Below are positions 1 to 64,000 of a DNA stretch of 64,000 bases, piece after piece; position 1 is the first letter of the stretch, and every line of letters begins with the position of its first letter. Made by a program: the position numbers and the translations under genes. Origin of the DNA: Gammaproteobacteria bacterium (GTDB lineage Bacteria > Pseudomonadota > Gammaproteobacteria > Ga0077554 > Ga007554); NCBI GenBank assembly GCA_040183005.1, contig JAMPIW010000002.1, forward strand, positions 434,001 to 498,000. Direction: 5' to 3'. Below the pieces are notes generated by a model. That model was not told the origin of the DNA, made no database searches, and saw only the letters and a list, made by a program, of their open reading frames with translations.

Positions 1-930
1 TTAAAGGCCTTTGTCATCAATTTACTGGTGTCTCAGATGGTCGCGATCAATCGCGCGCAAACGCTGCTGACCTCCATGATCGGTGTTGTGATCTCTGAAG
101 CCACTCTTCTGGCTTTTGTGCTGCGGCTTCATCGTGCCTTGGAGCGGTGGGAGCAGCACGCCACCGCACAGCTGCTGAAAGCACCCTCTATGCATGTGGA
201 TGAGACCTCCTTGCGGGTGGATAAGCAAAACCACTGGATACACGTGTACTCCGCAGGGGAGATCACCCTCAAGTTTTTACATCGAAAACGGGGCACGGCA
301 GCGATCACGTCGATCGATATTATTCCGCGCTACGATGGCGTCATCATTCATGACTGCTGGTCATCCTACTTGTCCTATGATCACTGCTCTCACGGCCTGT
401 GCGGCTCGCATCTGCTGCGCGAATTGACGTTCATTGTTGACGCCAATGACTATGCCTGGGCGCGCCACATGAAACGCCTTTTACAGGAGAGCTGCGCCAC
501 CGTCTCCAGAAGCACGGAAAAGAGATTGACCGATGAAGCGCTGGCGCGGTTGCAAAAGCGCTACCGCACGATTCTCACCCGTGGCGAAAAAGAGCTTCCA
601 CCTATTCCCCAAAAGCCCAGCGGGAAACGCGGCAAACTCGCCAAGTCAGATGCACACAATCTGCTGGACCGATTGCAAAAACATGAGGCATCCGTCCTGC
701 TGTTCGCCAAAAACCCTCATGTCGCCTTCACCAATAACCGGGCCGAGCGTGATTTGAGAATGTCCAAGGTGAAGCAAAAGGTCTCTGGCTGTTTCCGCTC
801 AGAGATTTATGCTCAGGCTTATTGCCGAATATCAAGCTATCTGCAAACTATGGCCAACAAGGGACATAATCCTCTTATTGCGATTCAAATGGCTCTCGCG
901 GGTGAGGTCAACTTAATCGGGGGTGAGTAG
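1..930 (+). CDS. IS66-family transposase (TnpC-like), 5' end missing
   Basis: This is the C-terminal part of an IS66-family DDE transposase. The frame is open from base 1 (LKAFVINLLV precedes the GTG at 28), so the true start lies left of the window. Family landmarks are visible: HVDETSLRV carries the first catalytic Asp, IIHDCWSSYL the second, and NNRAERDLRM near the C-terminus the catalytic Glu. The stop is at 928-930. I could not identify the terminal inverted repeat of the element beyond the stop, so its right boundary is unknown. The last 23 bases overlap the end of a convergent hypothetical gene. Confidence 0.9.
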   Translation, partial: LKAFVINLLVSQMVAINRAQTLLTSMIGVVISEATLLAFVLRLHRALERWEQHATAQLLKAPSMHVDETSLRVDKQNHWIHVYSAGEITLKFLHRKRGTAAITSIDIIPRYDGVIIHDCWSSYLSYDHCSHGLCGSHLLRELTFIVDANDYAWARHMKRLLQESCATVSRSTEKRLTDEALARLQKRYRTILTRGEKELPPIPQKPSGKRGKLAKSDAHNLLDRLQKHEASVLLFAKNPHVAFTNNRAERDLRMSKVKQKVSGCFRSEIYAQAYCRISSYLQTMANKGHNPLIAIQMALAGEVNLIGGE

Positions 931-1558
931 TTACGGGAGAATTACGATTTCTTTCAGGATTTCGCGGGATTAGATACAGCATTGTTCCACTAATAATGCC
1001 TGCCTTCCCTTCTCTTGTTTTTTCAGAAATTGATGCTTTTACCAAGCCTCTATTTGGAGGGTCTTTTTCGGTTGTTAGAAGAAAAATAATCTCTTCTCCT
1101 ATCTGAGGCATGAAAACATCATCGTTTTTCGCTCCCCACTCAACAGGGGCGATTCTTTTCAGGCCTACCTTGTCATATTCAAATGTTACGCAATAAAGCC
1201 TTGTAGCATGGATTGAATATCCTTTTTGAAATTCTTTTCGTATGCTGAGTTCCCCTATCAGTTGATAACACTTATTTCCTTGTTCATCTATCAATGGGCC
1301 ATGATCCATATCATCGGGAGTTGATCGATAATCATAGTAGCCAACAAAACTCTCTAGGACAGGCATAGGGCCGGGATGGACCTTATCCGTAGCTCGACCT
1401 AGCACTCCCGCTTGAAAGAGAGCTACAATCAGAGCAGCTAAAGCGGCTATAACAGTCCCCACCCCCGCCAAGATGCCTGGGATTGTTTGCCACCATGAAC
1501 CATTAGATTTTTTGGTCCCATCTATCACCAAGTAACTCCATCTCAGTTTCCACATCAT
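908..1558 (-). CDS. Hypothetical protein with one N-terminal membrane segment
   Basis: I do not recognise a named family. The 216-residue product has a short charged N-terminus, a WWQTIPGILAG motif and one hydrophobic segment (about residues 24-51), followed by a soluble domain of about 165 residues rich in beta-type sequence. The WWQT-PGIL type of segment recurs at the N-terminus of assorted bacterial proteins whose soluble part faces away from the membrane; that is a recollection, not a search result. It ends 23 bases inside the IS66 transposase on the opposite strand, so the IS may have landed at the 3' end of this gene. Confidence 0.6.
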   Translation of the reverse strand: MMWKLRWSYLVIDGTKKSNGSWWQTIPGILAGVGTVIAALAALIVALFQAGVLGRATDKVHPGPMPVLESFVGYYDYRSTPDDMDHGPLIDEQGNKCYQLIGELSIRKEFQKGYSIHATRLYCVTFEYDKVGLKRIAPVEWGAKNDDVFMPQIGEEIIFLLTTEKDPPNRGLVKASISEKTREGKAGIISGTMLYLIPRNPERNRNSPVTTHPRLS

Positions 1559-1788
1559 CCAAATGTAGTGGTGGAAAAGTTGGCCAAACTCACGCCTAAC
1601 TTATGATCCAGCACCTTTACTGCATGTTAGTATCATCCGCAGAACATCCGGCGTCAACGAATCTTGATATGAGATTCAGTATGTTACTGTACTTCACTAC
1701 ACTCATCCCCCGCCTCGGGGCAACTACCTCAGTCCATGCTACAATTACGCCCCTCTTTCATTAATCACAAACTCATCACCCCAACACC

Positions 1789-2715
1789 ATGATTCCAGCC
1801 CTTTCCCTGCATAATCTCACCAAGGTCTACAAAAACGGCATCACTGCCCTGCACGGTATTGATCTGGAAGTAGCGCCGGGGGATTTCTTTGCGCTGTTGG
1901 GGCCCAATGGCGCGGGCAAGTCCACCACTATCGGGATTGTTTCTTCACTGGTCAACAAGACCGGCGGCACGGTGCAGGTGTTCGGCCATGACATCGACAC
2001 CGATCTGGCGGCCGCCAAGGCGTGCATCGGGCTGGTGCCGCAGGAGTTCAATTTCAACATCTTCGAGCCGGTGGTGGAGGTTGTGGTTAATCAGGCGGGG
2101 TATTACGGCATCCCGCGCCGTTTGGCGTGCGAGCGCGCGGAGCGTTATCTGACTCAGCTTGGATTGTGGGAGCGGCGCCACGATCAGGCGCGCATGCTTT
2201 CGGGTGGTATGAAACGACGTTTAATGATTGCTCGGGCGTTGGTTCACGAGCCGCGTTTGCTGATTCTCGACGAGCCGACGGCGGGGGTGGATATCGAGAT
2301 CCGTCACTCGATGTGGAGCTTTCTCAGCGAGATCAATGCAGCGGGAACGACCATCATCCTCACCACACACTACCTGGAAGAGGCCGAGCGGCTGTGCCGT
2401 AACATCGCCATTATTGATAATGGGCGCATCGTTGAAAACACCAGCATGCGCCAGTTGCTCAATCGCATGAACTCGCACACGCTGGTACTTGATCTGGCGC
2501 GCCCGCTGGATGTCACGCCAGATCTTCCCGGTTTTGCAACATGCCGCGTTGATGATCTCACGCTGGAGGTGGAAGTATCGCGCGACGCCAATATCAATAC
2601 GCTGTTCGCCGCGCTCTCCGCGCAGGGCATCGAGGTGGGCAGTCTGCGCAACAAAACCAACCGGCTGGAGGAGCTGTTTATCGGCCTGGTCGGCAGCAAG
2701 GAAGATGCGGCATGA
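1789..2715 (+). CDS. ABC transporter ATP-binding protein (ABC-2 exporter type)
   Basis: The 308-residue ATPase powers an ABC-2 type exporter with the permease encoded directly downstream. Walker A (GPNGAGKST) is at residues 38-46, the signature LSGG at 137-140, Walker B (LLILDEP) at 157-163 and the switch His at 194 (TTHYLEE). The C-terminal 100 residues form the variable extension seen in YadG/NodI-type subunits. Start ATG 1789 has no strong Shine-Dalgarno sequence. The stop overlaps the permease start as ATGA, indicating translational coupling. The substrate cannot be told from sequence. Confidence 0.93.
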   Translation: MIPALSLHNLTKVYKNGITALHGIDLEVAPGDFFALLGPNGAGKSTTIGIVSSLVNKTGGTVQVFGHDIDTDLAAAKACIGLVPQEFNFNIFEPVVEVVVNQAGYYGIPRRLACERAERYLTQLGLWERRHDQARMLSGGMKRRLMIARALVHEPRLLILDEPTAGVDIEIRHSMWSFLSEINAAGTTIILTTHYLEEAERLCRNIAIIDNGRIVENTSMRQLLNRMNSHTLVLDLARPLDVTPDLPGFATCRVDDLTLEVEVSRDANINTLFAALSAQGIEVGSLRNKTNRLEELFIGLVGSKEDAA

Positions 2716-3485
2716 ACGGGCGCGAGCAGTATGTCGCTTTCAAGGCGATCCTGGTCAAGGAGGTATTGCGTTTCGCGCGTATCTGGATCCAGACCATCCT
2801 GCCGCCGATGATTACCACGGCACTGTATTTCGTGATCTTCGGCCGCCTTATCGGTAGCCAGGTGGGCGACGTGCACGGCTTCCGCTATATGGAGTACATC
2901 GTGCCGGGGCTGATCCTGATGACCGTGATAACCAACTCCTACGCCAATGTGGTGTCGTCCTTCTACAGCTCGAAGTTTCAGCACAATATCGAAGAGATGC
3001 TGGTGGCGCCGGTGCCCAATTATCTAATTTTGCTTGGATTCATCGGTGGGGGGCTGGCGCGCGGTCTGGCGGTAGGTGTGGCCGTGACGGTGGTGGCGCT
3101 GTTCTTTACCCCCATCCCGCTGCACAGCCTGTGGGTTGCGTGTTCAGTACTGGTGCTCACCAGCATATTGTTCTCGCTGGCGGGTTTTATTAACGGGATT
3201 TACGCCAAGAGCTTCGACGACATTTCCGTGATCCCCACTTTCGTGCTGACACCGCTCACCTACCTGGGCGGCGTGTTCTATTCCATCGCCATGCTGCCGC
3301 CCTTCTGGCAGTCTATCTCGCTGACCAATCCCATCCTGTACATGGTCAACGCCTTTCGTTATGGCTTGCTGGGGGTATCGGATGTCAATCTGGGCGTGGC
3401 CTATGCGGCCATCCTGGGCTTTATCGCGGGATTGTTCGGATTTGCACTGCACCTGCTCAACAGGGGATATGGGATTCGGTCGTAA
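2712..3485 (+). CDS. ABC-2 type transporter permease
   Basis: The 257-residue inner-membrane protein has six hydrophobic segments and the ABC-2 hallmark near the C-terminus (LTPLTYLGGVFYSIAMLPPFW, then a loop before the last membrane helix). It is of the YadH/NodJ type and pairs with the ATPase encoded upstream (4-base ATGA overlap). An exporter of a lipid-linked or polysaccharide substrate is possible, given the envelope-type genes that follow, but this is inference only. Confidence 0.92.
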   Translation: MNGREQYVAFKAILVKEVLRFARIWIQTILPPMITTALYFVIFGRLIGSQVGDVHGFRYMEYIVPGLILMTVITNSYANVVSSFYSSKFQHNIEEMLVAPVPNYLILLGFIGGGLARGLAVGVAVTVVALFFTPIPLHSLWVACSVLVLTSILFSLAGFINGIYAKSFDDISVIPTFVLTPLTYLGGVFYSIAMLPPFWQSISLTNPILYMVNAFRYGLLGVSDVNLGVAYAAILGFIAGLFGFALHLLNRGYGIRS

Positions 3486-3568
3486 GATTGCGTGAACGCC
3501 ACCCTGCGCCCTCATGATGTGTAGAGAGGAACCACATCGTTTGGTACACTCAAAGCATTACGCAAGCT

Positions 3569-4687
3569 GTGTTTAAAACTAATATGAACCGCCCTTTCCG
3601 CTCCAACGATACACGCAGCTCTTGGCGCTGGGCGTTATTGCTGTTGTCCCTGTGGAGTTATCTTGCGCTGCTTATCGCCGGCAGCCTTTATCCCGCAACT
3701 GCCTGGCGAGTACCTGGCGAGCACTTCCTTGCATTTTTGATTGCCTCATGGCCGCGTTATGCGACACGTACCGATATCACCACCAATATCCTGGTCTATC
3801 TTCCTTTCGGGTTCTTGCTGGCGTCAGTGCTGCGGACCCGGATGAGGCTACGTTATGCGGTGTGGTGGGTGGCCACGGCGGGCCTGCTGTTGAGTCTTTT
3901 GATGGAGATACTGCAAAATTTTCTGCCTGGCCGCAACCCCTCCAATCTTGATGTTCTTACCAACACTGCCGGTGCATTTGCGGGCGCATTTGTAGCAAGA
4001 GTGACCGAAGGTCATCGCTGGCCTGGATCTCTCTTGTTCGCGTGGCGTAAACGGTGGTTTCTTCCAGGGTGGTGGGTCAATCTTGGAATTGCATTGCTCG
4101 GGTTATGGGCGTTATCTCAGCTTAGTTTGCAAACCCCCTCTTTAGTCGCCGGAAATCTTCACACAGGGTTCACCCCTTTTTGGGAAGCGCCACCTGATAT
4201 ATCTCGTATCCAATTCCAGAAAATACTGATTTTTATGCTGGAAATTGCCGGATTGGGGTTGTTCACCGCGACGTTGATCAGCCCCCGCCACCGCATGATG
4301 CCTGTATCTGTTGCCTTGTTTACCGCTGCCGTATTGTTCAAGTTCTTCGCTGCGGCGATATTTCTCAAGCTGCCGGTTCTGGCACGACTTATTTCCGTGG
4401 AGGCGTTGGCAGGGCTGGGTATGGGGCTGATACTCTTGCTTGTTATTCAGCACAGGAGTAAAAAGCAGCCTTGCGGCGCTGCCCTTGCCGTTTTGATCTC
4501 TTTCGTTGCTGTGCAGTTGATCGACGCGATTATCGTCCAGCCTGGGGGGATTGCCTTACCTGCCTGGCCGCTCATCCGGGGCAACCCCCTCAATGTCACG
4601 GGACTTGCTTCTCTCATGGCGCAGGTATGGCCCGTTTTGGCCATCACTCATTTATTGATGGGCCGCTTGCTCTTCCCCGCCCGTTGA
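3569..4687 (+). CDS. VanZ-family membrane protein
   Basis: The product is a 372-residue polytopic membrane protein. The N-terminal half carries the VanZ pattern: a membrane helix followed by NILVYLPFGFLLA, then MEILQNFLPGRNPSNLDVLTN, whose acidic and polar residues are the conserved core of the family. Further helices follow up to residue 370. GTG 3569 is taken as the start; ATG 3584 is an alternative that loses five residues. The role of VanZ proteins is poorly defined; the prototype gives teicoplanin resistance. Its gene faces a second, longer VanZ gene across a palindromic element. Confidence 0.8.
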   Translation: MFKTNMNRPFRSNDTRSSWRWALLLLSLWSYLALLIAGSLYPATAWRVPGEHFLAFLIASWPRYATRTDITTNILVYLPFGFLLASVLRTRMRLRYAVWWVATAGLLLSLLMEILQNFLPGRNPSNLDVLTNTAGAFAGAFVARVTEGHRWPGSLLFAWRKRWFLPGWWVNLGIALLGLWALSQLSLQTPSLVAGNLHTGFTPFWEAPPDISRIQFQKILIFMLEIAGLGLFTATLISPRHRMMPVSVALFTAAVLFKFFAAAIFLKLPVLARLISVEALAGLGMGLILLLVIQHRSKKQPCGAALAVLISFVAVQLIDAIIVQPGGIALPAWPLIRGNPLNVTGLASLMAQVWPVLAITHLLMGRLLFPAR

Positions 4688-4702
4688 TGGCCTGTCCGGG
4701 GT

Positions 4703-4971
4703 TAGAGCCTGTCTGTGAATAAATCATCCCTGCGACGGAGGCCGGTTTTGCGCAGGGCAAGGAAGGCTGAGCGTAGTGTGCCTGTCGCACATGAGCGAAG
4801 CGTGACGCCGCACTGCGCAAAACCGGCCCCGTCCCTCCGGGTTGCGCCCCAAAACACGCCATGCGGCGTTGCTCGCCGCTCATTTGGAACAACCAAACTT
4901 CGCGCCTCGCGCCTTGCCTGGCGTGTTTTGGGGCAGCAACGCAGGGATGATTTATTCACAGACAGGCTCTA
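4703..4971. mobile_element. 269-bp MITE-like inverted-repeat element
   Basis: The element is bounded by a perfect inverted repeat: 4703-4734 is the reverse complement of 4940-4971 (32 bases). Inside are two further nested inverted repeats: a GGCCGGTTTTGCGCAG arm near 4738-4756 matches its complement near 4815-4832, and GCCCCAAAACACGCC near 4847-4861 matches its complement near 4919-4934. It has no coding capacity. The short ORFs on both strands begin identically (MNKSSLR) only because the ends are complementary. It looks like a non-autonomous transposable or recombinogenic element. No target-site duplication is obvious. It lies between two convergent VanZ genes and supplies the last codons of the minus-strand gene. 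Confidence 0.75.
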
Positions 4972-6374
4972 CCCTGCCTCCGGGCCTGATTTGCCCGAGC
5001 CGTCGCTGCTCTCTGGCCCGCAGACCATTTAGTCAGCCACACTGCTATTCTGTATGTCATGGCGGATGCCATTATAGCTATCAAAACATTAGTGGGATCA
5101 GGATGTTCTCCGGAAAGAAATAGCTTCGATGCCTCCACGGCAAATGATACAAGCCCGCCTAAGATCCCGGCGATAATGGCGCTACCAGCATAGATCCCAT
5201 AGCGCATTCCCAGTATCCATCCCCAGTATCCGAGTCCTATTGGCGCATATACGGCCGTGGTTTGCATCAAGCTAATCAGGGCAGCCTGCTCGGTGCTGTA
5301 ATAATGATAATAGAAGGGCAGAAAGTGGACAGTATTCAGCCGGTTTAACCCTTCCGCCATGCTCATCGGCTGATTTTGGAACCAACCGATGAGCATGGCC
5401 AGCACGCCCAAGTAGGGCAGCACTATGATGATAATGATGAGTCTCGCGTGCGGCTTAAGATATCCGAGTGTGCCGTGGCTAATATTGCTAAACAGAAAAG
5501 CACCAGCTGACATGCCCATTGCGCGAGTGAGAACGGAAACCCCTTGAGACACACCGGATCCGAGAAAGATCTGCGTGCCCTCAATGACAAACCCCAGGAT
5601 GGCGCCGCAGGTCATTGCGATTCCGGTAACGGGGCGGCGGGAGCTCTTGAGCATTTCACCAATCAGTATGCCAAGAGGTATAACCGCCATGAATTCCAGC
5701 GCAAATTTTGTCATGCAGGGCAGAATGGCGGTGCAATATTCAGGTGAAATGAAGAGACTGTCGCGCCCCTTGGCTAGCCTGGCCGAAAGCTCAGCGAAAG
5801 AGACAACAAAATCATAGGGGAACAGGCTAGCGGCGAGATAAGCCAGCGCGTAAAAAATGAGGCCTGCGCGCATAGCGGCAGGGCCGCGGGATTTGATCTC
5901 CTGCCATAGCGTGTTCAACCGCCGCGACGCCACGCCCCAAAAAGATATCCCGATAATAATGCCGATAGTCTCGGCAATAATATCGTTCTTGGAAACAGTG
6001 CGCGCTGGAAAATAAAGCTGGGCAAATTCCACCCCAATGGCCAGCAGCAGACAGCCCGAAAATATCACAAGCGCCTTTACCGTCCGGAGGAAAGCAGTCT
6101 CGCGGTTGCGCGTCACCGAAGCAAAGGCGAGCAAGGAGAGCGGAATATAGAGGACAATGTTTGCAACCCAATCGGCTCTGGAGGCGATGCCGAGTTGCAG
6201 ATAAGGAATGTGAAGAAACTCATCCCAGGCAGATGCAAAAGACTTGGGATGATAATCCAGGGGCACCAAGCTCCCATAGACTACGAACAAGGCATACATC
6301 AGCCCCACTACAGCAAAGCTGCGGCGATGTTGTTGCGCAACACCTGCTGATGAGGCTTGGCTTGGTCCTCTCAT
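4956..6374 (-). CDS. VanZ-family membrane protein (long)
   Basis: This 472-residue polytopic membrane protein has at least two VanZ-like repeats. The N-terminal one carries NIVLYIPLSLLAFA and GVEFAQLYFPARTVSKNDII; the second carries VIPLGILIGEML and IEGTQIFLGSGVS; a third, weaker repeat near the C-terminus has FAVEASKLFLSGEHPDPTNV. The last residues (RACL and stop) are read from the right arm of the 269-bp palindromic element, so the original C-terminus was probably replaced when the element inserted. The start overlaps the end of the beta-helix gene upstream by four bases. Confidence 0.8.
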   Translation of the reverse strand: MRGPSQASSAGVAQQHRRSFAVVGLMYALFVVYGSLVPLDYHPKSFASAWDEFLHIPYLQLGIASRADWVANIVLYIPLSLLAFASVTRNRETAFLRTVKALVIFSGCLLLAIGVEFAQLYFPARTVSKNDIIAETIGIIIGISFWGVASRRLNTLWQEIKSRGPAAMRAGLIFYALAYLAASLFPYDFVVSFAELSARLAKGRDSLFISPEYCTAILPCMTKFALEFMAVIPLGILIGEMLKSSRRPVTGIAMTCGAILGFVIEGTQIFLGSGVSQGVSVLTRAMGMSAGAFLFSNISHGTLGYLKPHARLIIIIIVLPYLGVLAMLIGWFQNQPMSMAEGLNRLNTVHFLPFYYHYYSTEQAALISLMQTTAVYAPIGLGYWGWILGMRYGIYAGSAIIAGILGGLVSFAVEASKLFLSGEHPDPTNVLIAIMASAMTYRIAVWLTKWSAGQRAATARANQARRQGRACL

Positions 6375-7759
6375 GGTGTCTCTATATGATTGATTGACGA
6401 ACCCCGCTTGGCCGGGCCGCCCCTCAAGTCATAGGGTTTTGGAGCCGCCGCCAGCCGCCAGCCCGGATTTACTCCCTCACCACCATAGGCACCACGAAAA
6501 TTTCCTTTCCGCGGGCGGTCGTTGAAGTCCCGATTCCACTCGGGGAAAGCATTAAAAACACGTATAGGCATCGGCTCACCTTGCAGTTTTCCGGGTTTGG
6601 GGTAAAGGTCCAGCTCACCTAGCGGGGCAAACGGACGTGACAAATATCTTGATGCCGCTGCAAAGCTGTCCATAATATTGGCCTCCTGAATGCCACCTGC
6701 CAACGGGATGCCGGCAAAAATGGCGTTGCCCGCCACTCGCTGGAGCCCTGCCTGCTTATCGGCCCGTGTTTGCACCTTGATCCCCGAGCCAGTAGCGACA
6801 ACTGTATTGTAGAACACACTCACCGCGCGAGGGATGTCGTTATGGGGCTGGATATTAACCGCGTCCCCGTGGGCATTGACCATCAGGTTACTGTACAGCG
6901 CGACATTGCCTTCACCCTGAAATAACGCCTCGTCGGGATTTTGGTAAAAGAAATTGCCATAGATGAGATACATATCCTCTGACCCGGCACCTTCAAGCGG
7001 CCAGTGCCCCACCAGCACATTGGGGCGCGCCATCGGCCCCTTCGCGCCACCCTCCTCCTTGATGAAAACATTGTGGCGGATGATGGTTGTGCTTTTGCCC
7101 GTGGGGATGCCGGGCATCTCCGGCCGCACCTGCTGATGTTTAATCTGGAGGTTATAGCCCGTGGTATTGGCAATAACATTGCGCTCGATTAAACCGTCCA
7201 CGAAAGGATCACTGCCGTCGGAGTTGCCCAGATACATGCCAGTGCCCGCCCCGCTGATTACATTGCCGCGGATTACCCAACCCCAGGCAGGGCATTTGGT
7301 GGATATGCCCACTGTCTGCTGGTTATTGTCATGGCCTCGGATTATGAGGTTTTCCAGCGTAATGTGGTGAGTCCATTCCGCATGGCCTTCCGCCTTCACA
7401 CCATCTACCGGCAAACCCTGCCCATTCAACTCCAGATTGCGAATCGTAACAAAGCTGGCGTTGACGATACTGACGGTATTACGCTCAGGACTGGCAAAAA
7501 AGATTGGACGCGGTCCACTCTTCGGGCCGGAAATAATTATCGGACTCTCTTTCTCGCCGCTGAGGTTATGCACTGGCAAACCCTGCCGATACTCGCCTGG
7601 CGCCAGCAATAACGTGTCTCCGGGTTTAAGCCCCTTGAGCAGTTCACGGTAGTTACCGGGAGAACCCTCGAATACATCCGCCTGAATATGAAGTGAAAAG
7701 ACAAGGCTGGCGCACAACGCCAACCAAATCGGCACGGTGATGACACGAGTCATTTCCAA
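6371..7759 (-). CDS. Secreted right-handed parallel beta-helix protein
   Basis: The 462-residue product has a signal peptide (about 1-28, ending HIQADV) followed by repeats typical of right-handed parallel beta-helices, such as FVTIRNLELNGQG, HITLENLIIRGHDN and LIERNVIANTTGYNLQI. The N-terminal part (LKGLKPGDTLLLAPGEY) resembles the chondroitinase-B / alginate-lyase-like fold that many polysaccharide lyases and epimerases share. It overlaps the VanZ gene downstream by four bases, so the two are probably co-transcribed. A periplasmic or surface polysaccharide-acting protein is the likely role; catalytic residues were not assigned. Confidence 0.75.
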   Translation of the reverse strand: MEMTRVITVPIWLALCASLVFSLHIQADVFEGSPGNYRELLKGLKPGDTLLLAPGEYRQGLPVHNLSGEKESPIIISGPKSGPRPIFFASPERNTVSIVNASFVTIRNLELNGQGLPVDGVKAEGHAEWTHHITLENLIIRGHDNNQQTVGISTKCPAWGWVIRGNVISGAGTGMYLGNSDGSDPFVDGLIERNVIANTTGYNLQIKHQQVRPEMPGIPTGKSTTIIRHNVFIKEEGGAKGPMARPNVLVGHWPLEGAGSEDMYLIYGNFFYQNPDEALFQGEGNVALYSNLMVNAHGDAVNIQPHNDIPRAVSVFYNTVVATGSGIKVQTRADKQAGLQRVAGNAIFAGIPLAGGIQEANIMDSFAAASRYLSRPFAPLGELDLYPKPGKLQGEPMPIRVFNAFPEWNRDFNDRPRKGNFRGAYGGEGVNPGWRLAAAPKPYDLRGGPAKRGSSINHIETP

Positions 7760-7968
7760 TTCCCACCGGGCTGTCGCAAGGGGATAGGGTCACTGGTCAA
7801 ACAATCAAAACGCATACTACCCCTCCCGCTGACAAACTGTCCTCACGTCCAACGTTACCCCAAATATCCCTAAATATTCCGGCACCAGACGATTATAATA
7901 GCTTTTATACACATCTGACGGCTGCTTGTTGTTGCGATGACAACAATCGACAAGGGAGACTCCAAGGC

Positions 7969-8796
7969 ATGGCAAGAAAAGGCTTTAACCATCGGCAGCA
8001 AGGCTGGCCGATGTGGGGCGGTATGCTCGTCTGCATGGCGGCGGCCTTTTTCGCCCCAGCATCCCATGCCGCTAGCCCAGAGACAGCCTTGCCCACCACC
8101 ATCGAACGGATAAAACCCAGCATTGTAGGTATCGGCACACTACAGTTGACGCGCCGCCCCCCCGGAAAATTCATGGGTACCGGTTTTGTGGTGGGCGATG
8201 GCAGTTATGTGCTAACCAACGCGCACGTCATCGCCCGGAACCTCTCATCCGAAGCTAAGGAGACGCTGGCACTGTTTGTGGGCGAGCGCAACTCCACCAG
8301 CTCGCGCGAACTGACCATCGTCGCCGAGGACCAGGAACATGACGTGAGCCTGCTGAAAATATCCGGCGCGCCGCTAACCCCGCTCAAACTCGGCGATTCC
8401 GACCGGGTGCGGGAAGGCGAACTCTACGCGTTCACCGGATTCCCCATCGGGGCCGTACTAGGGCTGCATCCCGTAAGCCACCGCGGGCTGATCTCGGCGA
8501 TTACTCCGGTTGCCACCCCCACTGACGGGTCAAGCCAGCTAAACCCCAAGATGATCAAGCGCCTGCAATCACCTTACGATGTCTTCCAGCTCGACGCCAC
8601 CGCCTACCCAGGCAGCAGCGGCAGCCCCCTTTATCACCCTGATACCGGCGAGGTGATCGGCGTGGTCAACTCGGTGTTTGTCAAGGAAACCAAGGAAACC
8701 GTCATTGAAAAACCCAGCGGCATCACTTACGCCATCCCTATCAATTTCGCAGTGGATTTGCTGAGAAGGGCCGGGATTGGCACTGCAACACGATAG
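7969..8796 (+). CDS. Secreted trypsin-like serine protease (S1 family)
   Basis: The 275-residue protein has an N-terminal signal sequence (about 1-35) and a chymotrypsin-fold protease domain. The triad is readable: His86 in LTNAHV, Asp125 in HDVSLLK and Ser217 in GSSGSP. There is no PDZ domain, so it is shorter than DegP/DegS. It probably acts in the periplasm on misfolded or processed envelope proteins. It stands alone between the beta-helix gene on the opposite strand and hisI. Confidence 0.85.
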   Translation: MARKGFNHRQQGWPMWGGMLVCMAAAFFAPASHAASPETALPTTIERIKPSIVGIGTLQLTRRPPGKFMGTGFVVGDGSYVLTNAHVIARNLSSEAKETLALFVGERNSTSSRELTIVAEDQEHDVSLLKISGAPLTPLKLGDSDRVREGELYAFTGFPIGAVLGLHPVSHRGLISAITPVATPTDGSSQLNPKMIKRLQSPYDVFQLDATAYPGSSGSPLYHPDTGEVIGVVNSVFVKETKETVIEKPSGITYAIPINFAVDLLRRAGIGTATR

Positions 8797-8902
8797 ACAG
8801 CATGGCGATCGTCGGCCTCGTGTTCGGCAGGCGGCTCGTATATACTAAATATTTGGGTCCCTGCGAAGACACAGCGGCACGTGTAAGGCGTAACTTCAAA
8901 AC

Positions 8903-9325
8903 ATGAACGAACAGTGGCTAGATGAGATCAAGTGGACCGCCGATGGACTGGTGCCGGTGATCGTTCAGGAGGCGGGCAGCGGAACGGTGCTGATGTTCGC
9001 CTGGATGAGCCGCGAATCGCTCGACTTGACTGAAAAAACCGGCAAGGCTGTATACTGGTCGCGTTCCCGCGGCAAACTGTGGCGCAAGGGTGAAGAATCG
9101 GGCCATGAGCAGCTCGTCAACGACCTCCGCCTCGACTGCGATAACGATGTACTATTGATGACAGTTGAACAAAAGGGCGGAATTGCGTGTCATACAGGAC
9201 GCCACAACTGCTTTTTCAAGCGCCTGCAGAATGGCGGATGGGTAACGGTAGAACCCGTGATCAAGCAGGCGTCAGAAATCTACGGCGTACCCGTGAAGAG
9301 CACAATGGATCTTCGTCATGAATGA
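8903..9325 (+). CDS. hisI: Phosphoribosyl-AMP cyclohydrolase
   Basis: HisI opens the adenine ring of phosphoribosyl-AMP, the third step of histidine synthesis, in the cytoplasm. The 140-residue protein is full length for the monofunctional form. It contains [14 protein letters not shown], the DCDNDVLL metal-binding stretch (Mg and Zn ligands) and [14 protein letters not shown] with the Zn-binding cysteines. It overlaps hisE by eight bases. The separate hisI and hisE genes here contrast with the fused hisIE of enterobacteria. Confidence 0.95.
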
Positions 9326-9662
9326 TGCGAGGAATAATGTGGAAAACGACGTCCTGGGGCGGCTGGCGCAGATACTGGAAGATCGCAAGGGCGCCGACCC
9401 GAACAGCTCCTATGTTGCAGGACTCTATGCCAAGGGGTTGGACAGCATCCTCAAGAAGATCGGCGAAGAGGCCACCGAGACGGTCATCGCGGCCAAGGGC
9501 GGAGATAACCGGCAGGTTGTTTATGAAACCGCCGATTTGTGGTTTCATACGCTTGTGCTGCTGGCACATCAAGGCTTGAAACCGGAGGATGTACTCCAGG
9601 AATTACAGCGCCGCTTCGGGATCTCCGGGGTGGAGGAAAAAGCAAAAAGGGAAGCCAAGTAG
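9318..9662 (+). CDS. hisE: Phosphoribosyl-ATP pyrophosphatase
   Basis: HisE removes pyrophosphate from phosphoribosyl-ATP, the second step of histidine synthesis. The 114-residue all-alpha protein shows the family core: [33 protein letters not shown] and the acidic [10 protein letters not shown] helix that binds Mg. It starts inside the end of hisI (eight-base overlap), so the two are co-translated. A tat operon follows 99 bases downstream, the usual gammaproteobacterial order. Confidence 0.95.
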
Positions 9663-9686
9663 CACGGCTTCCTTTCTAGGGTATAC

Positions 9687-9720
9687 CTTAAGAACTCCCT
9701 CCATCCGCGGGGTTCTTAAG
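9687..9720 (+). promoter_or_regulatory. Hairpin between hisE and tatA
   Basis: CTTAAGAAC at 9687 pairs with GTTCTTAAG ending at 9720, and the stem is extended by CCC/GGG with one bulge. No U-tract follows, so it is not a classical terminator. It may be an RNA processing or stabilising structure between the his genes and the tat genes. Confidence 0.4.
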
Positions 9721-9760
9721 ATATGAAGATGACGTAACCAGAAGATTTGGAGAAGCAATC

Positions 9761-10015
9761 ATGGGTATCGGCGGTATTAGCATATGGCAGTTGTTGATAG
9801 TTCTGCTCATCATTGTCGTGCTGTTTGGCACGAAAAAATTGCGCAGCATTGGTGGTGACCTCGGCGGTGCAGTGAAGGGCTTCCGTAGCGCCGTGCGTGA
9901 AGGCGAGGCTGAGGCGGAGACTACCACCAAAAGCAATGCCGAGAAAATCCAGCAGAGTGACGCCAATCGCGTGATTGATAGCGACGCCGTTACCCACACT
10001 AAAGAAAAGGCTTAG
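9761..10015 (+). CDS. tatA: Sec-independent protein translocase subunit TatA
   Basis: TatA forms the oligomeric pore of the twin-arginine export system for folded proteins. The 84-residue protein has the expected layout: a single N-terminal membrane helix ([16 protein letters not shown]), the conserved FGTKKLR hinge and an amphipathic helix ([12 protein letters not shown]), then a charged tail. An extra MGIGGIS precedes the helix, as in many TatA proteins. It is the first gene of tatABC. Confidence 0.95.
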
Positions 10016-10041
10016 GCTCTAGCCGACGTTTTGGCAACACC

Positions 10042-10419
10042 ATGTTTGATATAGGTTTTTGGGAGATCGTCGTGGTCGGCGTGGTCGCGTTGCTGGTCAT
10101 AGGGCCGAAAGACCTTCCTGCCATGATACGTACCGTAGGAAAATGGACGGGTAAAATGCGCCATTTCGCTAATGCGGTCAAAACCGAAATTGAGCGCGAG
10201 GCGTATAAGGCCGACGAGCTGAAACGTCTTCTTGCCGAACAGACGGAACTGGTGGAACGCTATAAGAATGTTGACACCACCAAACCCGCTGTCCCCGTGG
10301 TTCAGCATGCCGACAACCCCGGCGTTACAGTCACGGCCAATATCATCAACACAGCCTCCGCCGATCAGACGCTGACGGCCATCAGCCAGGCGGACAATGC
10401 CTCAAAAACCCCTACATAA
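10042..10419 (+). CDS. tatB: Sec-independent protein translocase subunit TatB
   Basis: TatB works with TatC as the twin-arginine signal receptor. The 125-residue protein starts MFDIGFWEI, has one membrane helix, then the TatB hallmark [16 protein letters not shown] and an amphipathic helix. The C-terminal 60 residues are polar and variable. It lies 26 bases after tatA and overlaps tatC by 23 bases. Confidence 0.95.
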
Positions 10420-11218
10420 TTACCCCCCATCGCCTGAACAGCCGTTTACCGCGCACCTGATTGAGCTGCGCGACCGGCTGCTGCGTGTACTCGCCGCCGT
10501 GGCAGTGATTTTTCTGGGGCTGGTGCCGTTCGCCAACGATCTCTATAGCCTGCTGGCAAGTCCTTTACTGAAAAATCTTCCGGCAGGCGGCACCATGATT
10601 GCCACGGAAGTCGTCTCGCCGTTTTTGATCCCCTTCAAGTTCGCCTTCATGACAGCGGTATTCATTGCCATGCCCGTGGCACTGCACCAGCTATGGGGCT
10701 TTATCGCCCCCGCCATGTACCAGCGCGAACGCCGCATGATGATTCCGCTGCTGGTTTCCAGCGTGCTGCTGTTTTACGCTGGCATGGCGTTCGCCTATTT
10801 CGTGGTGTTCCCGATGGTGTTCGGCTTCATGGTCGGCGCGGCGCCTGTGGGCGTGGCGGTGATGACCGATATTGGTAAGTATCTGGATTTCGTGCTCATC
10901 ATGTTCTTTGCCTTCGGCATGGCCTTCGAGGTGCCCATCGCCACTATCCTGGTGGTGTGGGCAAGGATAGTCACGCCGGATCAATTGGTCGCAGCACGCC
11001 GCTACGTCATTGTCGGCGCGTTCGTGCTCGGAATGCTGCTAACACCGCCGGATGTCATCTCGCAAACCATGATGGCGATTCCCATGTGGCTGCTGTTTGA
11101 GGTCGGCGTCTTCTTTTCACGCATGTTCGTGCCCGCGCCAGAGGCTGACGGCGAAGACGGCACTTCTGATGCACAGGCCACCGACGTCAATCCTGGCAAT
11201 GACGTTTCTGGCAAGTAG
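10397..11218 (+). CDS. tatC: Sec-independent protein translocase subunit TatC
   Basis: TatC binds twin-arginine signal peptides in the inner membrane. The 273-residue protein has six membrane segments and the conserved N-terminal pattern [15 protein letters not shown], plus [15 protein letters not shown]-like and FGMAFEVPI motifs (here [15 protein letters not shown] and [10 protein letters not shown]). The start ATG 10397 lies inside tatB. The tail after about residue 245 is acidic and variable. Export of cofactor-bearing redox enzymes is the usual role. Confidence 0.95.
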
Positions 11219-11273
11219 TTCCAAAATGGTGCGCACATTGCCCCCTTTATGGGTATAGCGCACGCTACAAAAC

Positions 11274-13739
11274 CTAACTCTCCAGCCCCCAGCACGACTC
11301 CACCAGCCAGCGCTCGAGCTCCTCTGCAGGAATGGGTCGGCTGATGTAGTACCCTTGGGCGACATCGCAACCTAGTCTTGTCAGCAAGTCATAAGTGGCT
11401 TTATCCTCGACCCCCTCGGCAACTACAGCGAGGCCAATATTGTGCGCCAAATCGATAGTGGAGCGCACAATCACCGCGTCGTTATCATCCACTGCCATGC
11501 CCAACACAAATGACTTGTCGATCTTCAGTTCATGCACTGGCAATTGCTTGAGATAAGACAGCGAAGAATAACCAGTACCAAAATCATCGATAGAAAGTTT
11601 CACGCCCATCTCTCTCAGGCTGGCCAGTGCTGCAAGCGCGCGGGCAGTGTCTGCCATCACAGCGGTTTCGGTAATTTCCAGCACCAGACGATTAGCTTGC
11701 TTGCAAGCCCCGGAAAAAAGGGCGTCAATATGAAAAGGAAGTTGGATATCCAGCAGATTCCGCGCAGACAGATTCACGGCGACACTGAGCATGATGCCCT
11801 TTTCATTCCAGATCCGGCATTGCCTGAGCGCTTCCCCCACAACCCAGTAAGTCAGGGGGTTGATCAGGCCGATCTGTTCGGCTAACGGAATAAAACTATC
11901 CGGAAACATCAGCCCATGACGCGGGTGACGCCATCTAACCAGCGCTTCTACCCCTACCACCTTTCCAGTCGCTAGATTCACTTTAGGCTGATAAAAAAGA
12001 ATCAGATCACCATTGTCGATGGCGGCACGAAGGTCGCCCATTAATGCCAGATTGCGCAGGCTGTGCTGATCCTTTGCCGGGTCATAAATGGCATAGCCCA
12101 GATTGGCTCTTTTGGCGATATACATTGCCACATCCGCATGCCGCATCAATGCATCCTCATCCGCGCCATGGTCAGGATACAAGGCAATGCCGAAACTCGC
12201 CGCCACGTGCAAGCTCTGCTCTTCAATCATAAAGGGTTCTTCAAGTACGGCCGCCAGTTTTCTCACAATTTGAGTGGACAGGGCAAGGTCCGCCGTGGGC
12301 AGCAATATTGCAAACTCGTCACCACCGAGACGGGCGATGGTATCGGACTCGCGCAGTGCATTGCGCAAGCGCTGGGCAACCTGCTGCAAGATCAGATCGC
12401 CATTCTGGTGGCCGAGGGTATCATTGATCTCCTTGAAGCGGTCAAGATCGGTCAGAACCAGCGCTAATTGCACACCTTCGCGTTGCGCGCGGAGTATGGC
12501 CTGATACAAACGATCCGAAAGCAAAGTACGGTTCGGCAGACTGGTCAATGCATCGTGCAGCGCTTGATATTCGAGTGCCGCCATCTGTTCCTTGCGCTCG
12601 GTGATGTCGCGGACGATACCGATAAAACGACGGCTCCCAGCCACTCTCATTTCGGACACGGCAATATCGATAGGAAATATAAAACCGTCCTTGCGCATCC
12701 CTACCAGCTCACGCCGCCCGCCGATTATCCGGGCGTTACCGGTGCGGAGATAGTTCCCAAGATATTCATCATGCATGCTGCGGTAAGGTTCAGGCATCAG
12801 CCTGCTGACATTCTGACCGAGCAATTCATGCGGGGCATAACCAAAGATCTTTTCCACCGCCAAGTTGACAGACTCGATAATGCCGCGTTCGTCGATGGTG
12901 ATAATGGCGTCCAGCACGTTGTCTGTCACCGCCCGGATACGCGCCTCATACGCCTGCAGGTCATTCTGCATGCGGTTGAATACCGTCGCCACTTCGCCAA
13001 GCTCGTCTTTATGCAGCACCGGCAGCTTGGTGTTGCGTTCCCCCTGGCCGACCCGCACGATTGCATCACGCAAGGCACTGATCGGACGCAGCACACTAAG
13101 CCGCAACGCTGTCCACATCACTATACCGATCAACGCCACCATCAGGGTTGAAATCATCCAAAGGTTGTTGCGCATACTTTGGAGGCGCGCTTCGGCGGCC
13201 TCGGAGGAAAGAGTGAGCTTCAATATCCCGCGCAACGGCGCGTCTTCATAGCCATGACAGGCCAGACATTCCGTTTTGACGGGTATCGGCATCATGACAG
13301 TCATCGAGTCCGCCTTGCGATCAACGACGAACTCACCCTTCAGCGCCCTCTGGAAGATATCCATGGGCGGGGGAGAAGGGTCATGGGGAGGGTTTGCTTC
13401 ACGCTGAAAACGCGGGATGTTGAGATACTGATTGACCAGTTTAACTGTGGCAAGATCGCTAAACGCCTCCTGACCATTACGGCGCAAGACCTCGATATCA
13501 ACGATGCCCGCTATTCCGTGCATGCGATCCAGCCATTCACGGGCGAGCGTACCCTGGCCATTCAACATCAAGGTCTGCAGACTGGCGAGCAGGGTCTTGG
13601 CGTGGCTTTCCGCCTGCGCCCTTTCTTCCTCATAAATAGCCTCTGTCAGTTGCCGCTCCAACCAGAGATTGGCGGCAAACATCAGGCAAAGCAAGACGCT
13701 GGATATAACCAACGCAAGACGGGTACCAAGGCTCTTCAT
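11274..13739 (-). CDS. Membrane GGDEF-EAL protein with PAS, HAMP and c-haem-type sensor domain
   Basis: The 821-residue signalling protein has, in order: an N-terminal membrane helix (8-28), a periplasmic sensor domain (about 30-190, DUF3365/Tll0287-like), a second helix (194-212), HAMP (213-262), PAS (265-385), GGDEF (390-555) and EAL (565-815). The sensor contains CLACH at 158-162, a CXXCH motif that could bind c-type haem. The GGDEF signature is intact (472-476) and so is EAL (598-600, GVEALVRWRHP), so it could make and/or break cyclic-di-GMP. The haem motif suggests redox or gas sensing. It stands between tatC and a structured intergenic element. Confidence 0.9.
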   Translation of the reverse strand: MKSLGTRLALVISSVLLCLMFAANLWLERQLTEAIYEEERAQAESHAKTLLASLQTLMLNGQGTLAREWLDRMHGIAGIVDIEVLRRNGQEAFSDLATVKLVNQYLNIPRFQREANPPHDPSPPPMDIFQRALKGEFVVDRKADSMTVMMPIPVKTECLACHGYEDAPLRGILKLTLSSEAAEARLQSMRNNLWMISTLMVALIGIVMWTALRLSVLRPISALRDAIVRVGQGERNTKLPVLHKDELGEVATVFNRMQNDLQAYEARIRAVTDNVLDAIITIDERGIIESVNLAVEKIFGYAPHELLGQNVSRLMPEPYRSMHDEYLGNYLRTGNARIIGGRRELVGMRKDGFIFPIDIAVSEMRVAGSRRFIGIVRDITERKEQMAALEYQALHDALTSLPNRTLLSDRLYQAILRAQREGVQLALVLTDLDRFKEINDTLGHQNGDLILQQVAQRLRNALRESDTIARLGGDEFAILLPTADLALSTQIVRKLAAVLEEPFMIEEQSLHVAASFGIALYPDHGADEDALMRHADVAMYIAKRANLGYAIYDPAKDQHSLRNLALMGDLRAAIDNGDLILFYQPKVNLATGKVVGVEALVRWRHPRHGLMFPDSFIPLAEQIGLINPLTYWVVGEALRQCRIWNEKGIMLSVAVNLSARNLLDIQLPFHIDALFSGACKQANRLVLEITETAVMADTARALAALASLREMGVKLSIDDFGTGYSSLSYLKQLPVHELKIDKSFVLGMAVDDNDAVIVRSTIDLAHNIGLAVVAEGVEDKATYDLLTRLGCDVAQGYYISRPIPAEELERWLVESCWGLES

Positions 13740-13883
13740 GAGCCGACACCCTGGTTACATTGGTTGATCATCTGCAACAAAATTTTTATCCCTGGGCAGG
13801 CCGCATAAAAACACAACAATATTGCTGTATAGGAGTATGTCGGCAAATTTCTTGGTTTTATTAGTAATTGATGACACGCACCG

Positions 13884-14012
13884 TCCACGAAAAGCACGCA
13901 AAAGCTTCATCCCAGATTGTTCATTTGGGATAAAGTAAGGCGACACATCGATGTGTCGCAGAATCTCTGGATTAATCAGAGGTTCCTTCGTGCCTTTCGT
14001 GTTTTTCGTGGA
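13884..14012. repeat. 129-bp structured palindromic element in the 13740-14048 gap
   Basis: The outer arms are an imperfect inverted repeat: TCCACGAAAAGCACGCAAAA from 13884 against the complement of 13987-14012. Between them lie three consecutive hairpins: ATCCCA...TGGGAT (13909-13931), a perfect 18-base palindrome CGACACATCGATGTGTCG (13941-13958), and CTCTG...CAGAG (13965-13981). No ORF of note is present in this 309-base gap. The TTCGTGTTTTTCGTGGA type of arm is common as a dispersed repeat in proteobacteria. Confidence 0.6.
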
Positions 14013-14048
14013 TCAGCCCCTCCCATGGCGTTTGAGATGCTATCCCCG

Positions 14049-15287
14049 TTAACGTTGTTGCCCGACAAGATGGGCCACGCCACCAAAACTGCCGACCCAC
14101 AGGCTGCCATCCGTTGCGGTAGCCATGGAAAACACGTTATCGGCATACAGTCCATCGGCCGTAGTCATCACGGTGAAACTCTTGCCGTCGTCATTAAGCC
14201 TGGCCAGGCCTTTATTCGTTCCCGCCCACAATTTGCCCTGCGGGTCGAGGTACAACATGAAGATATGATTGGCCGGCAGGCCGTCTGCGGTGGTGAAGTT
14301 GCGCCATGTCTTGCCATCGAAACGCGCAAGGCCACCGCCCCACGTGCCGCACCAGACTATGCCTTGCCGATCCACCTTGAGCGAAATGATATAATTTGGA
14401 TTGTAGGCGATATCCACATTCTGCAAGCCCTGCTCGGCTTTCTGTTGCGCATGGTGCGACGAGGACTTGGCAGGGTCATTGTTGAACTGGATGGCGTCAC
14501 GCACTGCCTCCAGCGGCGCGCCCAGGCCCTCTTCATGCTGCCAGTTCTGCCATTTGCCGTCCTTGTAGCGGGCCAAGCCATCCTCGGTGGCAAACCACAT
14601 CTCGCCATTCTTGCCTTCTTCAGCACCGTACACCCAGGGGTTGGGCAAGCCCCCTTTGGTGTTTTCAACGGTGAAACTTTCCCACTTTGACGGATCCATC
14701 AGCGCCCCGCCGCGCACACGGTTTGCACCGGACCAGGTAGCTATCCACACATCGCCATTGGACACCTTCACCACATCGTAGACGAACTGATCGGCCAAGC
14801 CATTGGGGATGTTCAGGTTTTTCCACTGGTCAGCCTTCTGGTCGTAAATAGACAGGCCGCCGCCGTAGGTGCCTGCCACGATCCAGTCATTCACTTTGCT
14901 CACATGGAAAATGCCATTGGAAAGCAACCCCTTGGTCTTATTGTCAAAAATCCTGAAATTGTCGGTTTTGACGTCATAGCGGATCACGCCGCCGGAGGTG
15001 CCGATCCACACGATGTCGCCGTCGGCAAATATACCTTTGACGTTGCGATTGCCAACACGGAAATGGGTAAATTTGCCATTGCCTGCCGTGGCGGCACCCG
15101 CTGACAGATTGGGCGGGGTTTGCGCGGCAGCTGTATTGATTACGCCTCCGGCTGCCGAACCCTGCGCGGTGGAATCAACCGCCTCAGTTGTTTTGCCGCC
15201 CTGTTTCTGCCCCACAGCATAGGCACCCGCCAACAAACCGCCGCCGACAAGAACGATGACCGCCCAACCTTTGTAATCAAGCTTCAT
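14049..15287 (-). CDS. Membrane-anchored two-component-regulator-propeller protein
   Basis: The 412-residue protein has an N-terminal membrane segment (about 9-27) and then a beta-propeller built of Reg_prop-type repeats such as VWIATWSGANRVRG, MWFATEDGLARYKDGKW and LWAGTNKGLARLNDDGKSF. No histidine kinase or DNA-binding domain follows, so it is a stand-alone propeller, probably facing the periplasm. It abuts the upstream paralogue with no gap. The DGLxxNxxF-type repeats suggest a ligand- or protein-binding platform; the function is unknown. Confidence 0.8.
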   Translation of the reverse strand: MKLDYKGWAVIVLVGGGLLAGAYAVGQKQGGKTTEAVDSTAQGSAAGGVINTAAAQTPPNLSAGAATAGNGKFTHFRVGNRNVKGIFADGDIVWIGTSGGVIRYDVKTDNFRIFDNKTKGLLSNGIFHVSKVNDWIVAGTYGGGLSIYDQKADQWKNLNIPNGLADQFVYDVVKVSNGDVWIATWSGANRVRGGALMDPSKWESFTVENTKGGLPNPWVYGAEEGKNGEMWFATEDGLARYKDGKWQNWQHEEGLGAPLEAVRDAIQFNNDPAKSSSHHAQQKAEQGLQNVDIAYNPNYIISLKVDRQGIVWCGTWGGGLARFDGKTWRNFTTADGLPANHIFMLYLDPQGKLWAGTNKGLARLNDDGKSFTVMTTADGLYADNVFSMATATDGSLWVGSFGGVAHLVGQQR

Positions 15288-16469
15288 TTACCCGCCTGTC
15301 TTTGCCTGTTTCGAAGGATACCCAATGCGCACTACACCGCCCTTGGTTCCCACCCATACCTCGCCGTCCCTGGTAGCAGCAACGGCGTAGACACTATCAT
15401 TGATAAGACCTTCACCCCGCGTAAAAGTGCGCCAGTTTTTGCCGTCATAACGTGTCAAGCCATGATCCGTGCCAAACCACAACACCCCGTCTTTATCCTG
15501 GGCGATGCTGAACACAATGTTCCCGGCAAGTCCATCCTTGACGGTGTAATTGGTCCAGCGCGCCCCGTCAAAATGGCTGACGCCGCCGCCCCAGGTGCCC
15601 GCCCACACAGTATTGTCCGGGCCGACATGAATGCAGAATACATAGCCGGGGTTATAGGTAGGCTTGCCTTCCATCGCAACGCTCAAATCATGCCGCGCCC
15701 GCGTCCCCAGGCCCGTGTTCGAACTCACGGGAAGATTATCGGCATTCGGCGCACCCAAGCCATCCTTGTGCGTCCAGGCTGTCCAGGTCTTCCCGTCAAA
15801 CATCGAGACGCCACCCTCCGTGCCGAACCATACCCGGTCTTGCGCATCAACACCGATGCCGTAGACCCACTCGTTGACCAGCTCCTTGAGATAGGTCTTG
15901 AATTCACCCGTTTTGGCGTCGACACGGTTGACGCCGTACCACGTGCCTATCCAGACTGTGCCGTCGCTTTGCTCGCCGAACGAATACACCCAGTAGTCGG
16001 CAAGGCCGTGCATGGGGAAGTAGGTCTTCCACTTGCCGTCGTTATAGCGCGAGGCGCCGCCGCCATTGGTGCCAAACCACTTGTTTCCCTTGCTGTCCAC
16101 CATAATGTCAAAGACATATTCATTGGCCAGCCCTGCCTCGCGCGTGAAGGTATTGCGCACATCGCGGCTCGCCAGGTCAACCTCATGCACGCCCAATGAT
16201 GTGCCTACCCAGAGGCTGTTTTTTTCAGGATCAACCGCCAGTGCCCGCACGTAGGCATCATCGCCCACGCCAAAGTTTTCCAGCACGCGCTGGTCATTCG
16301 CGTGCTGGACATTATTGCTCAGGAGGTCCCGTGGCGCGGTCTGAGGCGCGCTCGCCGGGTTAGCCGCCTGGCCAGGCTTGGCGGGCGCATTGTCTTGCGC
16401 GCTGGAGCAGGCGGAAACTGTCAATGCCGCGAGCAGCGCGGCACACAAAGGGGGATGCAGGAAATGCAT
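15288..16469 (-). CDS. Propeller (Reg_prop repeat) lipoprotein
   Basis: The 393-residue protein has a lipoprotein signal (LTVSACSS, Cys21) and Reg_prop propeller blades: LWVGTSLGVHEVDL, KWFGTNGGGASRYNDGKWKTY, VWAGTWGGGVSHFDGARW and LWFGTDHGLTRYDGKNWRTF. It is a paralogue of the next gene downstream. Its start overlaps the stop of the cytochrome c gene by one base (TAATG), so the three genes form an operon of cytochrome c, propeller and propeller. A periplasmic partner of a redox protein is a plausible role. Confidence 0.8.
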   Translation of the reverse strand: MHFLHPPLCAALLAALTVSACSSAQDNAPAKPGQAANPASAPQTAPRDLLSNNVQHANDQRVLENFGVGDDAYVRALAVDPEKNSLWVGTSLGVHEVDLASRDVRNTFTREAGLANEYVFDIMVDSKGNKWFGTNGGGASRYNDGKWKTYFPMHGLADYWVYSFGEQSDGTVWIGTWYGVNRVDAKTGEFKTYLKELVNEWVYGIGVDAQDRVWFGTEGGVSMFDGKTWTAWTHKDGLGAPNADNLPVSSNTGLGTRARHDLSVAMEGKPTYNPGYVFCIHVGPDNTVWAGTWGGGVSHFDGARWTNYTVKDGLAGNIVFSIAQDKDGVLWFGTDHGLTRYDGKNWRTFTRGEGLINDSVYAVAATRDGEVWVGTKGGVVRIGYPSKQAKTGG

Positions 16470-16837
16470 TACCGGATGGTTCTCAGATAGGCGACGATGT
16501 CCAGAATCTCCTGATCCGTCAGCAGCCCCTTATAGGCAGGCATAACGCTTATGCCATCGCGGATACTAATGAGCAGCGCCGTGTCCGGTTTAAACAACCG
16601 TTCGCGCCGGGAGAAATCCGGCGTGCCGGGCATGGTGCTGGCACCATCCTCGCCATGACAGCTTGAGCAGTGCGTTGCATAGATTTTTCCGCCATTGCCG
16701 GGGTCCGCGGCATGAACCATGCCACTCCAACCCATCAACGCCAGAACGCCCCCCACGACAAGCACGGCTTGTCGTTTAATATGCTGAATAAAAAGGGATT
16801 TGACTGGAATTATAAAACTTGAATCAAAGCGCATCAT
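16469..16837 (-). CDS. Monohaem class I cytochrome c
   Basis: The 122-residue periplasmic electron carrier has a signal/anchor (about 20-43), a haem motif CSSCH at 57-61 and a likely distal Met ligand at 99 (GISVMPAYKG), ending with the usual DIVAYLRT helix. I chose ATG 16837 because GGAGGG lies nine bases upstream; a longer frame to 16885 exists without such a site. It leads the operon with the two propeller proteins. Confidence 0.85.
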   Translation of the reverse strand: MMRFDSSFIIPVKSLFIQHIKRQAVLVVGGVLALMGWSGMVHAADPGNGGKIYATHCSSCHGEDGASTMPGTPDFSRRERLFKPDTALLISIRDGISVMPAYKGLLTDQEILDIVAYLRTIR

Positions 16838-17023
16838 ACTGTAGTGCCCTCCCTCAATAAACACGTAAATCCGTCGCAATAGCAATAGTAACAGCCCGGC
16901 ACGGCTCAGGGAAATACTGATTGAGCAAGACCGCCTACTGAACGGCGCTCCACAGAGCGAGCGCTTCAGTGGTGTCCTTGACGGGGGGCTGGGCGGGGGT
17001 AGGGTTTGTTCGAGCAGACCCCT

Positions 17024-17136
17024 GATTGTCCGTTAGCCCCAAAACCGTTCGCCCTGAGCCTGTCGAAGGGCCGTTCATGGTTCGACAAGCTCACCACGAA
17101 CGACGTTGTGTGCCCTATTTCACCTAATGGACAATC
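17024..17136. repeat. Nested palindromic repeat in the 16838-17190 gap
   Basis: The outer arms GATTGTCCGTTAG (17024-17036) and CTAATGGACAATC (17124-17136) pair with one mismatch. Inside, CGTTCGCCCTGAGCCTGTCGAA (from 17046) pairs with TTCGACAAGCTCACCACGAACG (to 17102), 18 of 22 bases matching. The inner pair is of a type widely dispersed in proteobacterial genomes. The rest of this 353-base gap holds nothing I recognise. Confidence 0.6.
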
Positions 17137-17190
17137 CGGGATAAAAACAGGCGGGACACTTACAATACTTACGTGAGTTAGGCAGCCGTG

Positions 17191-17751
17191 TTAACCCCTC
17201 GCCAAGGGCATCTCGTCCAATTTCACAGCCTTGCCCTGATAGGCGTCCTCCAGAAGCCTGATCATCGCGGGGCTGTGCCATTCACGCGGACCAATTACCT
17301 GGCCGATCAGCATGCCATTCGGGGCGATAAGCACGGTGGCGGGATAAACTGAAATGCCCAGCCGGTCGCGGATGATTTTCAAATCCTTGTCGATGAAACG
17401 GGCGAAGGTCAAACCTTTATCATTGAGGTATTCGCGCACTACGTGCTCATCTTCGTCAGCGGACAAACCGATGACCGCGAAGCGTTGCGGGTCGAGCGCC
17501 TTGCCCAAACGCTCCAGATCGGGCATCTCGCGGCGGCAAGGTGAACACCAGGTCGCCCAGATGTTCAGCACCACCAGCCTGCCACGGTAGGAGTCCGAGG
17601 ATATGGCGGCGCCATCCAGCGATGAGAAGGATACGGAGGGAAAGGGTTTTGCCGCTGCCGCGACATCCACGGCAGCGGTTTGCCGATCACAAGCCGCAAT
17701 AAGCAGCAATGGCATCAATACGATACACAATCTGCTTATTGCGTGAATCAT
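17191..17751 (-). CDS. TlpA-like thioredoxin-fold lipoprotein
   Basis: This is a periplasmic thiol-disulfide reductase of the TlpA/ResA/CcmG group. The 186-residue protein has a lipoprotein signal (LLLIAACD, Cys21) and the active site WATWCSPC (Cys69, Cys72), followed by RREMPDLERL. I used ATG 17751; the frame stays open to 17889, but the longer N-terminus shows no signal-like sequence. It lies next to the ccm operon and the cytochrome c genes, so reducing apocytochrome cysteines is a likely job. Confidence 0.85.
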   Translation of the reverse strand: MIHAISRLCIVLMPLLLIAACDRQTAAVDVAAAAKPFPSVSFSSLDGAAISSDSYRGRLVVLNIWATWCSPCRREMPDLERLGKALDPQRFAVIGLSADEDEHVVREYLNDKGLTFARFIDKDLKIIRDRLGISVYPATVLIAPNGMLIGQVIGPREWHSPAMIRLLEDAYQGKAVKLDEMPLARG

Positions 17752-17919
17752 CGTTCCAACATAATAAAAAGCGGTTAGCCACGGAGCTCGCAGAGAAAAA
17801 CCATGCCCCCCGCAATCACCTCTGTGTTCTCTGTGGCGTACATCTGCGGTTTTCAGGGTAAACTGAGGGCAACCCAGGGTGTGCCGCAATGCGCCCTTCA
17901 GCGAGATCTTGAACCGGCT

Positions 17920-19212
17920 CTAAGGCACTACCGAGTCAATCACCACTTTAACAGCGCTGCTGCCTACCTTCACTACCTGGCTGCTGCCCTGCAAGTCGCC
18001 CGCACGCGGCATGGCGTCGCCTGACTTTGAGATGCGCGCCCCGACCACGACTTCCGGCACACCGGACAGCTTCATGGTCGGCATTGCCGCCATGGAATCA
18101 TCCAACGTAAACGATAACGGCAAATCCTTGACTTGGGCACGCATGATCGCCAGCGGCATGCGCGGACCCTGCGCCGCCCTGGCAAAGATAAATACCGTAT
18201 CGGTGGGTGCGCTCTTGGCCGCAAGCGCGGGGGCAATATTCACCATACCGGATACAGTGGCGGCGGGAGCAGCCGTTCCGGCATCATTTGGTACAGCATC
18301 GGCATTGCCGGACATTGCGGGCATGCCCGGTGGTTTGCCAGAGGCCAGGCCGCGCGCCTCTTCGATGTTCGCCGCCATGGTGCGCGAGACATCGGAGTTA
18401 GGCGGCAAAAGCTTCAACAAACGCTCCCAGTGGGCAACCGCGCTGGAGAAGTTCCCCGCTTCGAAATCCGCCGTACCCCCCAGCCATAGCGCCTTCTGGT
18501 TATTGGGGTCTATCTTCAAGGCTTCGCGTATCAATGCAATGGACTGCTCATCCAGACGCTCGCCGTTGGCCATCGCCATTGAATCGGCATAATCCGCCAG
18601 AAGCTGGGCATCGGTGCGCACCATGGCAACCGATTTTGAGAAAGCCTCAGTGGCCTCGTCGAAACGCCCCAGGGCATACAATGACCGCCCCAGAACGGCC
18701 CAGCCTTCGGGATCCTGCGGATTCTTTTTCAGACGATCAATCAGCTTTCCGATCATCGCCTTGATCTGTTCGGGCGCATCGGAATGCTGTCCTGCCGCTG
18801 TAGCGTCGGCACTGGCCACCGGCTGCGGCCCAAGGGCATTGGGACTGCCGAATTTGACGTACAGAAGCACGGCGCACAATGGCAGGGCAAGACCCAACAC
18901 AATCGCGGTAGCACGGCTGGAACGCGGCATGACCGAGACTGGAAGCGGCGCAGTGCCAGGCTGTGTTGTGACATCCTCCAACAGACGCCGCTCCAGCTCA
19001 CGACGGCCCTGGGCATATTGCTCCGGCTCGACCATGTCATTACGCAGGTCGCGCTCCAGCTCGGCAAGCTGATCGCGGTAGATCGAGGTGTTGATAACTT
19101 CGCGTTCAACTACCTCTTTCTTATCCTTGTCCACTCGGTACAACAGGGGGGGTAATACAAAAAGCAGGGCGGCGATAATAAAACACGCCGCCACAATCCA
19201 AAATACCGTCAT
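17920..19212 (-). CDS. ccmI: Cytochrome c maturation protein CcmI (TPR)
   Basis: CcmI binds apocytochrome c and hands it to the CcmF/H haem ligation complex. The 430-residue protein has two N-terminal membrane segments (about 4-24 and 103-121) flanking a heptad-rich cytoplasmic stretch (REVINTSIYRDQLAELERDL is typical), then periplasmic TPRs (DPEGWAVLGRSLYALGRFDEA). The C-terminal 120 residues carry a beta-rich domain (FIFARAAQGPRMPLAIMR). It overlaps ccmH by four bases and is the last gene of the operon. Confidence 0.92.
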   Translation of the reverse strand: MTVFWIVAACFIIAALLFVLPPLLYRVDKDKKEVVEREVINTSIYRDQLAELERDLRNDMVEPEQYAQGRRELERRLLEDVTTQPGTAPLPVSVMPRSSRATAIVLGLALPLCAVLLYVKFGSPNALGPQPVASADATAAGQHSDAPEQIKAMIGKLIDRLKKNPQDPEGWAVLGRSLYALGRFDEATEAFSKSVAMVRTDAQLLADYADSMAMANGERLDEQSIALIREALKIDPNNQKALWLGGTADFEAGNFSSAVAHWERLLKLLPPNSDVSRTMAANIEEARGLASGKPPGMPAMSGNADAVPNDAGTAAPAATVSGMVNIAPALAAKSAPTDTVFIFARAAQGPRMPLAIMRAQVKDLPLSFTLDDSMAAMPTMKLSGVPEVVVGARISKSGDAMPRAGDLQGSSQVVKVGSSAVKVVIDSVVP

Positions 19213-19682
19213 GCCTTAGTCTCTCCCGCCCCATCATTCAACAGTGCTGCTGCACGTTTACGCTCTTCATCAGTCAAAGCGGTCTCGGCAACGCGCCGCC
19301 GCCGCTTCATCAGGTTAAAAAATAATACGCCCCCCCCTATCACGGCCAGGATCAAGGGTCCGAACCACAGCAGGGCTGTCGTCGTATTCATCGGCGGGCG
19401 GTAGCGCACAAAATCACCATAGCGCGCCACCAGGTAATCGACCACCTCCGCGTCGCTCTTGCCTGACTTCATCAGATCGCGCACCTCGTTGCGCAGATCG
19501 GCGGCAAGCTCGGCATGGGAGTCCGCCAGCGACTGGTTCTGGCACACCAGGCATCGCAGCTCGGCGGACAGTGCCATAACGCGCTTTTCCAGCGCCGGAT
19601 CTTTGTTCGTGAGTTGAGCCTCACCCGCCAGCACCGCCAGGGGTGAAAGACATAGCATTAGCGCAAATAAAACATGCTTCAT
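19209..19682 (-). CDS. ccmH: Cytochrome c maturation protein CcmH
   Basis: CcmH is the membrane-bound thiol-redox protein that presents reduced apocytochrome c. The 157-residue protein has a signal segment, the LRCLVCQNQSLADS motif with Cys44 and Cys47, a three-helix domain and a C-terminal membrane helix (about 105-125). It overlaps ccmG and ccmI by four bases each. Its length fits the short form that lacks the TPR domain; here that part is supplied by the separate ccmI. Confidence 0.95.
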   Translation of the reverse strand: MKHVLFALMLCLSPLAVLAGEAQLTNKDPALEKRVMALSAELRCLVCQNQSLADSHAELAADLRNEVRDLMKSGKSDAEVVDYLVARYGDFVRYRPPMNTTTALLWFGPLILAVIGGGVLFFNLMKRRRRVAETALTDEERKRAAALLNDGAGETKA

Positions 19683-20221
19683 GATTTTTCAAGCTCCTGG
19701 ACCAGGGGCAAAATCTTGCTTTGCAAGGCATCCACCGAAACAGGGCCGATATGCTTGTAGCGTATGATCCCTTTTTTATCAATCACATAGGTTTCTGGGG
19801 CGCCATACACACCATAGTCGATACCCACCCGCCCATCACCATCGACGGCACTTAACACATAAGGATTACCAAACTGCGCCAACCAGTTCACGCTGTCTTC
19901 GCGCTTATCCTTATAGTTCAGTCCGTAGATCGGCACCAGACCCGCGCGCGACAACTCCATCAAGACTGGGTGCTCCTGGCGGCACGATACGCACCAGGAC
20001 GCCCACACATTCAACAGCCATACCTTGCCCCGCGCGTCCGCTGGTGTAAAAAACTGGTTCGGCTCGTGTAACTGGGTCAGACGAAAATCCGGCGCGGCCT
20101 TGTTGATAAGCGGCGAGGGCAAGGCTTCACGGGTACCTTCCGGTTGCCGCAGTGTTACAAAGAAAAAACCCACCACGACGAGAAAAACGCCCAGAGGAAG
20201 AAGAAAACGCAACCGGAACAT
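19679..20221 (-). CDS. ccmG: Thiol:disulfide interchange protein CcmG (DsbE)
   Basis: This periplasmic thioredoxin keeps apocytochrome cysteines reduced. The 180-residue protein has an N-terminal membrane anchor (6-24) and the active site WASWCVSC (Cys77, Cys80). GVYGAPETYVID provides the cis-Pro and GAPE signature of DsbE. Its last bases overlap ccmH and its start touches the stop of ccmF (one-base overlap). Confidence 0.95.
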   Translation of the reverse strand: MFRLRFLLPLGVFLVVVGFFFVTLRQPEGTREALPSPLINKAAPDFRLTQLHEPNQFFTPADARGKVWLLNVWASWCVSCRQEHPVLMELSRAGLVPIYGLNYKDKREDSVNWLAQFGNPYVLSAVDGDGRVGIDYGVYGAPETYVIDKKGIIRYKHIGPVSVDALQSKILPLVQELEKS

Positions 20222-22251
20222 CAGGACTTGCTCTCCATTTCAGCTACCAGTGCAGACGGAGGCGCAGCAACCGCCACCTTGCCCTCCGGCTCAGCGGCCC
20301 CCGCGCGCGCCTTACGCGCCGCAAGGCGGTAACGGCGATCGGTAACGGCCACGAACCCGCCCATTGCCATGAAGAAGGCCCCGGCCCAAATCCAGTCCAC
20401 AAACGGCTTGTAATAAATACGCACGCTCCATGCCCCGCCGCTCACCGGCTCGCCCAGCGACACGTAGAGGTCGCGGAACAGGCCGGTATCAATCGCGGCC
20501 TCGGTCATGGGCATGGTCTGCACGTTGTAGATGCGCTTTTCTGGATGCATTACGGTCAGATCCTTGCCATCCTTACTCACATGGAGAAAACCCCGCGATG
20601 CCGTATAGTTCGGGCCATCGACATCCACCACGCCATCAAAGCGGAAGGTATAGCCGCCGGCGGTCGTCGTGTCGCCAATATCCATGCGCACGTCTTTCTC
20701 GGTCTCGTAACCCTTCACTAAGGTAACGCCGATGATGAAAATTGCGATGCCACAATGGGCGAGCAACATCCCATAATAGCTACGCGGTTGGGCGGCCAAC
20801 TTGGAGCCAATAGTATCCGACCCCTGGGGATTGCCGACCCGAGTCCACAGATTTTGCGCCGAGGTGGTGATAATCCAAGCGGCCATCAGCAGGCCCAAGC
20901 TGACCAGCGGATACCACTGCCCCATCACGAACGGCAAGGCCACCGCCGTCACCGCGCTGACCACGAAAGCCCATTTCAGCCGCACCGCTAACTCTGGCAG
21001 ACTGGCCTGCTTCCAGCGCGCGATCGGCCCCAGCCCCATCATGAATACCGCCGGCGCCATCAGCGGCAGGAACACTGTGTCGAAGTAGGGCGGACCCACG
21101 GAGATTTTGCCCATATCCAACGCTTCGAGGAACAAGGGATAGAGCGTGCCCAGCAGCACCGAACCTGCGGCCACCGTAAACAGGACGTTGTTCGAGAGCA
21201 ACATTGATTCGCGCGACACCACATTGAAACTGCCGCCCATGCCCACCTTCGGCGCACGCCAGGCATAGAGAGCCAGTGAACCGCCAATGACGATCACCAG
21301 AAAGGCAAGAATGAACATGCCGCGGGCAGGGTCGGAGGCAAACGAATGCACCGAGGTCAACACGCCGGAGCGCACCAGGAAGGTGCCCAGCAGGCTCAAC
21401 GAGAAGGCGAAAATCGCCAGCAGTACCGTCCAGCTCTTGAAGCTGCCGCGTTTTTCCGTCACCGCCAGGGAGTGGATTAATGCGGTGCCGACCAGCCAGG
21501 GCATGAACGAGGCGTTTTCCACCGGATCCCAGAACCACCAGCCGCCCCAGCCCAGCTCGTAATAGGCCCACCAGCTACCCAGGGCAATGCCCATGGTGAG
21601 AAACGACCAGGCCACGGTCGTCCAGGGCCGCGACCAGCGCGCCCATGCGGCGTCAAGCTTGCCTGAAAGCAGCGCGGCGATGGCAAAGGCGAATGCCACG
21701 GAAAAACCGACATAACCCATATACAGCATGGGCGGATGGATAATCAAGCCGAAATCCTGCAACAGCGGGTTAAGATCGCGCCCATCGAGCGCGGCGGGGA
21801 TCAGGCGGTTAAAGGGATTCGAGGTAAACAGCGTGAACATCAGAAAACCGACGCTGACCAACCCCATCACGCCGATCACCCGCGCCACCATATCGTCGGG
21901 GAGATGGCGGCTGAACAAGGTCACGGCCACCGTCCATACCGCCAAAATTGTTATCCACAGCAGCAGCGAACCCTCATGGCCACCCCATACGGCAGCCAAC
22001 CGGTATTGGAGGGGCAGCGCAGAATTGGAATGCTCGGCCACATACTGCACAGAGAAGTCATTGACGCTAAATGAATAGGCCAAACAACCGAAGGCGATCA
22101 CCACAAACAGCGCCTGCCCTTGCGCCACGGGACGGGCCAGTCCGATCCAGCGCGGGATGCCGCGCGCCGCGCCGATGATGGGCAAAGTACCCTGCACCAA
22201 TGCCATCAACAGCGCTGTAATAAGGGCAAAGTGCCCAATCTCTGGAATCAT
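20221..22251 (-). CDS. ccmF: Haem lyase CcmF
   Basis: CcmF is the large inner-membrane haem ligase of System I cytochrome c maturation. The 676-residue protein is full length. Key motifs are WGGHEGSLLLWI near residue 90 and the WWD domain WGGWWFWDPVENASFMPWL near residues 235-253, with conserved His residues in flanking loops that coordinate haem b and holo-CcmE. About 14-15 membrane segments are visible. It forms an operon with ccmE and ccmG. Confidence 0.97.
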   Translation of the reverse strand: MIPEIGHFALITALLMALVQGTLPIIGAARGIPRWIGLARPVAQGQALFVVIAFGCLAYSFSVNDFSVQYVAEHSNSALPLQYRLAAVWGGHEGSLLLWITILAVWTVAVTLFSRHLPDDMVARVIGVMGLVSVGFLMFTLFTSNPFNRLIPAALDGRDLNPLLQDFGLIIHPPMLYMGYVGFSVAFAFAIAALLSGKLDAAWARWSRPWTTVAWSFLTMGIALGSWWAYYELGWGGWWFWDPVENASFMPWLVGTALIHSLAVTEKRGSFKSWTVLLAIFAFSLSLLGTFLVRSGVLTSVHSFASDPARGMFILAFLVIVIGGSLALYAWRAPKVGMGGSFNVVSRESMLLSNNVLFTVAAGSVLLGTLYPLFLEALDMGKISVGPPYFDTVFLPLMAPAVFMMGLGPIARWKQASLPELAVRLKWAFVVSAVTAVALPFVMGQWYPLVSLGLLMAAWIITTSAQNLWTRVGNPQGSDTIGSKLAAQPRSYYGMLLAHCGIAIFIIGVTLVKGYETEKDVRMDIGDTTTAGGYTFRFDGVVDVDGPNYTASRGFLHVSKDGKDLTVMHPEKRIYNVQTMPMTEAAIDTGLFRDLYVSLGEPVSGGAWSVRIYYKPFVDWIWAGAFFMAMGGFVAVTDRRYRLAARKARAGAAEPEGKVAVAAPPSALVAEMESKS

Positions 22252-22294
22252 TGTGTGCCCTCTTTGTGGAATGGGGACGGGTTCAAACCCGTCC

Positions 22295-22762
22295 CTACTG
22301 AGTAATTAACGTGGCGCCCGTCGGAGTGGCGGCGTTCTTGGCCTTGCCTTTGTCGAGGGCGTCTTTCACCTCAGGCGGCATATAGTTTTCATCATGCTTG
22401 GCCAGCACTTCCTCGGCGTAAAACACCCCGTCCGGGTTAAGCCGCCCCTGGGCCACAACTCCCTGACCCTCGCGGAACAGATCGGGGAGAATGCCTTTAT
22501 AGGTGACCGTTATCTCCTTATGCATATCCGTCACTACAAAATGCACTGTCAGGCCATCGTCCTCGCGCTTGAGGCTACCCTTCTCCACCAGGCCGCCCAA
22601 GCGAAAGTTGCGCCCCTCAGGGGATTCCTTGGAGAATACCTGGGTAGGGCTGAAGAAGAACACCATGTTGTCATTGAAAGCGTTCAGCACCAGCGCGGCC
22701 GCACCGCCTAACCCGGCAAGACCTGCGACGATAAACGCCAGTCTTTTATGTCTGGATTTCAT
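22295..22762 (-). CDS. ccmE: Haem chaperone CcmE
   Basis: CcmE carries haem in the periplasm from CcmC to CcmF, bound covalently through a His. The 155-residue protein has an N-terminal membrane anchor (7-27), an OB-fold domain and the haem-binding HDENY motif (His123, Tyr127). The Met-Pro-Pro-Glu-Val sequence that follows is typical. It overlaps ccmD by 17 bases. The His form (not the Cys variant of archaea and some deltaproteobacteria) is present. Confidence 0.96.
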
Positions 22763-22934
22763 TTTTAACCTCTGTAGAAGTCACACGACTCATACGACCC
22801 AGGCGCTGCAATAAAGTTCGTTTTCTGCGCAGCAGCAGCACCACTTCGACAATCAGGCACAGCGCGGTGACACCATAGGAACCCCACACATAGAAGCCAT
22901 AACCACCCATGGCAAAGAATTCGGACAAATTCAT
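22746..22934 (-). CDS. ccmD: Haem exporter protein CcmD
   Basis: CcmD is a small single-pass membrane protein that stabilises CcmABC and releases holo-CcmE. The 62-residue product starts [21 protein letters not shown], the family signature, then has one membrane helix and a basic cytoplasmic tail. The start at 22934 overlaps the end of ccmC by four bases. A longer frame in the same phase upstream is only a shadow of ccmC. Confidence 0.92.
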
Positions 22935-23683
22935 TTCGCGCCCCTCATCGCTTCGGCCACCCACTCGGCGTGGCGCTCCCGCTCCAGAATCTCGCAGCGT
23001 ACGCGCATCAACGCCACGGCGATGGTGTACATCCAAAACGCCATTGCCATCAACATCATGGCAATGAACATGCTGGCCGCCATGGTAGGACCTTTGGTAG
23101 CCGTTATGGATGACCCCTGGTGCAGGGTATTCCACCATTTCACGGAAAAGTAGATGATCGGGATATTGACTACCCCCACCAACGCCAGCACGGCGCTGGC
23201 GCGGGCGGCGCGGCGCGGCTCGTCAATCGCAGCATACAGGGACATAAAGCCGATATACAGGAACAGCAGGATCAGCTCGGAGGTGAGGCGCGCATCCCAT
23301 ACCCACCACGCACCCCACATGGGCTTACCCCACAATGAGCCGGTCCACAGCGCCAGAAAGGTGAACATCGCGCCCGTGGGCGCCAGCGCGGAGGCCATCA
23401 TCGACGACAGCCGCGAGTTCAGCACCAGCCCCATGCCGGCATAGCCGGCCATCACCACATAAATAAACATGGACATCCACGCCGCCGGCACATGGATGAA
23501 CATGATGCGGTAGGCCTCGCCCTGCTGATAATCGGCGGGCGCCACAAAAAAGCTGAAATACAGCCCCGGCAGGGTAAACAGCAGCGCCGCGACGGCAAAC
23601 CACGGGATCATCTTGCCGGCCAACGGGTAAAAGGCCTGCGGCGAGGAATATTTGAACCAATTGATTTTTTTAGCCATAAACAA
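22931..23683 (-). CDS. ccmC: Haem exporter protein CcmC
   Basis: CcmC attaches haem to CcmE. The 250-residue protein has six membrane segments and the WWD domain WGAWWVWDARLTSELILLF near residue 125, flanked by His residues (FIHVPAAWMS and NTLHQGSSI) that ligate haem. Length and motif match the family. The start lies eight bases after ccmB. Confidence 0.97.
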   Translation of the reverse strand: MFMAKKINWFKYSSPQAFYPLAGKMIPWFAVAALLFTLPGLYFSFFVAPADYQQGEAYRIMFIHVPAAWMSMFIYVVMAGYAGMGLVLNSRLSSMMASALAPTGAMFTFLALWTGSLWGKPMWGAWWVWDARLTSELILLFLYIGFMSLYAAIDEPRRAARASAVLALVGVVNIPIIYFSVKWWNTLHQGSSITATKGPTMAASMFIAMMLMAMAFWMYTIAVALMRVRCEILERERHAEWVAEAMRGAK

Positions 23684-23691
23684 TTAAACCA

Positions 23692-24369
23692 TTATTCCAT
23701 CGAAATACGCAGTGCCGCAGAAGCGGCCCACGGCGCCAGAATCAGGGCGCCCAGCAAAAACGCGCCCAGCAGCGACAAATGCGCCTGTGCGCCCAAGCCG
23801 GACATGCTCGCATCCACCGCGCCCGCGCCGAAAATCAGCACTGGAATATACAACGGCAATACCAGCAGTGAAACCAGCACCCCGCCGCCGCGCACCCCCA
23901 GCGTCAGTGCAGCGCCGATGGCACCGATCAGGCTAAGCACCGGCGTTCCCACCAGCAGCGACAGGGCAAGGACCAGCAGCCCTTCCGGCGGCAAATCATA
24001 CTGCACCCCCAGCAAGGGCGCTATCAATACCAGCGGCAACCCGGACACCAGCCAGTGGGCGAACACCTTGCCCAGCACCAACACCGGCAAAGGCTGTGGC
24101 GTCAGCAGCATCTGCTCCAGCGTCCCGTCCCGGTAGTCACTGTAAAACATGCGCTCCAGCGCCAGCATGGAGGCCAGCAACGCCGCCACCCATACCACGC
24201 CGGGGGCTATGATGCGCAGCGTCGCCATTTCCGGCCCCACGCCGAGGGGAAAAAGACTCACCACTATGACGAAAAAAAACAGAGTGGTCAAAACATCCGC
24301 ACGACGGCGCAGCGCGAGGGTGATGTCGCGCGCCACGATGCAACGGAATGCGGCAGTCAGGCTAGTCAT
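23692..24369 (-). CDS. ccmB: Haem exporter protein CcmB
   Basis: CcmB is the membrane subunit of the CcmAB ABC transporter that drives release of haem-loaded CcmE. The 225-residue protein has six membrane segments and the family landmarks FFVIVVSLFPLGVGPE and LLASMLALERMFYSDYRDGTLEQ. It is 12 bases downstream of ccmA. Confidence 0.95.
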   Translation of the reverse strand: MTSLTAAFRCIVARDITLALRRRADVLTTLFFFVIVVSLFPLGVGPEMATLRIIAPGVVWVAALLASMLALERMFYSDYRDGTLEQMLLTPQPLPVLVLGKVFAHWLVSGLPLVLIAPLLGVQYDLPPEGLLVLALSLLVGTPVLSLIGAIGAALTLGVRGGGVLVSLLVLPLYIPVLIFGAGAVDASMSGLGAQAHLSLLGAFLLGALILAPWAASAALRISME

Positions 24370-24381
24370 TGTTGTTAGTTA

Positions 24382-25002
24382 TTATTGTAAGCCCAAATGG
24401 ATGCGCCGCACGGTACCGGCCGGGATATCCACCTCCTGATGGGTTGTGAGAATCACCATACCCCCATTATGCAGATGCTGGCTTAACAGATCCTGAACGA
24501 CAGCCACCGCCGCCACATCGAGCGCAGTGAAGGGTTCGTCCAGAATCCACAGCCGGGTGTTGCACAACAACAGGCGGGCCAGCGCAACGCGGCGTTTCTG
24601 CCCCTGGGACAACACCTTGGCGGGCAGGTCTTCACGTCCGCCCAACCCCAGCTTGCCCAAGGCGGCAACCACTTTGTCCTCCGGGGCATCCACGCCCGCC
24701 AGCTCGGCGGAGATGCGCAGATTCTCCAGCGCAGTCAATTCCTCCTTGATGCCGCCCAAGTGCCCGAGATAGGTCACATCCTTGAAATAGTCTTCGCGCA
24801 GGCTGCGGATGCTCTCGCCGTTCCAGCGGATCTCCCCCTCGGCGGGAGCGGTCAGGCCGCATACCATGCGCAACAGGCTGGTTTTGCCGCTGCCATTGGC
24901 GCCATGCACGTGCAGCAGCTCGCCGGGTTGCAGGGAGAAGCTCATGCCCGCGAACAGGCGGCGGTCGCCGCGCACACATTCAAGATTGGAAACTTCCAGC
25001 AC
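24382..25002 (-). CDS. ccmA: Haem exporter ATP-binding protein CcmA
   Basis: CcmA is the ATPase of the CcmABCD complex and the first gene of the operon. The 206-residue protein has Walker A (GANGSGKT, 34-41), the signature LSQGQKRR and Walker B (LWILDEPFTALD). The length is typical. ATG 25002 is followed immediately by the canonical MLEVSNLEC start. Confidence 0.96.
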   Translation of the reverse strand: MLEVSNLECVRGDRRLFAGMSFSLQPGELLHVHGANGSGKTSLLRMVCGLTAPAEGEIRWNGESIRSLREDYFKDVTYLGHLGGIKEELTALENLRISAELAGVDAPEDKVVAALGKLGLGGREDLPAKVLSQGQKRRVALARLLLCNTRLWILDEPFTALDVAAVAVVQDLLSQHLHNGGMVILTTHQEVDIPAGTVRRIHLGLQ

Positions 25003-25093
25003 CTGTTATCCGGTCTTCGCTTGGTTCAACATGTAATAAAACGCCCATTATAGATGGGAATGTGATGCAGAACCACTTGCAGATTTTATAGAC

Positions 25094-25951
25094 TCAAGGC
25101 GACCGGGCCAACCGGAAACCCGTACCGTTGTCATTCATGTCAGGCGCATAGCTGCCTCGGGTAGCAGAGCGCGCATATTCCGCCGAACTGTTCCAGCCGC
25201 CGCCACGCACGACACGCACGTTGCAATCCCCACCTTGCCATGTCCGACCATCCGCCGGAGCACCGTTATAGTCCGGGTGCCAGCAATCTTCCACCCATTC
25301 CCAGACATTGCCATAAATGTCATATAAACCCCAGGGATTGGGGGCCTTTTTGCCGGCAGGCGCGGTACCTATGCCGCCGCTGGCCCCAAACCAGGCGTAT
25401 TGTGGCAACATCTTTTTGTCATCACCAAACGAATACGCGCCACGGCTACCCGAACGGGCGGCATATTCCCACTCCGCCTCGGAAGGCAGGCGGTATTTGT
25501 TGGTGCGCTCCATGCGGTTGAGCTTCTGGATGAATTCCTGGGCCTGAAGCCAGCTCACCTGATCCACCGGACGGCGCGGGTCCATAAAGCGGCTGGGATT
25601 ACTGCCCATCACCGCCACCCATTGCGCCTGGGTCACCTCGGTCTGGCTCAGGTAAAACGGCGCGAGCTGTACCGTATGCGCGGGTAATTCATCTGTCCCG
25701 GCCACCTCACTGCTCGTAATGCGGCCCATCACGAAGCTTCCGGCAGGCATAAGTATCATGCGGATACCTGCGGTGTTGGTGATCACATTCTCTTTGACGG
25801 CGTTAGCCGACAGACCTGCAACCGGCGCCTTATCCGCAGTACCCGTCGAATCCACGGCCAGCATGATGGCTACCGCCACCACGAGAATCAATACAACAGG
25901 CGCTATCAATACAACCAATTGAGATCTTGAATCCACCACAACTCCGTCCAA
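25094..25951 (-). CDS. FGE-sulfatase-domain (SUMF1-like) membrane-anchored protein
   Basis: The 285-residue product has one membrane segment (about 12-32) and a formylglycine-generating-enzyme-type domain starting near residue 60 (GIRMILMPAGSFVMG) and running to GFRLARSP. Landmarks are LPSEAEWEYAARSG, GLYDIYGNVWEWVEDCW and VVRGGGWNSS. No sulfatase is seen nearby. Many proteins with this fold are not true FGEs but binding or nonhaem iron enzymes, so no reaction is assigned. The domain probably faces the periplasm. Confidence 0.8.
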   Translation of the reverse strand: MDGVVVDSRSQLVVLIAPVVLILVVAVAIMLAVDSTGTADKAPVAGLSANAVKENVITNTAGIRMILMPAGSFVMGRITSSEVAGTDELPAHTVQLAPFYLSQTEVTQAQWVAVMGSNPSRFMDPRRPVDQVSWLQAQEFIQKLNRMERTNKYRLPSEAEWEYAARSGSRGAYSFGDDKKMLPQYAWFGASGGIGTAPAGKKAPNPWGLYDIYGNVWEWVEDCWHPDYNGAPADGRTWQGGDCNVRVVRGGGWNSSAEYARSATRGSYAPDMNDNGTGFRLARSP

Positions 25952-26077
25952 CCACCCAAAAACCGTGCATGCAATAAATTGAAGGGAGATTAGAACCCGG
26001 ACAAGCAGTACAAAGCAAGCGGCATGACGGCAAACCTTGCTGTAGATAGGGTATATGGATGGCTATGTTCACCAATA

Positions 26078-26104
26078 CAAAGGGGCGCAATATGCGCCCC
26101 TTTG
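26078..26104. repeat. Perfect hairpin in the 25952-26591 gene-free stretch
   Basis: CAAAGGGGCGCA pairs with TGCGCCCCTTTG around a three-base loop. No good U-tract follows on either strand, so it may be a weak terminator or only a repeat. The rest of the 640-base stretch contains no gene I can support. On the minus strand around 26250-26560 there are short broken frames that could be worn remains of an old ORF. Confidence 0.5.
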
Positions 26105-26591
26105 AAATTATCCACGCCCCCAAAATGATTGCGTTCACTTTCCCATCACTTCCTTGCCTCCCAACTCAGCGCACCGGAAAGCGCGGTGACAGCCAGGGAT
26201 ATTAAGCTGATTCAGCTATCTTTGATCTAGATCAAATTTTCGTCAAAATAGCATTTTCATCATATAGCAGCGTGTTGGTTTGCTATTTTTGGTCTGATTG
26301 ATAGGGGATCGGCCTCGCCATGCCACGACGATTTTCTGCCCTTTTCCCAAGCATAAGCCGACACGGTGGCGTATAAATTCCATAGCCCAAATATCATTAG
26401 CCTCAGGCGGGCACGTGCAGCTGGGAGCTCGAGTGGACACCATTCGCTACACGGGCGGCTGCGCCCCAGGCGAGGCACTGCTCAACTAAATCTTCGAATG
26501 CTTGCGCCTTGGTAGCATCAAGAGGTGGCGATGCCAAGGTTTAACTTGTGGGGTGCAAATTCGATGCGAATACGAGTAGGAGCGGGAAACA

Positions 26592-27074
26592 ATGCGTAGC
26601 AATAGTGCGAAGAGTTTACAGCAGCAACTAGCAGAAGGCTGGAGCGGATCTAAGAAGTGTTACCACCACCTTAGCAAACGCTGTTCGGCTGCCACAATTC
26701 CAGTATTTCTGTTCGTCGGAATGCTAGTTACTAGCTGGTTGGGTGAGGATGTGACATTCGACCAGCTTGGTTATCGCATTGAAGCTATAGCGATCTCGAG
26801 CATATATGGGCTTCTTTTACTTGGCACCGCCCTGGCAGTTCTGTATCTGTGGCCTCGGAAGTTGGTGCGTAGGCTGAGAAAACGATATGGAGTAGCACTG
26901 TTCAAAGGAGTTAAATCCGTTGAACAAGCAATGGCTGGGCTATTCTACCTATTTGTGCTGATGGCGCTCTTTTTTTTCACCGTATCTTATTTGGAGCACG
27001 CCCCTAAGCTTGCCGTGTTAGGGGCGATACTGTTAGTGTTTGCCGCCGCATTCGGATGTCTACATAAAGTGTGA
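26592..27074 (+). CDS. Hypothetical membrane protein
   Basis: This 160-residue protein is not recognised. Four hydrophobic segments are visible at about 33-50, 64-87, 114-133 and 140-157, with a basic loop (PRKLVRRLRKRYG) after the second. A plausible ribosome site (GGAGCGGG) lies about eight bases before the ATG. It is followed after three bases by a second small membrane protein, so the two may act together. Base composition is lower in GC than in the neighbours, consistent with acquired DNA. Confidence 0.6.
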   Translation: MRSNSAKSLQQQLAEGWSGSKKCYHHLSKRCSAATIPVFLFVGMLVTSWLGEDVTFDQLGYRIEAIAISSIYGLLLLGTALAVLYLWPRKLVRRLRKRYGVALFKGVKSVEQAMAGLFYLFVLMALFFFTVSYLEHAPKLAVLGAILLVFAAAFGCLHKV

Positions 27075-27077
27075 CGA

Positions 27078-27344
27078 ATGATCTTTCCCAGCGCGATAAC
27101 AAAGAGGCTCACACCATGGAAGTATGCGGCAATTATTCCTCTTCTTGTTGCCATTCCTTTCTTGGCAACGTGGCTCGCAGAGACGCAAAGAGTTGTAGTG
27201 TCTCTTGATACGGACACGATAACGGCAATACAAGATTCGAAATCGGACAAGCTACGGCTCCAAGAGTGGATTCAACGGGCCATTGAGAAAAAGTTAGAAA
27301 AACAACGCTCGGAGAAACAAAAGACAGAATCGAAAAACCAGTAA
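27078..27344 (+). CDS. Hypothetical small membrane protein
   Basis: The 88-residue product has one membrane segment (about 16-34), a short beta-like stretch and a strongly charged C-terminal helix (IQRAIEKKLEKQRSEKQKTESK). I recognise no family. It starts three bases after the preceding membrane protein and may be translationally coupled to it. Confidence 0.5.
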   Translation: MIFPSAITKRLTPWKYAAIIPLLVAIPFLATWLAETQRVVVSLDTDTITAIQDSKSDKLRLQEWIQRAIEKKLEKQRSEKQKTESKNQ

Positions 27345-27428
27345 GTGATAGCCAATAACAACTTAGACACACCGTCAATCATCCAAAAATTCTAGAATAC
27401 TGCAACGGCCCAAGAGCGGGCAGAGCCT

Positions 27429-27464
27429 CGCCCATTCGCCCATTCGCCCATTCGCCCATTCGCC
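27429..27464. repeat. Tandem 8-bp repeat CGCCCATT, about 4.5 copies
   Basis: CGCCCATT is repeated four times in perfect tandem plus CGCC. It lies in non-coding DNA between the small membrane genes and the transposase remnant. The unit length makes it prone to slippage and possibly variable between strains. Confidence 0.9.
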
Positions 27465-27551
27465 GAGCCGCGAGCACGCAGGCACTCTCACTATTACGCG
27501 CGGCGTGCCAAGGTTGTTGTCGCGTCAGTGTGATTTAAAGTTGTTGGCGGT

Positions 27552-27752
27552 TCACGCGGCGAATTTTTTTGATTCGAGCCATCTCCAATAACCATCCCAA
27601 CGGCGATTGGCGCGTGCGAAGCATAAGATCAATATGTAATCGGTATGGTCTAGCGACCACCAGGCACCTAGCCGCTTTAATCGTTGCTGAACAATATAGC
27701 GATAAGCGCTTTCAATCTCGCCCGAGCCGAGAGGTAATTTCTTCATCAGCAT
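27552..27752 (-). pseudogene. Transposase C-terminal remnant (ISKra4-like)
   Basis: The 66-codon frame reads LPLGSGEIESAYRYIVQQRLK, then RRWDGYWRWLE. The combination of xxGSGxxEsA, a basic patch and a terminal RWDxxWRW is typical of the C-terminus of ISKra4-type transposases. No N-terminal part or catalytic region is present, so it is a fragment. It overlaps the last seven bases of the BTAD regulator gene on the same strand. Confidence 0.6.
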
Positions 27753-29980
27753 ACATTTCCCAATGCCCGGCGAACAGCCTCCACATGAGGTGATGGGGCA
27801 ACGCCCATTAAAGTGGAAAGTGCCGTGCGGCAGCGTTGATACACCACCATCGCCTCGGCACGGCGGCCCTGCTGCTGGTAGCAGGCCATGAGGCGCTGAT
27901 AAAACACCTCGGCCAGCGCATCCACCTCCAAACCCTTGCGATAGCAGTCAATGGCTTTCTCCCACTCGCCAGCGTTTTCCCAGTATCTGCCCCGTGTTTC
28001 AAGATGACGCAGAAACTTGCTGTGCAGGCGCTCGCGCATGGAGAGCGCCCATGGGTATTCGATATCCTTGTTCAAGAAATGCCCTTGGTACAGGCTGTGC
28101 GCTTTCTCGGAGTTGAGCGTGGGCCTTGCGGTTTCCGCCTGACTTATCAAGCGCTCGAAAGCCCAGATGTCCACCCAGCAATATGACGCATCCAACGTGA
28201 TGCGCCCATCCTTCACTTGAACGGTCTTGTCATTACCAAGCATGCTGCGCAGACGATGCAACGTAATACGCAAGACCTGACGACCGGCATCGCCATCGGC
28301 ATCCGGCCATAAGGCATCGACAAGCTGAGCCTCGCAGACCTCCCGCCCACCAAAGGCAATCAATGCCTTGAGCAAGGCCAGCGGTTTTCCATGCACCTTA
28401 CCACTGGTGGTATGGAGGGACTTACCTTCCTTGACCACGCTGAAGCGTCCCAATGTGTATATTTTCACTGCCCAGGGCCAGTTTTCACATTCCAGCGGGG
28501 GGCATGGCGGTTGCAGGTCGTGACTACGGATCAGCTCTCGGATGTATTCCACTTCAATACCATTTTCCAGCGCTTTTTTGCACAGCATAGCCATCATGCA
28601 AACACGCCAGCCGTGAACATTTCGATAACCTTGCCGCTGACCCAGTGCCAGCGCCTTACGCAGCGTACGCAAACCGCGTTCTTCCCTTTGTTGCATGAAA
28701 GAAAACTGGGCATCAAGGAGCAGGCACTGGAAATCGAGGTAACTGCTCTTCATGGCAACGCCTATGTCACGGGCACAGGCGAGATGGTCGAGCGCCTCGC
28801 GGCGCCTGTTACACTCAAGCAGGCCTTGCGCAAGCATGAGGTGAGACAGCACTTCAAGAACCGGCATACCACCTTCGGCGGCCAACCTGAGTGCGGTTTG
28901 AGCCTGCTCTACAACGCTCTGAAAATCATTGCGGCACAAACTATCCCATGCCAGAAAAAAGCAATGGAGAGAGACATCCAGTCGATGCGTGCTATCCAGC
29001 ATTGCGCTCATGGCACAAAGATATCCGCGCGCGGCGATCACATCGCCACGGAGCAAGGCACCATGCGCGCCTTGGGCATGTAAGTGAAAGTCGGCTGATT
29101 GGTCACCGCTCACGCGCGCCTTTTCAAGACCCTCCGTGACAGCCTCCAGGCACGTCTCGGCGGAACGAGTGAACCAGCCCAGCATCGCCTCGCTGACCCG
29201 CCACCCCATCTGGGCCGTGGGGGATGCCTTTCCTGCCTCCGGCTTGATGGCATTGGCCACCTGCGCAGCCTTGTCAAAATGACCTCGCCACAGATAAAAG
29301 GTGAGCAGGTGATTGCCCAGCGCAATCCGTTGATTGATGTTGATGTCAATGTCGTCTTGCAACAAGCGCTGCGCGCGCGCTTCCCACAGGGCAATGCCAG
29401 GGTGGTGCGGCTGATGGAGCACCAGCGCGCCCAACATGCTTGCCGTGACGCGGGCCTCGATATCAGTGGACCCAAGCGTTGGGTAGGTGATGATTAGGTC
29501 ATCCAGCACTTTGGTCCAATTCCCCAGCAAGGTGTAGTCTTTCCGTTCAGCCATGATGCTATCCATCACACCGGACCAGGCCGAAAACATCCCGGCGACG
29601 TCCTGCCTGGCCTTGAACAGGACAAGCGCCTGTTCAAAATAGGCCCGCGCCTGGCCAAGATCACGCGGAAAACAACATTGCGCACGCCAGTACAGCAACC
29701 AGGGATTTTCCTTGACGATACCCTCCGGCAAACGCTGCAGCCGGCTTTCCAGCGTCCGGTAACGCCCCTGGGTAACCAATGACGGCGCCTGTTTGCTGAT
29801 AATCTGGGCGACGGTATCCCAATCGCTGATGGGCGAGAGTGCGGGAGCAGCATTGATTGGCTGCAAGGCAGGCCTGACAATCTGCAAACAGCTGTCAACC
29901 CTGGCAGGCAAAATACGCTGCGTGATTGTGGCAATAGAGAACGATTTATCCATGTTGTGCCCCCTGAAACTTGAATTCAC
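27746..29980 (-). CDS. Large transcriptional regulator with BTAD domain
   Basis: The 744-residue protein lacks a P-loop. Residues about 60-480 are TPR-like helical repeats of the MalT/SARP-regulator kind (YWRAQCCFPRDLGQARAYFEQALVLF). The C-terminal 250 residues hold an OmpR-like winged helix (KIYTLGRFSVVKEG to LRITLHRLRSMLGND) and a bacterial transcriptional activator domain (YQGHFL, then CYRKGLEVDALAEVFYQRLM). GTG 29980 has AGGAG five bases upstream; ATG 29953 has AGGGGG six bases upstream, so either may be used. It is divergent from moxR; its targets are unknown. Confidence 0.8.
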   Translation of the reverse strand: MNSSFRGHNMDKSFSIATITQRILPARVDSCLQIVRPALQPINAAPALSPISDWDTVAQIISKQAPSLVTQGRYRTLESRLQRLPEGIVKENPWLLYWRAQCCFPRDLGQARAYFEQALVLFKARQDVAGMFSAWSGVMDSIMAERKDYTLLGNWTKVLDDLIITYPTLGSTDIEARVTASMLGALVLHQPHHPGIALWEARAQRLLQDDIDININQRIALGNHLLTFYLWRGHFDKAAQVANAIKPEAGKASPTAQMGWRVSEAMLGWFTRSAETCLEAVTEGLEKARVSGDQSADFHLHAQGAHGALLRGDVIAARGYLCAMSAMLDSTHRLDVSLHCFFLAWDSLCRNDFQSVVEQAQTALRLAAEGGMPVLEVLSHLMLAQGLLECNRRREALDHLACARDIGVAMKSSYLDFQCLLLDAQFSFMQQREERGLRTLRKALALGQRQGYRNVHGWRVCMMAMLCKKALENGIEVEYIRELIRSHDLQPPCPPLECENWPWAVKIYTLGRFSVVKEGKSLHTTSGKVHGKPLALLKALIAFGGREVCEAQLVDALWPDADGDAGRQVLRITLHRLRSMLGNDKTVQVKDGRITLDASYCWVDIWAFERLISQAETARPTLNSEKAHSLYQGHFLNKDIEYPWALSMRERLHSKFLRHLETRGRYWENAGEWEKAIDCYRKGLEVDALAEVFYQRLMACYQQQGRRAEAMVVYQRCRTALSTLMGVAPSPHVEAVRRALGNVC

Positions 29981-30215
29981 TTAAACTCCTGAGCAAGCAG
30001 CCTAATTCACACTGACTTACAGACTACTTACAGATACGCAAAAAATTAATTGCGTTACCCCTCGCACATAAACTAATCGCCAGGTATCCATGCCGAAAGG
30101 AAATAATCCACGCCCGGAAAGTGACTTATTACCAAACCCGCCGCCCTGGGAAGTGTCGAACCTCTTCGGGAACGCTATACTTGCGAGAAACACTGATATT
30201 CTGGAATAACGCCTC

Positions 30216-31172
30216 ATGAAAAACGCATTTGCCGCCCTCAAAACACACGTAGAACAAACCATCGTCGGACAACCGGTGCTGGTGGAGCGCCTGCTGATCG
30301 CCGTGCTGGCCGATGGCCATCTGCTGGTGGAGGGCGTGCCCGGGCTGGCCAAGACCACTGCCGTGCATGCGCTGGCCGACGGTATGGCGACACACTTTCA
30401 GCGCATCCAGTTCACCCCCGACCTGATCCCGGGCGACATCACCGGCACGGACATCTTCGTGCCCAACGAAGGCCGCTTTCAATTCGCCCCAGGGCCGATC
30501 TTCAATGACATCATCCTCGCCGATGAGATCAACCGCGCCCCGCCCAAGGTGCAGACCGCGCTGCTCGAAGCCATGCAGGAACGCCAGGTTACGGTGGGCG
30601 GCGTCACGCGCAAACTCTCATCCGTGTTCCTCGTAATGGCAACACAAAACCCCATCGAACAGGAAGGCACCTATCCCCTGCCGGAGGCGCAGCTCGACCG
30701 CTTTCTAATGAAGGTGGATCTGGATTATCCGAATGCCGCAGAGGAGCTTGAGATCCTGCGCCGCGACAGCGCACGTCTGCGCGGGGATCAGCCTGCCGCA
30801 ACACAGGCCGTGCTGACGCCAGAACAGGTGCTGGAAGCGCGCGCCGCCGTCAATCGCGTGTACATGGATCAGATGCTGGAACGCTACATCGTCACGCTGG
30901 TGGGCGCCACGCGCGATGCAGCACCGTGGGATAATGAGGCCGCCGCATGGCTGTCACGCGGCGCCTCGCCGCGCGCCACGCTGGCACTGGCCCATGCTGC
31001 CCGGGCGCGCGCCTGGTTGCGCGAGCGCGACTTCGTCGAGCCGGGAGACATCATGGATCTGGCCTATCACGTGCTGAATCACCGCATCGCCCTGAGCTTC
31101 GCCGCCCGCGCCGATGGCGTGACGCGCCAGCAGGTCATCGCGCGTATTGTAGAAAAAGTGCCTGCGCCTTGA
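30216..31172 (+). CDS. MoxR-family AAA+ ATPase
   Basis: The 318-residue chaperone-like ATPase has Walker A (GVPGLAKT, 40-47), Walker B (IILADEINRAPPK) and the sensor/lid region typical of MoxR proteins (MATQNPIEQEGTYPLPEAQLDRF). MoxR ATPases work with VWA-domain partners on folding or metal insertion of envelope proteins. DUF58 follows six bases later, and VWA proteins are encoded 5 kb downstream. Confidence 0.95.
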   Translation: MKNAFAALKTHVEQTIVGQPVLVERLLIAVLADGHLLVEGVPGLAKTTAVHALADGMATHFQRIQFTPDLIPGDITGTDIFVPNEGRFQFAPGPIFNDIILADEINRAPPKVQTALLEAMQERQVTVGGVTRKLSSVFLVMATQNPIEQEGTYPLPEAQLDRFLMKVDLDYPNAAEELEILRRDSARLRGDQPAATQAVLTPEQVLEARAAVNRVYMDQMLERYIVTLVGATRDAAPWDNEAAAWLSRGASPRATLALAHAARARAWLRERDFVEPGDIMDLAYHVLNHRIALSFAARADGVTRQQVIARIVEKVPAP

Positions 31173-31177
31173 GCGAT

Positions 31178-32071
31178 ATGACCAACTCAACACCCCTCCT
31201 CACCACGGAAGACCTGGAGCAATTGCAGCTACAAACCCTGGAGCGCGGCAAGCCCTCCCGGCATGTTGTGGCATCACCGCTTGCCGGACAGCAACCCTCC
31301 GTATTCCGGGGCCGCGGCATGGAGCTTGAAGACGTGCGCGCCTACCAGACCGGCGACGATGTGCGCCGCATGGACTGGCGCGCCACCGCGCGCAGCGGCA
31401 AACCTATCATGAAAGTGTTCCGCGAGGAGCGCAGCAAAGAACTGTTTTTGGTGATCGACCGAGGGCCAGGCATGCACTTCGGCACACGCGGCGAACTGAA
31501 GGCGGCGCGCGCCGCACGCGTGGCGGCATTGCTGGCGTTTTCGGCCCTGGCGGCGCGCGAGCCGGTGGCCGGTATCGTGGTCGACAACCGCGAACAATTC
31601 TTTCCCCCGGCGCGACACCTGGAAGGCGTATTGGCCCTGCTACTGGCCGCCTGCGCGCCACTCCCGGAAAGCCCTTCGACGATTGCCGTCGAAACGCTGC
31701 TCGAACAGATCGACCGCACCGCCGAACGCGGCTCCCTGATTTGCCTGATCAGCGATTTCGCACAATGGCGTGAGGAACATCTGCCGTTGTTGCTGCATCT
31801 CACCGCGCGCCACAAAGTTCTCGCGCTGCGCATCGTCGACCCCGGCGAAGAAGAGCTGCCGGACGCCGGCAAGATCCGCGTCGTGTTACCCGCCACTGGC
31901 ACGATGTGCGTCGTCGATACCTCCGATGCCGCACTGCGCACCCGTTATGCAAAAGCGATGGCGGAGCGCGCCGCCGCGCTGGAGGGCCTGTTCAGGTACG
32001 CCGGAATTGCGCTGCGCCCGGTGCATACCCACCGGGATGTCCTACAAGAAATGGACAGTCTCGATTTCTGA
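31178..32071 (+). CDS. DUF58 domain protein of the MoxR/Bat set
   Basis: The 297-residue protein has the DUF58 core (GRGMELEDVRAYQTGDDVRRMDWRATARSG is the family signature region), followed by a VWA-like fold (ELFLVIDRGPGMHFG). I chose ATG 31178, six bases after moxR; TTG 31169 is an alternative. In the usual arrangement DUF4381 and VWA genes follow directly, but here phoA and an IS intervene. It is presumed to be a MoxR partner. Confidence 0.9.
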   Translation: MTNSTPLLTTEDLEQLQLQTLERGKPSRHVVASPLAGQQPSVFRGRGMELEDVRAYQTGDDVRRMDWRATARSGKPIMKVFREERSKELFLVIDRGPGMHFGTRGELKAARAARVAALLAFSALAAREPVAGIVVDNREQFFPPARHLEGVLALLLAACAPLPESPSTIAVETLLEQIDRTAERGSLICLISDFAQWREEHLPLLLHLTARHKVLALRIVDPGEEELPDAGKIRVVLPATGTMCVVDTSDAALRTRYAKAMAERAAALEGLFRYAGIALRPVHTHRDVLQEMDSLDF

Positions 32072-32086
32072 CGCAGTGCAGCCTTT

Positions 32087-32120
32087 GGTTCATCTTCCTG
32101 TAACAGACTTCGCTTAGATT
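32087..32120 (+). promoter_or_regulatory. Possible PhoB-type promoter of phoA
   Basis: GGTTCAT (32087-32093) and CTGTAAC (32098-32104) are spaced 11 bases apart start to start, like Pho-box heptamers (consensus CTGTCAT; 4/7 and 5/7 matches). A -10-like TAGATT (32115-32120) follows after ten bases, the usual Pho promoter geometry. The match is modest and made by eye. Confidence 0.4.
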
Positions 32121-32186
32121 ACCCTTCAGACCCGAACCAGTTTGGGGCGGTTGTGTCATTTCGACAAACTCACGGAGAACCCTGTC

Positions 32187-33755
32187 ATGAAGAGATTCAT
32201 ACTAAAACCACTGGCAATCGTAGTGGCTGCCAGCTTTGCGACCTCCGCCCTGGCAGCGGATTCCTTCCCGGCGCCGGAGATGACGCCGCAGGGCTGGTAC
32301 GATGCCGGCGCGAATGCCGTGGACGAAGCCAAGAAGCTGTTCCCCAATGTGCGCCGCGCCAAGAACGTGATCCTGTTCGTCGGCGACGGCATGGGTATTT
32401 CCACCGTCACCGCCGCCCGCATCCTGGCAGGACAGTTGCAGGGCAAGAGCGGCGAAGAAAACCGGCTCACCTTCGAGCAACTGCCCTATCTGGCGTTGTC
32501 CAAAACCTATAGCGTCAACCAGCAAACACCTGACTCCGCCCCCACTATGACCGCCATGGTCACTGGCGTGAAGACCAATGATGGCGTGCTGTCGGTGAAT
32601 CATCATGTCGAGCGCGGCAACTGTGACCAGGCACAAGGCAACACCCTGACGACCATCCTCGAACACGCGGAAAAGGCCGGTAAGGCCACCGGCATCGTCA
32701 CCACCGCCCGGCTGACCCATGCCACCCCGGCAGCCAATTACGCCCACTCCCCGGAACGCGACTGGGAGAGCGATGCGGAGGTCTCCGCCCAGTGCGCAAG
32801 CTTTTCGGACGTCGCCCGGCAGCTCATCGAATTCCCTTATGGTGACGGACTTGAAGTGGCAATGGGCGGGGGCCGCGACCGCTTTCTTCCCAACACGGTT
32901 GCAGATCCCGAGGATGCAGGCAAAAAGGGCGTGCGCAAGGACGGGCGCAACCTCACTGCGGAGTGGCTGACGAAGTACCCGAACGCCGCCTTCGCCTGGA
33001 ACAAGGCGCAATTCGACGCCATCAATCCGTCCACCACCCGCCACCTGTTGGGCCTGTTCGAACGCTCACACATGGAGTATGAGCACGACCGCGACACCGA
33101 TATCGGCGGCGAACCCTCCCTGTCCGACATGACCAGCAAGGCCATCGACCTGCTCAAGCAAGAGCGCAAAGGCTTCTACCTGCACGTTGAAGCCGGCCGC
33201 ATTGACCACGCACACCACGCCGGTAACGCCTACCGGGCGCTGACGGACGCCATCGAACTGTCCAAGGCGGTGAAGGTGGCATTGGAGAAGACCGACCCCA
33301 AGGACACGCTGATCATCGTCACTGCGGATCATAGCCATGTCTTCACCATCGCCGGCTATCCCAAACGCGGCAACAACATCCTCGGCAAGGTGGTCAACCC
33401 TGGCGATGCCGACGGCACTTACGCCAAGGACGCGCTCGGCTTGCCCTACAGCACGCTGGGCTATGCCAACGGCCCGGGATACACCGGCGCCTCCAACAGC
33501 CAGCCGGAGGGAAGCAAAGCTTACCCGCATAACCCGTCGAGCTATTCGGGGATCACCGCAGGCCGGCCAAACCTGACCGCCACCGACACCACGGCCCCGA
33601 GCTACATGCAGGAATCGGCCGTGCCGATGCAGTCCGAGACCCATGCCGGTGAGGATGTCGCGATCTACGCCAATGGCCCGAAGGCCTATCTGTTCCGCGG
33701 CACCATGGAGCAGAACACGATCTTCCATGTCATGAAGGAAGCCTTTGGCTTCTGA
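32187..33755 (+). CDS. phoA: Alkaline phosphatase (PhoA family)
   Basis: This periplasmic phosphomonoesterase releases phosphate from organic esters. The 522-residue protein has a signal peptide (1-23, SALA-A cleavage), the metal-binding LFVGDGMG (Asp67), the catalytic Ser117 in TPDSAPTMTAM, a second metal cluster (GRIDHAHHAGN) and the third (VTADHSHVF). GGAG lies before ATG 32187. It interrupts the otherwise conserved MoxR/Bat gene order and has its own candidate promoter and terminator, so it is probably an independent unit. Confidence 0.95.
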   Translation: MKRFILKPLAIVVAASFATSALAADSFPAPEMTPQGWYDAGANAVDEAKKLFPNVRRAKNVILFVGDGMGISTVTAARILAGQLQGKSGEENRLTFEQLPYLALSKTYSVNQQTPDSAPTMTAMVTGVKTNDGVLSVNHHVERGNCDQAQGNTLTTILEHAEKAGKATGIVTTARLTHATPAANYAHSPERDWESDAEVSAQCASFSDVARQLIEFPYGDGLEVAMGGGRDRFLPNTVADPEDAGKKGVRKDGRNLTAEWLTKYPNAAFAWNKAQFDAINPSTTRHLLGLFERSHMEYEHDRDTDIGGEPSLSDMTSKAIDLLKQERKGFYLHVEAGRIDHAHHAGNAYRALTDAIELSKAVKVALEKTDPKDTLIIVTADHSHVFTIAGYPKRGNNILGKVVNPGDADGTYAKDALGLPYSTLGYANGPGYTGASNSQPEGSKAYPHNPSSYSGITAGRPNLTATDTTAPSYMQESAVPMQSETHAGEDVAIYANGPKAYLFRGTMEQNTIFHVMKEAFGF

Positions 33756-33779
33756 TTGACCTGGAAAGGAGGTACAACA

Positions 33780-33808
33780 GGGAATGCGCGCGAGCGCATT
33801 CCCTTTTT
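33780..33808 (+). terminator. Rho-independent terminator after phoA
   Basis: GGGAATGCGC pairs with GCGCATTCCC across a GCGA loop (33780-33803), followed by TTTTT. It lies 25 bases after the phoA stop. Confidence 0.9.
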
Positions 33809-33842
33809 CCATTTGGCGTAAGAACCTGTTTCGAGGCATGAC

Positions 33843-34520
33843 ATGACAAAACCGTGGATCTTTGTATTACCGATGCTCTGCTTGGCTGGCGGCGCGGTGG
33901 CCGATCAAGCACCGGAAGCAACAGCGTGCGTGTACCTGATCGACTCATCTTCCGGGCAGAATCACACCACACCGTGGTACTTCTGGCGCAGCGACAACCG
34001 CGTCGAAACCCGCGACGCACACGGAGAGACCGGCGAGGTCTGGGAATTGGATCCGCGCGGCCAGATTTCCTACACCAAACTTTTTCACCCTGGCGGGAAG
34101 GCCATCGACTATACGCCAGGCGACCTGCGTGCACTTGCGATGAAGGCGGACTGGAACCAGATAAGATCCATCATCGACCCCGGATTGTTGGGCACGCAGC
34201 TGAAACGGACAGGAGAACAAACCGTCGACGGCCAGCGGGCCGAACGCTATGCAGGTGAGGTTGACGGCGTGAGTACCGAGGTCTTATGGCTACCGAAAAT
34301 GAACCTGCCGACGCGGATCGAGAAGACCCAGGGAGGCATTACGGTGAGTCTGCGCATGGCGGAATGCAAACCACTGGCGTCAGCCCCCTGGACCATGACC
34401 TCCGAGGCGCGGATGCAGTCCTATCAGCACCTTGATTATGCTGATCTTGGAGACAAGGAAAACGATCCGTTCGTGAAGAATGTCGTGGGCCACAAGGAAG
34501 GATTGCATCACGGACATTGA
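33843..34520 (+). CDS. Hypothetical periplasmic protein
   Basis: The 225-residue product has a signal peptide (about 1-20, GGAVADQ) and a soluble beta-rich domain resembling proteins that bind or sense outer-membrane components (FWRSDNRVETRD, TEVLWLPKMNLPTRIEK). No named family is certain. The tail HHGH and an internal FHPGG give scattered His residues. It lies downstream of the phoA terminator; its own terminator appears to be the one at 35427, now separated from it by an inserted IS5-type element. Confidence 0.6.
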   Translation: MTKPWIFVLPMLCLAGGAVADQAPEATACVYLIDSSSGQNHTTPWYFWRSDNRVETRDAHGETGEVWELDPRGQISYTKLFHPGGKAIDYTPGDLRALAMKADWNQIRSIIDPGLLGTQLKRTGEQTVDGQRAERYAGEVDGVSTEVLWLPKMNLPTRIEKTQGGITVSLRMAECKPLASAPWTMTSEARMQSYQHLDYADLGDKENDPFVKNVVGHKEGLHHGH

Positions 34521-34587
34521 CACGAGTCGTAGAGGCTGGATAGTGCTGAAGAACCGCATCAAACGAATCACACAAACCCTTCCCTAG

Positions 34588-35407
34588 GTTCTGTTGACGT
34601 TTCATCTCAGCCACAAAAGTACCGCCGCAAAAGATAGCATTCCCATGTAATTAACAGCTTTTTTCTCATATCGAGTAGCAATCCGGCGATAATGCTTGAG
34701 CTTGCCAAACATGCATTCGACGGCATGTCGCTCCTTATAAAGCCAATAATCACAGTCAATTTTCTCTTTTCGGTTCGACTTCGGCGGAATCACAACCTCT
34801 ATCCCACGCGCCTTTAACCACGCGCGCAGCTCGTTTGTGTCGTAGCCTTTATCCGCCAGAAGTGCTGATGTTTGGATGCCTTCCAGCAGCGGTATTGCGA
34901 CCGTGCACTCCGCCGTTTGGCCACCCGTCAGAATGAATTCAATCGGCATGCCAAGTGCATCACAGGCCGCATGAATCTTACAGCTAAACCCACCTTTGGA
35001 GCGCCCCAGCGCTTCTTTTTCAGCCGAACTGCCCGCCGCGCCTGCGGCACAGGCGTGCGCTCTTGTCACCGTTCCATCAATAGAAACATCTTGTAAATCA
35101 GCATCTTCAGAAAAATAAGTGAGCAATCTATCCCATGCGCCATTCGCACACCAACGTGAGTATCGCTTGAAGACACTATTCCATTTGCCATGCTCTGGCG
35201 GCAGCGTCCGCCACTGCGCGCCGGTGCGCAGTATCCACAATGATGCGCCCATAAATCGCCTGCATTTATCGGGCGATCCGAGATGCACGCCCGTCAATTT
35301 AGTTAAGTGTGACAATATACGCACCCACTCACTATCGCTTATTTTGGTTCTGTCCATGCCAACCTAAAACGGCGGATTCTACCAAAACCGCGAAACGTCA
35401 ACAGAAC
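34588..35407. mobile_element. Intact IS5-family insertion sequence, 820 bp
   Basis: The ends are a perfect 16-base inverted repeat: GTTCTGTTGACGTTTC at 34588 and its complement ending at 35407. Both ends are flanked by CTAG (34584-34587 and 35408-35411), consistent with a CTAG target duplication (YTAR-type target of the IS5 family). One intact transposase gene lies inside on the minus strand. Perfect ends and an unbroken gene indicate recent insertion. Confidence 0.92.
34602..35357 (-). CDS. IS5-family transposase
   Basis: The 251-residue single-frame DDE transposase has an N-terminal DUF4096-type domain (SDSEWVRILSHL, RFMGASLWILRTGAQWRTLP) and a catalytic domain with Asp in VSIDGT, Asp in LLADKGYD and Glu in AVECMFGKLK. 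All three catalytic residues and the C-terminal Y-(2)-R-(3)-E-(6)-K-like region are present. Many relatives are split by a frameshift; this copy is continuous. Confidence 0.95.
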   Translation of the reverse strand: MDRTKISDSEWVRILSHLTKLTGVHLGSPDKCRRFMGASLWILRTGAQWRTLPPEHGKWNSVFKRYSRWCANGAWDRLLTYFSEDADLQDVSIDGTVTRAHACAAGAAGSSAEKEALGRSKGGFSCKIHAACDALGMPIEFILTGGQTAECTVAIPLLEGIQTSALLADKGYDTNELRAWLKARGIEVVIPPKSNRKEKIDCDYWLYKERHAVECMFGKLKHYRRIATRYEKKAVNYMGMLSFAAVLLWLR

Positions 35408-35426
35408 CTAGCCAGCCTGCTAGAAT

Positions 35427-35460
35427 AGGCCGGAACATCATTGAATGTTCCGGCCTTTTT
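35427..35460 (+). terminator. Rho-independent terminator
   Basis: AGGCCGGAACAT (35427-35438) pairs with ATGTTCCGGCCT (35445-35456) over a six-base loop, followed by a T-rich tract. It sits 16 bases beyond the IS and so probably ended the transcript of the periplasmic hypothetical gene (33843-34520) before the IS inserted. Confidence 0.9.
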
Positions 35461-35518
35461 GTTTACTAAGCCGTCGTTCAAAATTAATCTGTACATTTAG
35501 AATGGTGGGAACGGCATA

Positions 35519-35571
35519 AGGGGCCGTAAAGGCTTAACCAGAAAAGCACTGGTTATTCCTTAACGGCCCCT
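35519..35571 (+). promoter_or_regulatory. Long imperfect hairpin upstream of DUF4381 gene
   Basis: The arms align symmetrically: AGGGGCCGT/ACGGCCCCT (9 bp), a one-base mismatch, AAGG/CCTT (4 bp), a 3x3 internal loop, AACCAG/CTGGTT (6 bp) and a seven-base loop. No U-tract follows. It lies 53 bases before the DUF4381 start. It may be a leader RNA structure or a folded mobile remnant. Confidence 0.55.
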
Positions 35572-35623
35572 AATACTCCTGCATCCTCCAGGAAAGATTT
35601 CACCCGCAAACAAGCATTGGCAC

Positions 35624-36094
35624 ATGAATGATACCGGGACACTGAGCCGCCTGGCCGACATCGAATTGCCCGCTGCGCCGGACTGGCAGCCGTTCATCAT
35701 CGCGGCGGCGGCCATAGTCGCCATTACGGCGATATTGATAGCAGCATGGCTGGCCTGGCGTTCGCGCAAGCGCCGTGCAGGCAACCGGCAACCCGCCACC
35801 CCTCTCGCCACGGCGCAAACCCGGCTGGAACAGACGCGCATGGAGTGGCAGGCCGGGAAAATGGTCGACCGCGAGGCGGCCTACCAGCTGGCGACGCTGC
35901 TGCGGCTGGGGCTAGGCCTACCGCAACTCACCCCGGAATGCCCTGCCCATTTCTCCGCAGACCAAACCGCATGGCGGGACACACTGCACCTGTTCGAGCA
36001 ACTGCGTTACCAGCAGGCGCCGCAGGTAACGTTGACGCTGGAAGTCTTTCAGCGCGCCAAAAACTGGTTAGCCGGCGCTGAGGGAGATACCTGA
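35624..36094 (+). CDS. DUF4381 domain protein of the MoxR/Bat set
   Basis: The 156-residue protein begins with a short segment (LADIELPAAPDWQPF), one membrane helix (about 23-45) and a basic stretch, then an alpha-helical cytoplasmic domain (LATLLRLGLGLPQL). This is the DUF4381 layout. Such genes normally sit between DUF58 and the first VWA gene, exactly as here except for the 3.5-kb phoA/IS intrusion upstream. The VWA gene begins three bases after its stop. No strong ribosome site is visible. Confidence 0.85.
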   Translation: MNDTGTLSRLADIELPAAPDWQPFIIAAAAIVAITAILIAAWLAWRSRKRRAGNRQPATPLATAQTRLEQTRMEWQAGKMVDREAAYQLATLLRLGLGLPQLTPECPAHFSADQTAWRDTLHLFEQLRYQQAPQVTLTLEVFQRAKNWLAGAEGDT

Positions 36095-36097
36095 TCC

Positions 36098-37108
36098 ATG
36101 CTGGAATTCGCCGCACCATCATGGTTCTTCGTCCTGCCCCTGCCGTGGCTGGCATGGATGGGTGCAGCGCGCTTTCGCGGCAGAACCTCTGTATCCTCCA
36201 GGCCCGCCGCCCTCCTTCACAGCCAAGCCGACGTCCTGGCGGAATTAACCGCGCAGCCACTCTCTCGCCGTGCCCACCTGCCCTGGCTGTGGATCGTTGG
36301 CTGCGCCTTGCTGGCCACTGCTCTTGCACGCCCGCAATGGGTGGAGTCTGCACCCAACACCTACAAAGGGCGCGATTTTCTGCTGGCAATTGACGTGTCG
36401 GGTTCAATGCGGGCACAGGATTTTATTGTCGATGAAAAAAACCTGAGCCGCCTCGACATGCTCAAACGTGTGGTCAGTCAGTTTCTCAACGAACGCCATG
36501 GCGACCGCATCGGACTGATTGTGTTCGCCGATGACGCCTATACCCTGGCACCGCTCACCAGTGACATGAATATCGTGCGTGCCTTCCTGGATGAAGTACG
36601 GCACGGCATGGCGGGAGAGAAAACCGCGCTCGGCACGGCGGTGGCGCTCGCAGTCAAGCGTCTGCAAAACGATGCTACACAAGGCGACGTTAAATCACGC
36701 GCACTGATACTGCTTACCGATGGCAGCAATACCGCCGGAACTATCAGCCCAGATGCGGCAGTGCTGCTGGCGAAACAGGAGGGCGTGCGCATCTATACGG
36801 TCGGCATCGGCTCACACCGTCAGGTGCCCTTCCCGCGCGGTACAAAAGAAACACCCGCGATCACCGAAATGCCATTCGACGAAGATCTGTTGAGGCGCAT
36901 GGCGGAACAAACCGGCGGACATTACTATGCTGCCGGCAATACCGAAGAGATGCGACGCATCATCAGCGATATCGAGCAACTGGAAAAAACCGACATCGTT
37001 GACGATGCCGCAACGCTGCGCACCGAATGGTACTGGCTGCCGTTGATCATTGGGCTTGCCCTGTTGCTGATTTATCAGACGCGCAAGCACGCGGAGGTAT
37101 TGCCGTGA
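36098..37108 (+). CDS. VWA-domain membrane protein (BatA-like)
   Basis: The 336-residue protein has membrane helices at the N-terminus (about 6-22 and 62-80) and C-terminus (about 308-328) enclosing a von Willebrand A domain. The MIDAS motif IDVSGSM is intact, with the later Thr/Asp residues in the PLTSD and LLTDGSNT loops. It resembles BatA of the aerotolerance operon and is a MoxR client or partner. It overlaps the next gene by one base (TGATG). Confidence 0.93.
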   Translation: MLEFAAPSWFFVLPLPWLAWMGAARFRGRTSVSSRPAALLHSQADVLAELTAQPLSRRAHLPWLWIVGCALLATALARPQWVESAPNTYKGRDFLLAIDVSGSMRAQDFIVDEKNLSRLDMLKRVVSQFLNERHGDRIGLIVFADDAYTLAPLTSDMNIVRAFLDEVRHGMAGEKTALGTAVALAVKRLQNDATQGDVKSRALILLTDGSNTAGTISPDAAVLLAKQEGVRIYTVGIGSHRQVPFPRGTKETPAITEMPFDEDLLRRMAEQTGGHYYAAGNTEEMRRIISDIEQLEKTDIVDDAATLRTEWYWLPLIIGLALLLIYQTRKHAEVLP

Positions 37109-38877
37109 TGCCGCATCTGGAGTGGCGCGAACCGCTGTGGATGCTGCTAGCGCTCACGCCCTGGCTCATACTGGCATGGGACAAAAAGAGAAATGCCCAG
37201 CAGCAACGCAGGCTGAATGCGTTTGCCGACCCCCATTTATTACCAAGACTATTGGTAGGAAAGACCTCTCGATCAAGATCCGCACCACACTGGGCAATTA
37301 TCCTCGCCTGGACGCTGGCCGCACTGGCGGCGGCAGGGCCTTATTTCCTGCAACAGACGCCACAAACCGAACAACGGCGCGGCATCGACATCGCCGTCAT
37401 CATAGACATCTCGCCCTCGATGACCTCGCCCGATATCGCACCCAGCCGTTTGCAGCGCGCCAAGCTGGAATTGCGCGATTTCGTTAGCCGTCTGCACGGC
37501 GACCGCGTCGCGCTGATCGCCTTTTCGGCAAATGCCTACGTCACCCTGCCGCTCACCCCTGACAAGGACACCTTCCTCCACTTTGCCGACCTGCTCGATC
37601 CTGCCCTGGTAATGAAGCACGGCTCCAATCTGGCGCGCGCGCTGCAAGTAGCGCGACAGACACTGGACGGCGCTTCGCCGCAAGGCCGTGCGATACTGCT
37701 GATCAGCGACGGCGAGGCGCATAATAATCAAACCACGCTGGCCGAGGCAAAAAATCTGCGCGCGGCGGGGATCCCCTTGTTTATCCTCGGTGTTGGCACG
37801 GAAGCAGGCGGGCCAGTGCCGGACGGCAAGGGGCATTTCATGATGCACCCTAAAGGACATGTGCAGCAAGATACTCTCGTAGTGTCGCGTCTGGCGCGTA
37901 AGGAATTGATGGCGCTCGCTGTAAGCACTGGCGGCGGCTATGCCGACCTGAGCAACGATGATGGCGATATCCGCCAATTGATCACAGGGCTGAGCAAGAT
38001 TGAAACCAAAAGCTACCAGCAAGCCAATGAAACGCGGCACGCCTATCAACTTTTCCCGTGGTTGCTTGGAGTGAGCCTGCTGCTGTTCATGTGGTCGGGC
38101 GCGCGCCACCGCATGGATATCCTGGCCGTGCTGATCATCGGGCCGTTAATCGGCGCCCTGCCACAGGACGCACAGGCTTCGCCCTGGCGTGAACAAAGCG
38201 CGCTGGAAGCCTTTACCGCAGGTGACTATGCACGCGCCGCGACCCTATATCGCGGCATCAAAACTTACAACGGACCGATGGGCTTGGGCGCCGTCGCCTA
38301 TCGTCAGCGCGACTGGCAACAGGCCTTGGCTGCATTTAGACAAGCCGCGCGGCTTGCCGCATCAAACGAAGAGCGTGCCAAGGCCGCGTATAATAGCGGC
38401 AATGCGCTGGCGCAACTGGGCCACCTCGATGAAGCCGCCCGCGCCTATGAAACTGCACTGGCGTGGCAAAAAAATTATCCGCGCGCCGCACTCAACCTCA
38501 GCCTCATCAACAAGGAAAAACAGCTACGCACCAGCGGAGGAAAAGTTGGAGATCCACAAAAAAATACCGCGTTGACCCCGGCAAAACAAAGCGATAGGAA
38601 CACAAAAGAAGGGAGTGACGAGTCGACTCGCACCCTAAAGGGCGCAGAAGCAACAGGCGGCGCGGGCCCGCCTGGCTCTACCCCAGCCAACAAACCCGAA
38701 GCCGTCCAGGCCCGCCAGCAAATGCAATCCATCCAGGACAACGCACAGGGATGTGCTAGTGCCGCGAGCGCCGGATGCGCAGAAGCGGCCAACGCACAGG
38801 AATTGCTCAGCAATCGCTTCTCCACTGCGGACAAGGCGGCTGGGATCATAGTGGTAGAGGACGAAAAACCGTGGTAG
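37108..38877 (+). CDS. VWA-domain and TPR protein (BatB/BatC-like fusion)
   Basis: The 589-residue protein has a VWA domain (MIDAS IDISPSM) flanked by membrane helices, then after about residue 345 a TPR region (SALEAFTAGDYARAATLYRG; NSGNALAQLGHLDEAARAYETAL) and a low-complexity tail. It thus combines the roles of BatB and BatC. ATG 37108 is preceded by GGAGG. The end overlaps the BatD gene by seven bases. Confidence 0.92.
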   Translation: MPHLEWREPLWMLLALTPWLILAWDKKRNAQQQRRLNAFADPHLLPRLLVGKTSRSRSAPHWAIILAWTLAALAAAGPYFLQQTPQTEQRRGIDIAVIIDISPSMTSPDIAPSRLQRAKLELRDFVSRLHGDRVALIAFSANAYVTLPLTPDKDTFLHFADLLDPALVMKHGSNLARALQVARQTLDGASPQGRAILLISDGEAHNNQTTLAEAKNLRAAGIPLFILGVGTEAGGPVPDGKGHFMMHPKGHVQQDTLVVSRLARKELMALAVSTGGGYADLSNDDGDIRQLITGLSKIETKSYQQANETRHAYQLFPWLLGVSLLLFMWSGARHRMDILAVLIIGPLIGALPQDAQASPWREQSALEAFTAGDYARAATLYRGIKTYNGPMGLGAVAYRQRDWQQALAAFRQAARLAASNEERAKAAYNSGNALAQLGHLDEAARAYETALAWQKNYPRAALNLSLINKEKQLRTSGGKVGDPQKNTALTPAKQSDRNTKEGSDESTRTLKGAEATGGAGPPGSTPANKPEAVQARQQMQSIQDNAQGCASAASAGCAEAANAQELLSNRFSTADKAAGIIVVEDEKPW

Positions 38878-40481
38878 CGCGCATTGCTTTCATATTGCTC
38901 ACCTTGTGGGCCAGCAACACCTTGGCGGCAACACTGACCGCCAGCGTGGACCGCAAGGAACTGGCCGTAAACGAGCACATCGTGTTCACCCTGTCACTGA
39001 TAAACAGCGATACCCGGCTGCGCGCCGAAGGTATCTCGCCGAATGTCGACCTGAGTGTGCTGACAAAAAACTTCGACCTCGGCACGCCGCGCGCCGACAA
39101 CCGTTTCATCCTTACGCGCGAAGGCGGCAGATCCACCTCCAGCATCACCGTAGAACTGTTCCCCAAACGCCCAGGGGCAGTGACTATCCCGGCCTTCAGC
39201 GTGGACGGCCTGCGCAGTCAGCCTGTCACAATCAAGGCCAGCCCCACCGCCAGCAATACCAACCCCGAAGTATTTATCCGCAGCGGCGTGAACAAAACCA
39301 CGGTGTGGGCACGCGAACAAACCATCGCGCATATTGACCTGTACCACCGCATCAATCTCACCACCGCCAGCCTGGGTGGCGATATAGAAGCCAGCCCGAT
39401 GCGCATTGATCTGATGGAGTACCGCAAACTTCCACAGGCAGAGCGCAAGGAAGAGGTCGCGGGCATAAGTTACAACGTGCAGCGCATCGCCTGGGCGATC
39501 TTCCCTGCACAAAGCGGCGAACTCACGGTGCGCTTGCCCGACGTATGGGCTATCACCGCCAATGGCCGCCGCCTGCGTCTTCCCGGCGGACAGCATCGTC
39601 TACAGGTTAAGGCACTGCCGGCGGGCATACCCGCTGATATCCTGGTCGGCAAACCGGAGATCAGCCAAGCCCCGCTCACCGCCCTGCCGGATGCGAACAG
39701 CCTGACATCGTTGAGCATCACCCTGCGCGCCCCGGTGGGCGCCAATGCGCTGCCTGGCACGCTGCCAGGGTTGGCGGCGCCTGCCCAGGTCAAACTCTAT
39801 CAGGACAACGCCCAGCGGCGGACAGACGAAACCGCCGATGGCCTGACCAATGTCGCCACCTACATACTGTCCGTCACCCCGCTGGCCGCCGGAAATTTCC
39901 GCCTGCCACCAATACGCCTGCGCTATTTCGACCCGCAGCGCGGCGTGATGGATACCGTCGAATCACCGGGACAAACCCTGCTTGTCAACGCCGGCCCAAA
40001 ACCTGTCACACCGGCTGTAGCCGCTCCCGCCTCACGCAGTACCGCGAAAATTCATGACACATCTTCACTGGCATGGCAGATCACAGCGCTGACCTTCGCC
40101 GTGTTATGGCTTGCCACGCTGGGGTTATGGCTACGCGCGCGGCGCACCCCGCCACTGAAAAAGTCCCTGGTTAAAGAGATGCCTGGCGAAACGAAGACAT
40201 TCCGCACTGCACACCCCCTTCAGGCCATCCTGCTCGACGCCTTCGGCGCCCCCTCGCTGGAACAAGGATTGGGTGAATGGGAAGCACGTTTCGGCGTGGA
40301 TCAGGAACTGCGCGAAACAGTGCGTACCGTGCAACGACTCTATTACGGCAAGCAAAAAGTTGATGAAGAAAAACTACGGCCCACCGTACAGGCAGCGGTA
40401 GCCAGAATCCACGCTGGGGCGCCAATTAAACAGGCCATTGCCGACAGATGGTCACCGCAGGCATTTACCAGCCGCGTTTAA
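38871..40481 (+). CDS. BatD-like oxygen-tolerance protein
   Basis: The 536-residue protein has a signal peptide (about 1-18, NTLAATL), a long periplasmic region of beta-sandwich type (LTASVDRKELAVNEHIVFTL, then VDLSVLTKNFDLGT) and a C-terminal membrane helix (about 398-418) before a cytoplasmic tail. This matches BatD. GTG 38871 is chosen because the signal peptide starts there. It is the last member of the MoxR/Bat set. Confidence 0.9.
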   Translation: MVARIAFILLTLWASNTLAATLTASVDRKELAVNEHIVFTLSLINSDTRLRAEGISPNVDLSVLTKNFDLGTPRADNRFILTREGGRSTSSITVELFPKRPGAVTIPAFSVDGLRSQPVTIKASPTASNTNPEVFIRSGVNKTTVWAREQTIAHIDLYHRINLTTASLGGDIEASPMRIDLMEYRKLPQAERKEEVAGISYNVQRIAWAIFPAQSGELTVRLPDVWAITANGRRLRLPGGQHRLQVKALPAGIPADILVGKPEISQAPLTALPDANSLTSLSITLRAPVGANALPGTLPGLAAPAQVKLYQDNAQRRTDETADGLTNVATYILSVTPLAAGNFRLPPIRLRYFDPQRGVMDTVESPGQTLLVNAGPKPVTPAVAAPASRSTAKIHDTSSLAWQITALTFAVLWLATLGLWLRARRTPPLKKSLVKEMPGETKTFRTAHPLQAILLDAFGAPSLEQGLGEWEARFGVDQELRETVRTVQRLYYGKQKVDEEKLRPTVQAAVARIHAGAPIKQAIADRWSPQAFTSRV

Positions 40482-40484
40482 AAC

Positions 40485-41507
40485 ATGAAACTTCTCTCCT
40501 CTTTTTCCGTCAAATTGAGGATGAACACCAAAGGTTGCGCACCAAGCAGGTACTTTATGTCAAAACTGCCACTGACCAGCATCACCCTCCTACTGGTGAT
40601 CTCTGTTGTCGGTTGCAGCATGGTGGCCACAGGTTACAACAACGCCGATTGGTATCTGCGCTACAAGATCAACAACTACACCTCTTTCAACACCACTCAA
40701 AAAGAAACAATCCAGCGCGAAGTCGGTGTTTTCATGAACTGGCATCGCCGCGACATGCTTCCTGAATACATCAAATTTCTCAAAAAAATCGATCAATCAC
40801 TCCAAAATAGCAGAATAGAAAAAGAGCAAATTTTCATACTCAGCGACGAATTGCGCGGCCTCTATCGCATAACGCTGAGGCCTACTATCCATCCTGCCGC
40901 CCACATACTGGCAAATATGAGCAAACCGCAAATTCAGGAATTAGAGGAAAATCTGAAAGAAGAAAATGAAAAATTGAAAGAGGAATCGCTGAATGGAAGC
41001 CGCGACGACCAACTAAGCAGACGCGCCGAAAAAACCATCGACTTCATCGAAGATTTCACGGGAAATCTATCCGGCGAGCAGAAAGAAAAGATCACCCGAA
41101 TGAGCCGCCAACTCCCCTTCGCCGCCCCGGCATTCATGCAAAACCGTGAAAAGAATCAAAGAAAAATCATCGAACTCATACACAACAACGAAGGCGCCGA
41201 AAAAATCGCATCCTTCATCGGCCTATGGATTTCCACACCGGAACACACCCGCACACCGGACGAACAAAAACTCATCAAAGAATTTCAGGATGCCACCAAC
41301 GGAATGATTGCAAATATCTACACAACATTGACCCCGCAGCAAAAACAGCGGTTGCGCGACAAGATTCAGGAGTACACGGCAGACCTGGGGGCATTAACCA
41401 GGAAGTCACAAGTGGCCGCTGACTGGACTGCACCCAGCCTGGCGCTATTCCACATGAATCCAATTGATCTCTCTGGCAGTTTTGCCACCAATAACAGCGC
41501 GTTTTAG
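40485..41507 (+). CDS. DUF6279-like lipoprotein
   Basis: The 340-residue frame begins with a non-signal leader; a better start is ATG 40557, which opens directly on a lipoprotein signal (LLLVISVVGCSM). The mature part is helical and charged (YNNADWYLRYKINNY at the start is the family signature), with a coiled-coil-like stretch rich in Glu/Lys near 150-170. It is probably anchored to a periplasm-facing membrane leaflet. The last 63 bases overlap a convergent gene on the other strand. AT-rich codon use differs from the genes upstream. Confidence 0.75.
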   Translation: MKLLSSFSVKLRMNTKGCAPSRYFMSKLPLTSITLLLVISVVGCSMVATGYNNADWYLRYKINNYTSFNTTQKETIQREVGVFMNWHRRDMLPEYIKFLKKIDQSLQNSRIEKEQIFILSDELRGLYRITLRPTIHPAAHILANMSKPQIQELEENLKEENEKLKEESLNGSRDDQLSRRAEKTIDFIEDFTGNLSGEQKEKITRMSRQLPFAAPAFMQNREKNQRKIIELIHNNEGAEKIASFIGLWISTPEHTRTPDEQKLIKEFQDATNGMIANIYTTLTPQQKQRLRDKIQEYTADLGALTRKSQVAADWTAPSLALFHMNPIDLSGSFATNNSAF

Positions 41508-42218
41508 GCTCGGCGGCATTTCAGCTTCCACCTCCGACAGCGGAATCCTTCCCCCCATAATCTCCGCATTATTCTGCGGGAAACGCGGCTGTTGATTCGG
41601 ATCGGCATAGCCATCGGGATAGGTCGGCTGGTTAGTGGCCATATCGTATTTGTCCGTGGCGCCCACGGTATGCAGAAATTCATGTGCGATAACCACATTA
41701 TTTCTCGACGCCATTTTGTCATCGGCATAGGCGTTCACCACGCCTACCAATGCCTTCTCCAGGCCAAAAGAATGATTAAGAACGTCGTGGGTAGCGGGGT
41801 CGTAATACACCACGAACATGCGGATATCCGGCGCAGGGCCATCATAGTTATCGGCGCGAAATGCCCAGTAACGCATCTTCAAGCTCCACCACATGATGCC
41901 AAGCACATTACCATCACGCGGTGGTTGCGGCGGCAAGACGGCAACCTCGGGCGCCAACTTTATGGTGACGGGATTTCCGAGTTTTAATGAATGGCGCGAC
42001 GCCTCGCTCACCATAAATTCTTCAATGGACTGAAAGGTATCCTGGCGCAACTGGCCGATGTAGCGGGACGATGCGGCACTCGCATCGCCATTGATCGGAT
42101 ACACCACCACCCACAAAGACCGATCCCATTTTGTGGTGCGCAGCTTGTTCAGCCAGGCATTCCCGGCAACGAACAACAGCAGCACGAGCAGAAACGCAAT
42201 CCGCAGTTTTTTGAACAT
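41445..42218 (-). CDS. Putative membrane-anchored zinc metalloprotease-like protein
   Basis: The 257-residue protein has an N-terminal membrane anchor (about 5-22). The motif HEFLHTVGATD (179-189) fits HEXXHXXGXXD, the zinc site of metzincin-like peptidases in which Asp replaces the third His. No known family was recognised for the rest. It lies 170 bases downstream of the propeller gene on the same strand, at the end of the cytochrome cluster, so processing of a cluster protein is conceivable. Its 3' end overlaps the lipoprotein gene. Confidence 0.6.
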   Translation of the reverse strand: MFKKLRIAFLLVLLLFVAGNAWLNKLRTTKWDRSLWVVVYPINGDASAASSRYIGQLRQDTFQSIEEFMVSEASRHSLKLGNPVTIKLAPEVAVLPPQPPRDGNVLGIMWWSLKMRYWAFRADNYDGPAPDIRMFVVYYDPATHDVLNHSFGLEKALVGVVNAYADDKMASRNNVVIAHEFLHTVGATDKYDMATNQPTYPDGYADPNQQPRFPQNNAEIMGGRIPLSEVEAEMPPSLKRAVIGGKTAREINWIHVE

Positions 42219-42388
42219 CCCGTGGGACGCCTTAATAATTTATCGATAGAAAGGATGAACTCCCGCTCCCCACAAGGGAAGTGGCAAGGAGGCGGGTGAT
42301 TTGAACACCCCTCGCCACCACCTGATTGAAGGGAAGGGATTACTTGGAAGACAACGAGGTTATCGGCACTTCGGCGAGCCGCTAAACA

Positions 42389-43696
42389 TTACGCGCCGAG
42401 CAACCTGCCCTCATCGCTATAGAAATGCAGGGCTGGCACCGGCTGAGCTGAGACAGTCACTGTTTCCAACACCTGCTCATCGCCGTCCAGGACAGACAGG
42501 GTGCCTTCGGTGGGATTAGAGACAAACGTGCGCGTGAAGACGCCATCTTGCTCCAGAAACGCGATGGGGCGCCGCCCGCAGTCGGCCACGCCGACGATGA
42601 CTTCCTTGCTCAGCCGCAGCATCGGCAGCGCGGAACTGTCGAATACCAGCAGCGCGTTCATTTTCAGGTTGACCTTCTGCGTCTTGTTGCCGGTGGAGGC
42701 GGTAGTCAAATAGAGTTTCTTGCCATCGGCGGAGAAGCGATAGACACTCGGATAGACATCGACCAAGTCCATCGTCTCGGACACGGCCTTGGTCACCACG
42801 TCGAGCACAGTGATCTTGCCGATCACATGATTTTCATCGCTCTTGCGGTCTGCGCCTTTGCAGACGATGAAACGGCCATCCGGGCTCAGCAGCGCATTGG
42901 TGCTGGTGCCGACGTAAATAGAATCTTCGACGCTATTGGTCAGCGGGTCGATCACCGCGATAGTGCCATAGCCGTTGTTCATGTTGTAGACCTTCCCGGT
43001 CAGCGGTGAATACACCATGCCGTGCGGCGCGGCATTGTTTGGTACGCCGGTGATTCCATTCTTTTCACGCACTGGTTCGCACAGGTTGATGGTAGCGATC
43101 ACCTTGAGATACGTGGCGGCATCCGCCGGGTCATTGCCCACCACGGAAATTGTGCCATCCATCAGATTGCTGACAAAAGCACGCCGCGGCGTTGCGGGTG
43201 CTAAGCTGGAGGGGAAGGTAAACGTTGTCACGTGATGGCCTCGGCCCACGCACAGCGTCGTCAACACCTTGGCAGGCACATCCAGCTTATCCGCCTGGAC
43301 GTCATTTTGGATCACCGTGACGGAGGAGCCGTTCTCGCCGCAATTGAGCGCATCATTACCCGTGTCTTTGTCACCATCGTTGCCCAGCCAAAGCTGCGCC
43401 TTGTCGACATCACGATACATGTGATCAGGCCGGGCAATGGCCGGGAATGTATTCTGGATATAAATCTGTTTGCTCACGGGATCAAGCATCGCCACCTGAT
43501 CGTCTTGCGTGGTATTAATAAAAACGGGCCGGGAGTTGACACTGTCAGCGGTTTCCGTGTCCAGTGCCTTTACCGTTGTTTTTCCCGTTGCGCCATCGTG
43601 CCTGATGACCGAGACCATGCCAATTTGCTCATCACCGGCATAGCACACCAAAGACCAACTGACATCATCAGAGGCGGCAGATAATTTTTCACTCAT
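42389..43696 (-). CDS. YVTN-type beta-propeller protein
   Basis: The 435-residue product shows 40-residue blades of the YVTN/cytochrome-d1-like type (RAFVSNLMDGTISVVGND, GKVYNMNNGYGTIAVIDP, RFIVCKGADRKSDENHVIGKITVLD, RTFVSNPTEGTLSVLDGD). There is no obvious signal peptide at the called start. It lies downstream of the haem-ligation and TPR genes and is likely part of the cytochrome cluster. Cysteines recur in some blades but no CXXCH is present. Confidence 0.75.
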   Translation of the reverse strand: MSEKLSAASDDVSWSLVCYAGDEQIGMVSVIRHDGATGKTTVKALDTETADSVNSRPVFINTTQDDQVAMLDPVSKQIYIQNTFPAIARPDHMYRDVDKAQLWLGNDGDKDTGNDALNCGENGSSVTVIQNDVQADKLDVPAKVLTTLCVGRGHHVTTFTFPSSLAPATPRRAFVSNLMDGTISVVGNDPADAATYLKVIATINLCEPVREKNGITGVPNNAAPHGMVYSPLTGKVYNMNNGYGTIAVIDPLTNSVEDSIYVGTSTNALLSPDGRFIVCKGADRKSDENHVIGKITVLDVVTKAVSETMDLVDVYPSVYRFSADGKKLYLTTASTGNKTQKVNLKMNALLVFDSSALPMLRLSKEVIVGVADCGRRPIAFLEQDGVFTRTFVSNPTEGTLSVLDGDEQVLETVTVSAQPVPALHFYSDEGRLLGA

Positions 43697-43761
43697 TTTT
43701 CTTTTCCAGGCTTAAGATGACTTGTCCGTGAAACACGTGTTTTATTATTGAAAAAAGAACA

Positions 43762-44472
43762 TCACCGCACTGGCGTCACCCGGATTGGTGCGCCCTCTTG
43801 CTGTTTTTGCTCCGGCATATCCACCGCAGGGCTGTTGCGATCAGTCCATTCCTTGCCTTTTCTGGCAAGGAAGTCGGCCTCCTCCTTGGGCAATGGCCCG
43901 CGCGCCAGTGCGTACTCCCATTCTCCCAACGCCGCACGCGCCTTACGCACCAGCGGATCTTCAGGAGGGGAAAGATGGATATAGGTACGCATCGCCCCCA
44001 GCGCACCCCGCAAGTCACCCATTTCCTCCAGGGTAACGGCAAGCCCCCAGTAGGCGTTAGCCTGATAGGGGCGCAAATTGGTCGCCGTGTTAAAAAAACT
44101 CTCGGCCTCTTTGTAGCGTTTCAGCCCGAACAAGGCAAACCCCATATTGACATGGGCATCGACCAGATTTGGTGAGAGCTCCAGGACGCGGTGCAAGGCG
44201 GTTGCGGCGTGTTCATACTGTTTTGCATGCAGCATCACCACCGCCTGCTCGAAGCGCATCTTGATCTGGGCCATGCGCGCCTGCTTTGCATGCTGTTGCG
44301 GATCTTTTTTGGGATCTGCAACCACTTGTGTCTCGCTCATTTTCGCCGGAGGCACGAAAGAGGGATTACGTGTTACACCCGTAATGAGGGCCACCATCCC
44401 CATCACCAGCAGCAATGAGACAACAGATGTCGCAATCTCAGTCGGATCACGTTCAAGAGCAACTGGATTCAT
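43762..44472 (-). CDS. Membrane-anchored TPR protein
   Basis: The 236-residue protein has one N-terminal membrane helix (about 15-34) and then TPRs (FEQAVVMLHAKQYEHAATALHRVLELSP, VNMGFALFGLKRYKEAESFFNTA, YWGLAVTLEEMGDLRGALGAMRTYI). It overlaps the CcsA gene by four bases. By analogy with CcmI, a TPR protein next to a haem ligase could present apocytochromes to it; this is inference from position and fold. Confidence 0.8.
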   Translation of the reverse strand: MNPVALERDPTEIATSVVSLLLVMGMVALITGVTRNPSFVPPAKMSETQVVADPKKDPQQHAKQARMAQIKMRFEQAVVMLHAKQYEHAATALHRVLELSPNLVDAHVNMGFALFGLKRYKEAESFFNTATNLRPYQANAYWGLAVTLEEMGDLRGALGAMRTYIHLSPPEDPLVRKARAALGEWEYALARGPLPKEEADFLARKGKEWTDRNSPAVDMPEQKQQEGAPIRVTPVR

Positions 44473-45344
44473 ATCACGCCCTTATGCGCGGCTTCACTGT
44501 AAAACGGCGTGCCAAAATAGGTAATGAAGGCAAACACGAACACGGCGATGATCGCCATTGCTCCAACACGGATTGGAATGCGGTAGGTCAGGCGCGCGTG
44601 GATGCTTGCGCCGAGCAACAGCCAGTTCAGAAACGACGAGGTTTCCAGCGCGTCCCACGCCCAATACCGCCCCCACGCGTCCTGCGCCCATACCGCACCT
44701 GCGGTGAGCATCAAACTGTGAAAGATGAACGCGAGCAGCATGAAACGCCACGCCAAGCCATCCAACACTTCGTCAGCAGGCATCTGTCGAAACCACCCGG
44801 CAAAGCGCTGGGCGTGGCGCAGCAGAATAACACCGGCTAGCGCCGTGCCCACCAGACTCAATGACAGAAAAATCTTGCCCAGCCCTACATGCGCCCATAA
44901 CCAGTCATTGTGATAGGTGGGAGGCAGCGGCGTATCAATGGGCTGCAAGGCCAACACCCAGCCCCCCAGCACCCCCATCAGCGGCAAAGCCACCACAGCA
45001 CTGGGCCGCAATACCGGCATGCGCCAATAAACGAGCGTAAACACCAGTCCCAGACTGAACAACTGGCTCATCAGTAATTCGAACAAATTGACGAACGGAC
45101 CATGCCCGATACGCACCCAGCGCTCCGCCAGCGCTATCGCGATTAGCGCCACCCCTGTGGCGACAATCACAAGTACCAGCTTTTCGTGCGAACGGCTCAC
45201 CGCCATTGCACCAACCGCTCGCCCTTGGGTTCTGATTACGCCTGCAACGGCAATAAAAGTGGCCAGCCCATAGGCAGTAAGACCCGCCCATAGCCAGGGA
45301 AGCTCCGTGGCCTGGCCAATGACATTTTCGATAATGTCACTCAT
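44469..45344 (-). CDS. ccsA: System II cytochrome c assembly protein CcsA/ResC-like
   Basis: The 291-residue inner-membrane protein has about eight helices and the CcsA-type WWD domain WGRYWAWDALETSSFLNWL near residue 235, with His residues before and after it for haem handling. ATG 45344 is preceded by a strong GGGAGGGG site; the longer frame to 45497 lies inside ResB. It overlaps ResB and the TPR gene by four bases each. With ResB it forms the CcsBA haem export/ligation unit. Confidence 0.9.
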   Translation of the reverse strand: MSDIIENVIGQATELPWLWAGLTAYGLATFIAVAGVIRTQGRAVGAMAVSRSHEKLVLVIVATGVALIAIALAERWVRIGHGPFVNLFELLMSQLFSLGLVFTLVYWRMPVLRPSAVVALPLMGVLGGWVLALQPIDTPLPPTYHNDWLWAHVGLGKIFLSLSLVGTALAGVILLRHAQRFAGWFRQMPADEVLDGLAWRFMLLAFIFHSLMLTAGAVWAQDAWGRYWAWDALETSSFLNWLLLGASIHARLTYRIPIRVGAMAIIAVFVFAFITYFGTPFYSEAAHKGVI

Positions 45345-46384
45345 AATCCCCTCCCACCAGAAATCTCCGATGCAGATACGTGTTTCAAGCTCGCCCCTGC
45401 GGATGGTGCCGGAGTGTGCTGTAGTCGAGCACCAAACCTGCCCCAGAAGTGTGAGCCCAAGCCGATTATCGCCACCATCGCCGAGGCAAACAGCCAATGC
45501 AGTGTGGGATCATAAAATACCTTGTAGCCCATCCAGCTTGTCAAACGCTCATAACGCAGCTTGCCACCCTCCAATTGGACCGTCTCTCCCGGCTGCAATT
45601 CAACCCGCCGTACCCCGGAGTTGACCACCAGCACGCCGCTGGCGCCTTTGCCGTCCAGCACCCAGGGGGCGTCCTCGCGCAATCCGGTTTTGAGGCGTAA
45701 CCAGAGTTTAATCTCCTTGCCACCTGGCGGCGTCCAGGTGCTATCTTGTTTGTATTCAAAAAGTGGGTAAGAGGGCATATGGACCGTACCGGTGATAGCC
45801 TCCCTCGGCGCCGTATCAGGCAACCACGTCAGCACCGGGGCGAAGCCTTTGTTGAATGTGGTGTAAAAGCGGTATCCCTCCAGCACCAGGGGGCGATCAT
45901 CGCCCACCACTTTGGTCACCACCCCGCCACGCCCATCCGGCACCAGCACCTGGCTGTGCGTCAGGCCGCGCACCATCCCTGCCGCATATTCCACTGTATA
46001 TGAACCCTGCACAAAGGCTATTTTATCCAATGCACCGGAGTGAAAGGGACCCTTGTTCACCTCGCTCAACTCCTGAGGGGAAAATGCGCCGCCCTCAGTA
46101 ATTTCCAGTTGCGCGTCCAGGTGAGTCAACCGTCCGACGCCCGCCAACACAATGATGGAAAGCAAACCGATATGAAAAATCAACAGGCCGGCACGGCGGT
46201 TAATGCGTGGGTTGGTGGCAATGGCGGCCAGCAAATTCACCGCCAGGAACGCCAAGGGAACGACCAGCACCCACACCGGGGTGCTCACCGGGTTGTTGTA
46301 ACTCAACGCCGCGCCTAAGGCCAGCAGCACCATGCCCAGCAATGCCAAGCGGACGGAACCCAGCGCGCGAACCATAGGGATCAT
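45341..46384 (-). CDS. resB: ResB/CcsB-like cytochrome c biogenesis protein
   Basis: The 347-residue protein has membrane helices near the N-terminus (about 10-28, 36-55 and 70-86), a large periplasmic domain and a C-terminal helix (WLFASAMVAIIGLGSHFWG). NPRINRRAGLLIFHIGLLSII carries a conserved His. This is the ResB layout. It overlaps the 11-haem cytochrome gene by four bases and CcsA by four. A full System I (ccm) is present elsewhere in the window, so this System II pair is probably dedicated to the neighbouring multihaem proteins. Confidence 0.88.
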   Translation of the reverse strand: MIPMVRALGSVRLALLGMVLLALGAALSYNNPVSTPVWVLVVPLAFLAVNLLAAIATNPRINRRAGLLIFHIGLLSIIVLAGVGRLTHLDAQLEITEGGAFSPQELSEVNKGPFHSGALDKIAFVQGSYTVEYAAGMVRGLTHSQVLVPDGRGGVVTKVVGDDRPLVLEGYRFYTTFNKGFAPVLTWLPDTAPREAITGTVHMPSYPLFEYKQDSTWTPPGGKEIKLWLRLKTGLREDAPWVLDGKGASGVLVVNSGVRRVELQPGETVQLEGGKLRYERLTSWMGYKVFYDPTLHWLFASAMVAIIGLGSHFWGRFGARLQHTPAPSAGASLKHVSASEISGGRGL

Positions 46385-49086
46385 GGCAGGTTGCTACACG
46401 TCTCACCGCCACTACCGTTCATCCAACTGATCCCGCGCGCACCATTGCCAGGCATACCCGCGGAGCCACAGTTTTGCGGCGTCCACTCGCCACTGCGCCT
46501 GAAATTCACCACTTTCAGCACGGAACCGTTGTAATACGGCCCATTGTAAAAACGTGCCGTGGTGTTGTTGCGCATCTGGGTGCCTGGCGGCAGGCCTGCC
46601 TCAAGGCCAACATCATTCAGGTTGACCAGGAAGTTCTTGTTCTTCCAGCCGTGCGGCACGGCGATATGGCAATACGTACAACGGAAATTCTGTACCACCT
46701 GCGCGTGGCCGGTGTGCAGATTGACACGCTGGACATTCAAACAACCGAAACCCGACGCATCATTTGGATTTCTGGCAAAACCGCTCTTGAGCGTCTGATT
46801 GTCAGTTAACAGGCCCTGCGGGAACTTCTTGCCGTAATAATCATAATTGTGGCACTTGAAACACAGGTGATCCTGCTTGTTCTCGCCAGTCTGGTCGTCC
46901 CAGGGGCCTTTCAGGAGGAAGTCACTGTTGGAGCCATGTGGCCCCCACACATTGCCCTGCTCGCCACCATCGGGCACTACTGTGCCCGGGGCGGTGGTCG
47001 AACCATGGCAATCGGTGCAATACATGGTCTGTATGCCCACGCCTGCATTGAAGGGTTCGCGCCAGATATTCGGGCTGTCCACCCGCCTCACATCGATGGT
47101 ACGCCCGGTATCCTTCAATGCCGGATGCCAGGAACGGTGGTTATCGCTCTGAAAATCTACCGTGTAACCCTGTCCGGCAGCCGGACCCTTGTATGCCCCG
47201 CTGGGAGTGGGTGACGTACCTTCTCCTTTGTGATCGTCCGGCGACTGGTACTCCATACCCATATTGGTGTATTGAATCATCGCATTGGTGCCCGGCGGAG
47301 TCCCTCCCGAGAAAGAACCCAGCATGGGTGGCTTATCAAAACCATAATTGGAATGACACTTCATGCAGATCTGATATTCGCGCGTCACATACGGTGCGTT
47401 TACATCGGTACTGCCACCCACACCCGGGTCACCGCGCTTGACCACGAAGGTCGTCGGCTCGCTGCCAAACGCGGTGCTCGGCCAGCCGCCCGGCTCCACG
47501 CCTGTGATGCCGCGCAGCACACCGGAAGCGATGTTGGTGTGGTGGCGCTCGGGATTGTTGGCGATCTGCGCCGCAGTGTGATTATGCGTACCCTCCGTAT
47601 CGGGAATCGATGTGTCGGCGTTGAAAATACGATTTTTGGTCACGCGGTGCGGGTTATGGCAGTCCGTGCATTCCGCGTGGCGGTTTTGCAGGCCGCCCAC
47701 CTCGCCCTTCTTGTTCACCCTGCTCGCCTTGCCCATGTTGGCTGGGGACTCGACAAAATCCTTGCCGCCACCAGGACCATTAGCCTGCTCATCGGTGGCA
47801 GTACCGATATCATGTCTTTCACGTCCGGCAGGCTGGTCGCGGCTGGAAATCGGCATGTGGCGCGCCATGGTGGTGAAGTCGGTCTTGATGTCCGGCACCT
47901 CGAAACCAGGTTTCACTCCCTGACCCTGTAAAGTACCACCATCCGTGGAATGACAGGCATAGCAGGTTTCCTCGATGGCCGGGTTGCCACCCTGCTTGAA
48001 TTTGGTGCCATCCGCACCCACCATCGTCGGACCATCCGTGCCTTCACGCAGCAGGCGGCGCGACCCCTGCACGGTATGCGGGTCGTGACAGTTCAGACAC
48101 GCAGCCTGCCACACTGGCAGATTTTTGGGGAAATCGCGCAACTTGCCCGCCGCGTCCGCATAACGCTCATTGGCCACCGCCGGATGGGCATGGGCCGAAC
48201 CCACCCAGCCCGCCTTGTCATGGCAGCCCAGGCAGATGATGTCGCTCTTTTCGTTGAAGCGCTTGTCAGTCGGCGGCTGTTGCTGGAGGCGGTTGACGCG
48301 CAAGAACTTGATATTGTCCCCGGACGTATCGCGCAGATGGGGATCGTGGCAACTCACACACTCAACCTTGTTGTCCTCCAACGGCAGGGTGGGCTTGACC
48401 CCCGGCGTGCGAGTGCCGAGGTGCGCCACCATCGCCGGGTCATACAGCTCACCATCGCGTGCCGCCTGGGCACTGTCGAAGGTAAACGAGATAGGATGGT
48501 CATTGGTCAGGTCCGTGCCTAGACGGCGTGTGTAGCCGGTATGCTGTCCACGTCCCTCGGGGATCTTGTCATCCTGCCCAACGCCGGGGCCGGTAAAGTC
48601 AATAATCGGCTTTTCAACGCGGTTCAGTACATTGACCGAACCCAGCGCTAATGTGCCGTCGTGGCACGACAGGCACAACTTGGACTTGCCGCCCGGCTGG
48701 CCGAGATCGGTCGCATCGATGGATGACGAGGAATACGGAATATAGGTTGCACCCGACAGCTTGCGGTTCCACAGCGGGGTCTTGGGGGCGAGGGTAGCAC
48801 CATGGGGGGTATGGCAGAAGGCGCAGATCTGGGACTCGTTGGTGGCATAGGCATCGCGCGTTATGCCTTCCGGCAATACAGGTATCACCGTCGACGAGAA
48901 ATTATGTTTGGTATTGCGTATATCAGCCACGCGCTCGGCCTGGACACTCACAGCGCCCAGCAGCAACGCACCCGCGCATAGCAGCATCGCGGCAACCGCG
49001 CGCGGCTTAATAACGTGAGCCTTCCATAACCCTCGCCCTTCGGGCAGCCTTTGGCTGTCCCGTTTTGTTTCCGGCAAAACGGTCAT
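46381..49086 (-). CDS. Undecahaem c-type cytochrome with OmcE-like N-terminal domain
   Basis: The 901-residue exported protein has a signal segment (about 28-50) and eleven CXXCH motifs starting at residues 88, 138, 243, 285, 330, 375, 473, 574, 690, 742 and 803. The first four sites repeat the motif order of the tetrahaem protein of this cluster: NTKHN, CHTPHG, CLSCHDGT, DLTNDHP, CHDPH, FLR, CxxCH. The remaining 600 residues carry seven further haems and non-motif cysteines (782, 873, 897). It is probably surface-exposed and acts in electron transfer. It overlaps the NHL gene and resB by four bases each. Confidence 0.92.
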   Translation of the reverse strand: MTVLPETKRDSQRLPEGRGLWKAHVIKPRAVAAMLLCAGALLLGAVSVQAERVADIRNTKHNFSSTVIPVLPEGITRDAYATNESQICAFCHTPHGATLAPKTPLWNRKLSGATYIPYSSSSIDATDLGQPGGKSKLCLSCHDGTLALGSVNVLNRVEKPIIDFTGPGVGQDDKIPEGRGQHTGYTRRLGTDLTNDHPISFTFDSAQAARDGELYDPAMVAHLGTRTPGVKPTLPLEDNKVECVSCHDPHLRDTSGDNIKFLRVNRLQQQPPTDKRFNEKSDIICLGCHDKAGWVGSAHAHPAVANERYADAAGKLRDFPKNLPVWQAACLNCHDPHTVQGSRRLLREGTDGPTMVGADGTKFKQGGNPAIEETCYACHSTDGGTLQGQGVKPGFEVPDIKTDFTTMARHMPISSRDQPAGRERHDIGTATDEQANGPGGGKDFVESPANMGKASRVNKKGEVGGLQNRHAECTDCHNPHRVTKNRIFNADTSIPDTEGTHNHTAAQIANNPERHHTNIASGVLRGITGVEPGGWPSTAFGSEPTTFVVKRGDPGVGGSTDVNAPYVTREYQICMKCHSNYGFDKPPMLGSFSGGTPPGTNAMIQYTNMGMEYQSPDDHKGEGTSPTPSGAYKGPAAGQGYTVDFQSDNHRSWHPALKDTGRTIDVRRVDSPNIWREPFNAGVGIQTMYCTDCHGSTTAPGTVVPDGGEQGNVWGPHGSNSDFLLKGPWDDQTGENKQDHLCFKCHNYDYYGKKFPQGLLTDNQTLKSGFARNPNDASGFGCLNVQRVNLHTGHAQVVQNFRCTYCHIAVPHGWKNKNFLVNLNDVGLEAGLPPGTQMRNNTTARFYNGPYYNGSVLKVVNFRRSGEWTPQNCGSAGMPGNGARGISWMNGSGGETCSNLP

Positions 49087-50165
49087 GCCCCTCCCCCCAG
49101 ATACTCAAAGATCACAATACGCCCGTTAAACATATCCGCGACATATATCCGCCGGCGCTGATCGGTCCAGACCCCCGCAGGCAAATAAAATTCCCCCACT
49201 CCGCTGCCCCCCCCACCGATCGGCAGCAGCAGCTCACCCTCACCATTAAATACTAGCAAATGATCATAATAAGATTCCACGACATACACATTACCGGCAC
49301 CATCAACCGCCACCCCCTTGGGACGCGTCATGTCGCCGAGAAACAGGCCGCGCCTGCCAAACATGCGCAGCACCTTGCCGTCCGGGGCAAGCACCTGGAT
49401 GCGCGCGTTCAGCGTGTCCGCAACATACAGCTTGCCATTGGCAAACGTCAGGTGGGTCGGTGAATTAAACCCACTCTGGCCCTCCTGGCGCTCGCCGCTG
49501 CCAAAGGTGTCCAGAAGATTCCCTGCGTCATCGAATACCTTGATCCGATGCTCATGGGTATCCGCCACATAGATTCTGCCCTGCACCGCATCGCGCGTCA
49601 GCCCCGTCGGGTGTTTCAATACACCTTTGCCGAAACTGCCGACAGGGACACCCTCTCTATTGAGACGCACCACCCTGCCCAGCGAGGAGTCGGCCACCAG
49701 GATCTCACCGTTCGCACCTAACGCAATACCAATGGGCGCTTCGAAACGGGTACCCTCCAGCGCCATCTCCCACACATGGAGCTTACCCACCTTCTCATCG
49801 AACACGTAAACCGCCTGGCGACTGACGTCGGTGACATAAATCCTGCCGCCGTCATCCACCACACCGGCCTGCGGACGCTGCAATATCACGGCCTGGCGCT
49901 GGTCCGAAAACAACCCGACCAGCCACTTCAGCCCCGTCAACCCAAGGTCGCCAATGCCTCCGCCACCCTCGGTCTTTATATTCTCCTCACCCGTCAATTC
50001 GCCAACATAGCGGTAACGGGGCGTCTCCGGAGCTGGGGGCCACACAGTGGCTTGCGCGCCCTCTGCCTGATAGCGCAACACCGAACGCGACTCGGCGCAG
50101 CCCGTCAACAGGGCAAAGGCCATCAGCACGACACCAATACCACAGCGCTGCAAGCTGATCGCCAT
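49083..50165 (-). CDS. NHL-repeat beta-propeller lipoprotein
   Basis: The 360-residue protein has a lipoprotein signal (ALLTGCAES, Cys23) and six NHL-type blades (RIYVTDVSRQAVYVFD, EILVADSSLGRVVRLN, RIYVADTHEHRIKVFD, KLYVADTLNARIQVL, NVYVVESYYDHLLVFN, RIYVADMFNGRIVIFE). NHL propellers recur next to multihaem cytochrome genes in metal-reducing bacteria, where they are thought to help assembly or bind surface partners. It overlaps the 11-haem gene by four bases and the next NHL gene by one. Confidence 0.88.
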   Translation of the reverse strand: MAISLQRCGIGVVLMAFALLTGCAESRSVLRYQAEGAQATVWPPAPETPRYRYVGELTGEENIKTEGGGGIGDLGLTGLKWLVGLFSDQRQAVILQRPQAGVVDDGGRIYVTDVSRQAVYVFDEKVGKLHVWEMALEGTRFEAPIGIALGANGEILVADSSLGRVVRLNREGVPVGSFGKGVLKHPTGLTRDAVQGRIYVADTHEHRIKVFDDAGNLLDTFGSGERQEGQSGFNSPTHLTFANGKLYVADTLNARIQVLAPDGKVLRMFGRRGLFLGDMTRPKGVAVDGAGNVYVVESYYDHLLVFNGEGELLLPIGGGGSGVGEFYLPAGVWTDQRRRIYVADMFNGRIVIFEYLGGGA

Positions 50166-51544
50166 TAGTTAGTGTTTTGGCCCTTGGTGCCAGGCGCAAC
50201 ACGCATGACCTGCACGCGCCCATTCAGGCTGTCAGCGACAAATAGCAAGCCCTCATCAAACCACAAATCGGTGACATGCCTGAATTGACCAAGACCTGAA
50301 CCAGGATGGCCGACACTCGCAGCCAATCGCCCCTGTTCATAAACCTTGATGCTGCCATCACTGAAATCGCTGACAAAGACACGGTTGTCCTGATCAACGG
50401 CTATTGCTGTGGGAAAAATTATCCCCTCCTGTGGAAGGGAGTAAGAGTATTGGCCACCCTCCCCCAATACCTGAATATGCTGCCCAACGCGCGCCGTGAC
50501 ATAAAAACCATCAGGCCCCTGTGCCATGGCTGTGATATTCAAGAATTCCCCAGGATCACCGCCGCGACCGCCCATGGAGCCGGTCAACTGGCCCATGCTG
50601 TTAAATACCAACACGTAATCATATACCCCATCCGCCACGAACACACGCCCGCTTGGCTCATCCACGGTCACGGAAACCGGACGGGTCATGTTCAGCGGAT
50701 TACTGAACGTACGCAGCAAACGGCCTTTCCGGTCAAACTGCAATACCCGGGCACCAAAGGTATCAGCGATATAAAACGACAGGTCACGGGCAACATAGAT
50801 ATCCGCCCCATCCCCCGTCATCACACCAGTCAAATTCATGACGGGCGTCAATCTGCCGGTAGCGCGCTCATACCTGAACAACATGTCCTGGCCGGCATCC
50901 ATCACAAAAAGGGTATTCCCGCGCGCCGCGACGGCGATGGGCCGCACAAAGCTCAACTCCCTCACACCCGCAATGAAATTCCCTTCCGGCCCGCCGCGAA
51001 TAATCTCCCAAGGCTGCAATAGTTCAAGGGACTGGGTGGGCGCTGCCACCACACTGGGAACTGGCGCCGGCACGGAAACCGGCGCCCCATCCTGCCCAAC
51101 CTCTTTCATTGAAGCAACCGACGGCGCTTGCTCTATCTGTCCTGGCGCAACAATGGCACTCTGAGGCGGCGGCATATTGGTTGCTTGCGCGCTCTGATCC
51201 TGAACTGGAGGCGATAATGTTGAAGCAGGCACCGGAGCCGCAGCAGCCAACTCTACTGGCGCAACCCCATCTGGAGCAATGGTTAAGGGAAGCGGTTCCG
51301 GCATTGCCGTCACGGGCACAGGTGCCAACAGAACCTCATCTTGCGGAGTTCTCTGAACAACCACCGGGGAAACGGGTGTGCCAGCAGCCTGGGCGGATTG
51401 ATCCTGATTTGCAGCCTGTGATTGATTGACTAGCGGCGCAGGCGCAGGTTTACCCAGCGAGGCACAGCCGGATTGCGCCAGCACCAGGGCTACGCCCAGC
51501 GCTGTCAGCGAAAGCCGGCAGTTTGACGGGGAACGGAGTGACAT
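50165..51544 (-). CDS. NHL-repeat beta-propeller lipoprotein, Pro/Ala-rich N-terminus
   Basis: The 459-residue protein has a lipoprotein signal (LAQSGCASLG), about 150 residues rich in Pro, Ala and Gln, then an NHL propeller (TLFVMDAGQDMLFRYE, SFYIADTFGARVLQFD, RVFVADGVYDYVLVFN, RVFVSDFSDGSIKVYE, LLFVADSLNGRVQVM). I chose ATG 51544 because the signal starts there; it overlaps the trihaem gene by 40 bases. It is a paralogue of the next gene with a long flexible spacer, suiting a protein that reaches across the periplasm or the cell surface. Confidence 0.85.
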   Translation of the reverse strand: MSLRSPSNCRLSLTALGVALVLAQSGCASLGKPAPAPLVNQSQAANQDQSAQAAGTPVSPVVVQRTPQDEVLLAPVPVTAMPEPLPLTIAPDGVAPVELAAAAPVPASTLSPPVQDQSAQATNMPPPQSAIVAPGQIEQAPSVASMKEVGQDGAPVSVPAPVPSVVAAPTQSLELLQPWEIIRGGPEGNFIAGVRELSFVRPIAVAARGNTLFVMDAGQDMLFRYERATGRLTPVMNLTGVMTGDGADIYVARDLSFYIADTFGARVLQFDRKGRLLRTFSNPLNMTRPVSVTVDEPSGRVFVADGVYDYVLVFNSMGQLTGSMGGRGGDPGEFLNITAMAQGPDGFYVTARVGQHIQVLGEGGQYSYSLPQEGIIFPTAIAVDQDNRVFVSDFSDGSIKVYEQGRLAASVGHPGSGLGQFRHVTDLWFDEGLLFVADSLNGRVQVMRVAPGTKGQNTN

Positions 51545-52119
51545 CGTCCACAATTCAGGGTTGGCGGAAAGGCGACCTTGCCGTGGCACACGCCACAATA
51601 CCGGCCTTGGATGATGGCCGCCATATTAACGGGATTGGCGCCCGCCTGCGGGAGAAAGATCAACGGATGGCAGTTGGCGCACGTCAGCCATTCCGTGTGC
51701 TGCCGATGAGGAAAACGGACATTAGGCATCGACCCGGTATTTTTAAAGATAATATCAAAATCCACCGGGAACATTTGAACTTCACCATTGAGTCCCTTGC
51801 GCGGATCAATCAAACCGTCATCAAGCGCCTTTACCCAATCGATAATGCCTTTTGAATCCCTGGGAAAATCCGCCAATGCCTCGGCAGGGTCCGCCAGCAC
51901 CTTGATCGCCGGATTGGTTGGATCACGAATACCATCTTCCGCCAGCGGCACCGCTTCGCCCTGCGTCTGAAAATGCCGCCCTTTGGACCATATCAACTCC
52001 GATGCGGCGGCACCCTCCATAAGAATCAGGCAAAGCAACGCCGCCATGACACCCCAAACACGCGCGCAGAACACCCGCCCGGCCAGACGATTGAATTGGA
52101 GATTTTTCTTTTCGCTCAT
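51505..52119 (-). CDS. c7-type trihaem cytochrome (copy C)
   Basis: The 204-residue exported protein has a signal segment (about 18-40) and CXXCH motifs at 147 (CANCH), 175 (CGVCH) and 190 (CGRCH), preceded by FPHRQHTEW whose His residues are likely distal ligands. This is the c(7)-type trihaem domain. The upstream region (AEDGIRDPTNPAIKVL, WVKALDDG) is shared with copy B, so the two are duplicates. ATG 52119 is used; the frame opens to 52149. It starts the tightly overlapping sub-operon. Confidence 0.88.
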   Translation of the reverse strand: MSEKKNLQFNRLAGRVFCARVWGVMAALLCLILMEGAAASELIWSKGRHFQTQGEAVPLAEDGIRDPTNPAIKVLADPAEALADFPRDSKGIIDWVKALDDGLIDPRKGLNGEVQMFPVDFDIIFKNTGSMPNVRFPHRQHTEWLTCANCHPLIFLPQAGANPVNMAAIIQGRYCGVCHGKVAFPPTLNCGRCHSVPRQTAGFR

Positions 52120-52290
52120 CGCCACCCCAAACCCGCAAACACACCCCAACTACCCAGCACGCCGAATCACTAGCTTTTTGCTTTGCTTACCGCAGGCAGC
52201 CTTCGCAACCCTCAATTGTGATCTGCCCACAGGGGGGAGGCGATCACCACACTTATAAAACGTGAAACGCCCTCGAACCAACCACCGCGA

Positions 52291-53616
52291 CTAATTCACG
52301 CCAGCGATCATTAGCGCCCGCTGAAGTTGCATCGTGGCATCCTGAAGATTGCCGATAGCAGTCGCATAATCTTTTTTGGCGGCCTGCTGTACCGCATCCC
52401 CGTGCATAGCCTTGGCCTTTTCCGACAACTCACGCATCTTTTCCACGGTAGCAGCCGGGGGATTTCTTTGCTCTATGGCAAGCGGGATCAGCTCTTCATA
52501 GCTTTTGTAGCGCGACAACTCATACTCATATTCCTCGGCAGGCGTGGCAAAGTTTTTGTCATACACCACCGTCTCTGCATTAAGCAGCACACCCAGAGCA
52601 CTCGTGACCATTCTTTGCGCGCCCATCAACACCTTGTTCGCCTCATCATAATGGCCGACATCGGCATGGCCGCGCGCTTGGACAAGGGCGTCCTGGAATT
52701 TCTTCGTGTCCAGCGTGTTTGCGGCATTCCCTTTCTTGGCCGCCAATCTGTCACGATGCTGCTTGTAAGACGACTCAAAGGTCTTTATCGCATCCAGCAG
52801 CTCGTTATAGCGGAATTTAGGATCGGTCACCTCAGGTGAATCGCTGGGCACCAGGCGCGCTGCCGCGCTCACCAGCTTGAGCGACTCGTCAACTTCCGCC
52901 TGTGCCTTGCCAATATCCCCTGCTGCCAAGGCAGTCCGCGACGCGTCAAGATGAGCACGCGCCGATCCCAGCATATCCTTGGCCTGCGCGTTGCTGCTTG
53001 CGGAGATACGCTGCGCGCCCTTGGACACATTCACCAGCATGTTGGCAAAATCAATTTTCTGCTTGACTTGGGCCTCCATGGCAGAAGGCGTGACAGGAGG
53101 AGGCGCCGAAGATCCCTCGGTTTCAGCAGGGGCTGGAGCTACCGTGGAAGACGATTCCACCGGCGCAGCTTGTCCTTTATCGACGACATGGATCTTGCCG
53201 CCCATATTTTTATGATTGCGGCATTGGTAATACACCACCCCCGGCGTGGACGCAGCCGGGGCAAATTCCACCGTTCCCCTATAGGTAAATTGACCCGTCA
53301 CCCCTTCGGTGATTGTACTGGCGCCCTGCCCAACCGGATTGTTTGAAAAATAGAAATCGTGCATAGGGCCCGTATTGACGTTAAAGGTATACTCCACCCC
53401 ACGCGTCAAAACCAGGGTTTTACCCTGTACGCCGTCGACAACCAGCCCCATCTTGCTCCCCTGCCCGTAGAACGGATGGGTGCCGTCCTTGGGCGCTGCC
53501 GTGACCACAAAATCCCTCTTTTCCGCCGCCAATGATGCGCCGTGATACCCCGCAAGACAAATCGCAAGCACTGGCGCCATAAACATACTATGTTGGTTTC
53601 TAAACTTCATCATCAT
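52291..53616 (-). CDS. Cupredoxin-like domain protein with C-terminal helical region
   Basis: The 441-residue exported protein has a signal peptide (about 1-31), a cupredoxin-like domain to about residue 148 and a long alpha-helical region after a Pro/Ala-rich linker (149-185). Candidate type 1 copper ligands are His86 (GPMHDFYF), Cys132, His135 and Met138 (YYQCRNHKNMGG). The helical part has heptad-like repeats (AKDMLGSARAHLDASRTAL). ATG 53616 starts a run of three Met codons preceded by AGGT. Standing between cytochrome genes, it may be a copper electron carrier or a scaffold. I know of no such fusion by name. Confidence 0.8.
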   Translation of the reverse strand: MMMKFRNQHSMFMAPVLAICLAGYHGASLAAEKRDFVVTAAPKDGTHPFYGQGSKMGLVVDGVQGKTLVLTRGVEYTFNVNTGPMHDFYFSNNPVGQGASTITEGVTGQFTYRGTVEFAPAASTPGVVYYQCRNHKNMGGKIHVVDKGQAAPVESSSTVAPAPAETEGSSAPPPVTPSAMEAQVKQKIDFANMLVNVSKGAQRISASSNAQAKDMLGSARAHLDASRTALAAGDIGKAQAEVDESLKLVSAAARLVPSDSPEVTDPKFRYNELLDAIKTFESSYKQHRDRLAAKKGNAANTLDTKKFQDALVQARGHADVGHYDEANKVLMGAQRMVTSALGVLLNAETVVYDKNFATPAEEYEYELSRYKSYEELIPLAIEQRNPPAATVEKMRELSEKAKAMHGDAVQQAAKKDYATAIGNLQDATMQLQRALMIAGVN

Positions 53617-53857
53617 TACCTGATCACCTGCAAGAATAATCCGCTGACAGTTACTCAATCAAAGTGTCCATCGACCTTCAACCCGAGACATTCTGGTTGA
53701 AACCGCTAACCTCCCTTTTAGCGGCACGCAACGGTCTCAAGATAAGCCGGCCGAAACACAACACTTCAATGCACGGACTTCAAAAAATACCACCCTGAAA
53801 AACCACTTCTAAAGTAGGCCTTTCAGGATGTTACTTAATGGAACTCGCAATAAAAAC

Positions 53858-53895
53858 ATAAGCGGCGGACCATCAGCCGACGGTCCGCCGCTTAT
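53858..53895 (-). terminator. Rho-independent-type hairpin after trihaem copy B
   Basis: ATAAGCGGCGGACC (53858-53871) pairs with GGTCCGCCGCTTAT (53882-53895), a 14-bp stem. Read on the minus strand it is followed by TGTTTTTATT. It ends three bases after the trihaem gene stop and divides the cytochrome cluster into two transcription units. Confidence 0.85.
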
Positions 53896-53897
53896 CT

Positions 53898-54638
53898 TCA
53901 CTTCCAGGGATTCTTAAGAGTAGTCTCGCTCAGTGGCGGCTTCCAATCATCCGGCTTGGGCTTGGAGTGACATTTCTTGCACGACTTGGTGGTAATCGGG
54001 AAGGACACCTTGCCGTGACATACGCCGCACTTCTGGCCCAACAGAATGGCGGACATGTTGATCTGGTTAGCACCCTTCTGCGGAATAAAGATCGCGGGAT
54101 GGCAGTTGGAGCAGAACAGCCACTCCGTGTGCTGCCGGTGCGGGAACACCACATCCGGCACCGAGGCCTTCACTGGGCGTACGATATCAAGATCCATCAC
54201 AAACGGTTCTGCATCGGGATCTTCACGGTCCCAGCGCGGCCTGATCTTTTTCTCATCGAGCGTCTTCACCCAGTCAACGCGATTACCGAACTCAGTTGTA
54301 GGAAGCCCCTCGAATGCCGATTTGGGTGCCGCCAGGATATGGGTGGCCTCATTTTGAGGGTCACGCAGACCGTCTTCCGCAGGCGGCAACTGAAATGCCC
54401 GTTTCTTCAGGTTGCGGTTGAAGCTATTGATATCAGCGACTTCGGCGATATGAATCACCTGCACATCGGATTGAGCAACCTCGTCGACCGGTTTGTAGCT
54501 GGGCGCGTAAGACAGGTCTTGCACCGGCACCGAGCCGTCAGGCCGGGCCACCCCTTGAGCCTGCGAACTGCATGCAGGCCCCGCCACCAGCAGCGACAGG
54601 ACAAATGTCACAAAAAGCGTTTTATTATACCGATTCAT
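53898..54638 (-). CDS. c7-type trihaem cytochrome (copy B)
   Basis: The 246-residue exported protein has a signal (about 1-27, AGPACSS) and CXXCH motifs at 176 (CSNCH), 204 (CGVCH) and 220 (CKKCH), with FPHRQHTEW before the first. It is a paralogue of copy C: the trihaem domain and the FQLPPAEDGLRDP and WVKTLDE regions correspond. It lies 19 bases after copy A and just before a strong terminator. Confidence 0.9.
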   Translation of the reverse strand: MNRYNKTLFVTFVLSLLVAGPACSSQAQGVARPDGSVPVQDLSYAPSYKPVDEVAQSDVQVIHIAEVADINSFNRNLKKRAFQLPPAEDGLRDPQNEATHILAAPKSAFEGLPTTEFGNRVDWVKTLDEKKIRPRWDREDPDAEPFVMDLDIVRPVKASVPDVVFPHRQHTEWLFCSNCHPAIFIPQKGANQINMSAILLGQKCGVCHGKVSFPITTKSCKKCHSKPKPDDWKPPLSETTLKNPWK

Positions 54639-54657
54639 CTTCTTTTTCCTCTATCCA

Positions 54658-55122
54658 TCACTTTTTAGGAGCAGGTGCTTGGGGCGCAGCGGGAGCGGAA
54701 GGTGCCGTCATCGGTTGATATGCGGGCGCCACCAGCGTCTGGACCGTGCTTCCGTGGAAGTGCGTCGGCGTGCCGGGGACACCGGAATGGCACATTCCGC
54801 AGTTTTCCACTGACCAGGCAATTTCGCCATTGTGGCAGGCGCCACAGAACTTGCCATCGATGATCTTGGCCATGGTTATCTTGTTGCCGCCCGCCTTGAA
54901 CTGGAAGCCCAAATCGGCATGGCACACCTTGCAGCGGAAACGGACACGGTGAAACCAGTGCGAAAAGACCGCAGGGCGCATACCTGCCGCATCAGCATAA
55001 TTATTGATCACAACATCACCATACTCCGCCTGCGCGGGCGTTGGCACCACTAAAACTGCAAGCCATGCGGCAACACCCAATACAGCGGCGCTCCACATGG
55101 AACGACTTTTGGTTACAAACAT
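54658..55122 (-). CDS. c7-type trihaem cytochrome (copy A, short)
   Basis: The 154-residue protein has a signal peptide (about 1-32, AQA-EYG) and CXXCH motifs at 64 (CKVCH), 93 (CGACH) and 108 (CGMCH). FSHWFHRVRF supplies His residues for distal ligation. It consists of little but the c7 domain, with a Pro/Ala-rich C-terminal tail after the last haem. It probably shuttles electrons in the periplasm towards the outer-membrane components encoded next to it. Confidence 0.9.
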   Translation of the reverse strand: MFVTKSRSMWSAAVLGVAAWLAVLVVPTPAQAEYGDVVINNYADAAGMRPAVFSHWFHRVRFRCKVCHADLGFQFKAGGNKITMAKIIDGKFCGACHNGEIAWSVENCGMCHSGVPGTPTHFHGSTVQTLVAPAYQPMTAPSAPAAPQAPAPKK

Positions 55123-55251
55123 TGCGCTACCCTCCCATCTTCAATTATCAAATCGTTTGACAACAATTTTCGCGGCTATATCCCAACCGCACAACACCAC
55201 ACATCGGCAACTGTTCCATGCGTTGCTCTACCTCGCCCATCCATGGGCTCG

Positions 55252-57108
55252 TCAAAAACGACGCGCAATCCTGAACAACAGCAATTTTGAATTCTGCCCG
55301 TCGATCTGTATTAAACGCAAGCTCAGACTTGCATCCAGGAGCCCAATCGCATAATCCAGGCGATTATCCCATTCGGAGCGGTCAATCCCCTGTTGCGTTG
55401 CCGACCTGGAAACAAACAGGTTGGACAGGAAACGCAAATTGGTGATGCCAAGCACGCTGGAATGCTGATAGTCAATTCTACCTGTTGCCGTTGTAATATT
55501 GGAAGCCGTACCGAGGCCAGGAAAATCCTGGCGCACATACTGCACAGTAAGATTACCCGATAAAAAACTCAAGCGGTTGATGGGCTGAGTCCGCATTATC
55601 TGAAAATTGGCAAGCTGCTGGTTATCCTTGGTATCGGACAGACTCCTCGAGTCCGATAGGGTCGCCTGCACGGTTGAGGTGCCGGTATCCGATTGGCTCC
55701 AGGCCACCATACCGGTATGATCCAGCCGGGTATTCGCAGCGGCAATCCCGCTAAACTGGCGGTTCGCCACCGTCCCTTGGTGGTCCTGCTGGGCAGTAAT
55801 CGTATCACTGCCACCAAAACGGTAAAACCCGTTAAGCGACTGCCCCAGGCTCATCCTCACCGAAGATGTATCGTTCACAAGCCATGTTTTCTGGCCGTTG
55901 TGCGCCAAAGTGGCATAAACCGATTGCCGGCTTTCGTTTTTGTGCGGCAGTTGATTATCCGCCTTGTCAGTCTGGTTATCAGCCGATCCCGTAGCATACC
56001 ATTGATACGTGCCAGACCCCTTGAAAAGATCCATGGTGTCGGACTGATACAAAGCTCCCACCTGCTGCCGTGAGATCCGTGTTGCCACACCGTTGCTGTC
56101 TGTAGCTGTTACCGCCGCGCTGCCATCAAAACGCAAGCGCTTGTTATATTGATAAAACCCGCCAAGGTTGGCGCTAAGATTGAGCGAACTATTGGAATCA
56201 AGCGGGGTATTGCCATCGAGCTTGAAAGCCCGCACACCGCCGCTGAGCGAGAGCGGACTCGCCTCGGGGCGCCAAAACACGAATGTTGAGGCCTGTGCGA
56301 TATTGGTGGTGCTGCTGCCCGAGGTCGCACTGGCACTAGTCACCCGAAAAGAGCGGTCAAAATTGTAGTAACTGGCCTTGGAATCAACCCGCAACGCGGG
56401 GGACGCCGTGTAAAAATGACTCAGGTCAAAGATAAGGCTCTCATTGCGCAACTTGGACAATGAGTGTTCGGTAGTCCCCTGGCTTAACTTGACCAGAAGA
56501 TTCTGCTTTGAGCGCCGCATATCCATCTCCAGCCCCAGCAGGCTGTCGTCATAGCTACCGTCGGTGACCGAACTCCAGTTCGAGGTGTCATACCGGAACA
56601 GGAAACGGTCGTTTTGCTCCGTAAGATACGACTGCCGCAATTCGAGACGGCGGGTATCAAACTCCAGGTTTGTAAACGTCACCGGGGCGCTGCTGATCCG
56701 CCCCATGTCAACACGGCTATTGCTAGTCAAATATCGCAGACTGAAAGGCGAGCGGCTTTGCGGAAGCAGGTTGAGATTGAACTCGCCCGTCACTATGTTG
56801 GAACTGCTGTCCTGGAGACCGCTATCCGAATTAGCCTTGCTGACACTGGCGGCATCCCGCATCAAGGTCAGACCACCTTCCGCCGTGGCAAACCAGGGCT
56901 GCCAGATATAGGAATTCGCGCGCAAATTGACAAGGAACTGATTGCTCGCCGTTTTGCTGTCATCGGAACCTTGCAGCAGACGGTAGTTGTAGCCCAGGCT
57001 GCCCGTCACCTCCGCAGGCCCCACAGCCACCGCGAAGCCACGCAAAGGCCACGCGAACGCGAGCAGTGCCAGCATATAATGCCTGGCGTCAAATCTGCTC
57101 ATATACAT
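55252..57108 (-). CDS. Outer-membrane beta-barrel protein, possible cytochrome conduit porin
   Basis: The 618-residue protein has a signal peptide (about 1-28) and then amphipathic alternating strands throughout (QFLVNLRANSYIWQPWFATAEGG, LRYLTSNSRVDMGRI, LLLFRIARRF), ending in Phe as outer-membrane barrels do. The length suits a barrel of roughly 20 or more strands. It contains no CXXCH. Its place between the tetrahaem/PPIase and trihaem genes suggests a barrel that holds or passes a cytochrome, as MtrB/PioB or the Geobacter Omb porins do. I cannot assign it to one of these families by eye. Confidence 0.8.
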   Translation of the reverse strand: MYMSRFDARHYMLALLAFAWPLRGFAVAVGPAEVTGSLGYNYRLLQGSDDSKTASNQFLVNLRANSYIWQPWFATAEGGLTLMRDAASVSKANSDSGLQDSSSNIVTGEFNLNLLPQSRSPFSLRYLTSNSRVDMGRISSAPVTFTNLEFDTRRLELRQSYLTEQNDRFLFRYDTSNWSSVTDGSYDDSLLGLEMDMRRSKQNLLVKLSQGTTEHSLSKLRNESLIFDLSHFYTASPALRVDSKASYYNFDRSFRVTSASATSGSSTTNIAQASTFVFWRPEASPLSLSGGVRAFKLDGNTPLDSNSSLNLSANLGGFYQYNKRLRFDGSAAVTATDSNGVATRISRQQVGALYQSDTMDLFKGSGTYQWYATGSADNQTDKADNQLPHKNESRQSVYATLAHNGQKTWLVNDTSSVRMSLGQSLNGFYRFGGSDTITAQQDHQGTVANRQFSGIAAANTRLDHTGMVAWSQSDTGTSTVQATLSDSRSLSDTKDNQQLANFQIMRTQPINRLSFLSGNLTVQYVRQDFPGLGTASNITTATGRIDYQHSSVLGITNLRFLSNLFVSRSATQQGIDRSEWDNRLDYAIGLLDASLSLRLIQIDGQNSKLLLFRIARRF

Positions 57109-57219
57109 AAGGCGTGACAGTCATATTGCCAACCGCGCCGACGGCGCGCCCCTAGATAGCATTCAAATTATTATTAAAAACAGCACCGAATTGCAGACCG
57201 CCCCACACGCTCTGCGATT

Positions 57220-58110
57220 TCACGGGCCAGCATCTTTTTCTTCATTTATCGTAACCGGCGTCTCCCTGCGCAGCCGCTCGATAAGCGCCTGCCACGCCAC
57301 CTCCCCCCGCTCCCTCGCCAGCAAGTCACGCGCGCGCGATTTTGCGGCATCAAACGCGCTTAATGCGGGCGCGACGCGCTCCTCCAGCCGCAGCACCGCC
57401 ACCCCTTGCAGCAACAACAGCGGCGCGGAGACATCACCCGGCTTCATGCCATCCAACACCTGCTGCGCCTCGCCGGCCAGCATACCTTTATGCACATATC
57501 CCAGATCCCCGCCCCGGCCCGCCGAAACGTCCCCCGAGTGCAACCGGGCCAGCTCGGCGAAATCCGCCTCCCGGCGCTGTGGCTCTGCCTGGCGCAGCCT
57601 GCCAACCAGGCGTGCCGCCTCGGCCTCCGCTGCCTTCCATGCCGCACCTGTCGCAGAAGGCTCCACCTTGAGCAGGATCAACGCAACCCTCAACCGCTCC
57701 GGCGCGGTAAACTTATCCGGATGCGCATTATAATAACCGCGCACCTCTTCCGCGCCCGGCTCCGGCACACGCCGGACATCCGCATCCAGACGCCCCAGCA
57801 GATCGTCGCCTTCCAAGCCCCGGTTCTTCGCCTCCTGCCGCAGCAGAGCACGGTCAATCAAAGCCTGCGCCACTTCGCGGCGGTAGGCGTCAACCTGCTC
57901 CTGTGAGGGCGCACCATGAAAAAACTTGCGCCGCATCCCCTCATGCAGCGCGGACTGATACTCCGCCTGCGATATCGCCTCACCCCCAACTATAGCGAAC
58001 GGCGCGACCACTCCTTGAGTCTCCTGGGGCGGCACGCCAGCAACAGCAACGCCCACCAAGGCCAGGGTTAATATCTGCAACGCCCACCAGCGCCCCCCCC
58101 TATTTCGCAT
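57220..58110 (-). CDS. PpiC/SurA-type peptidyl-prolyl isomerase
   Basis: The 296-residue protein has a signal/anchor (about 8-26), a helical SurA-like N-domain (ISQAEYQSALHEGMRRKFF) and a parvulin domain (RVALILLKVEP to GVAVLRLEERV; HSGDVSAGRGGDLGYVHKGML is the parvulin core). It is likely a periplasmic chaperone for export of the neighbouring cytochromes or barrel. It overlaps the tetrahaem gene by 11 bases. An eight-G run at the seventh codon makes a sequencing frameshift possible there. PPIases are recurrent neighbours of cytochrome-filament genes. Confidence 0.9.
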   Translation of the reverse strand: MRNRGGRWWALQILTLALVGVAVAGVPPQETQGVVAPFAIVGGEAISQAEYQSALHEGMRRKFFHGAPSQEQVDAYRREVAQALIDRALLRQEAKNRGLEGDDLLGRLDADVRRVPEPGAEEVRGYYNAHPDKFTAPERLRVALILLKVEPSATGAAWKAAEAEAARLVGRLRQAEPQRREADFAELARLHSGDVSAGRGGDLGYVHKGMLAGEAQQVLDGMKPGDVSAPLLLLQGVAVLRLEERVAPALSAFDAAKSRARDLLARERGEVAWQALIERLRRETPVTINEEKDAGP

Positions 58111-58954
58111 GACAGGTCAAACATAACGCGCTGCCCTTGGGATCAATGCGCAGGAAGGTGGGATTGTAATCGACATGCGGATCATGGCACGAGGCACACT
58201 CAACATACGGTTGCGGCTCGCCGGCATATTTGCCGCGCGTACCGGTGCGCGTGTATAGCTTCATGTCGGTCTTTTCGAAGGCCAGCGAGCCCTCCACGGG
58301 GGTGTTTACCCACCACACCCTCTCCGTGCCGACAATCGCGGTGTTGGCCTGGTTGAAATCCTTGTCAGCGCCCGGACCGGAGGGATTGGAATTGGAATAG
58401 CCCCCGCCCGCATACTGGATGCCCACCGGGTGATCATTGGTCAGATCCTTGCTCAAATTGGTGATAACGTTGGGTGGCGCGATCCTGCCGCCGACGGAGG
58501 CCGCCTGACCGCTCCAGATGCCGCTCCTGAAGCCTGGAACAACCCGCCCGGATCCAGGCTCGTTAAGCAACGAGTCCATCGCCTGGGTGCCGTCATGACA
58601 GGAAAGACAAGCCAGTGAGACTGAGCCCACCTGCTCCACATGGGCATCGAGCGTGGTGGTGCCCATCTGGTCATAGGTTTGAAAGCCATTGGGGTCGAGA
58701 TTGCGGTTCCAGATGGGAACGGCTGCGGCCTCGTTGCCACCATGGGGGGTATGGCAGAACACGCAAATCTCCCGCGTGCCGCTAAATTGGCTGGCCGCGT
58801 TCACGCCCGTGCTGCCGAGATTGTGCTTGGTGTTAAAAATGCCGGCCAGCGCGCCGCCTGCGGCAAAAAAAACCGAGCCACAGACAATAAGCAGCACTGC
58901 ACCGACAACGAGCCCTCTCCCACGCAACGAATGTTCTTGGTGATTTATTTTCAA
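58100..58954 (-). CDS. Tetrahaem c-type cytochrome, OmcE-like
   Basis: The 284-residue exported protein has a signal segment (about 14-38) and four CXXCH motifs at 64 (CVFCH), 116 (CLSCH), 253 (CASCH) and 278 (CLTCH). IFNTKHNL before the first haem, CHTPHGG, CLSCHDGT, DLTNDHPV, CHDPH and the terminal LCLTCH follow the plan of OmcE of Geobacter sulfurreducens, whose tetrahaem subunits polymerise into an extracellular filament; the match is by memory of the motifs. The start codon is TTG (58954) with GAGGGTGG upstream. It heads the cluster. Confidence 0.88.
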   Translation of the reverse strand: MKINHQEHSLRGRGLVVGAVLLIVCGSVFFAAGGALAGIFNTKHNLGSTGVNAASQFSGTREICVFCHTPHGGNEAAAVPIWNRNLDPNGFQTYDQMGTTTLDAHVEQVGSVSLACLSCHDGTQAMDSLLNEPGSGRVVPGFRSGIWSGQAASVGGRIAPPNVITNLSKDLTNDHPVGIQYAGGGYSNSNPSGPGADKDFNQANTAIVGTERVWWVNTPVEGSLAFEKTDMKLYTRTGTRGKYAGEPQPYVECASCHDPHVDYNPTFLRIDPKGSALCLTCHAK

Positions 58955-58979
58955 TTATGCCACCCTCGTTGTCTTTAGC

Positions 58980-59009
58980 TTTCTAACACAGGGGGTTTTG
59001 CACTGTCAA
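58980..59009 (-). promoter_or_regulatory. Candidate sigma-70 promoter for the cytochrome cluster
   Basis: On the minus strand TTGACA (complement of 59004-59009) is followed after 18 bases by TAGAAA (complement of 58980-58985). This would place the start about 18 bases before the TTG codon of the tetrahaem gene. The -35 is perfect; the -10 matches four of six. Confidence 0.45.
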
Positions 59010-59121
59010 TGAAATGACAAAACAGAGGCCGATAGTCCAGGCAAAACGAGGCAAAACCATACAAAATAAAGGGTCGCCGGAGCAGCTCCCCCTTCAGCTT
59101 GCTTCATGGCAAACGGCACAC

Positions 59122-59147
59122 AAAAAATGGGCGCCCGAAGGCGCCCA
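59122..59147 (-). terminator. Rho-independent terminator of the first porin gene
   Basis: Read on the minus strand, TGGGCGCC-TTCG-GGCGCCCA (59147 to 59128) forms an eight-base stem with a tetraloop followed by TTTTTT (59127 to 59122). It lies 24 bases after the porin stop. Confidence 0.92.
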
Positions 59148-59171
59148 CTCAATCCCGTAAAACGTGACTGT

Positions 59172-60251
59172 TTACTTGGATGAGAACTTGTAATTGATGC
59201 CGACAGACAAGGCAGATACACTCTTGTCGTTGTAACCGGCGGTGGCTAACTGGCCGTTCCACAGACCATAGGCACCATTTTTGTCGTTATTCATCATCGT
59301 GTAAAGGGCGTAAACCTCGGCGGTCTTGCTCATCGCATAGGCTGCGCCCAGCGAATATTGCATGGCGCCCGTATCCGATTTACTGCCCATATCGCCTGCA
59401 CCAGCCACCGCAGCCTTGAGAGTGGTATAGCCCATTTTGTGGGCCGCGTTCACATACCAAGCCTTGCGGTCACCATTAGCGCCGCCCTTGTCAGCCTTCT
59501 CCCAGACACCGCCCACCGTCGTACCCTGTCCAAAGTCCCACGACCCGCCCAGCCGGGTTGCCCTGGCGTCATTGGTGCCGGTGTAGTTGCCCTGCGACTC
59601 AAAAGCCGCCGCCAGATATAGCGGGCCATTGCCATAGGTCGCGTTCACACTGCCCACACTCTTGTCACCATCGCTGGTGGATCGAGGCAGATCATCGCTT
59701 TTATCGCTAGGCGCGTAGGCCCCCGACAGCTTGAATCCCTGCATTTCGGGCGAGGTATAAACGATGATATTGTTGCTGCGCTTATCGAATACCAGCGTCC
59801 CACCGATGTTGCCGATGATGGCATTGTAATCGGCCCGGGTATCGGCAAAAGCATCGATGCGCTGGGTCGCCAGCCGAAGAGGCGTCTCGATTTTGCCGAT
59901 CTGCGCGGTACCAAAACCGCCGGTCAGGCCAAGAAAGGTATTACGGGGCCCAGTGGCAAACCCTCCCGTATCGAAATCCACACGCTGCTCGATCTGCCAT
60001 ATCGCCTTCAGGCCGTTACCCAGATCCTCGTCACCCTTAAAGCCAATGCGAGACACATTGTTCGTCACCGAAAGCGCGCTCTTGTCAGGGTTGGCAAGAC
60101 CACTGCCCGCAGGAGGAGCAAGGCCCGTGTCATCATTATTGACATAATCCACGGACATCCGCGCCTGGCCATATACCTCCACTCCGGCCTGCGCGGCTAA
60201 CGGCGTAGCCAACACACCAGCAACTGCCAAGGCAATTAGTTTCTTCTGCAT
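59172..60251 (-). CDS. Gram-negative trimeric-type porin
   Basis: The 359-residue outer-membrane porin of the 16-strand family has a signal peptide ([18 protein letters not shown]) and the typical start [12 protein letters not shown], and strands such as [26 protein letters not shown] (here [13 protein letters not shown]). ATG 60251 is used with AGGGG upstream; an upstream in-frame start at 60266 is unlikely. The C-terminus reads YKFSSK, three residues beyond the usual terminal Phe. It is a paralogue of the next porin. Confidence 0.93.
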   Translation of the reverse strand: [359 protein letters not shown]

Positions 60252-60455
60252 TTGTACCCCTCTCAATAGTAATTAACACCTACACCCTCCCCCGGCACTC
60301 CCGAGGACAACGCAATCACCCCGTCTTAGCATATCAAGGCAAAAGCTCCTTGCATTCCGCTATATGAATCCTTGTTCGCAAGGTTTCACGAAAATTTAAT
60401 ATATGCAAACGCAAGACTGTACCGAAAGGTGTCCGTCACAGCAACAGCAAAAAAT

Positions 60456-60496
60456 GTAGGCTGGGTCCGGAGCTTGCGCTCCTTGACCCAACCTAC
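60456..60496. repeat. Imperfect palindromic repeat in the 60252-60662 gap
   Basis: GTAGGCTGGGTCCGGAGC (60456-60473) and GCTCCTTGACCCAACCTAC (60478-60496) pair with a few mismatches. GTAGGTTGGGT-type palindromes are dispersed in many proteobacterial genomes. Apart from this and the terminator at 60522-60553, the 411-base gap holds nothing I recognise. Confidence 0.6.
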
Positions 60497-60521
60497 GTCA
60501 CTCTCTCAAATGAATAAACGC

Positions 60522-60553
60522 AAAAAAAACGGGCGCCTGATAAGGACGCCCGT
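60522..60553 (-). terminator. Rho-independent terminator of the second porin gene
   Basis: On the minus strand ACGGGCG (60553 to 60547) pairs with CGCCCGT (60535 to 60529) over an 11-base loop, followed by a run of T (60529 to 60522). It lies about 110 bases after the porin stop. Confidence 0.85.
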
Positions 60554-60662
60554 CGAATTACTGCTTTTATTACGCGCGACTCGCGGCGAACCGTGATGCG
60601 GCGGGAATCTCCCCCGCCGCACCACATCACTCGCCACTTGTCATGCGCGATCTGTCACCGTC

Positions 60663-61763
60663 TTACTTGGACGAGAACATGTGCTTGATGCCGAGCGAGA
60701 AGGACGATACAGACTTGTCGGCATAACCTGAAATGCTCTCAAGACCATAGGCGCCGAACTTGTCGTTGCTGACCTGGGTGTACAGGGCATAGGCCTCGGT
60801 GGTCTTGGACAGGTCGTAGCCCGCGCCGACTGAGAACTGCTGCGCGCCGGTGTCGCTAAGCCCTGTGCCACTCCACTTATCTGCGGAGCCATAGGCGGCC
60901 TTGACGTTAAAGGCATCCATCTTGTGCATACCGCTCAGGTACCAGGCGTTGCGATCACCCATGCTACCACCCAGATCCATGTTCTCGAACAACGCGCCGA
61001 TGGTGGTGCCCTGGCCGAAATTCCAGCCGCCGCCCACTTTCCAGGACTTGGTGCTCGGGGTGCCGGTGCCGCCGCCCAGGCCAGCCTTGTTCAGAGCCTC
61101 ATAGGCCGCCGCCAGGAACAGCGGGCCGTTGTCATAGGTACCGCTCAGGCTATAGGCGTCCTTCTTGCCATCATCCTTGGTGCGCGGCAGGTTGTCGCCA
61201 GAACCACCGACCAGATCATTATAGTTGGCGACATAAGCCAGCGTGCCCTGGAAGCCGCTCATGCTCGGCGTAACATAGGCCAGCGAGTTGTTGGTGCGCA
61301 GGTTGCCAACGTTGGTGTCACCGGTCAGTTGCCCGGCGCTGCCGACGCTGCCGACGATGGCATTGTAGTCCGCCTTGGTGTCCTTGAACACATCCAGGCG
61401 CTCGGTGGAGGTGCGGTAGGGGGTGCTCAGCTTGCCGGCCAGCACTGTGCCGAAGTTGCCGCCCAGGCCGAGGAAAGTGTCACGTGCTTCGTTGCCCCAC
61501 GTGCCGCTGTCGAATTTCACGCCCTGCTCGATCTGCCACAGACCCTTCAGACCGTTACCAAAATCCTCGCTGCCCTTGAAGCCGATACGTGACTTGTTGC
61601 TGGAGACGGAGAAGGCGCTCTTGTCATCGCCGGCAATCGGGGTGTCGTTGTTGCTGTAATCGACCGACATGCGGGCCTGACCGTAGATCTCGACATCAGC
61701 CTGCGCGGCCAACGGGGCAGCCAATACACCGGCGACAGCCAAAGCAATCAGTTTTTTCTGCAT
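60663..61763 (-). CDS. Gram-negative trimeric-type porin (paralogue)
   Basis: The 366-residue porin has nearly the same signal peptide as the other porin ([10 protein letters not shown]) and begins [41 protein letters not shown] and the terminal HMFSSK match its paralogue. Length and pattern fit a 16-strand barrel for diffusion of small solutes. GGGAG lies about 11 bases before ATG 61763. The two porins are separate transcription units, each with its own terminator. Confidence 0.94.
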   Translation of the reverse strand: [366 protein letters not shown]

Positions 61764-61912
61764 TTGTAAATTCTCCCTTGAGTGTAGGTTGGAAGGTCAC
61801 GTTGTAAAGTGACACAGCTTGGACTGTAATGAGGGCTTAGCGGAAATGCAACAACTATTTCAAAAAAAGCAACAGAGCAGGGAGTTGTGTTGTAAATATG
61901 ATACAACAACAG

Positions 61913-61973
61913 TGTAGGGTGCGCCGTGCGCACCATATTATCTCGATGCTTGGTGCGCACGGCGCACCCTACA
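61913..61973. repeat. Perfect 23-bp inverted repeat with 15-base loop
   Basis: The 23 bases at 61913-61935 are the exact complement of 61951-61973; arms contain GGGTGCGCCGTGCGCACC. Palindromes of this composition are scattered in many proteobacteria. It occupies the 382-base gap between the porin and the toxin-antitoxin genes; the rest of the gap shows no gene. Confidence 0.8.
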
Positions 61974-62145
61974 ACTAACCGTAACTCGCCGTGACAAACA
62001 TAGAGAGGGAGCCGCCGCGCTGTTACGAATACCCTGAAGGGCGGCGCGCAGTCTCCCCTCCAGGGAACAAGAAAATTTGGTTGCCTTTTGGTTCTTTTTG
62101 CAATACATTACAACCGTTATACTGCTCACAAACGTGGAGGACGCC

Positions 62146-62364
62146 ATGGCAACTGCAATGAAACTATCGGATGAACTGGTGGAGGCGGCCAAACCCTACG
62201 CCAACGCAATGCACCGTTCCGTGCCCAAACAGATTGAATATTGGGCGCGGATAGGAAAGGCGGCCGAGGACAACCCGGATCTGCCCGTTGGATTCATCAT
62301 CGATACCCTGGTTGGTATAGAAGAAGACCGGGCAGGAATGGGCAAGGAATACAAATTCGGATGA
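62146..62364 (+). CDS. ParD-like antitoxin
   Basis: The 72-residue protein reads MATAMKLSDELVEAAKPYANAMHRS, a ribbon-helix-helix start, followed by VPKQIEYWARIGKAAEDNPDLP, typical of the ParD-like family. ATG 62146 has GTGGAGG eight bases upstream. It overlaps the toxin gene by four bases (ATGA), the usual antitoxin-first arrangement. It should neutralise the RelE/ParE-type product and may repress its own promoter. Confidence 0.88.
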   Translation: MATAMKLSDELVEAAKPYANAMHRSVPKQIEYWARIGKAAEDNPDLPVGFIIDTLVGIEEDRAGMGKEYKFG

Positions 62365-62633
62365 AGCTGGTCGCAACACCCCGATTCGAGCGCGCGACAA
62401 AAAAGCTCCGCCCAGACGAAAAGCAGGCTTTAGACAATGCAGTGCGAACCATCGCCGCCCACCCGGAAGCCGGAGAGATGAAAAAGGGCGACTTGGCGGG
62501 TATGCGTGCTTTCAAGTATCGCCACAACGCACAGCTTCTTTTGCTGACCTACCGTGTAACGGAAGACAAAGACGCTATCAAGCTTCTGTCTTTTGGATCA
62601 CACGAGAATTTTTACCGTAACCTGAAGGCGTAG
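62361..62633 (+). CDS. RelE/ParE-superfamily toxin
   Basis: The 90-residue basic protein begins MKLVATPRFERATKKLRPDEKQ and contains MKKGDLAGMRAFKYRHN and LLLTYRVTEDKDAIKLLSFGSHENFYRNLK, the RelE/ParE fold pattern in which the C-terminal strand ends with a His and an aromatic residue. Start ATG 62361 overlaps the antitoxin stop. RelE-type mRNA cleavage or gyrase poisoning cannot be told apart from sequence alone. Confidence 0.9.
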   Translation: MKLVATPRFERATKKLRPDEKQALDNAVRTIAAHPEAGEMKKGDLAGMRAFKYRHNAQLLLLTYRVTEDKDAIKLLSFGSHENFYRNLKA

Positions 62634-62656
62634 CACGGCATGAGCAAACGCAGAAA

Positions 62657-62730
62657 TGGCTGGGGGACTAGGATTCGAACCTAGGTTGACGGAGTCAGAG
62701 TCCGCCGTCCTACCGCTAGACGATCCCCCA
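62657..62730 (-). tRNA. tRNA-Gln (anticodon CTG)
   Basis: A 74-base cloverleaf is read on the minus strand. The acceptor TGGGGGA pairs with TCCCCCA, followed by G and an encoded CCA. The D arm is GTCT-AGCGGT-AGGAC-like, the anticodon stem-loop is GCGGA-CTCTGAC-TCCGT with anticodon CTG, and the T arm is CCTAGGTTCGAATCCTAGT-like. CTG reads CAG codons for glutamine. Confidence 0.93.
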
Positions 62731-62831
62731 ATTAAAGAAAGGAGATAAACAGAAGAGGTAACACCGCTTTACCCTCACCCCTCTCCCGATGACGGGAAAG
62801 GGGTAATGACTGAGGGTAAACCCGGATAATA

Positions 62832-63224
62832 TTAGCGCTTGGAGAACTGCGGACGCTTACGGGCTTTGCGCAGACCAACCTTTTTACGCTCGACCTCACG
62901 CGCATCACGGGTAAGGAAGCCGCCCTTGCGCAGGGCGGGGCGCAAGGTTTCATCAAAGCCCAGCAGTGCGCGGGCAATACCATGGCTGATGGCGCCGGCC
63001 TGGCCGGTGTTGCCACCGCCGGAGACGGTGACGTTGACATCCACGGCATCGACCAGCTTGACGCTTTCTAGCGGTTGACGCACCAGCATGCGCGCGGTTT
63101 CACGGCCGAAGTAGTCTTCGATCGTGCGGCTGTTGATGGTGATCTTGCCGGTGCCGGAGCGGACGTAAACCCGCGCTGCGGAGCTTTTGCGGCGGCCTGT
63201 TCCATAATGCTGTGTTTGTGCCAT
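62832..63224 (-). CDS. rpsI: 30S ribosomal protein S9
   Basis: The 130-residue S9 is full length, with the conserved [18 protein letters not shown] start, the [19 protein letters not shown] core and the [17 protein letters not shown] tail whose final Lys-Arg contacts the P-site tRNA. It lies 28 bases after rplM, the standard pair. A CCCCTCTCCCG/CGGGAAAGGGG hairpin at about 62778-62803 follows the stop but has no U-tract. Confidence 0.98.
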
Positions 63225-63252
63225 ATGCAGTTCCTGCTAAAAGTAATTACTA

Positions 63253-63681
63253 TCAGATATCCAAAGGCTTGGGCTGCTGCGCGGCGTGCTGGTGCTCAGC
63301 ACCACCGTATACCTTGAGCTTGCGGTACATGGCGCGACCCAGCGGATTCTTGGGCAGCATACCCTTGACGGCGGTCTCGATGACACGCTCCGGCGCTTTA
63401 GCCATAAGCTTGCCGAGAGAGATGGTCTTCAAGTTGCCGATGAACCCGGTGTGCTTGTGGTACATCTTGTCCGCGAGCTTGTTGCCGGTGAAGTGCAACT
63501 TGGCGGCGTTTACCACCACGATGTAATCGCCGGTGTCGACGTGCGGCGTGTACTCGGGTTTGTGCTTGCCGCGCAGGCGGCGCGCGATTTCGGTGGCAAG
63601 ACGGCCCAGGGTCTTGCCGGAGGCGTCCACAACATACCAGTCGCGCCGGACGGTCGTTGGGTTTGCGCTAAAGGTTTTCAT
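63253..63681 (-). CDS. rplM: 50S ribosomal protein L13
   Basis: The 142-residue L13 has the usual E. coli-like length. Landmarks are [42 protein letters not shown] and [24 protein letters not shown] 63681 is chosen because it gives the family N-terminus and has GGAG upstream; an in-frame codon at 63696 would add five residues. It is co-transcribed with rpsI. Confidence 0.98.
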
Positions 63682-63794
63682 TGTGCTTCGCTCCAAAAAA
63701 CTGCGTAAAGGGCGAGAATGTTACATGAGGGAGCGAAAAGATACAAGGGTGATTTAGCAATCATGTAGATCCGGCTTAACCACAACAGCAACTT

Positions 63795-64000
63795 TCACGA
63801 CATCAGCCTGCGCCGCAGCAACACCGTGGCCAGCCAGAATGCGGCACCGGCGTAGAGCAGTGGCACCAGCAGGTGAAACACCGGGTCATGCAGCGGTTGC
63901 CCGGTCATCAGGGGGCGCACAATCTCCACCGCATGGGACAATGGCAGCAATTGCGCGCCTATTTGCACGGCCTGCGGCACACCTTCCAGCGGAAAAAATA
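63795..64000 (-). CDS. ABC-2 type permease, C-terminal fragment (runs off right edge)
   Basis: The frame is open to the window end. It reads FFPLEGVPQAVQIGAQLLPLSHAVEIVRPL, the C-terminal signature of NodJ-type ABC-2 permeases (FFPLxxxPxxxxxxxxxLPLTHxVExxR), then a last membrane helix (LLVPLLYAGAAFWLATVLL) and RRRLMS. The start and most of the protein lie beyond 64000, so it is partial. It is unrelated by position to the ABC pair at 1.8 kb. Confidence 0.88.
   Translation of the reverse strand, partial: FFPLEGVPQAVQIGAQLLPLSHAVEIVRPLMTGQPLHDPVFHLLVPLLYAGAAFWLATVLLRRRLMS

Follow-up and report, generated by a model that had tools for sequence, protein, structure and literature searches.

A run of cytochrome, barrel and propeller genes in Gammaproteobacteria bacterium GCA_040183005.1 raises the question of which electron transfer system these genes form, and whether this system includes a surface filament of the kind built by OmcE in Geobacter. 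The window, which is the whole stretch of DNA analysed, spans 64,000 nt (JAMPIW010000002.1:434001-498000), and its ORFs and haem motifs were recomputed.

Gene content of the cluster

Fourteen co-directional genes were recovered on the minus strand at the coordinates originally predicted (Table 1). Five of the encoded proteins carry 24 CXXCH motifs (4+3+3+3+11), whereas composition shuffles of the same five cytochromes contain a mean of 0.08. Pfam and NCBIfam scans identified a PpiC rotamase, three trihaem c7 cytochromes (TIGR04257), two NHL propellers, two paired-CXXCH cytochromes, ResB, CcsA, a TPR protein and a YVTN-type propeller. The gene list and haem count of the original prediction are thus borne out by ORF recomputation and family scans, with a family match for each of its three c7 proteins, PpiC, two NHL proteins, ResB, CcsA and TPR protein. 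NHL, PpiC and TPR domains are common. The cupredoxin fusion that had also been proposed is supported by copper-type ligands in UetF (H100, C146, H149 and M152), which about 39 of 48 orthologues retain. A lipobox-like motif occurs in 70 of the 85 sequences of the UetI orthologue set.

Table 1. Predicted genes of the cluster, in the order of transcription
Gene	Coordinates	Strand	CXXCH	Predicted product	Support
uetA	58100..58954	(-)	4	secreted tetrahaem cytochrome, OmcE family; candidate filament subunit	284 residues
uetB	57220..58110	(-)		PpiC-type peptidyl-prolyl isomerase; putative periplasmic chaperone	PF00639 3.2e-13
uetC	55252..57108	(-)		predicted 28-stranded outer-membrane beta-barrel	AlphaFold2 pLDDT 87
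uetD	54658..55122	(-)	3	trihaem c7 cytochrome	TIGR04257 5.4e-19
uetE	53898..54638	(-)	3	trihaem c7 cytochrome	TIGR04257 1.4e-16
uetF	52291..53658	(-)		cupredoxin domain and helical C-terminal part	PF25489 2.2e-8
uetG	51505..52149	(-)	3	trihaem c7 cytochrome	TIGR04257 1e-18
uetH	50165..51598	(-)		NHL propeller, probable lipoprotein; start may be internal	PF01436 2.7e-11
uetI	49083..50165	(-)		NHL propeller lipoprotein	PF01436 2.4e-30
uetJ	46381..49086	(-)	11	11-haem cytochrome; OmcE-like tetrahaem module (~53-291), then seven haems	
ResB-like	45341..46384	(-)		cytochrome c maturation, system II	PF05140 6.3e-9
CcsA/CcsB-like	44469..45344	(-)		cytochrome c maturation, system II; ORF to 45497	PF01578 6.1e-24
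TPR protein	43762..44472	(-)		membrane-anchored TPR protein	TPR_2 7.9e-14
YVTN-type beta-propeller	42389..43696	(-)		accessory protein	TIGR02276 3.2e-8

Adjacent genes overlap or abut from uetH through the TPR gene. Terminator-like hairpins followed by T runs lie 3' of the upstream porin (59150-59125) and 3' of uetE (53895-53858), and the number of promoter-like sites at the cluster is not above chance. CcsA matches TIGR03144 at 2.2e-31, yet under the model cut-off, and its start is most likely at about 45344 rather than 45497. Elsewhere, the host genome also encodes the Ccm system I and RuBisCO, and a search with the cbb3 oxidase ccoN model gave a match below the cut-off.

Identity and gene order of the Uet cluster

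Judged from its genes, the cluster is a complete undecaheme electron transfer (Uet) cluster, uetABCDEFGHIJ (named as such in PMC12575090), followed by ResB, CcsA and TPR genes. Uet is regarded as an extracellular electron transfer system that would exchange electrons between the cell and solids outside it. PMC10734462 lists UetJ as an undecaheme cytochrome, UetA as an extracellular tetraheme cytochrome, UetDEG as triheme cytochromes, UetB as a peptidylprolyl isomerase, UetHI as NHL proteins and UetC as a porin, and cites Eddie et al. (2022) on Tenderiales as the source of Uet. The order found here, A (4 haems), B (PpiC), C (barrel), D and E (3 each), F, G (3), H and I (NHL) and J (11), is the same as in the published lists. 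Since content and order equal those of published Uet, the cluster itself is not new. According to PMC10734462 and PMC12575090, which cite Eddie et al. (2022), Uet was described from Tenderiales that oxidise cathodes and from certain Gallionella. The Uet clusters of Candidatus Tenderia electrophaga and Gallionella share with the present one the same ten genes, their order and haem numbers (4, 3, 3, 3 and 11), as well as the PpiC, barrel and NHL proteins. Compared with Uet as these citing papers present it, the present locus adds ResB-CcsA-TPR, found in relatives too, and a family-specific propeller.

For Candidatus Tenderia electrophaga, three triheme genes (Tel_16515, 16520 and 16530), their neighbour Tel_16525 and an undecaheme gene (Tel_16545) have been reported, with the triheme genes showing some of the highest expression in this organism (PMC5371394). 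The order Tel_16515-16545 fits the gene order here, with uetF matching Tel_16525 in position. A contig of Candidatus Tenderia sp. BWSM_60 (L042) carries uetA to uetF in order before it stops after uetF, and shares 73% (A), 85% (D) and 68% (E) identity with the present genes. Of two papers that name both OmcE and Tenderia, one mentions OmcE in a context unrelated to Uet.

Gene order was compared among 58 loci with enough downstream sequence. The order A-C-D-E-F-I is kept in 55 of them, uetB lies between A and C in 53, and 45 show the A-C-D-E-F-I order together with both B and J; many of the misses are due to locus ends or divergence. Conservation of gene order in relatives, on which the original prediction could be judged, is therefore strong, and it spans the Gammaproteobacteria, Burkholderiales included. 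Allowing for detection gaps, ResB-CcsA-TPR directly follows uetJ in each of the eight sampled relatives whose sequence extends that far. Of eight distant relatives, five have ResB-CcsA after uetJ, among them Ideonella, Ramlibacter and Polaromonas. The propeller gene (42389-43696) is present in L111-L116 and absent from L117 and L118, and together with the next gene it is confined to the host's own family. The genes of the originally proposed span (42389-58954) stand, but for this reason the conserved block is limited to 43762-58954.

UetA-profile matches were retrieved from 41 of 369 genomes sampled from the class. The loci include those of a Candidatus Tenderia and a biocathode MAG, as well as Rhodoferax, Motiliproteus and Thalassotalea. 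A match assigned to 'Caldilineales' (L052) has a gammaproteobacterial-like porin next to uetA and is likely a binning error.

UetA, UetJ and the UetC barrel

The assignment of UetA to the OmcE family is well supported by sequence comparison. A phmmer search against the PDB matched only 7tfs (OmcE; E=2.6e-22) and 9yuq (E=5e-26). With a 44-sequence UetA profile the values were 1.7e-34 and 6e-34, respectively, the next match had E=1.1, and no OmcS chain was among the matches up to E=10; the OmcE-like tetrahaem protein of the original prediction is accordingly placed in the OmcE family and in no other solved family. The only invariant histidines in the 44-sequence alignment are those of the four CXXCH motifs and H44, H71, H175 and H260, each of which has an OmcE counterpart in OmcE order. 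The C-terminus is exactly CxxCHxK in 81 of 81 UetA sequences, and that of OmcE is CHKK. UetA has an apparent signal peptide. The AlphaFold2 model of UetA, computed without haem and with 44 homologues, reached a pLDDT of 48 and was therefore left out of fold searches. Compared with the Geobacter OmcE filament (7TFS), UetA shares sequence, the four CXXCH motifs, the four distal histidines and the CHxK end, but exceeds OmcE by about 50 residues and carries an insert between NDHP and haem 3. OmcE is an observed filament, whereas UetA is a candidate for one. In OmcE, one haem receives its second histidine from the adjacent subunit (PMC12307469). That UetA has the same set of ligands is the chief reason to expect polymerisation, and we infer that UetA forms an OmcE-type filament.

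A second OmcE-like module, which distinguishes Uet from the OmcE system, is fused to seven haems in UetJ. The 11-haem cytochrome had been correctly recognised from its 11 CXXCH motifs, but this module was overlooked. UetJ matched only 7tfs (1.3e-20) and 9yuq (1.6e-14) in a phmmer search of the PDB, and the full length of UetA aligns to UetJ residues 53-291 (E=8e-25). By sequence, the N-terminal module of UetJ (~53-291) is a member of the OmcE family with all eight haem-ligand histidines retained; it keeps the OmcE-type ligand motifs and continues directly into seven more haems. Eleven haems were counted in 18 of 18 full-length cluster UetJ proteins of the relatives examined. Against TIGR03508 (DmsE/MtrA decahaem), UetJ scores 28.5 bits, below the cut-off of 192.2. 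In a tree of the modules, those of UetJ separate from UetA, which points to an ancient duplication; the single exception, J_L075, is probably a paralogue picked in error. The placement of OmcE and 9yuq in this tree is unreliable owing to long branches. No report of the OmcE-like module in UetJ was found in the readable literature, which excludes the primary Uet paper.

UetC is confidently predicted to be a large outer-membrane barrel, in line with the original prediction. The AlphaFold2 model, built with 55 homologues, has a pLDDT of 87 and 28 long strands, and a C-terminal Phe is present in 56 of 70 orthologues. No NCBIfam or Pfam family matched UetC at E<=0.01, TIGR03509 and other conduit porin families included. 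In the structure search, MtrB (6r2q_B) was the top PDB match; its Z of 17.6 ties with the 17.0-17.4 of plugged TonB receptors, so the match indicates a large barrel, not MtrB membership. An MtrB-family search of the host genome gave no match, but neither did the controls. Like MtrCAB/MtoAB, Uet combines a large predicted barrel, for which MtrB ranks first but level with TonB receptors, with a cytochrome of about ten haems. Unlike in MtrCAB/MtoAB, UetC and UetJ fall outside the MtrB and DmsE/MtrA sequence families, and Uet has an additional OmcE-like subunit.

Proposed electron route and its alternatives

The explanation that we favour, and consider reasonably probable as a whole, is a Uet conduit in which UetA forms an OmcE-type filament, UetJ acts as a cap or anchor at UetC, and electrons probably flow inward. 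In this scheme, UetB would hold UetA in a foldable state within the periplasm, and ResB and CcsA may together help to attach haem to the cluster cytochromes. UetA would then cross the outer membrane and polymerise by donating a histidine to a haem of its neighbour, as in OmcE. UetJ, positioned at or in UetC, would cap or anchor the filament and link UetA to the periplasmic trihaem proteins UetD, UetE and UetG and the cupredoxin UetF, because its module would offer one filament interface and its other end is fused to seven haems. UetD, UetE, UetG and the putative copper protein UetF would carry electrons within the periplasm, and the NHL lipoproteins may shape or stabilise the surface assembly. 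More tentatively, we propose that UetJ is the base of the nanowire, with its module taking the terminal position, first or last, in the UetA filament and its seven-haem part plugging this filament into UetC.

Whether a filament is formed at all bears on an alternative in which UetJ and UetC cross the outer membrane and UetA stays at the surface as a monomer or short oligomer. This porin-cytochrome conduit is near the published description of Uet, a 'porin-MHC complex' (PMC10734462), and it fits the large UetC barrel with MtrB as top match; homology to OmcE, moreover, is no proof of polymerisation. However, none of the OmcE haem ligands is missing from UetA, not even the one that acts in trans in OmcE, and the UetA C-terminus is exactly of the OmcE type; the PpiC and propeller proteins are also reminiscent of the machinery that assembles OmcS. 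A conduit lacking a filament appears rather unlikely. In Geobacter, the proposed roles in making OmcS nanowires are folding for OscH, secretion for OscEFG and shaping for OscD (PMC13194489, PMC12977616). The Osc (omcS-companion) operon, known here through citing papers, resembles Uet in its part list, in that it includes a folding factor, channels, a morphology protein and a filament cytochrome; the subunit there is hexahaem OmcS, which has no detected sequence relation to tetrahaem UetA. In 2025 work by Shen and colleagues, OscH is reported to be a prolyl isomerase, with OscD described as a propeller protein. What cytochrome filaments do physiologically is itself disputed (PMC11077965).

The direction of flow also has to be weighed, since the same parts could export electrons to solid acceptors in metal reduction, as with OmcE in Geobacter. 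OmcE and OmcS work in Geobacter Fe(III) reduction (PMC12307469), and the hosts Rhodoferax, Motiliproteus and Thalassotalea are not obvious lithoautotrophs. We nevertheless regard export as unlikely: the hosts from which Uet has been published oxidise cathodes or Fe(II) (PMC5371394, PMC10734462), the profile matches include the Candidatus Tenderia and biocathode genomes, and the present host encodes RuBisCO. Because of the RuBisCO gene and the habits of the published hosts, electrons would probably enter the cell from Fe(II), minerals or other solids, although RuBisCO by itself does not fix the direction. It is highly improbable that the genes instead encode an unrelated multihaem respiratory enzyme of the periplasm, such as one reducing sulfur or nitrogen compounds. 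Paired-CXXCH and c7 domains are widespread, but the block holds no catalytic cytochrome or molybdoenzyme, the PDB profile matches are limited to OmcE and 9yuq, a barrel is present, and the gene order equals that of Uet. The originally proposed route from periplasm to surface filament is supported in its OmcE-family assignment; its filament stays a candidate, and its likely direction becomes inward.

The cluster is thus known, and what is moderately novel is the testable hypothesis that it encodes both a candidate filament protein of the OmcE family and a candidate fused anchor. Secretion, anchoring and electrical coupling of cytochrome nanowires to the cell are an open question in the field (PMC12307469). 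If UetJ is the nanowire base, it would show physically how a filament could be held at the cell and wired to it. If UetA is an OmcE-type filament and UetJ its fused anchor, anchoring could be put to the test in a system of one barrel and two defined proteins. Uet hosts, which comprise electroautotrophs and Fe(II) oxidisers, would then produce nanowires that take up electrons, and, with UetA-profile matches in about one in ten of the sampled genomes of the class, this capacity would be common.

Related clusters and variant gene sets

Among the more distant Uet clusters, including those of the Burkholderiales, one subtype (L074–L110 and L142–L148) carries an additional NHL gene immediately 5' of uetA, the gene for the tetrahaem OmcE-family cytochrome, and a fourth trihaem cytochrome gene 3' of uetG. 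On the contigs of L090, L105, and L107, an ORF upstream of uetA encodes a cytochrome with 18 haems and a length of about 800 aa. Locus L119 (G051:C7) holds a cluster related to Uet but distinct from it, encoding an 11-haem protein of 577 aa, two NHL proteins, and an OmcE-like tetrahaem protein of 230 aa; the remaining Uet genes are apparently absent there.

The source genome itself contains a second OmcE-like gene. It encodes five CXXCH motifs, the additional one being CGKCH, and the distal histidine of CHTPH is lost. The gene adjoins one for an NHL protein, with which its pairing is kept throughout the family of the source organism; other neighbors are a gene for a small protein resembling a barrel and divergent multi-domain cytochrome c genes.

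Cytochrome maturation

The window also contains a Ccm (system I) maturation operon, including CcmF and CcmI, besides the ResB/CcsA genes of the uet cluster, and the genome thus has both system I and a cluster-borne ResB/CcsA.

Coordinates of the features
Feature	Location	Strand
Ccm operon	window 17191–25002	
Terminator-like hairpin between uetE and uetF	window 53858–53895	
Two general porins (PF13609), just upstream of uetA	window 59172–61763	same as uetA
Second OmcE-like gene	L120:9744–11677 (G000:C1, ~220.7–222.7 kb), outside the window	

Porins and terminator-like hairpins

General porins adjoin uetA in many relatives as well as in the window, where a terminator-like hairpin separates them from uetA. 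The hairpin between uetE and uetF is very strong, with 17 bp. Hairpins were found 3' of uetE in 16 of 68 relatives and 3' of 23 of the 100 genes in the uetA set, which takes in paralogues, versus 2 to 8 per gene at other positions. The uetE–uetF hairpin may cause UetA–E to be made in excess over the remaining Uet proteins.

Follow-up and report, generated by a model that had tools for sequence, protein, structure and literature searches.

A predicted System II-type cytochrome c synthase encoded with the Uet undecahaem cytochrome cluster in gammaproteobacteria possessing System I

Why the two general systems for cytochrome c maturation coexist in some bacteria is, to our knowledge, unsettled. 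Ligases devoted to a single cytochrome have been described in several settings. SirEFG is encoded next to one multihaem substrate in Shewanella, a System I organism (PMC6976685), and NrfEFG of Escherichia coli likewise pairs a ligase and a TPR chaperone with a single neighbouring multihaem substrate in a System I background. The TPRs of NrfG bind to NrfA at its C-terminal region, and a loop of six residues confers specificity; NrfEFG with NrfG, and NrfI, provide precedents both for a ligase whose gene adjoins that of its substrate and for the reading of a C-terminus by a TPR protein (PMC12285233). SirEFG and NrfEFG are built from paralogues of CcmF, CcmH and CcmI and are of System I type. NrfI and CcsA1 of Wolinella are System II-type synthases, each dedicated to one multihaem substrate, but they act on CXXCK or CX15CH motifs in a cell whose cytochromes c all mature through System II. 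The genes for a ResB-like, a CcsA-like and a TPR protein described here (the trio) would belong to the same known kind, the dedicated cytochrome c ligase. They differ from SirEFG and NrfEFG in being of System II type and in having a candidate substrate with 11 ordinary CxxCH motifs, and what is unusual is the apparent use of System II machinery in System I cells for one cytochrome system.

Multihaem cytochromes of the Uet type are thought to connect some bacteria to minerals or electrodes, and the Uet cluster of Tenderiales was reportedly described by Eddie et al. in 2022. A pangenome study of the Gallionellaceae lists the parts of the Uet (undecahaem electron transfer) complex of cathode-oxidising Tenderiales as a tetrahaem cytochrome (UetA), an isomerase (UetB), a porin (UetC), trihaem cytochromes (UetDEG), NHL proteins (UetHI) and an undecahaem cytochrome (UetJ) (PMC10734462). 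The window, that is, the whole stretch of 64,000 nucleotides of gammaproteobacterial DNA analysed here, carries an operon that matches UetA-J gene for gene in content and order, UetC and UetF being placed by position (Table 1). The ResB-CcsA-TPR genes are absent from the Uet description in PMC10734462, which names A-J only, the original Uet paper lying outside this comparison. A single minus-strand cytochrome cluster spans positions 58954 down to 43762, with the trio at its end.

Table 1. Positions of the trio, the System I operon and the Uet cluster in the window.
Feature	Position	Strand	Remarks
UetA, tetrahaem OmcE-like cytochrome	58100..58954	-	phmmer: 9yuq E=5e-26, OmcE 7tfs E=2.6e-22
UetB, SurA/PpiC-type peptidyl-prolyl isomerase	57220..58110	-	
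UetC, outer-membrane beta-barrel, 618 aa	55252..57108	-	placed by position and by tblastn against related loci carrying this gene; no Pfam match
UetD, trihaem c7	54658..55122	-	
UetE, trihaem c7	53898..54638	-	
UetF position, cupredoxin-like N-terminal region	52291..53616	-	weak match and place in cluster
UetG, trihaem c7	51505..52116	-	TIGR04257
UetH, NHL beta-propeller lipoprotein	50165..51538	-	
UetI, NHL beta-propeller lipoprotein	49083..50165	-	order as in PMC10734462
UetJ, 11 CxxCH	46381..49086	-	tail CGSAG..WM..CSNLP-COOH; proposed substrate of the trio
ResB/CcsB-like, 347 aa	45341..46384	-	4 predicted TM helices, reduced periplasmic beta domain; junction UetJ end 46381/ResB start 46384
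CcsA-like WWD protein, 291 aa, WAQDAWGRYWAWDALET	44469..45344	-	invariant His152, His249, His287; junction ResB end 45341/CcsA ATG start 45344
TPR protein, 236 aa	43762..44472	-	one N-terminal TM (13-31); candidate apocytochrome chaperone, NrfG/CcmI-like; junction CcsA end 44469/TPR start 44472
System I operon ccmABCDEFGHI, complete	17920..25002	-	
ccmA	24382-25002		
ccmB	23692-24369		
ccmC	22931-23683		
ccmD, 62 aa	about 22740-22930		
ccmE	22295-22762		
ccmF	20221-22251		
ccmG	19679-20221		
ccmH	19209-19682		
ccmI	17920-19212		
TlpA/ResA-like thioredoxin lipoprotein	17191..17889	-	adjoins ccmI

The c7-type genes of the operon encode three CxxCH motifs apiece and only UetA has four, which corrects an earlier reading. 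Since UetA and the N-terminal part of UetJ (7tfs, E=1e-20) are related to the filament-forming tetrahaem cytochrome OmcE (7tfs) and to 9yuq, the Uet cluster may form an OmcE-type cytochrome filament. Directly after UetE, within the operon, a 17-bp GC-rich hairpin is followed by T-rich sequence (53858-53895) and may uncouple expression of UetA-E from that of UetF-J and the trio. Two adjoining paralogous general porin genes (59172-60266 and 60663-61763) lie upstream of the cluster.

UetJ, ResB, CcsA and the TPR gene are joined on the minus strand by successive 4-nt overlaps, each junction reading ATGA, and the gaps from UetG onward through the TPR gene are -34, -1, -4, -4, -4 and -4. The first-pass annotation of this DNA had drawn attention to these four-base overlaps and to a full ccmABCDEFGHI operon at 17.9-25 kb; the coordinates bear out the former, and all nine genes of the latter were located. 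A TlpA-like thioredoxin gene similar to the one beside ccmI occurs between the TPR gene and ccmA in several relatives; such a thioredoxin is a candidate for the thiol-reductant partner (CcsX/ResA, acting with CcdA) of a System II synthase. No second ResB was found in the genome of the window, where the PF01578 proteins are CcmF, CcmC, the CcsA of the trio and one YpjD-like protein. In the family to which the window belongs, a YncE-like beta-propeller gene stands directly downstream of the trio (42389-43696), and in other families a lactonase-type beta-propeller gene lies between UetJ and ResB (L060:6620-8803; L064:4705-6921). Elsewhere in the window, a run of MoxR/Bat-type genes (30216-40481) encloses an IS5-type transposase gene (34602-35357) and an alkaline phosphatase gene (32142-33755).

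From its sequences and structural models, the trio appears to be a divergent cytochrome c synthase of System II type, to which haem export and ligation may be ascribed. Pfam matches exceeded the respective cut-offs for ResB (PF05140, E=6e-9, profile positions 150-263 only) and CcsA (PF01578, E=6e-24), and the third protein matched TPR_2 (E=8e-14). The score of 109.5 bits against the NCBIfam CcsB family TIGR03144 fell below the cut-off of 187.6 and counts against a dedicated synthase. CcsA was matched to the CcsBA structure 7s9y by hmmsearch (E=1.8e-11); for ResB, no meaningful sequence match was obtained among PDB entries. The AF2 model of CcsA (pLDDT 88.3) was aligned to 7s9y by VIA-align with Z 23.4 over 279 residues. 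That of ResB (pLDDT 92.9) was aligned to the CcsB half of the same structure (residues 6-344), the beta domain of CcsB being included in the comparison, with Z 9.7 over 215 residues; this value tops its list, above unrelated rows.

Three histidines of CcsA, H152, H249 and H287 (P-His1/TM-His1/P-His2), are invariant in all 80 Uet-linked sequences and align to His of 7s9y. His71 in TM3 of ResB is invariant in 78 of 78 sequences, and His115 is likewise invariant. The histidines of CcsBA act in haem export and as active-site ligands (PMC10663686). The WWD core WGRYWxWDxLET is kept in nearly all Uet-linked CcsA sequences, and in most of them WDxLETSxF replaces the canonical WDPKETWAL (Pro-Lys-Glu-Thr-Trp to x-Leu-Glu-Thr-Ser). 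A phylogeny of CcsA, a check proposed in the first-pass annotation, was obtained as a quick tree, in which the 80 Uet-linked proteins form one clade (SH-aLRT 97) on a long branch relative to 30 canonical CcsA of the same class. The trio thus resembles CcsB-CcsA and CcsBA (7s9y) in predicted fold, WWD core, P-His1 and P-His2 and both TM-His, but differs from canonical System II in its separate CcsA clade with WDxLETSxF, in its coexistence with System I and in bringing its own TPR protein. Its ResB is also short, at 347 aa (about 340 aa for the type) versus about 660-700 aa in canonical members of the class.

The TPR protein resembles NrfG and CcmI as a putative membrane-anchored periplasmic TPR protein encoded with a ligase. 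With one TM, as in NrfG, its architecture is nearer to NrfG than to CcmI, and its score against Pfam TPR_CcmH_CycH (PF23914) was 27.4 bits, the cut-off of 42 not being reached. A CcmI-like action is plausible from the architecture of an N-terminal TM followed by TPRs. A reading of conserved TPR residues as a carboxylate clamp, judged by eye, was unsupported and was dropped.

The distribution of the trio was assessed by searching 84,980 species genomes with a CcsA alignment, from which 80 loci were kept, and in an even sample of the class comprising 369 genomes. UetJ was present in 41 genomes of the even sample and Uet-type ResB in 37, all of which lie among the 41 (one of these co-occurrences rests on a partial UetJ); Uet-type ResB was found in none of the 328 genomes lacking UetJ. 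At the level of families, 19 of the 20 with UetJ carry Uet-type ResB. The corresponding Fisher p of 9e-47 overstates the association, related genomes being non-independent. The first-pass annotation had named a wide occurrence of the pair apart from multihaem neighbours as evidence that would speak against its proposal, and no such occurrence appeared in the class sample. The trio adjoins UetJ, or UetA-I where UetJ is elsewhere, in all loci with enough DNA. ResB of other types was found in about 70 further genomes of the class sample, so that System II is not rare in the class, though the Uet type is.

Most carriers of the trio also have System I. Of 50 carriers, about 47 possess CcmF, 45 of them with scores above the curated cut-off and two as strong fragments, and the trio is therefore no replacement for System I; another ResB was found in just six of the 50. 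A ccm operon comes immediately after the trio in a dozen loci, sometimes with a TlpA-like thioredoxin gene between them. The Uet cluster itself has a patchy distribution that spans numerous families of the class and reaches into Burkholderiales, and cultivable Ramlibacter strains (L088, L091, L092) are among its bearers. One family (f77) has three genomes (G133, G259 and G361) in which the trio accompanies UetA-I and ccm while UetJ is located elsewhere in the genome. At two loci of this family (L071 and L189, G259:C22), UetA-I, the trio, the thioredoxin gene and ccm form one block, with UetJ copies elsewhere. Some genomes (L229, L230) possess two full UetJ genes near each other, both with the trio-type tail described below. 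An apparent case of a chromosome relying on the trio without System I (L099, CP070838.1) was discarded, since a run of N inside the cluster marks a gapped assembly; at about 8450-8560 of that locus the run joins a membrane-protein ORF to a UetJ remnant, indicating a gapped or misjoined assembly.

One order of the class (13 genomes from 10 genera) offers a natural control. UetJ was found in 12 of its genomes and the trio in none of the 13, and the same UetA-J cluster is carried directly before ccm; at one locus (L180) ccmA begins about 200 bases after UetA-J, leaving too little space for the trio. The Uet cluster as such does not need the trio, because this order has UetA-J and ccm without it. 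The C-terminus of UetJ in the order reads CX4CH or CX5CH in nine of nine aligned sequences and CX2CH in one further sequence. Trio-linked UetJ instead ends in C-x(9-35)-C-x3-P-COOH, a form present in 70 of 70 aligned sequences versus none of the nine from genomes without the trio. Some of the 70 are the same record reached twice (the contig scan alone gave 59 of 59), and the count omits UetJ without a usable C-terminus (L183, L099 and short contig ends). One trio-linked UetJ outside the 70 (L196) ends in Leu rather than Pro. Met lies between the two cysteines in all 70 trio-type tails, nearly always as Trp-Met, and CH never occurs. In UetJ of the window the two tail cysteines are C873 and C897. 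The first tail Cys is homologous in the two forms (SGxW..C[GAT]). UetJ from the order without the trio keeps every invariant non-motif His of the trio form, and the sole cleanly differing His is that after the second tail Cys, present only in the latter.

On the UetJ tree the match between tail and trio amounts to a single split, one event, so that shared ancestry could explain it; the tree fits either loss of the trio or its primary absence in the order. As judged from these sequences, the trio tracks one form of UetJ and not multihaem cytochromes generally. The first-pass annotation had proposed that the trio matures the multihaem proteins of the cluster. This holds in so far as the trio is a conserved part of the cluster (37 of 37), but not for the cluster per se, which occurs independently (0 of 13), the trio tracking the form of the UetJ C-terminus.

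Taken together, these data suggest, with a probability of about two in three, that the trio is a dedicated System II-type synthase for the Uet cluster, above all for UetJ, working beside the general System I. ResB-CcsA would export haem and attach it to UetJ, and the membrane-anchored TPR protein would hold UetJ in its unfolded state and recognise the conserved tail at its C-terminus, in the way that NrfG recognises NrfA; the other cytochromes would stay served by the general Ccm system. The tail would then serve as the signal that the TPR protein recognises, and a disulphide may close it. The need for such a ligase does not lie in an unusual motif at one of the 11 haem sites of UetJ, all being CxxCH, and ordinary motifs within the expected range of System I weigh against a dedicated synthase. 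So do a whole order with UetA-J and ccm that lacks the trio, the single split on the UetJ tree, and the separation of UetJ from the trio in three genomes of one family. A further genome (G372) has a trio-type tail and no trio was found in it, the genome being 79% complete and about 9.6 kb of contig beyond UetJ having been checked. The tail admits another reading, in which the trio adds one further, atypical haem to the C-terminal end of UetJ, where the order without the trio has CX2/4/5CH (a twelfth haem). The site would have become C-x(9-35)-C-xxx-P with its invariant Met and would need a dedicated ligase, as with CcsA1 (CX15CH) and SirEFG (CX12NKGCH). Precedents exist for ligases dedicated to atypical motifs, the two cysteines are strictly conserved with Met between them in 70 of 70, the first Cys is homologous in both forms, the only differing His, absent from the trio form, is the one after the second Cys, and tail form matches trio presence strictly. 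We nevertheless regard this reading as unlikely. It is the CXXCH histidine that CcsBA places in position (PMC10663686), and trio-type tails have no His after the second Cys, where c-haem motifs known so far have His or Lys. The Cys spacing ranges from 9 to about 35, a disulphide is a simpler account of two conserved cysteines, and there is one evolutionary split only. Its fuller version, in which the trio makes a twelfth covalent haem at C-x(9-35)-C-xxx-P-COOH and System I serves the CX2/4/5CH of UetJ in the order without the trio, is equally unlikely. A recognition signal is favoured over a twelfth-haem site on the grounds that a His or Lys follows the second Cys in the known c-haem motifs and that the spacing of the tail varies much.

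Other readings deny the trio a dedicated role. It might be a redundant co-traveller, the Uet package having brought a working System II synthase that is unspecific or unneeded beside System I; the patchy spread of the cluster, reaching Burkholderiales, and the existence of Uet clusters without the trio beside ccm would agree with this. Frequent decay would then be expected, yet the active-site residues are invariant in about 80 genomes, nearly all with System I, and this explanation appears quite improbable. Some features would also suit a module that is no ligase but delivers haem or controls quality during Uet assembly, feeding or assisting Ccm, namely the frequent position of the trio directly beside ccm, its non-canonical WWD (WDxLETSxF versus WDPKETWAL) and its short ResB. 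All four histidines for haem export and ligation by CcsBA are invariant as in a full synthase, and a mere accessory function is in our estimation decidedly improbable. The reverse case, in which cytochromes c would be matured chiefly by the trio and ccm would be a leftover, could draw on the three of 50 carriers in which CcmF was not found. Those three assemblies are draft or gapped (L099 having its run of N within the cluster) and nearly all other carriers keep complete ccm operons, making this very improbable indeed.

The dedicated synthase favoured here would be a clean case of a System II-type synthase that occurs only with one cytochrome cluster, across 19 sampled families, and beside a complete System I. 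A defined substrate candidate in UetJ, a recognisable feature of its tail and a natural control order make dedicated haem ligation directly testable. Expression of the Uet pathway in E. coli or Shewanella on Ccm alone may be unsuccessful with trio-type UetJ and succeed with the CXnCH type, and the UetJ tail would serve as a sequence marker for the ligase that a genome may need. Another small ResB-CcsA pair, distinct from that of the trio and measuring 450 and about 254 aa (WGRYWGWDPIESWAL), was observed at a further locus (L186, G367:C285:8001-18294), where it sits between OmcE-like and UetJ-like multihaem genes; ligases beside OmcE/UetJ-like cytochromes may accordingly have arisen repeatedly.
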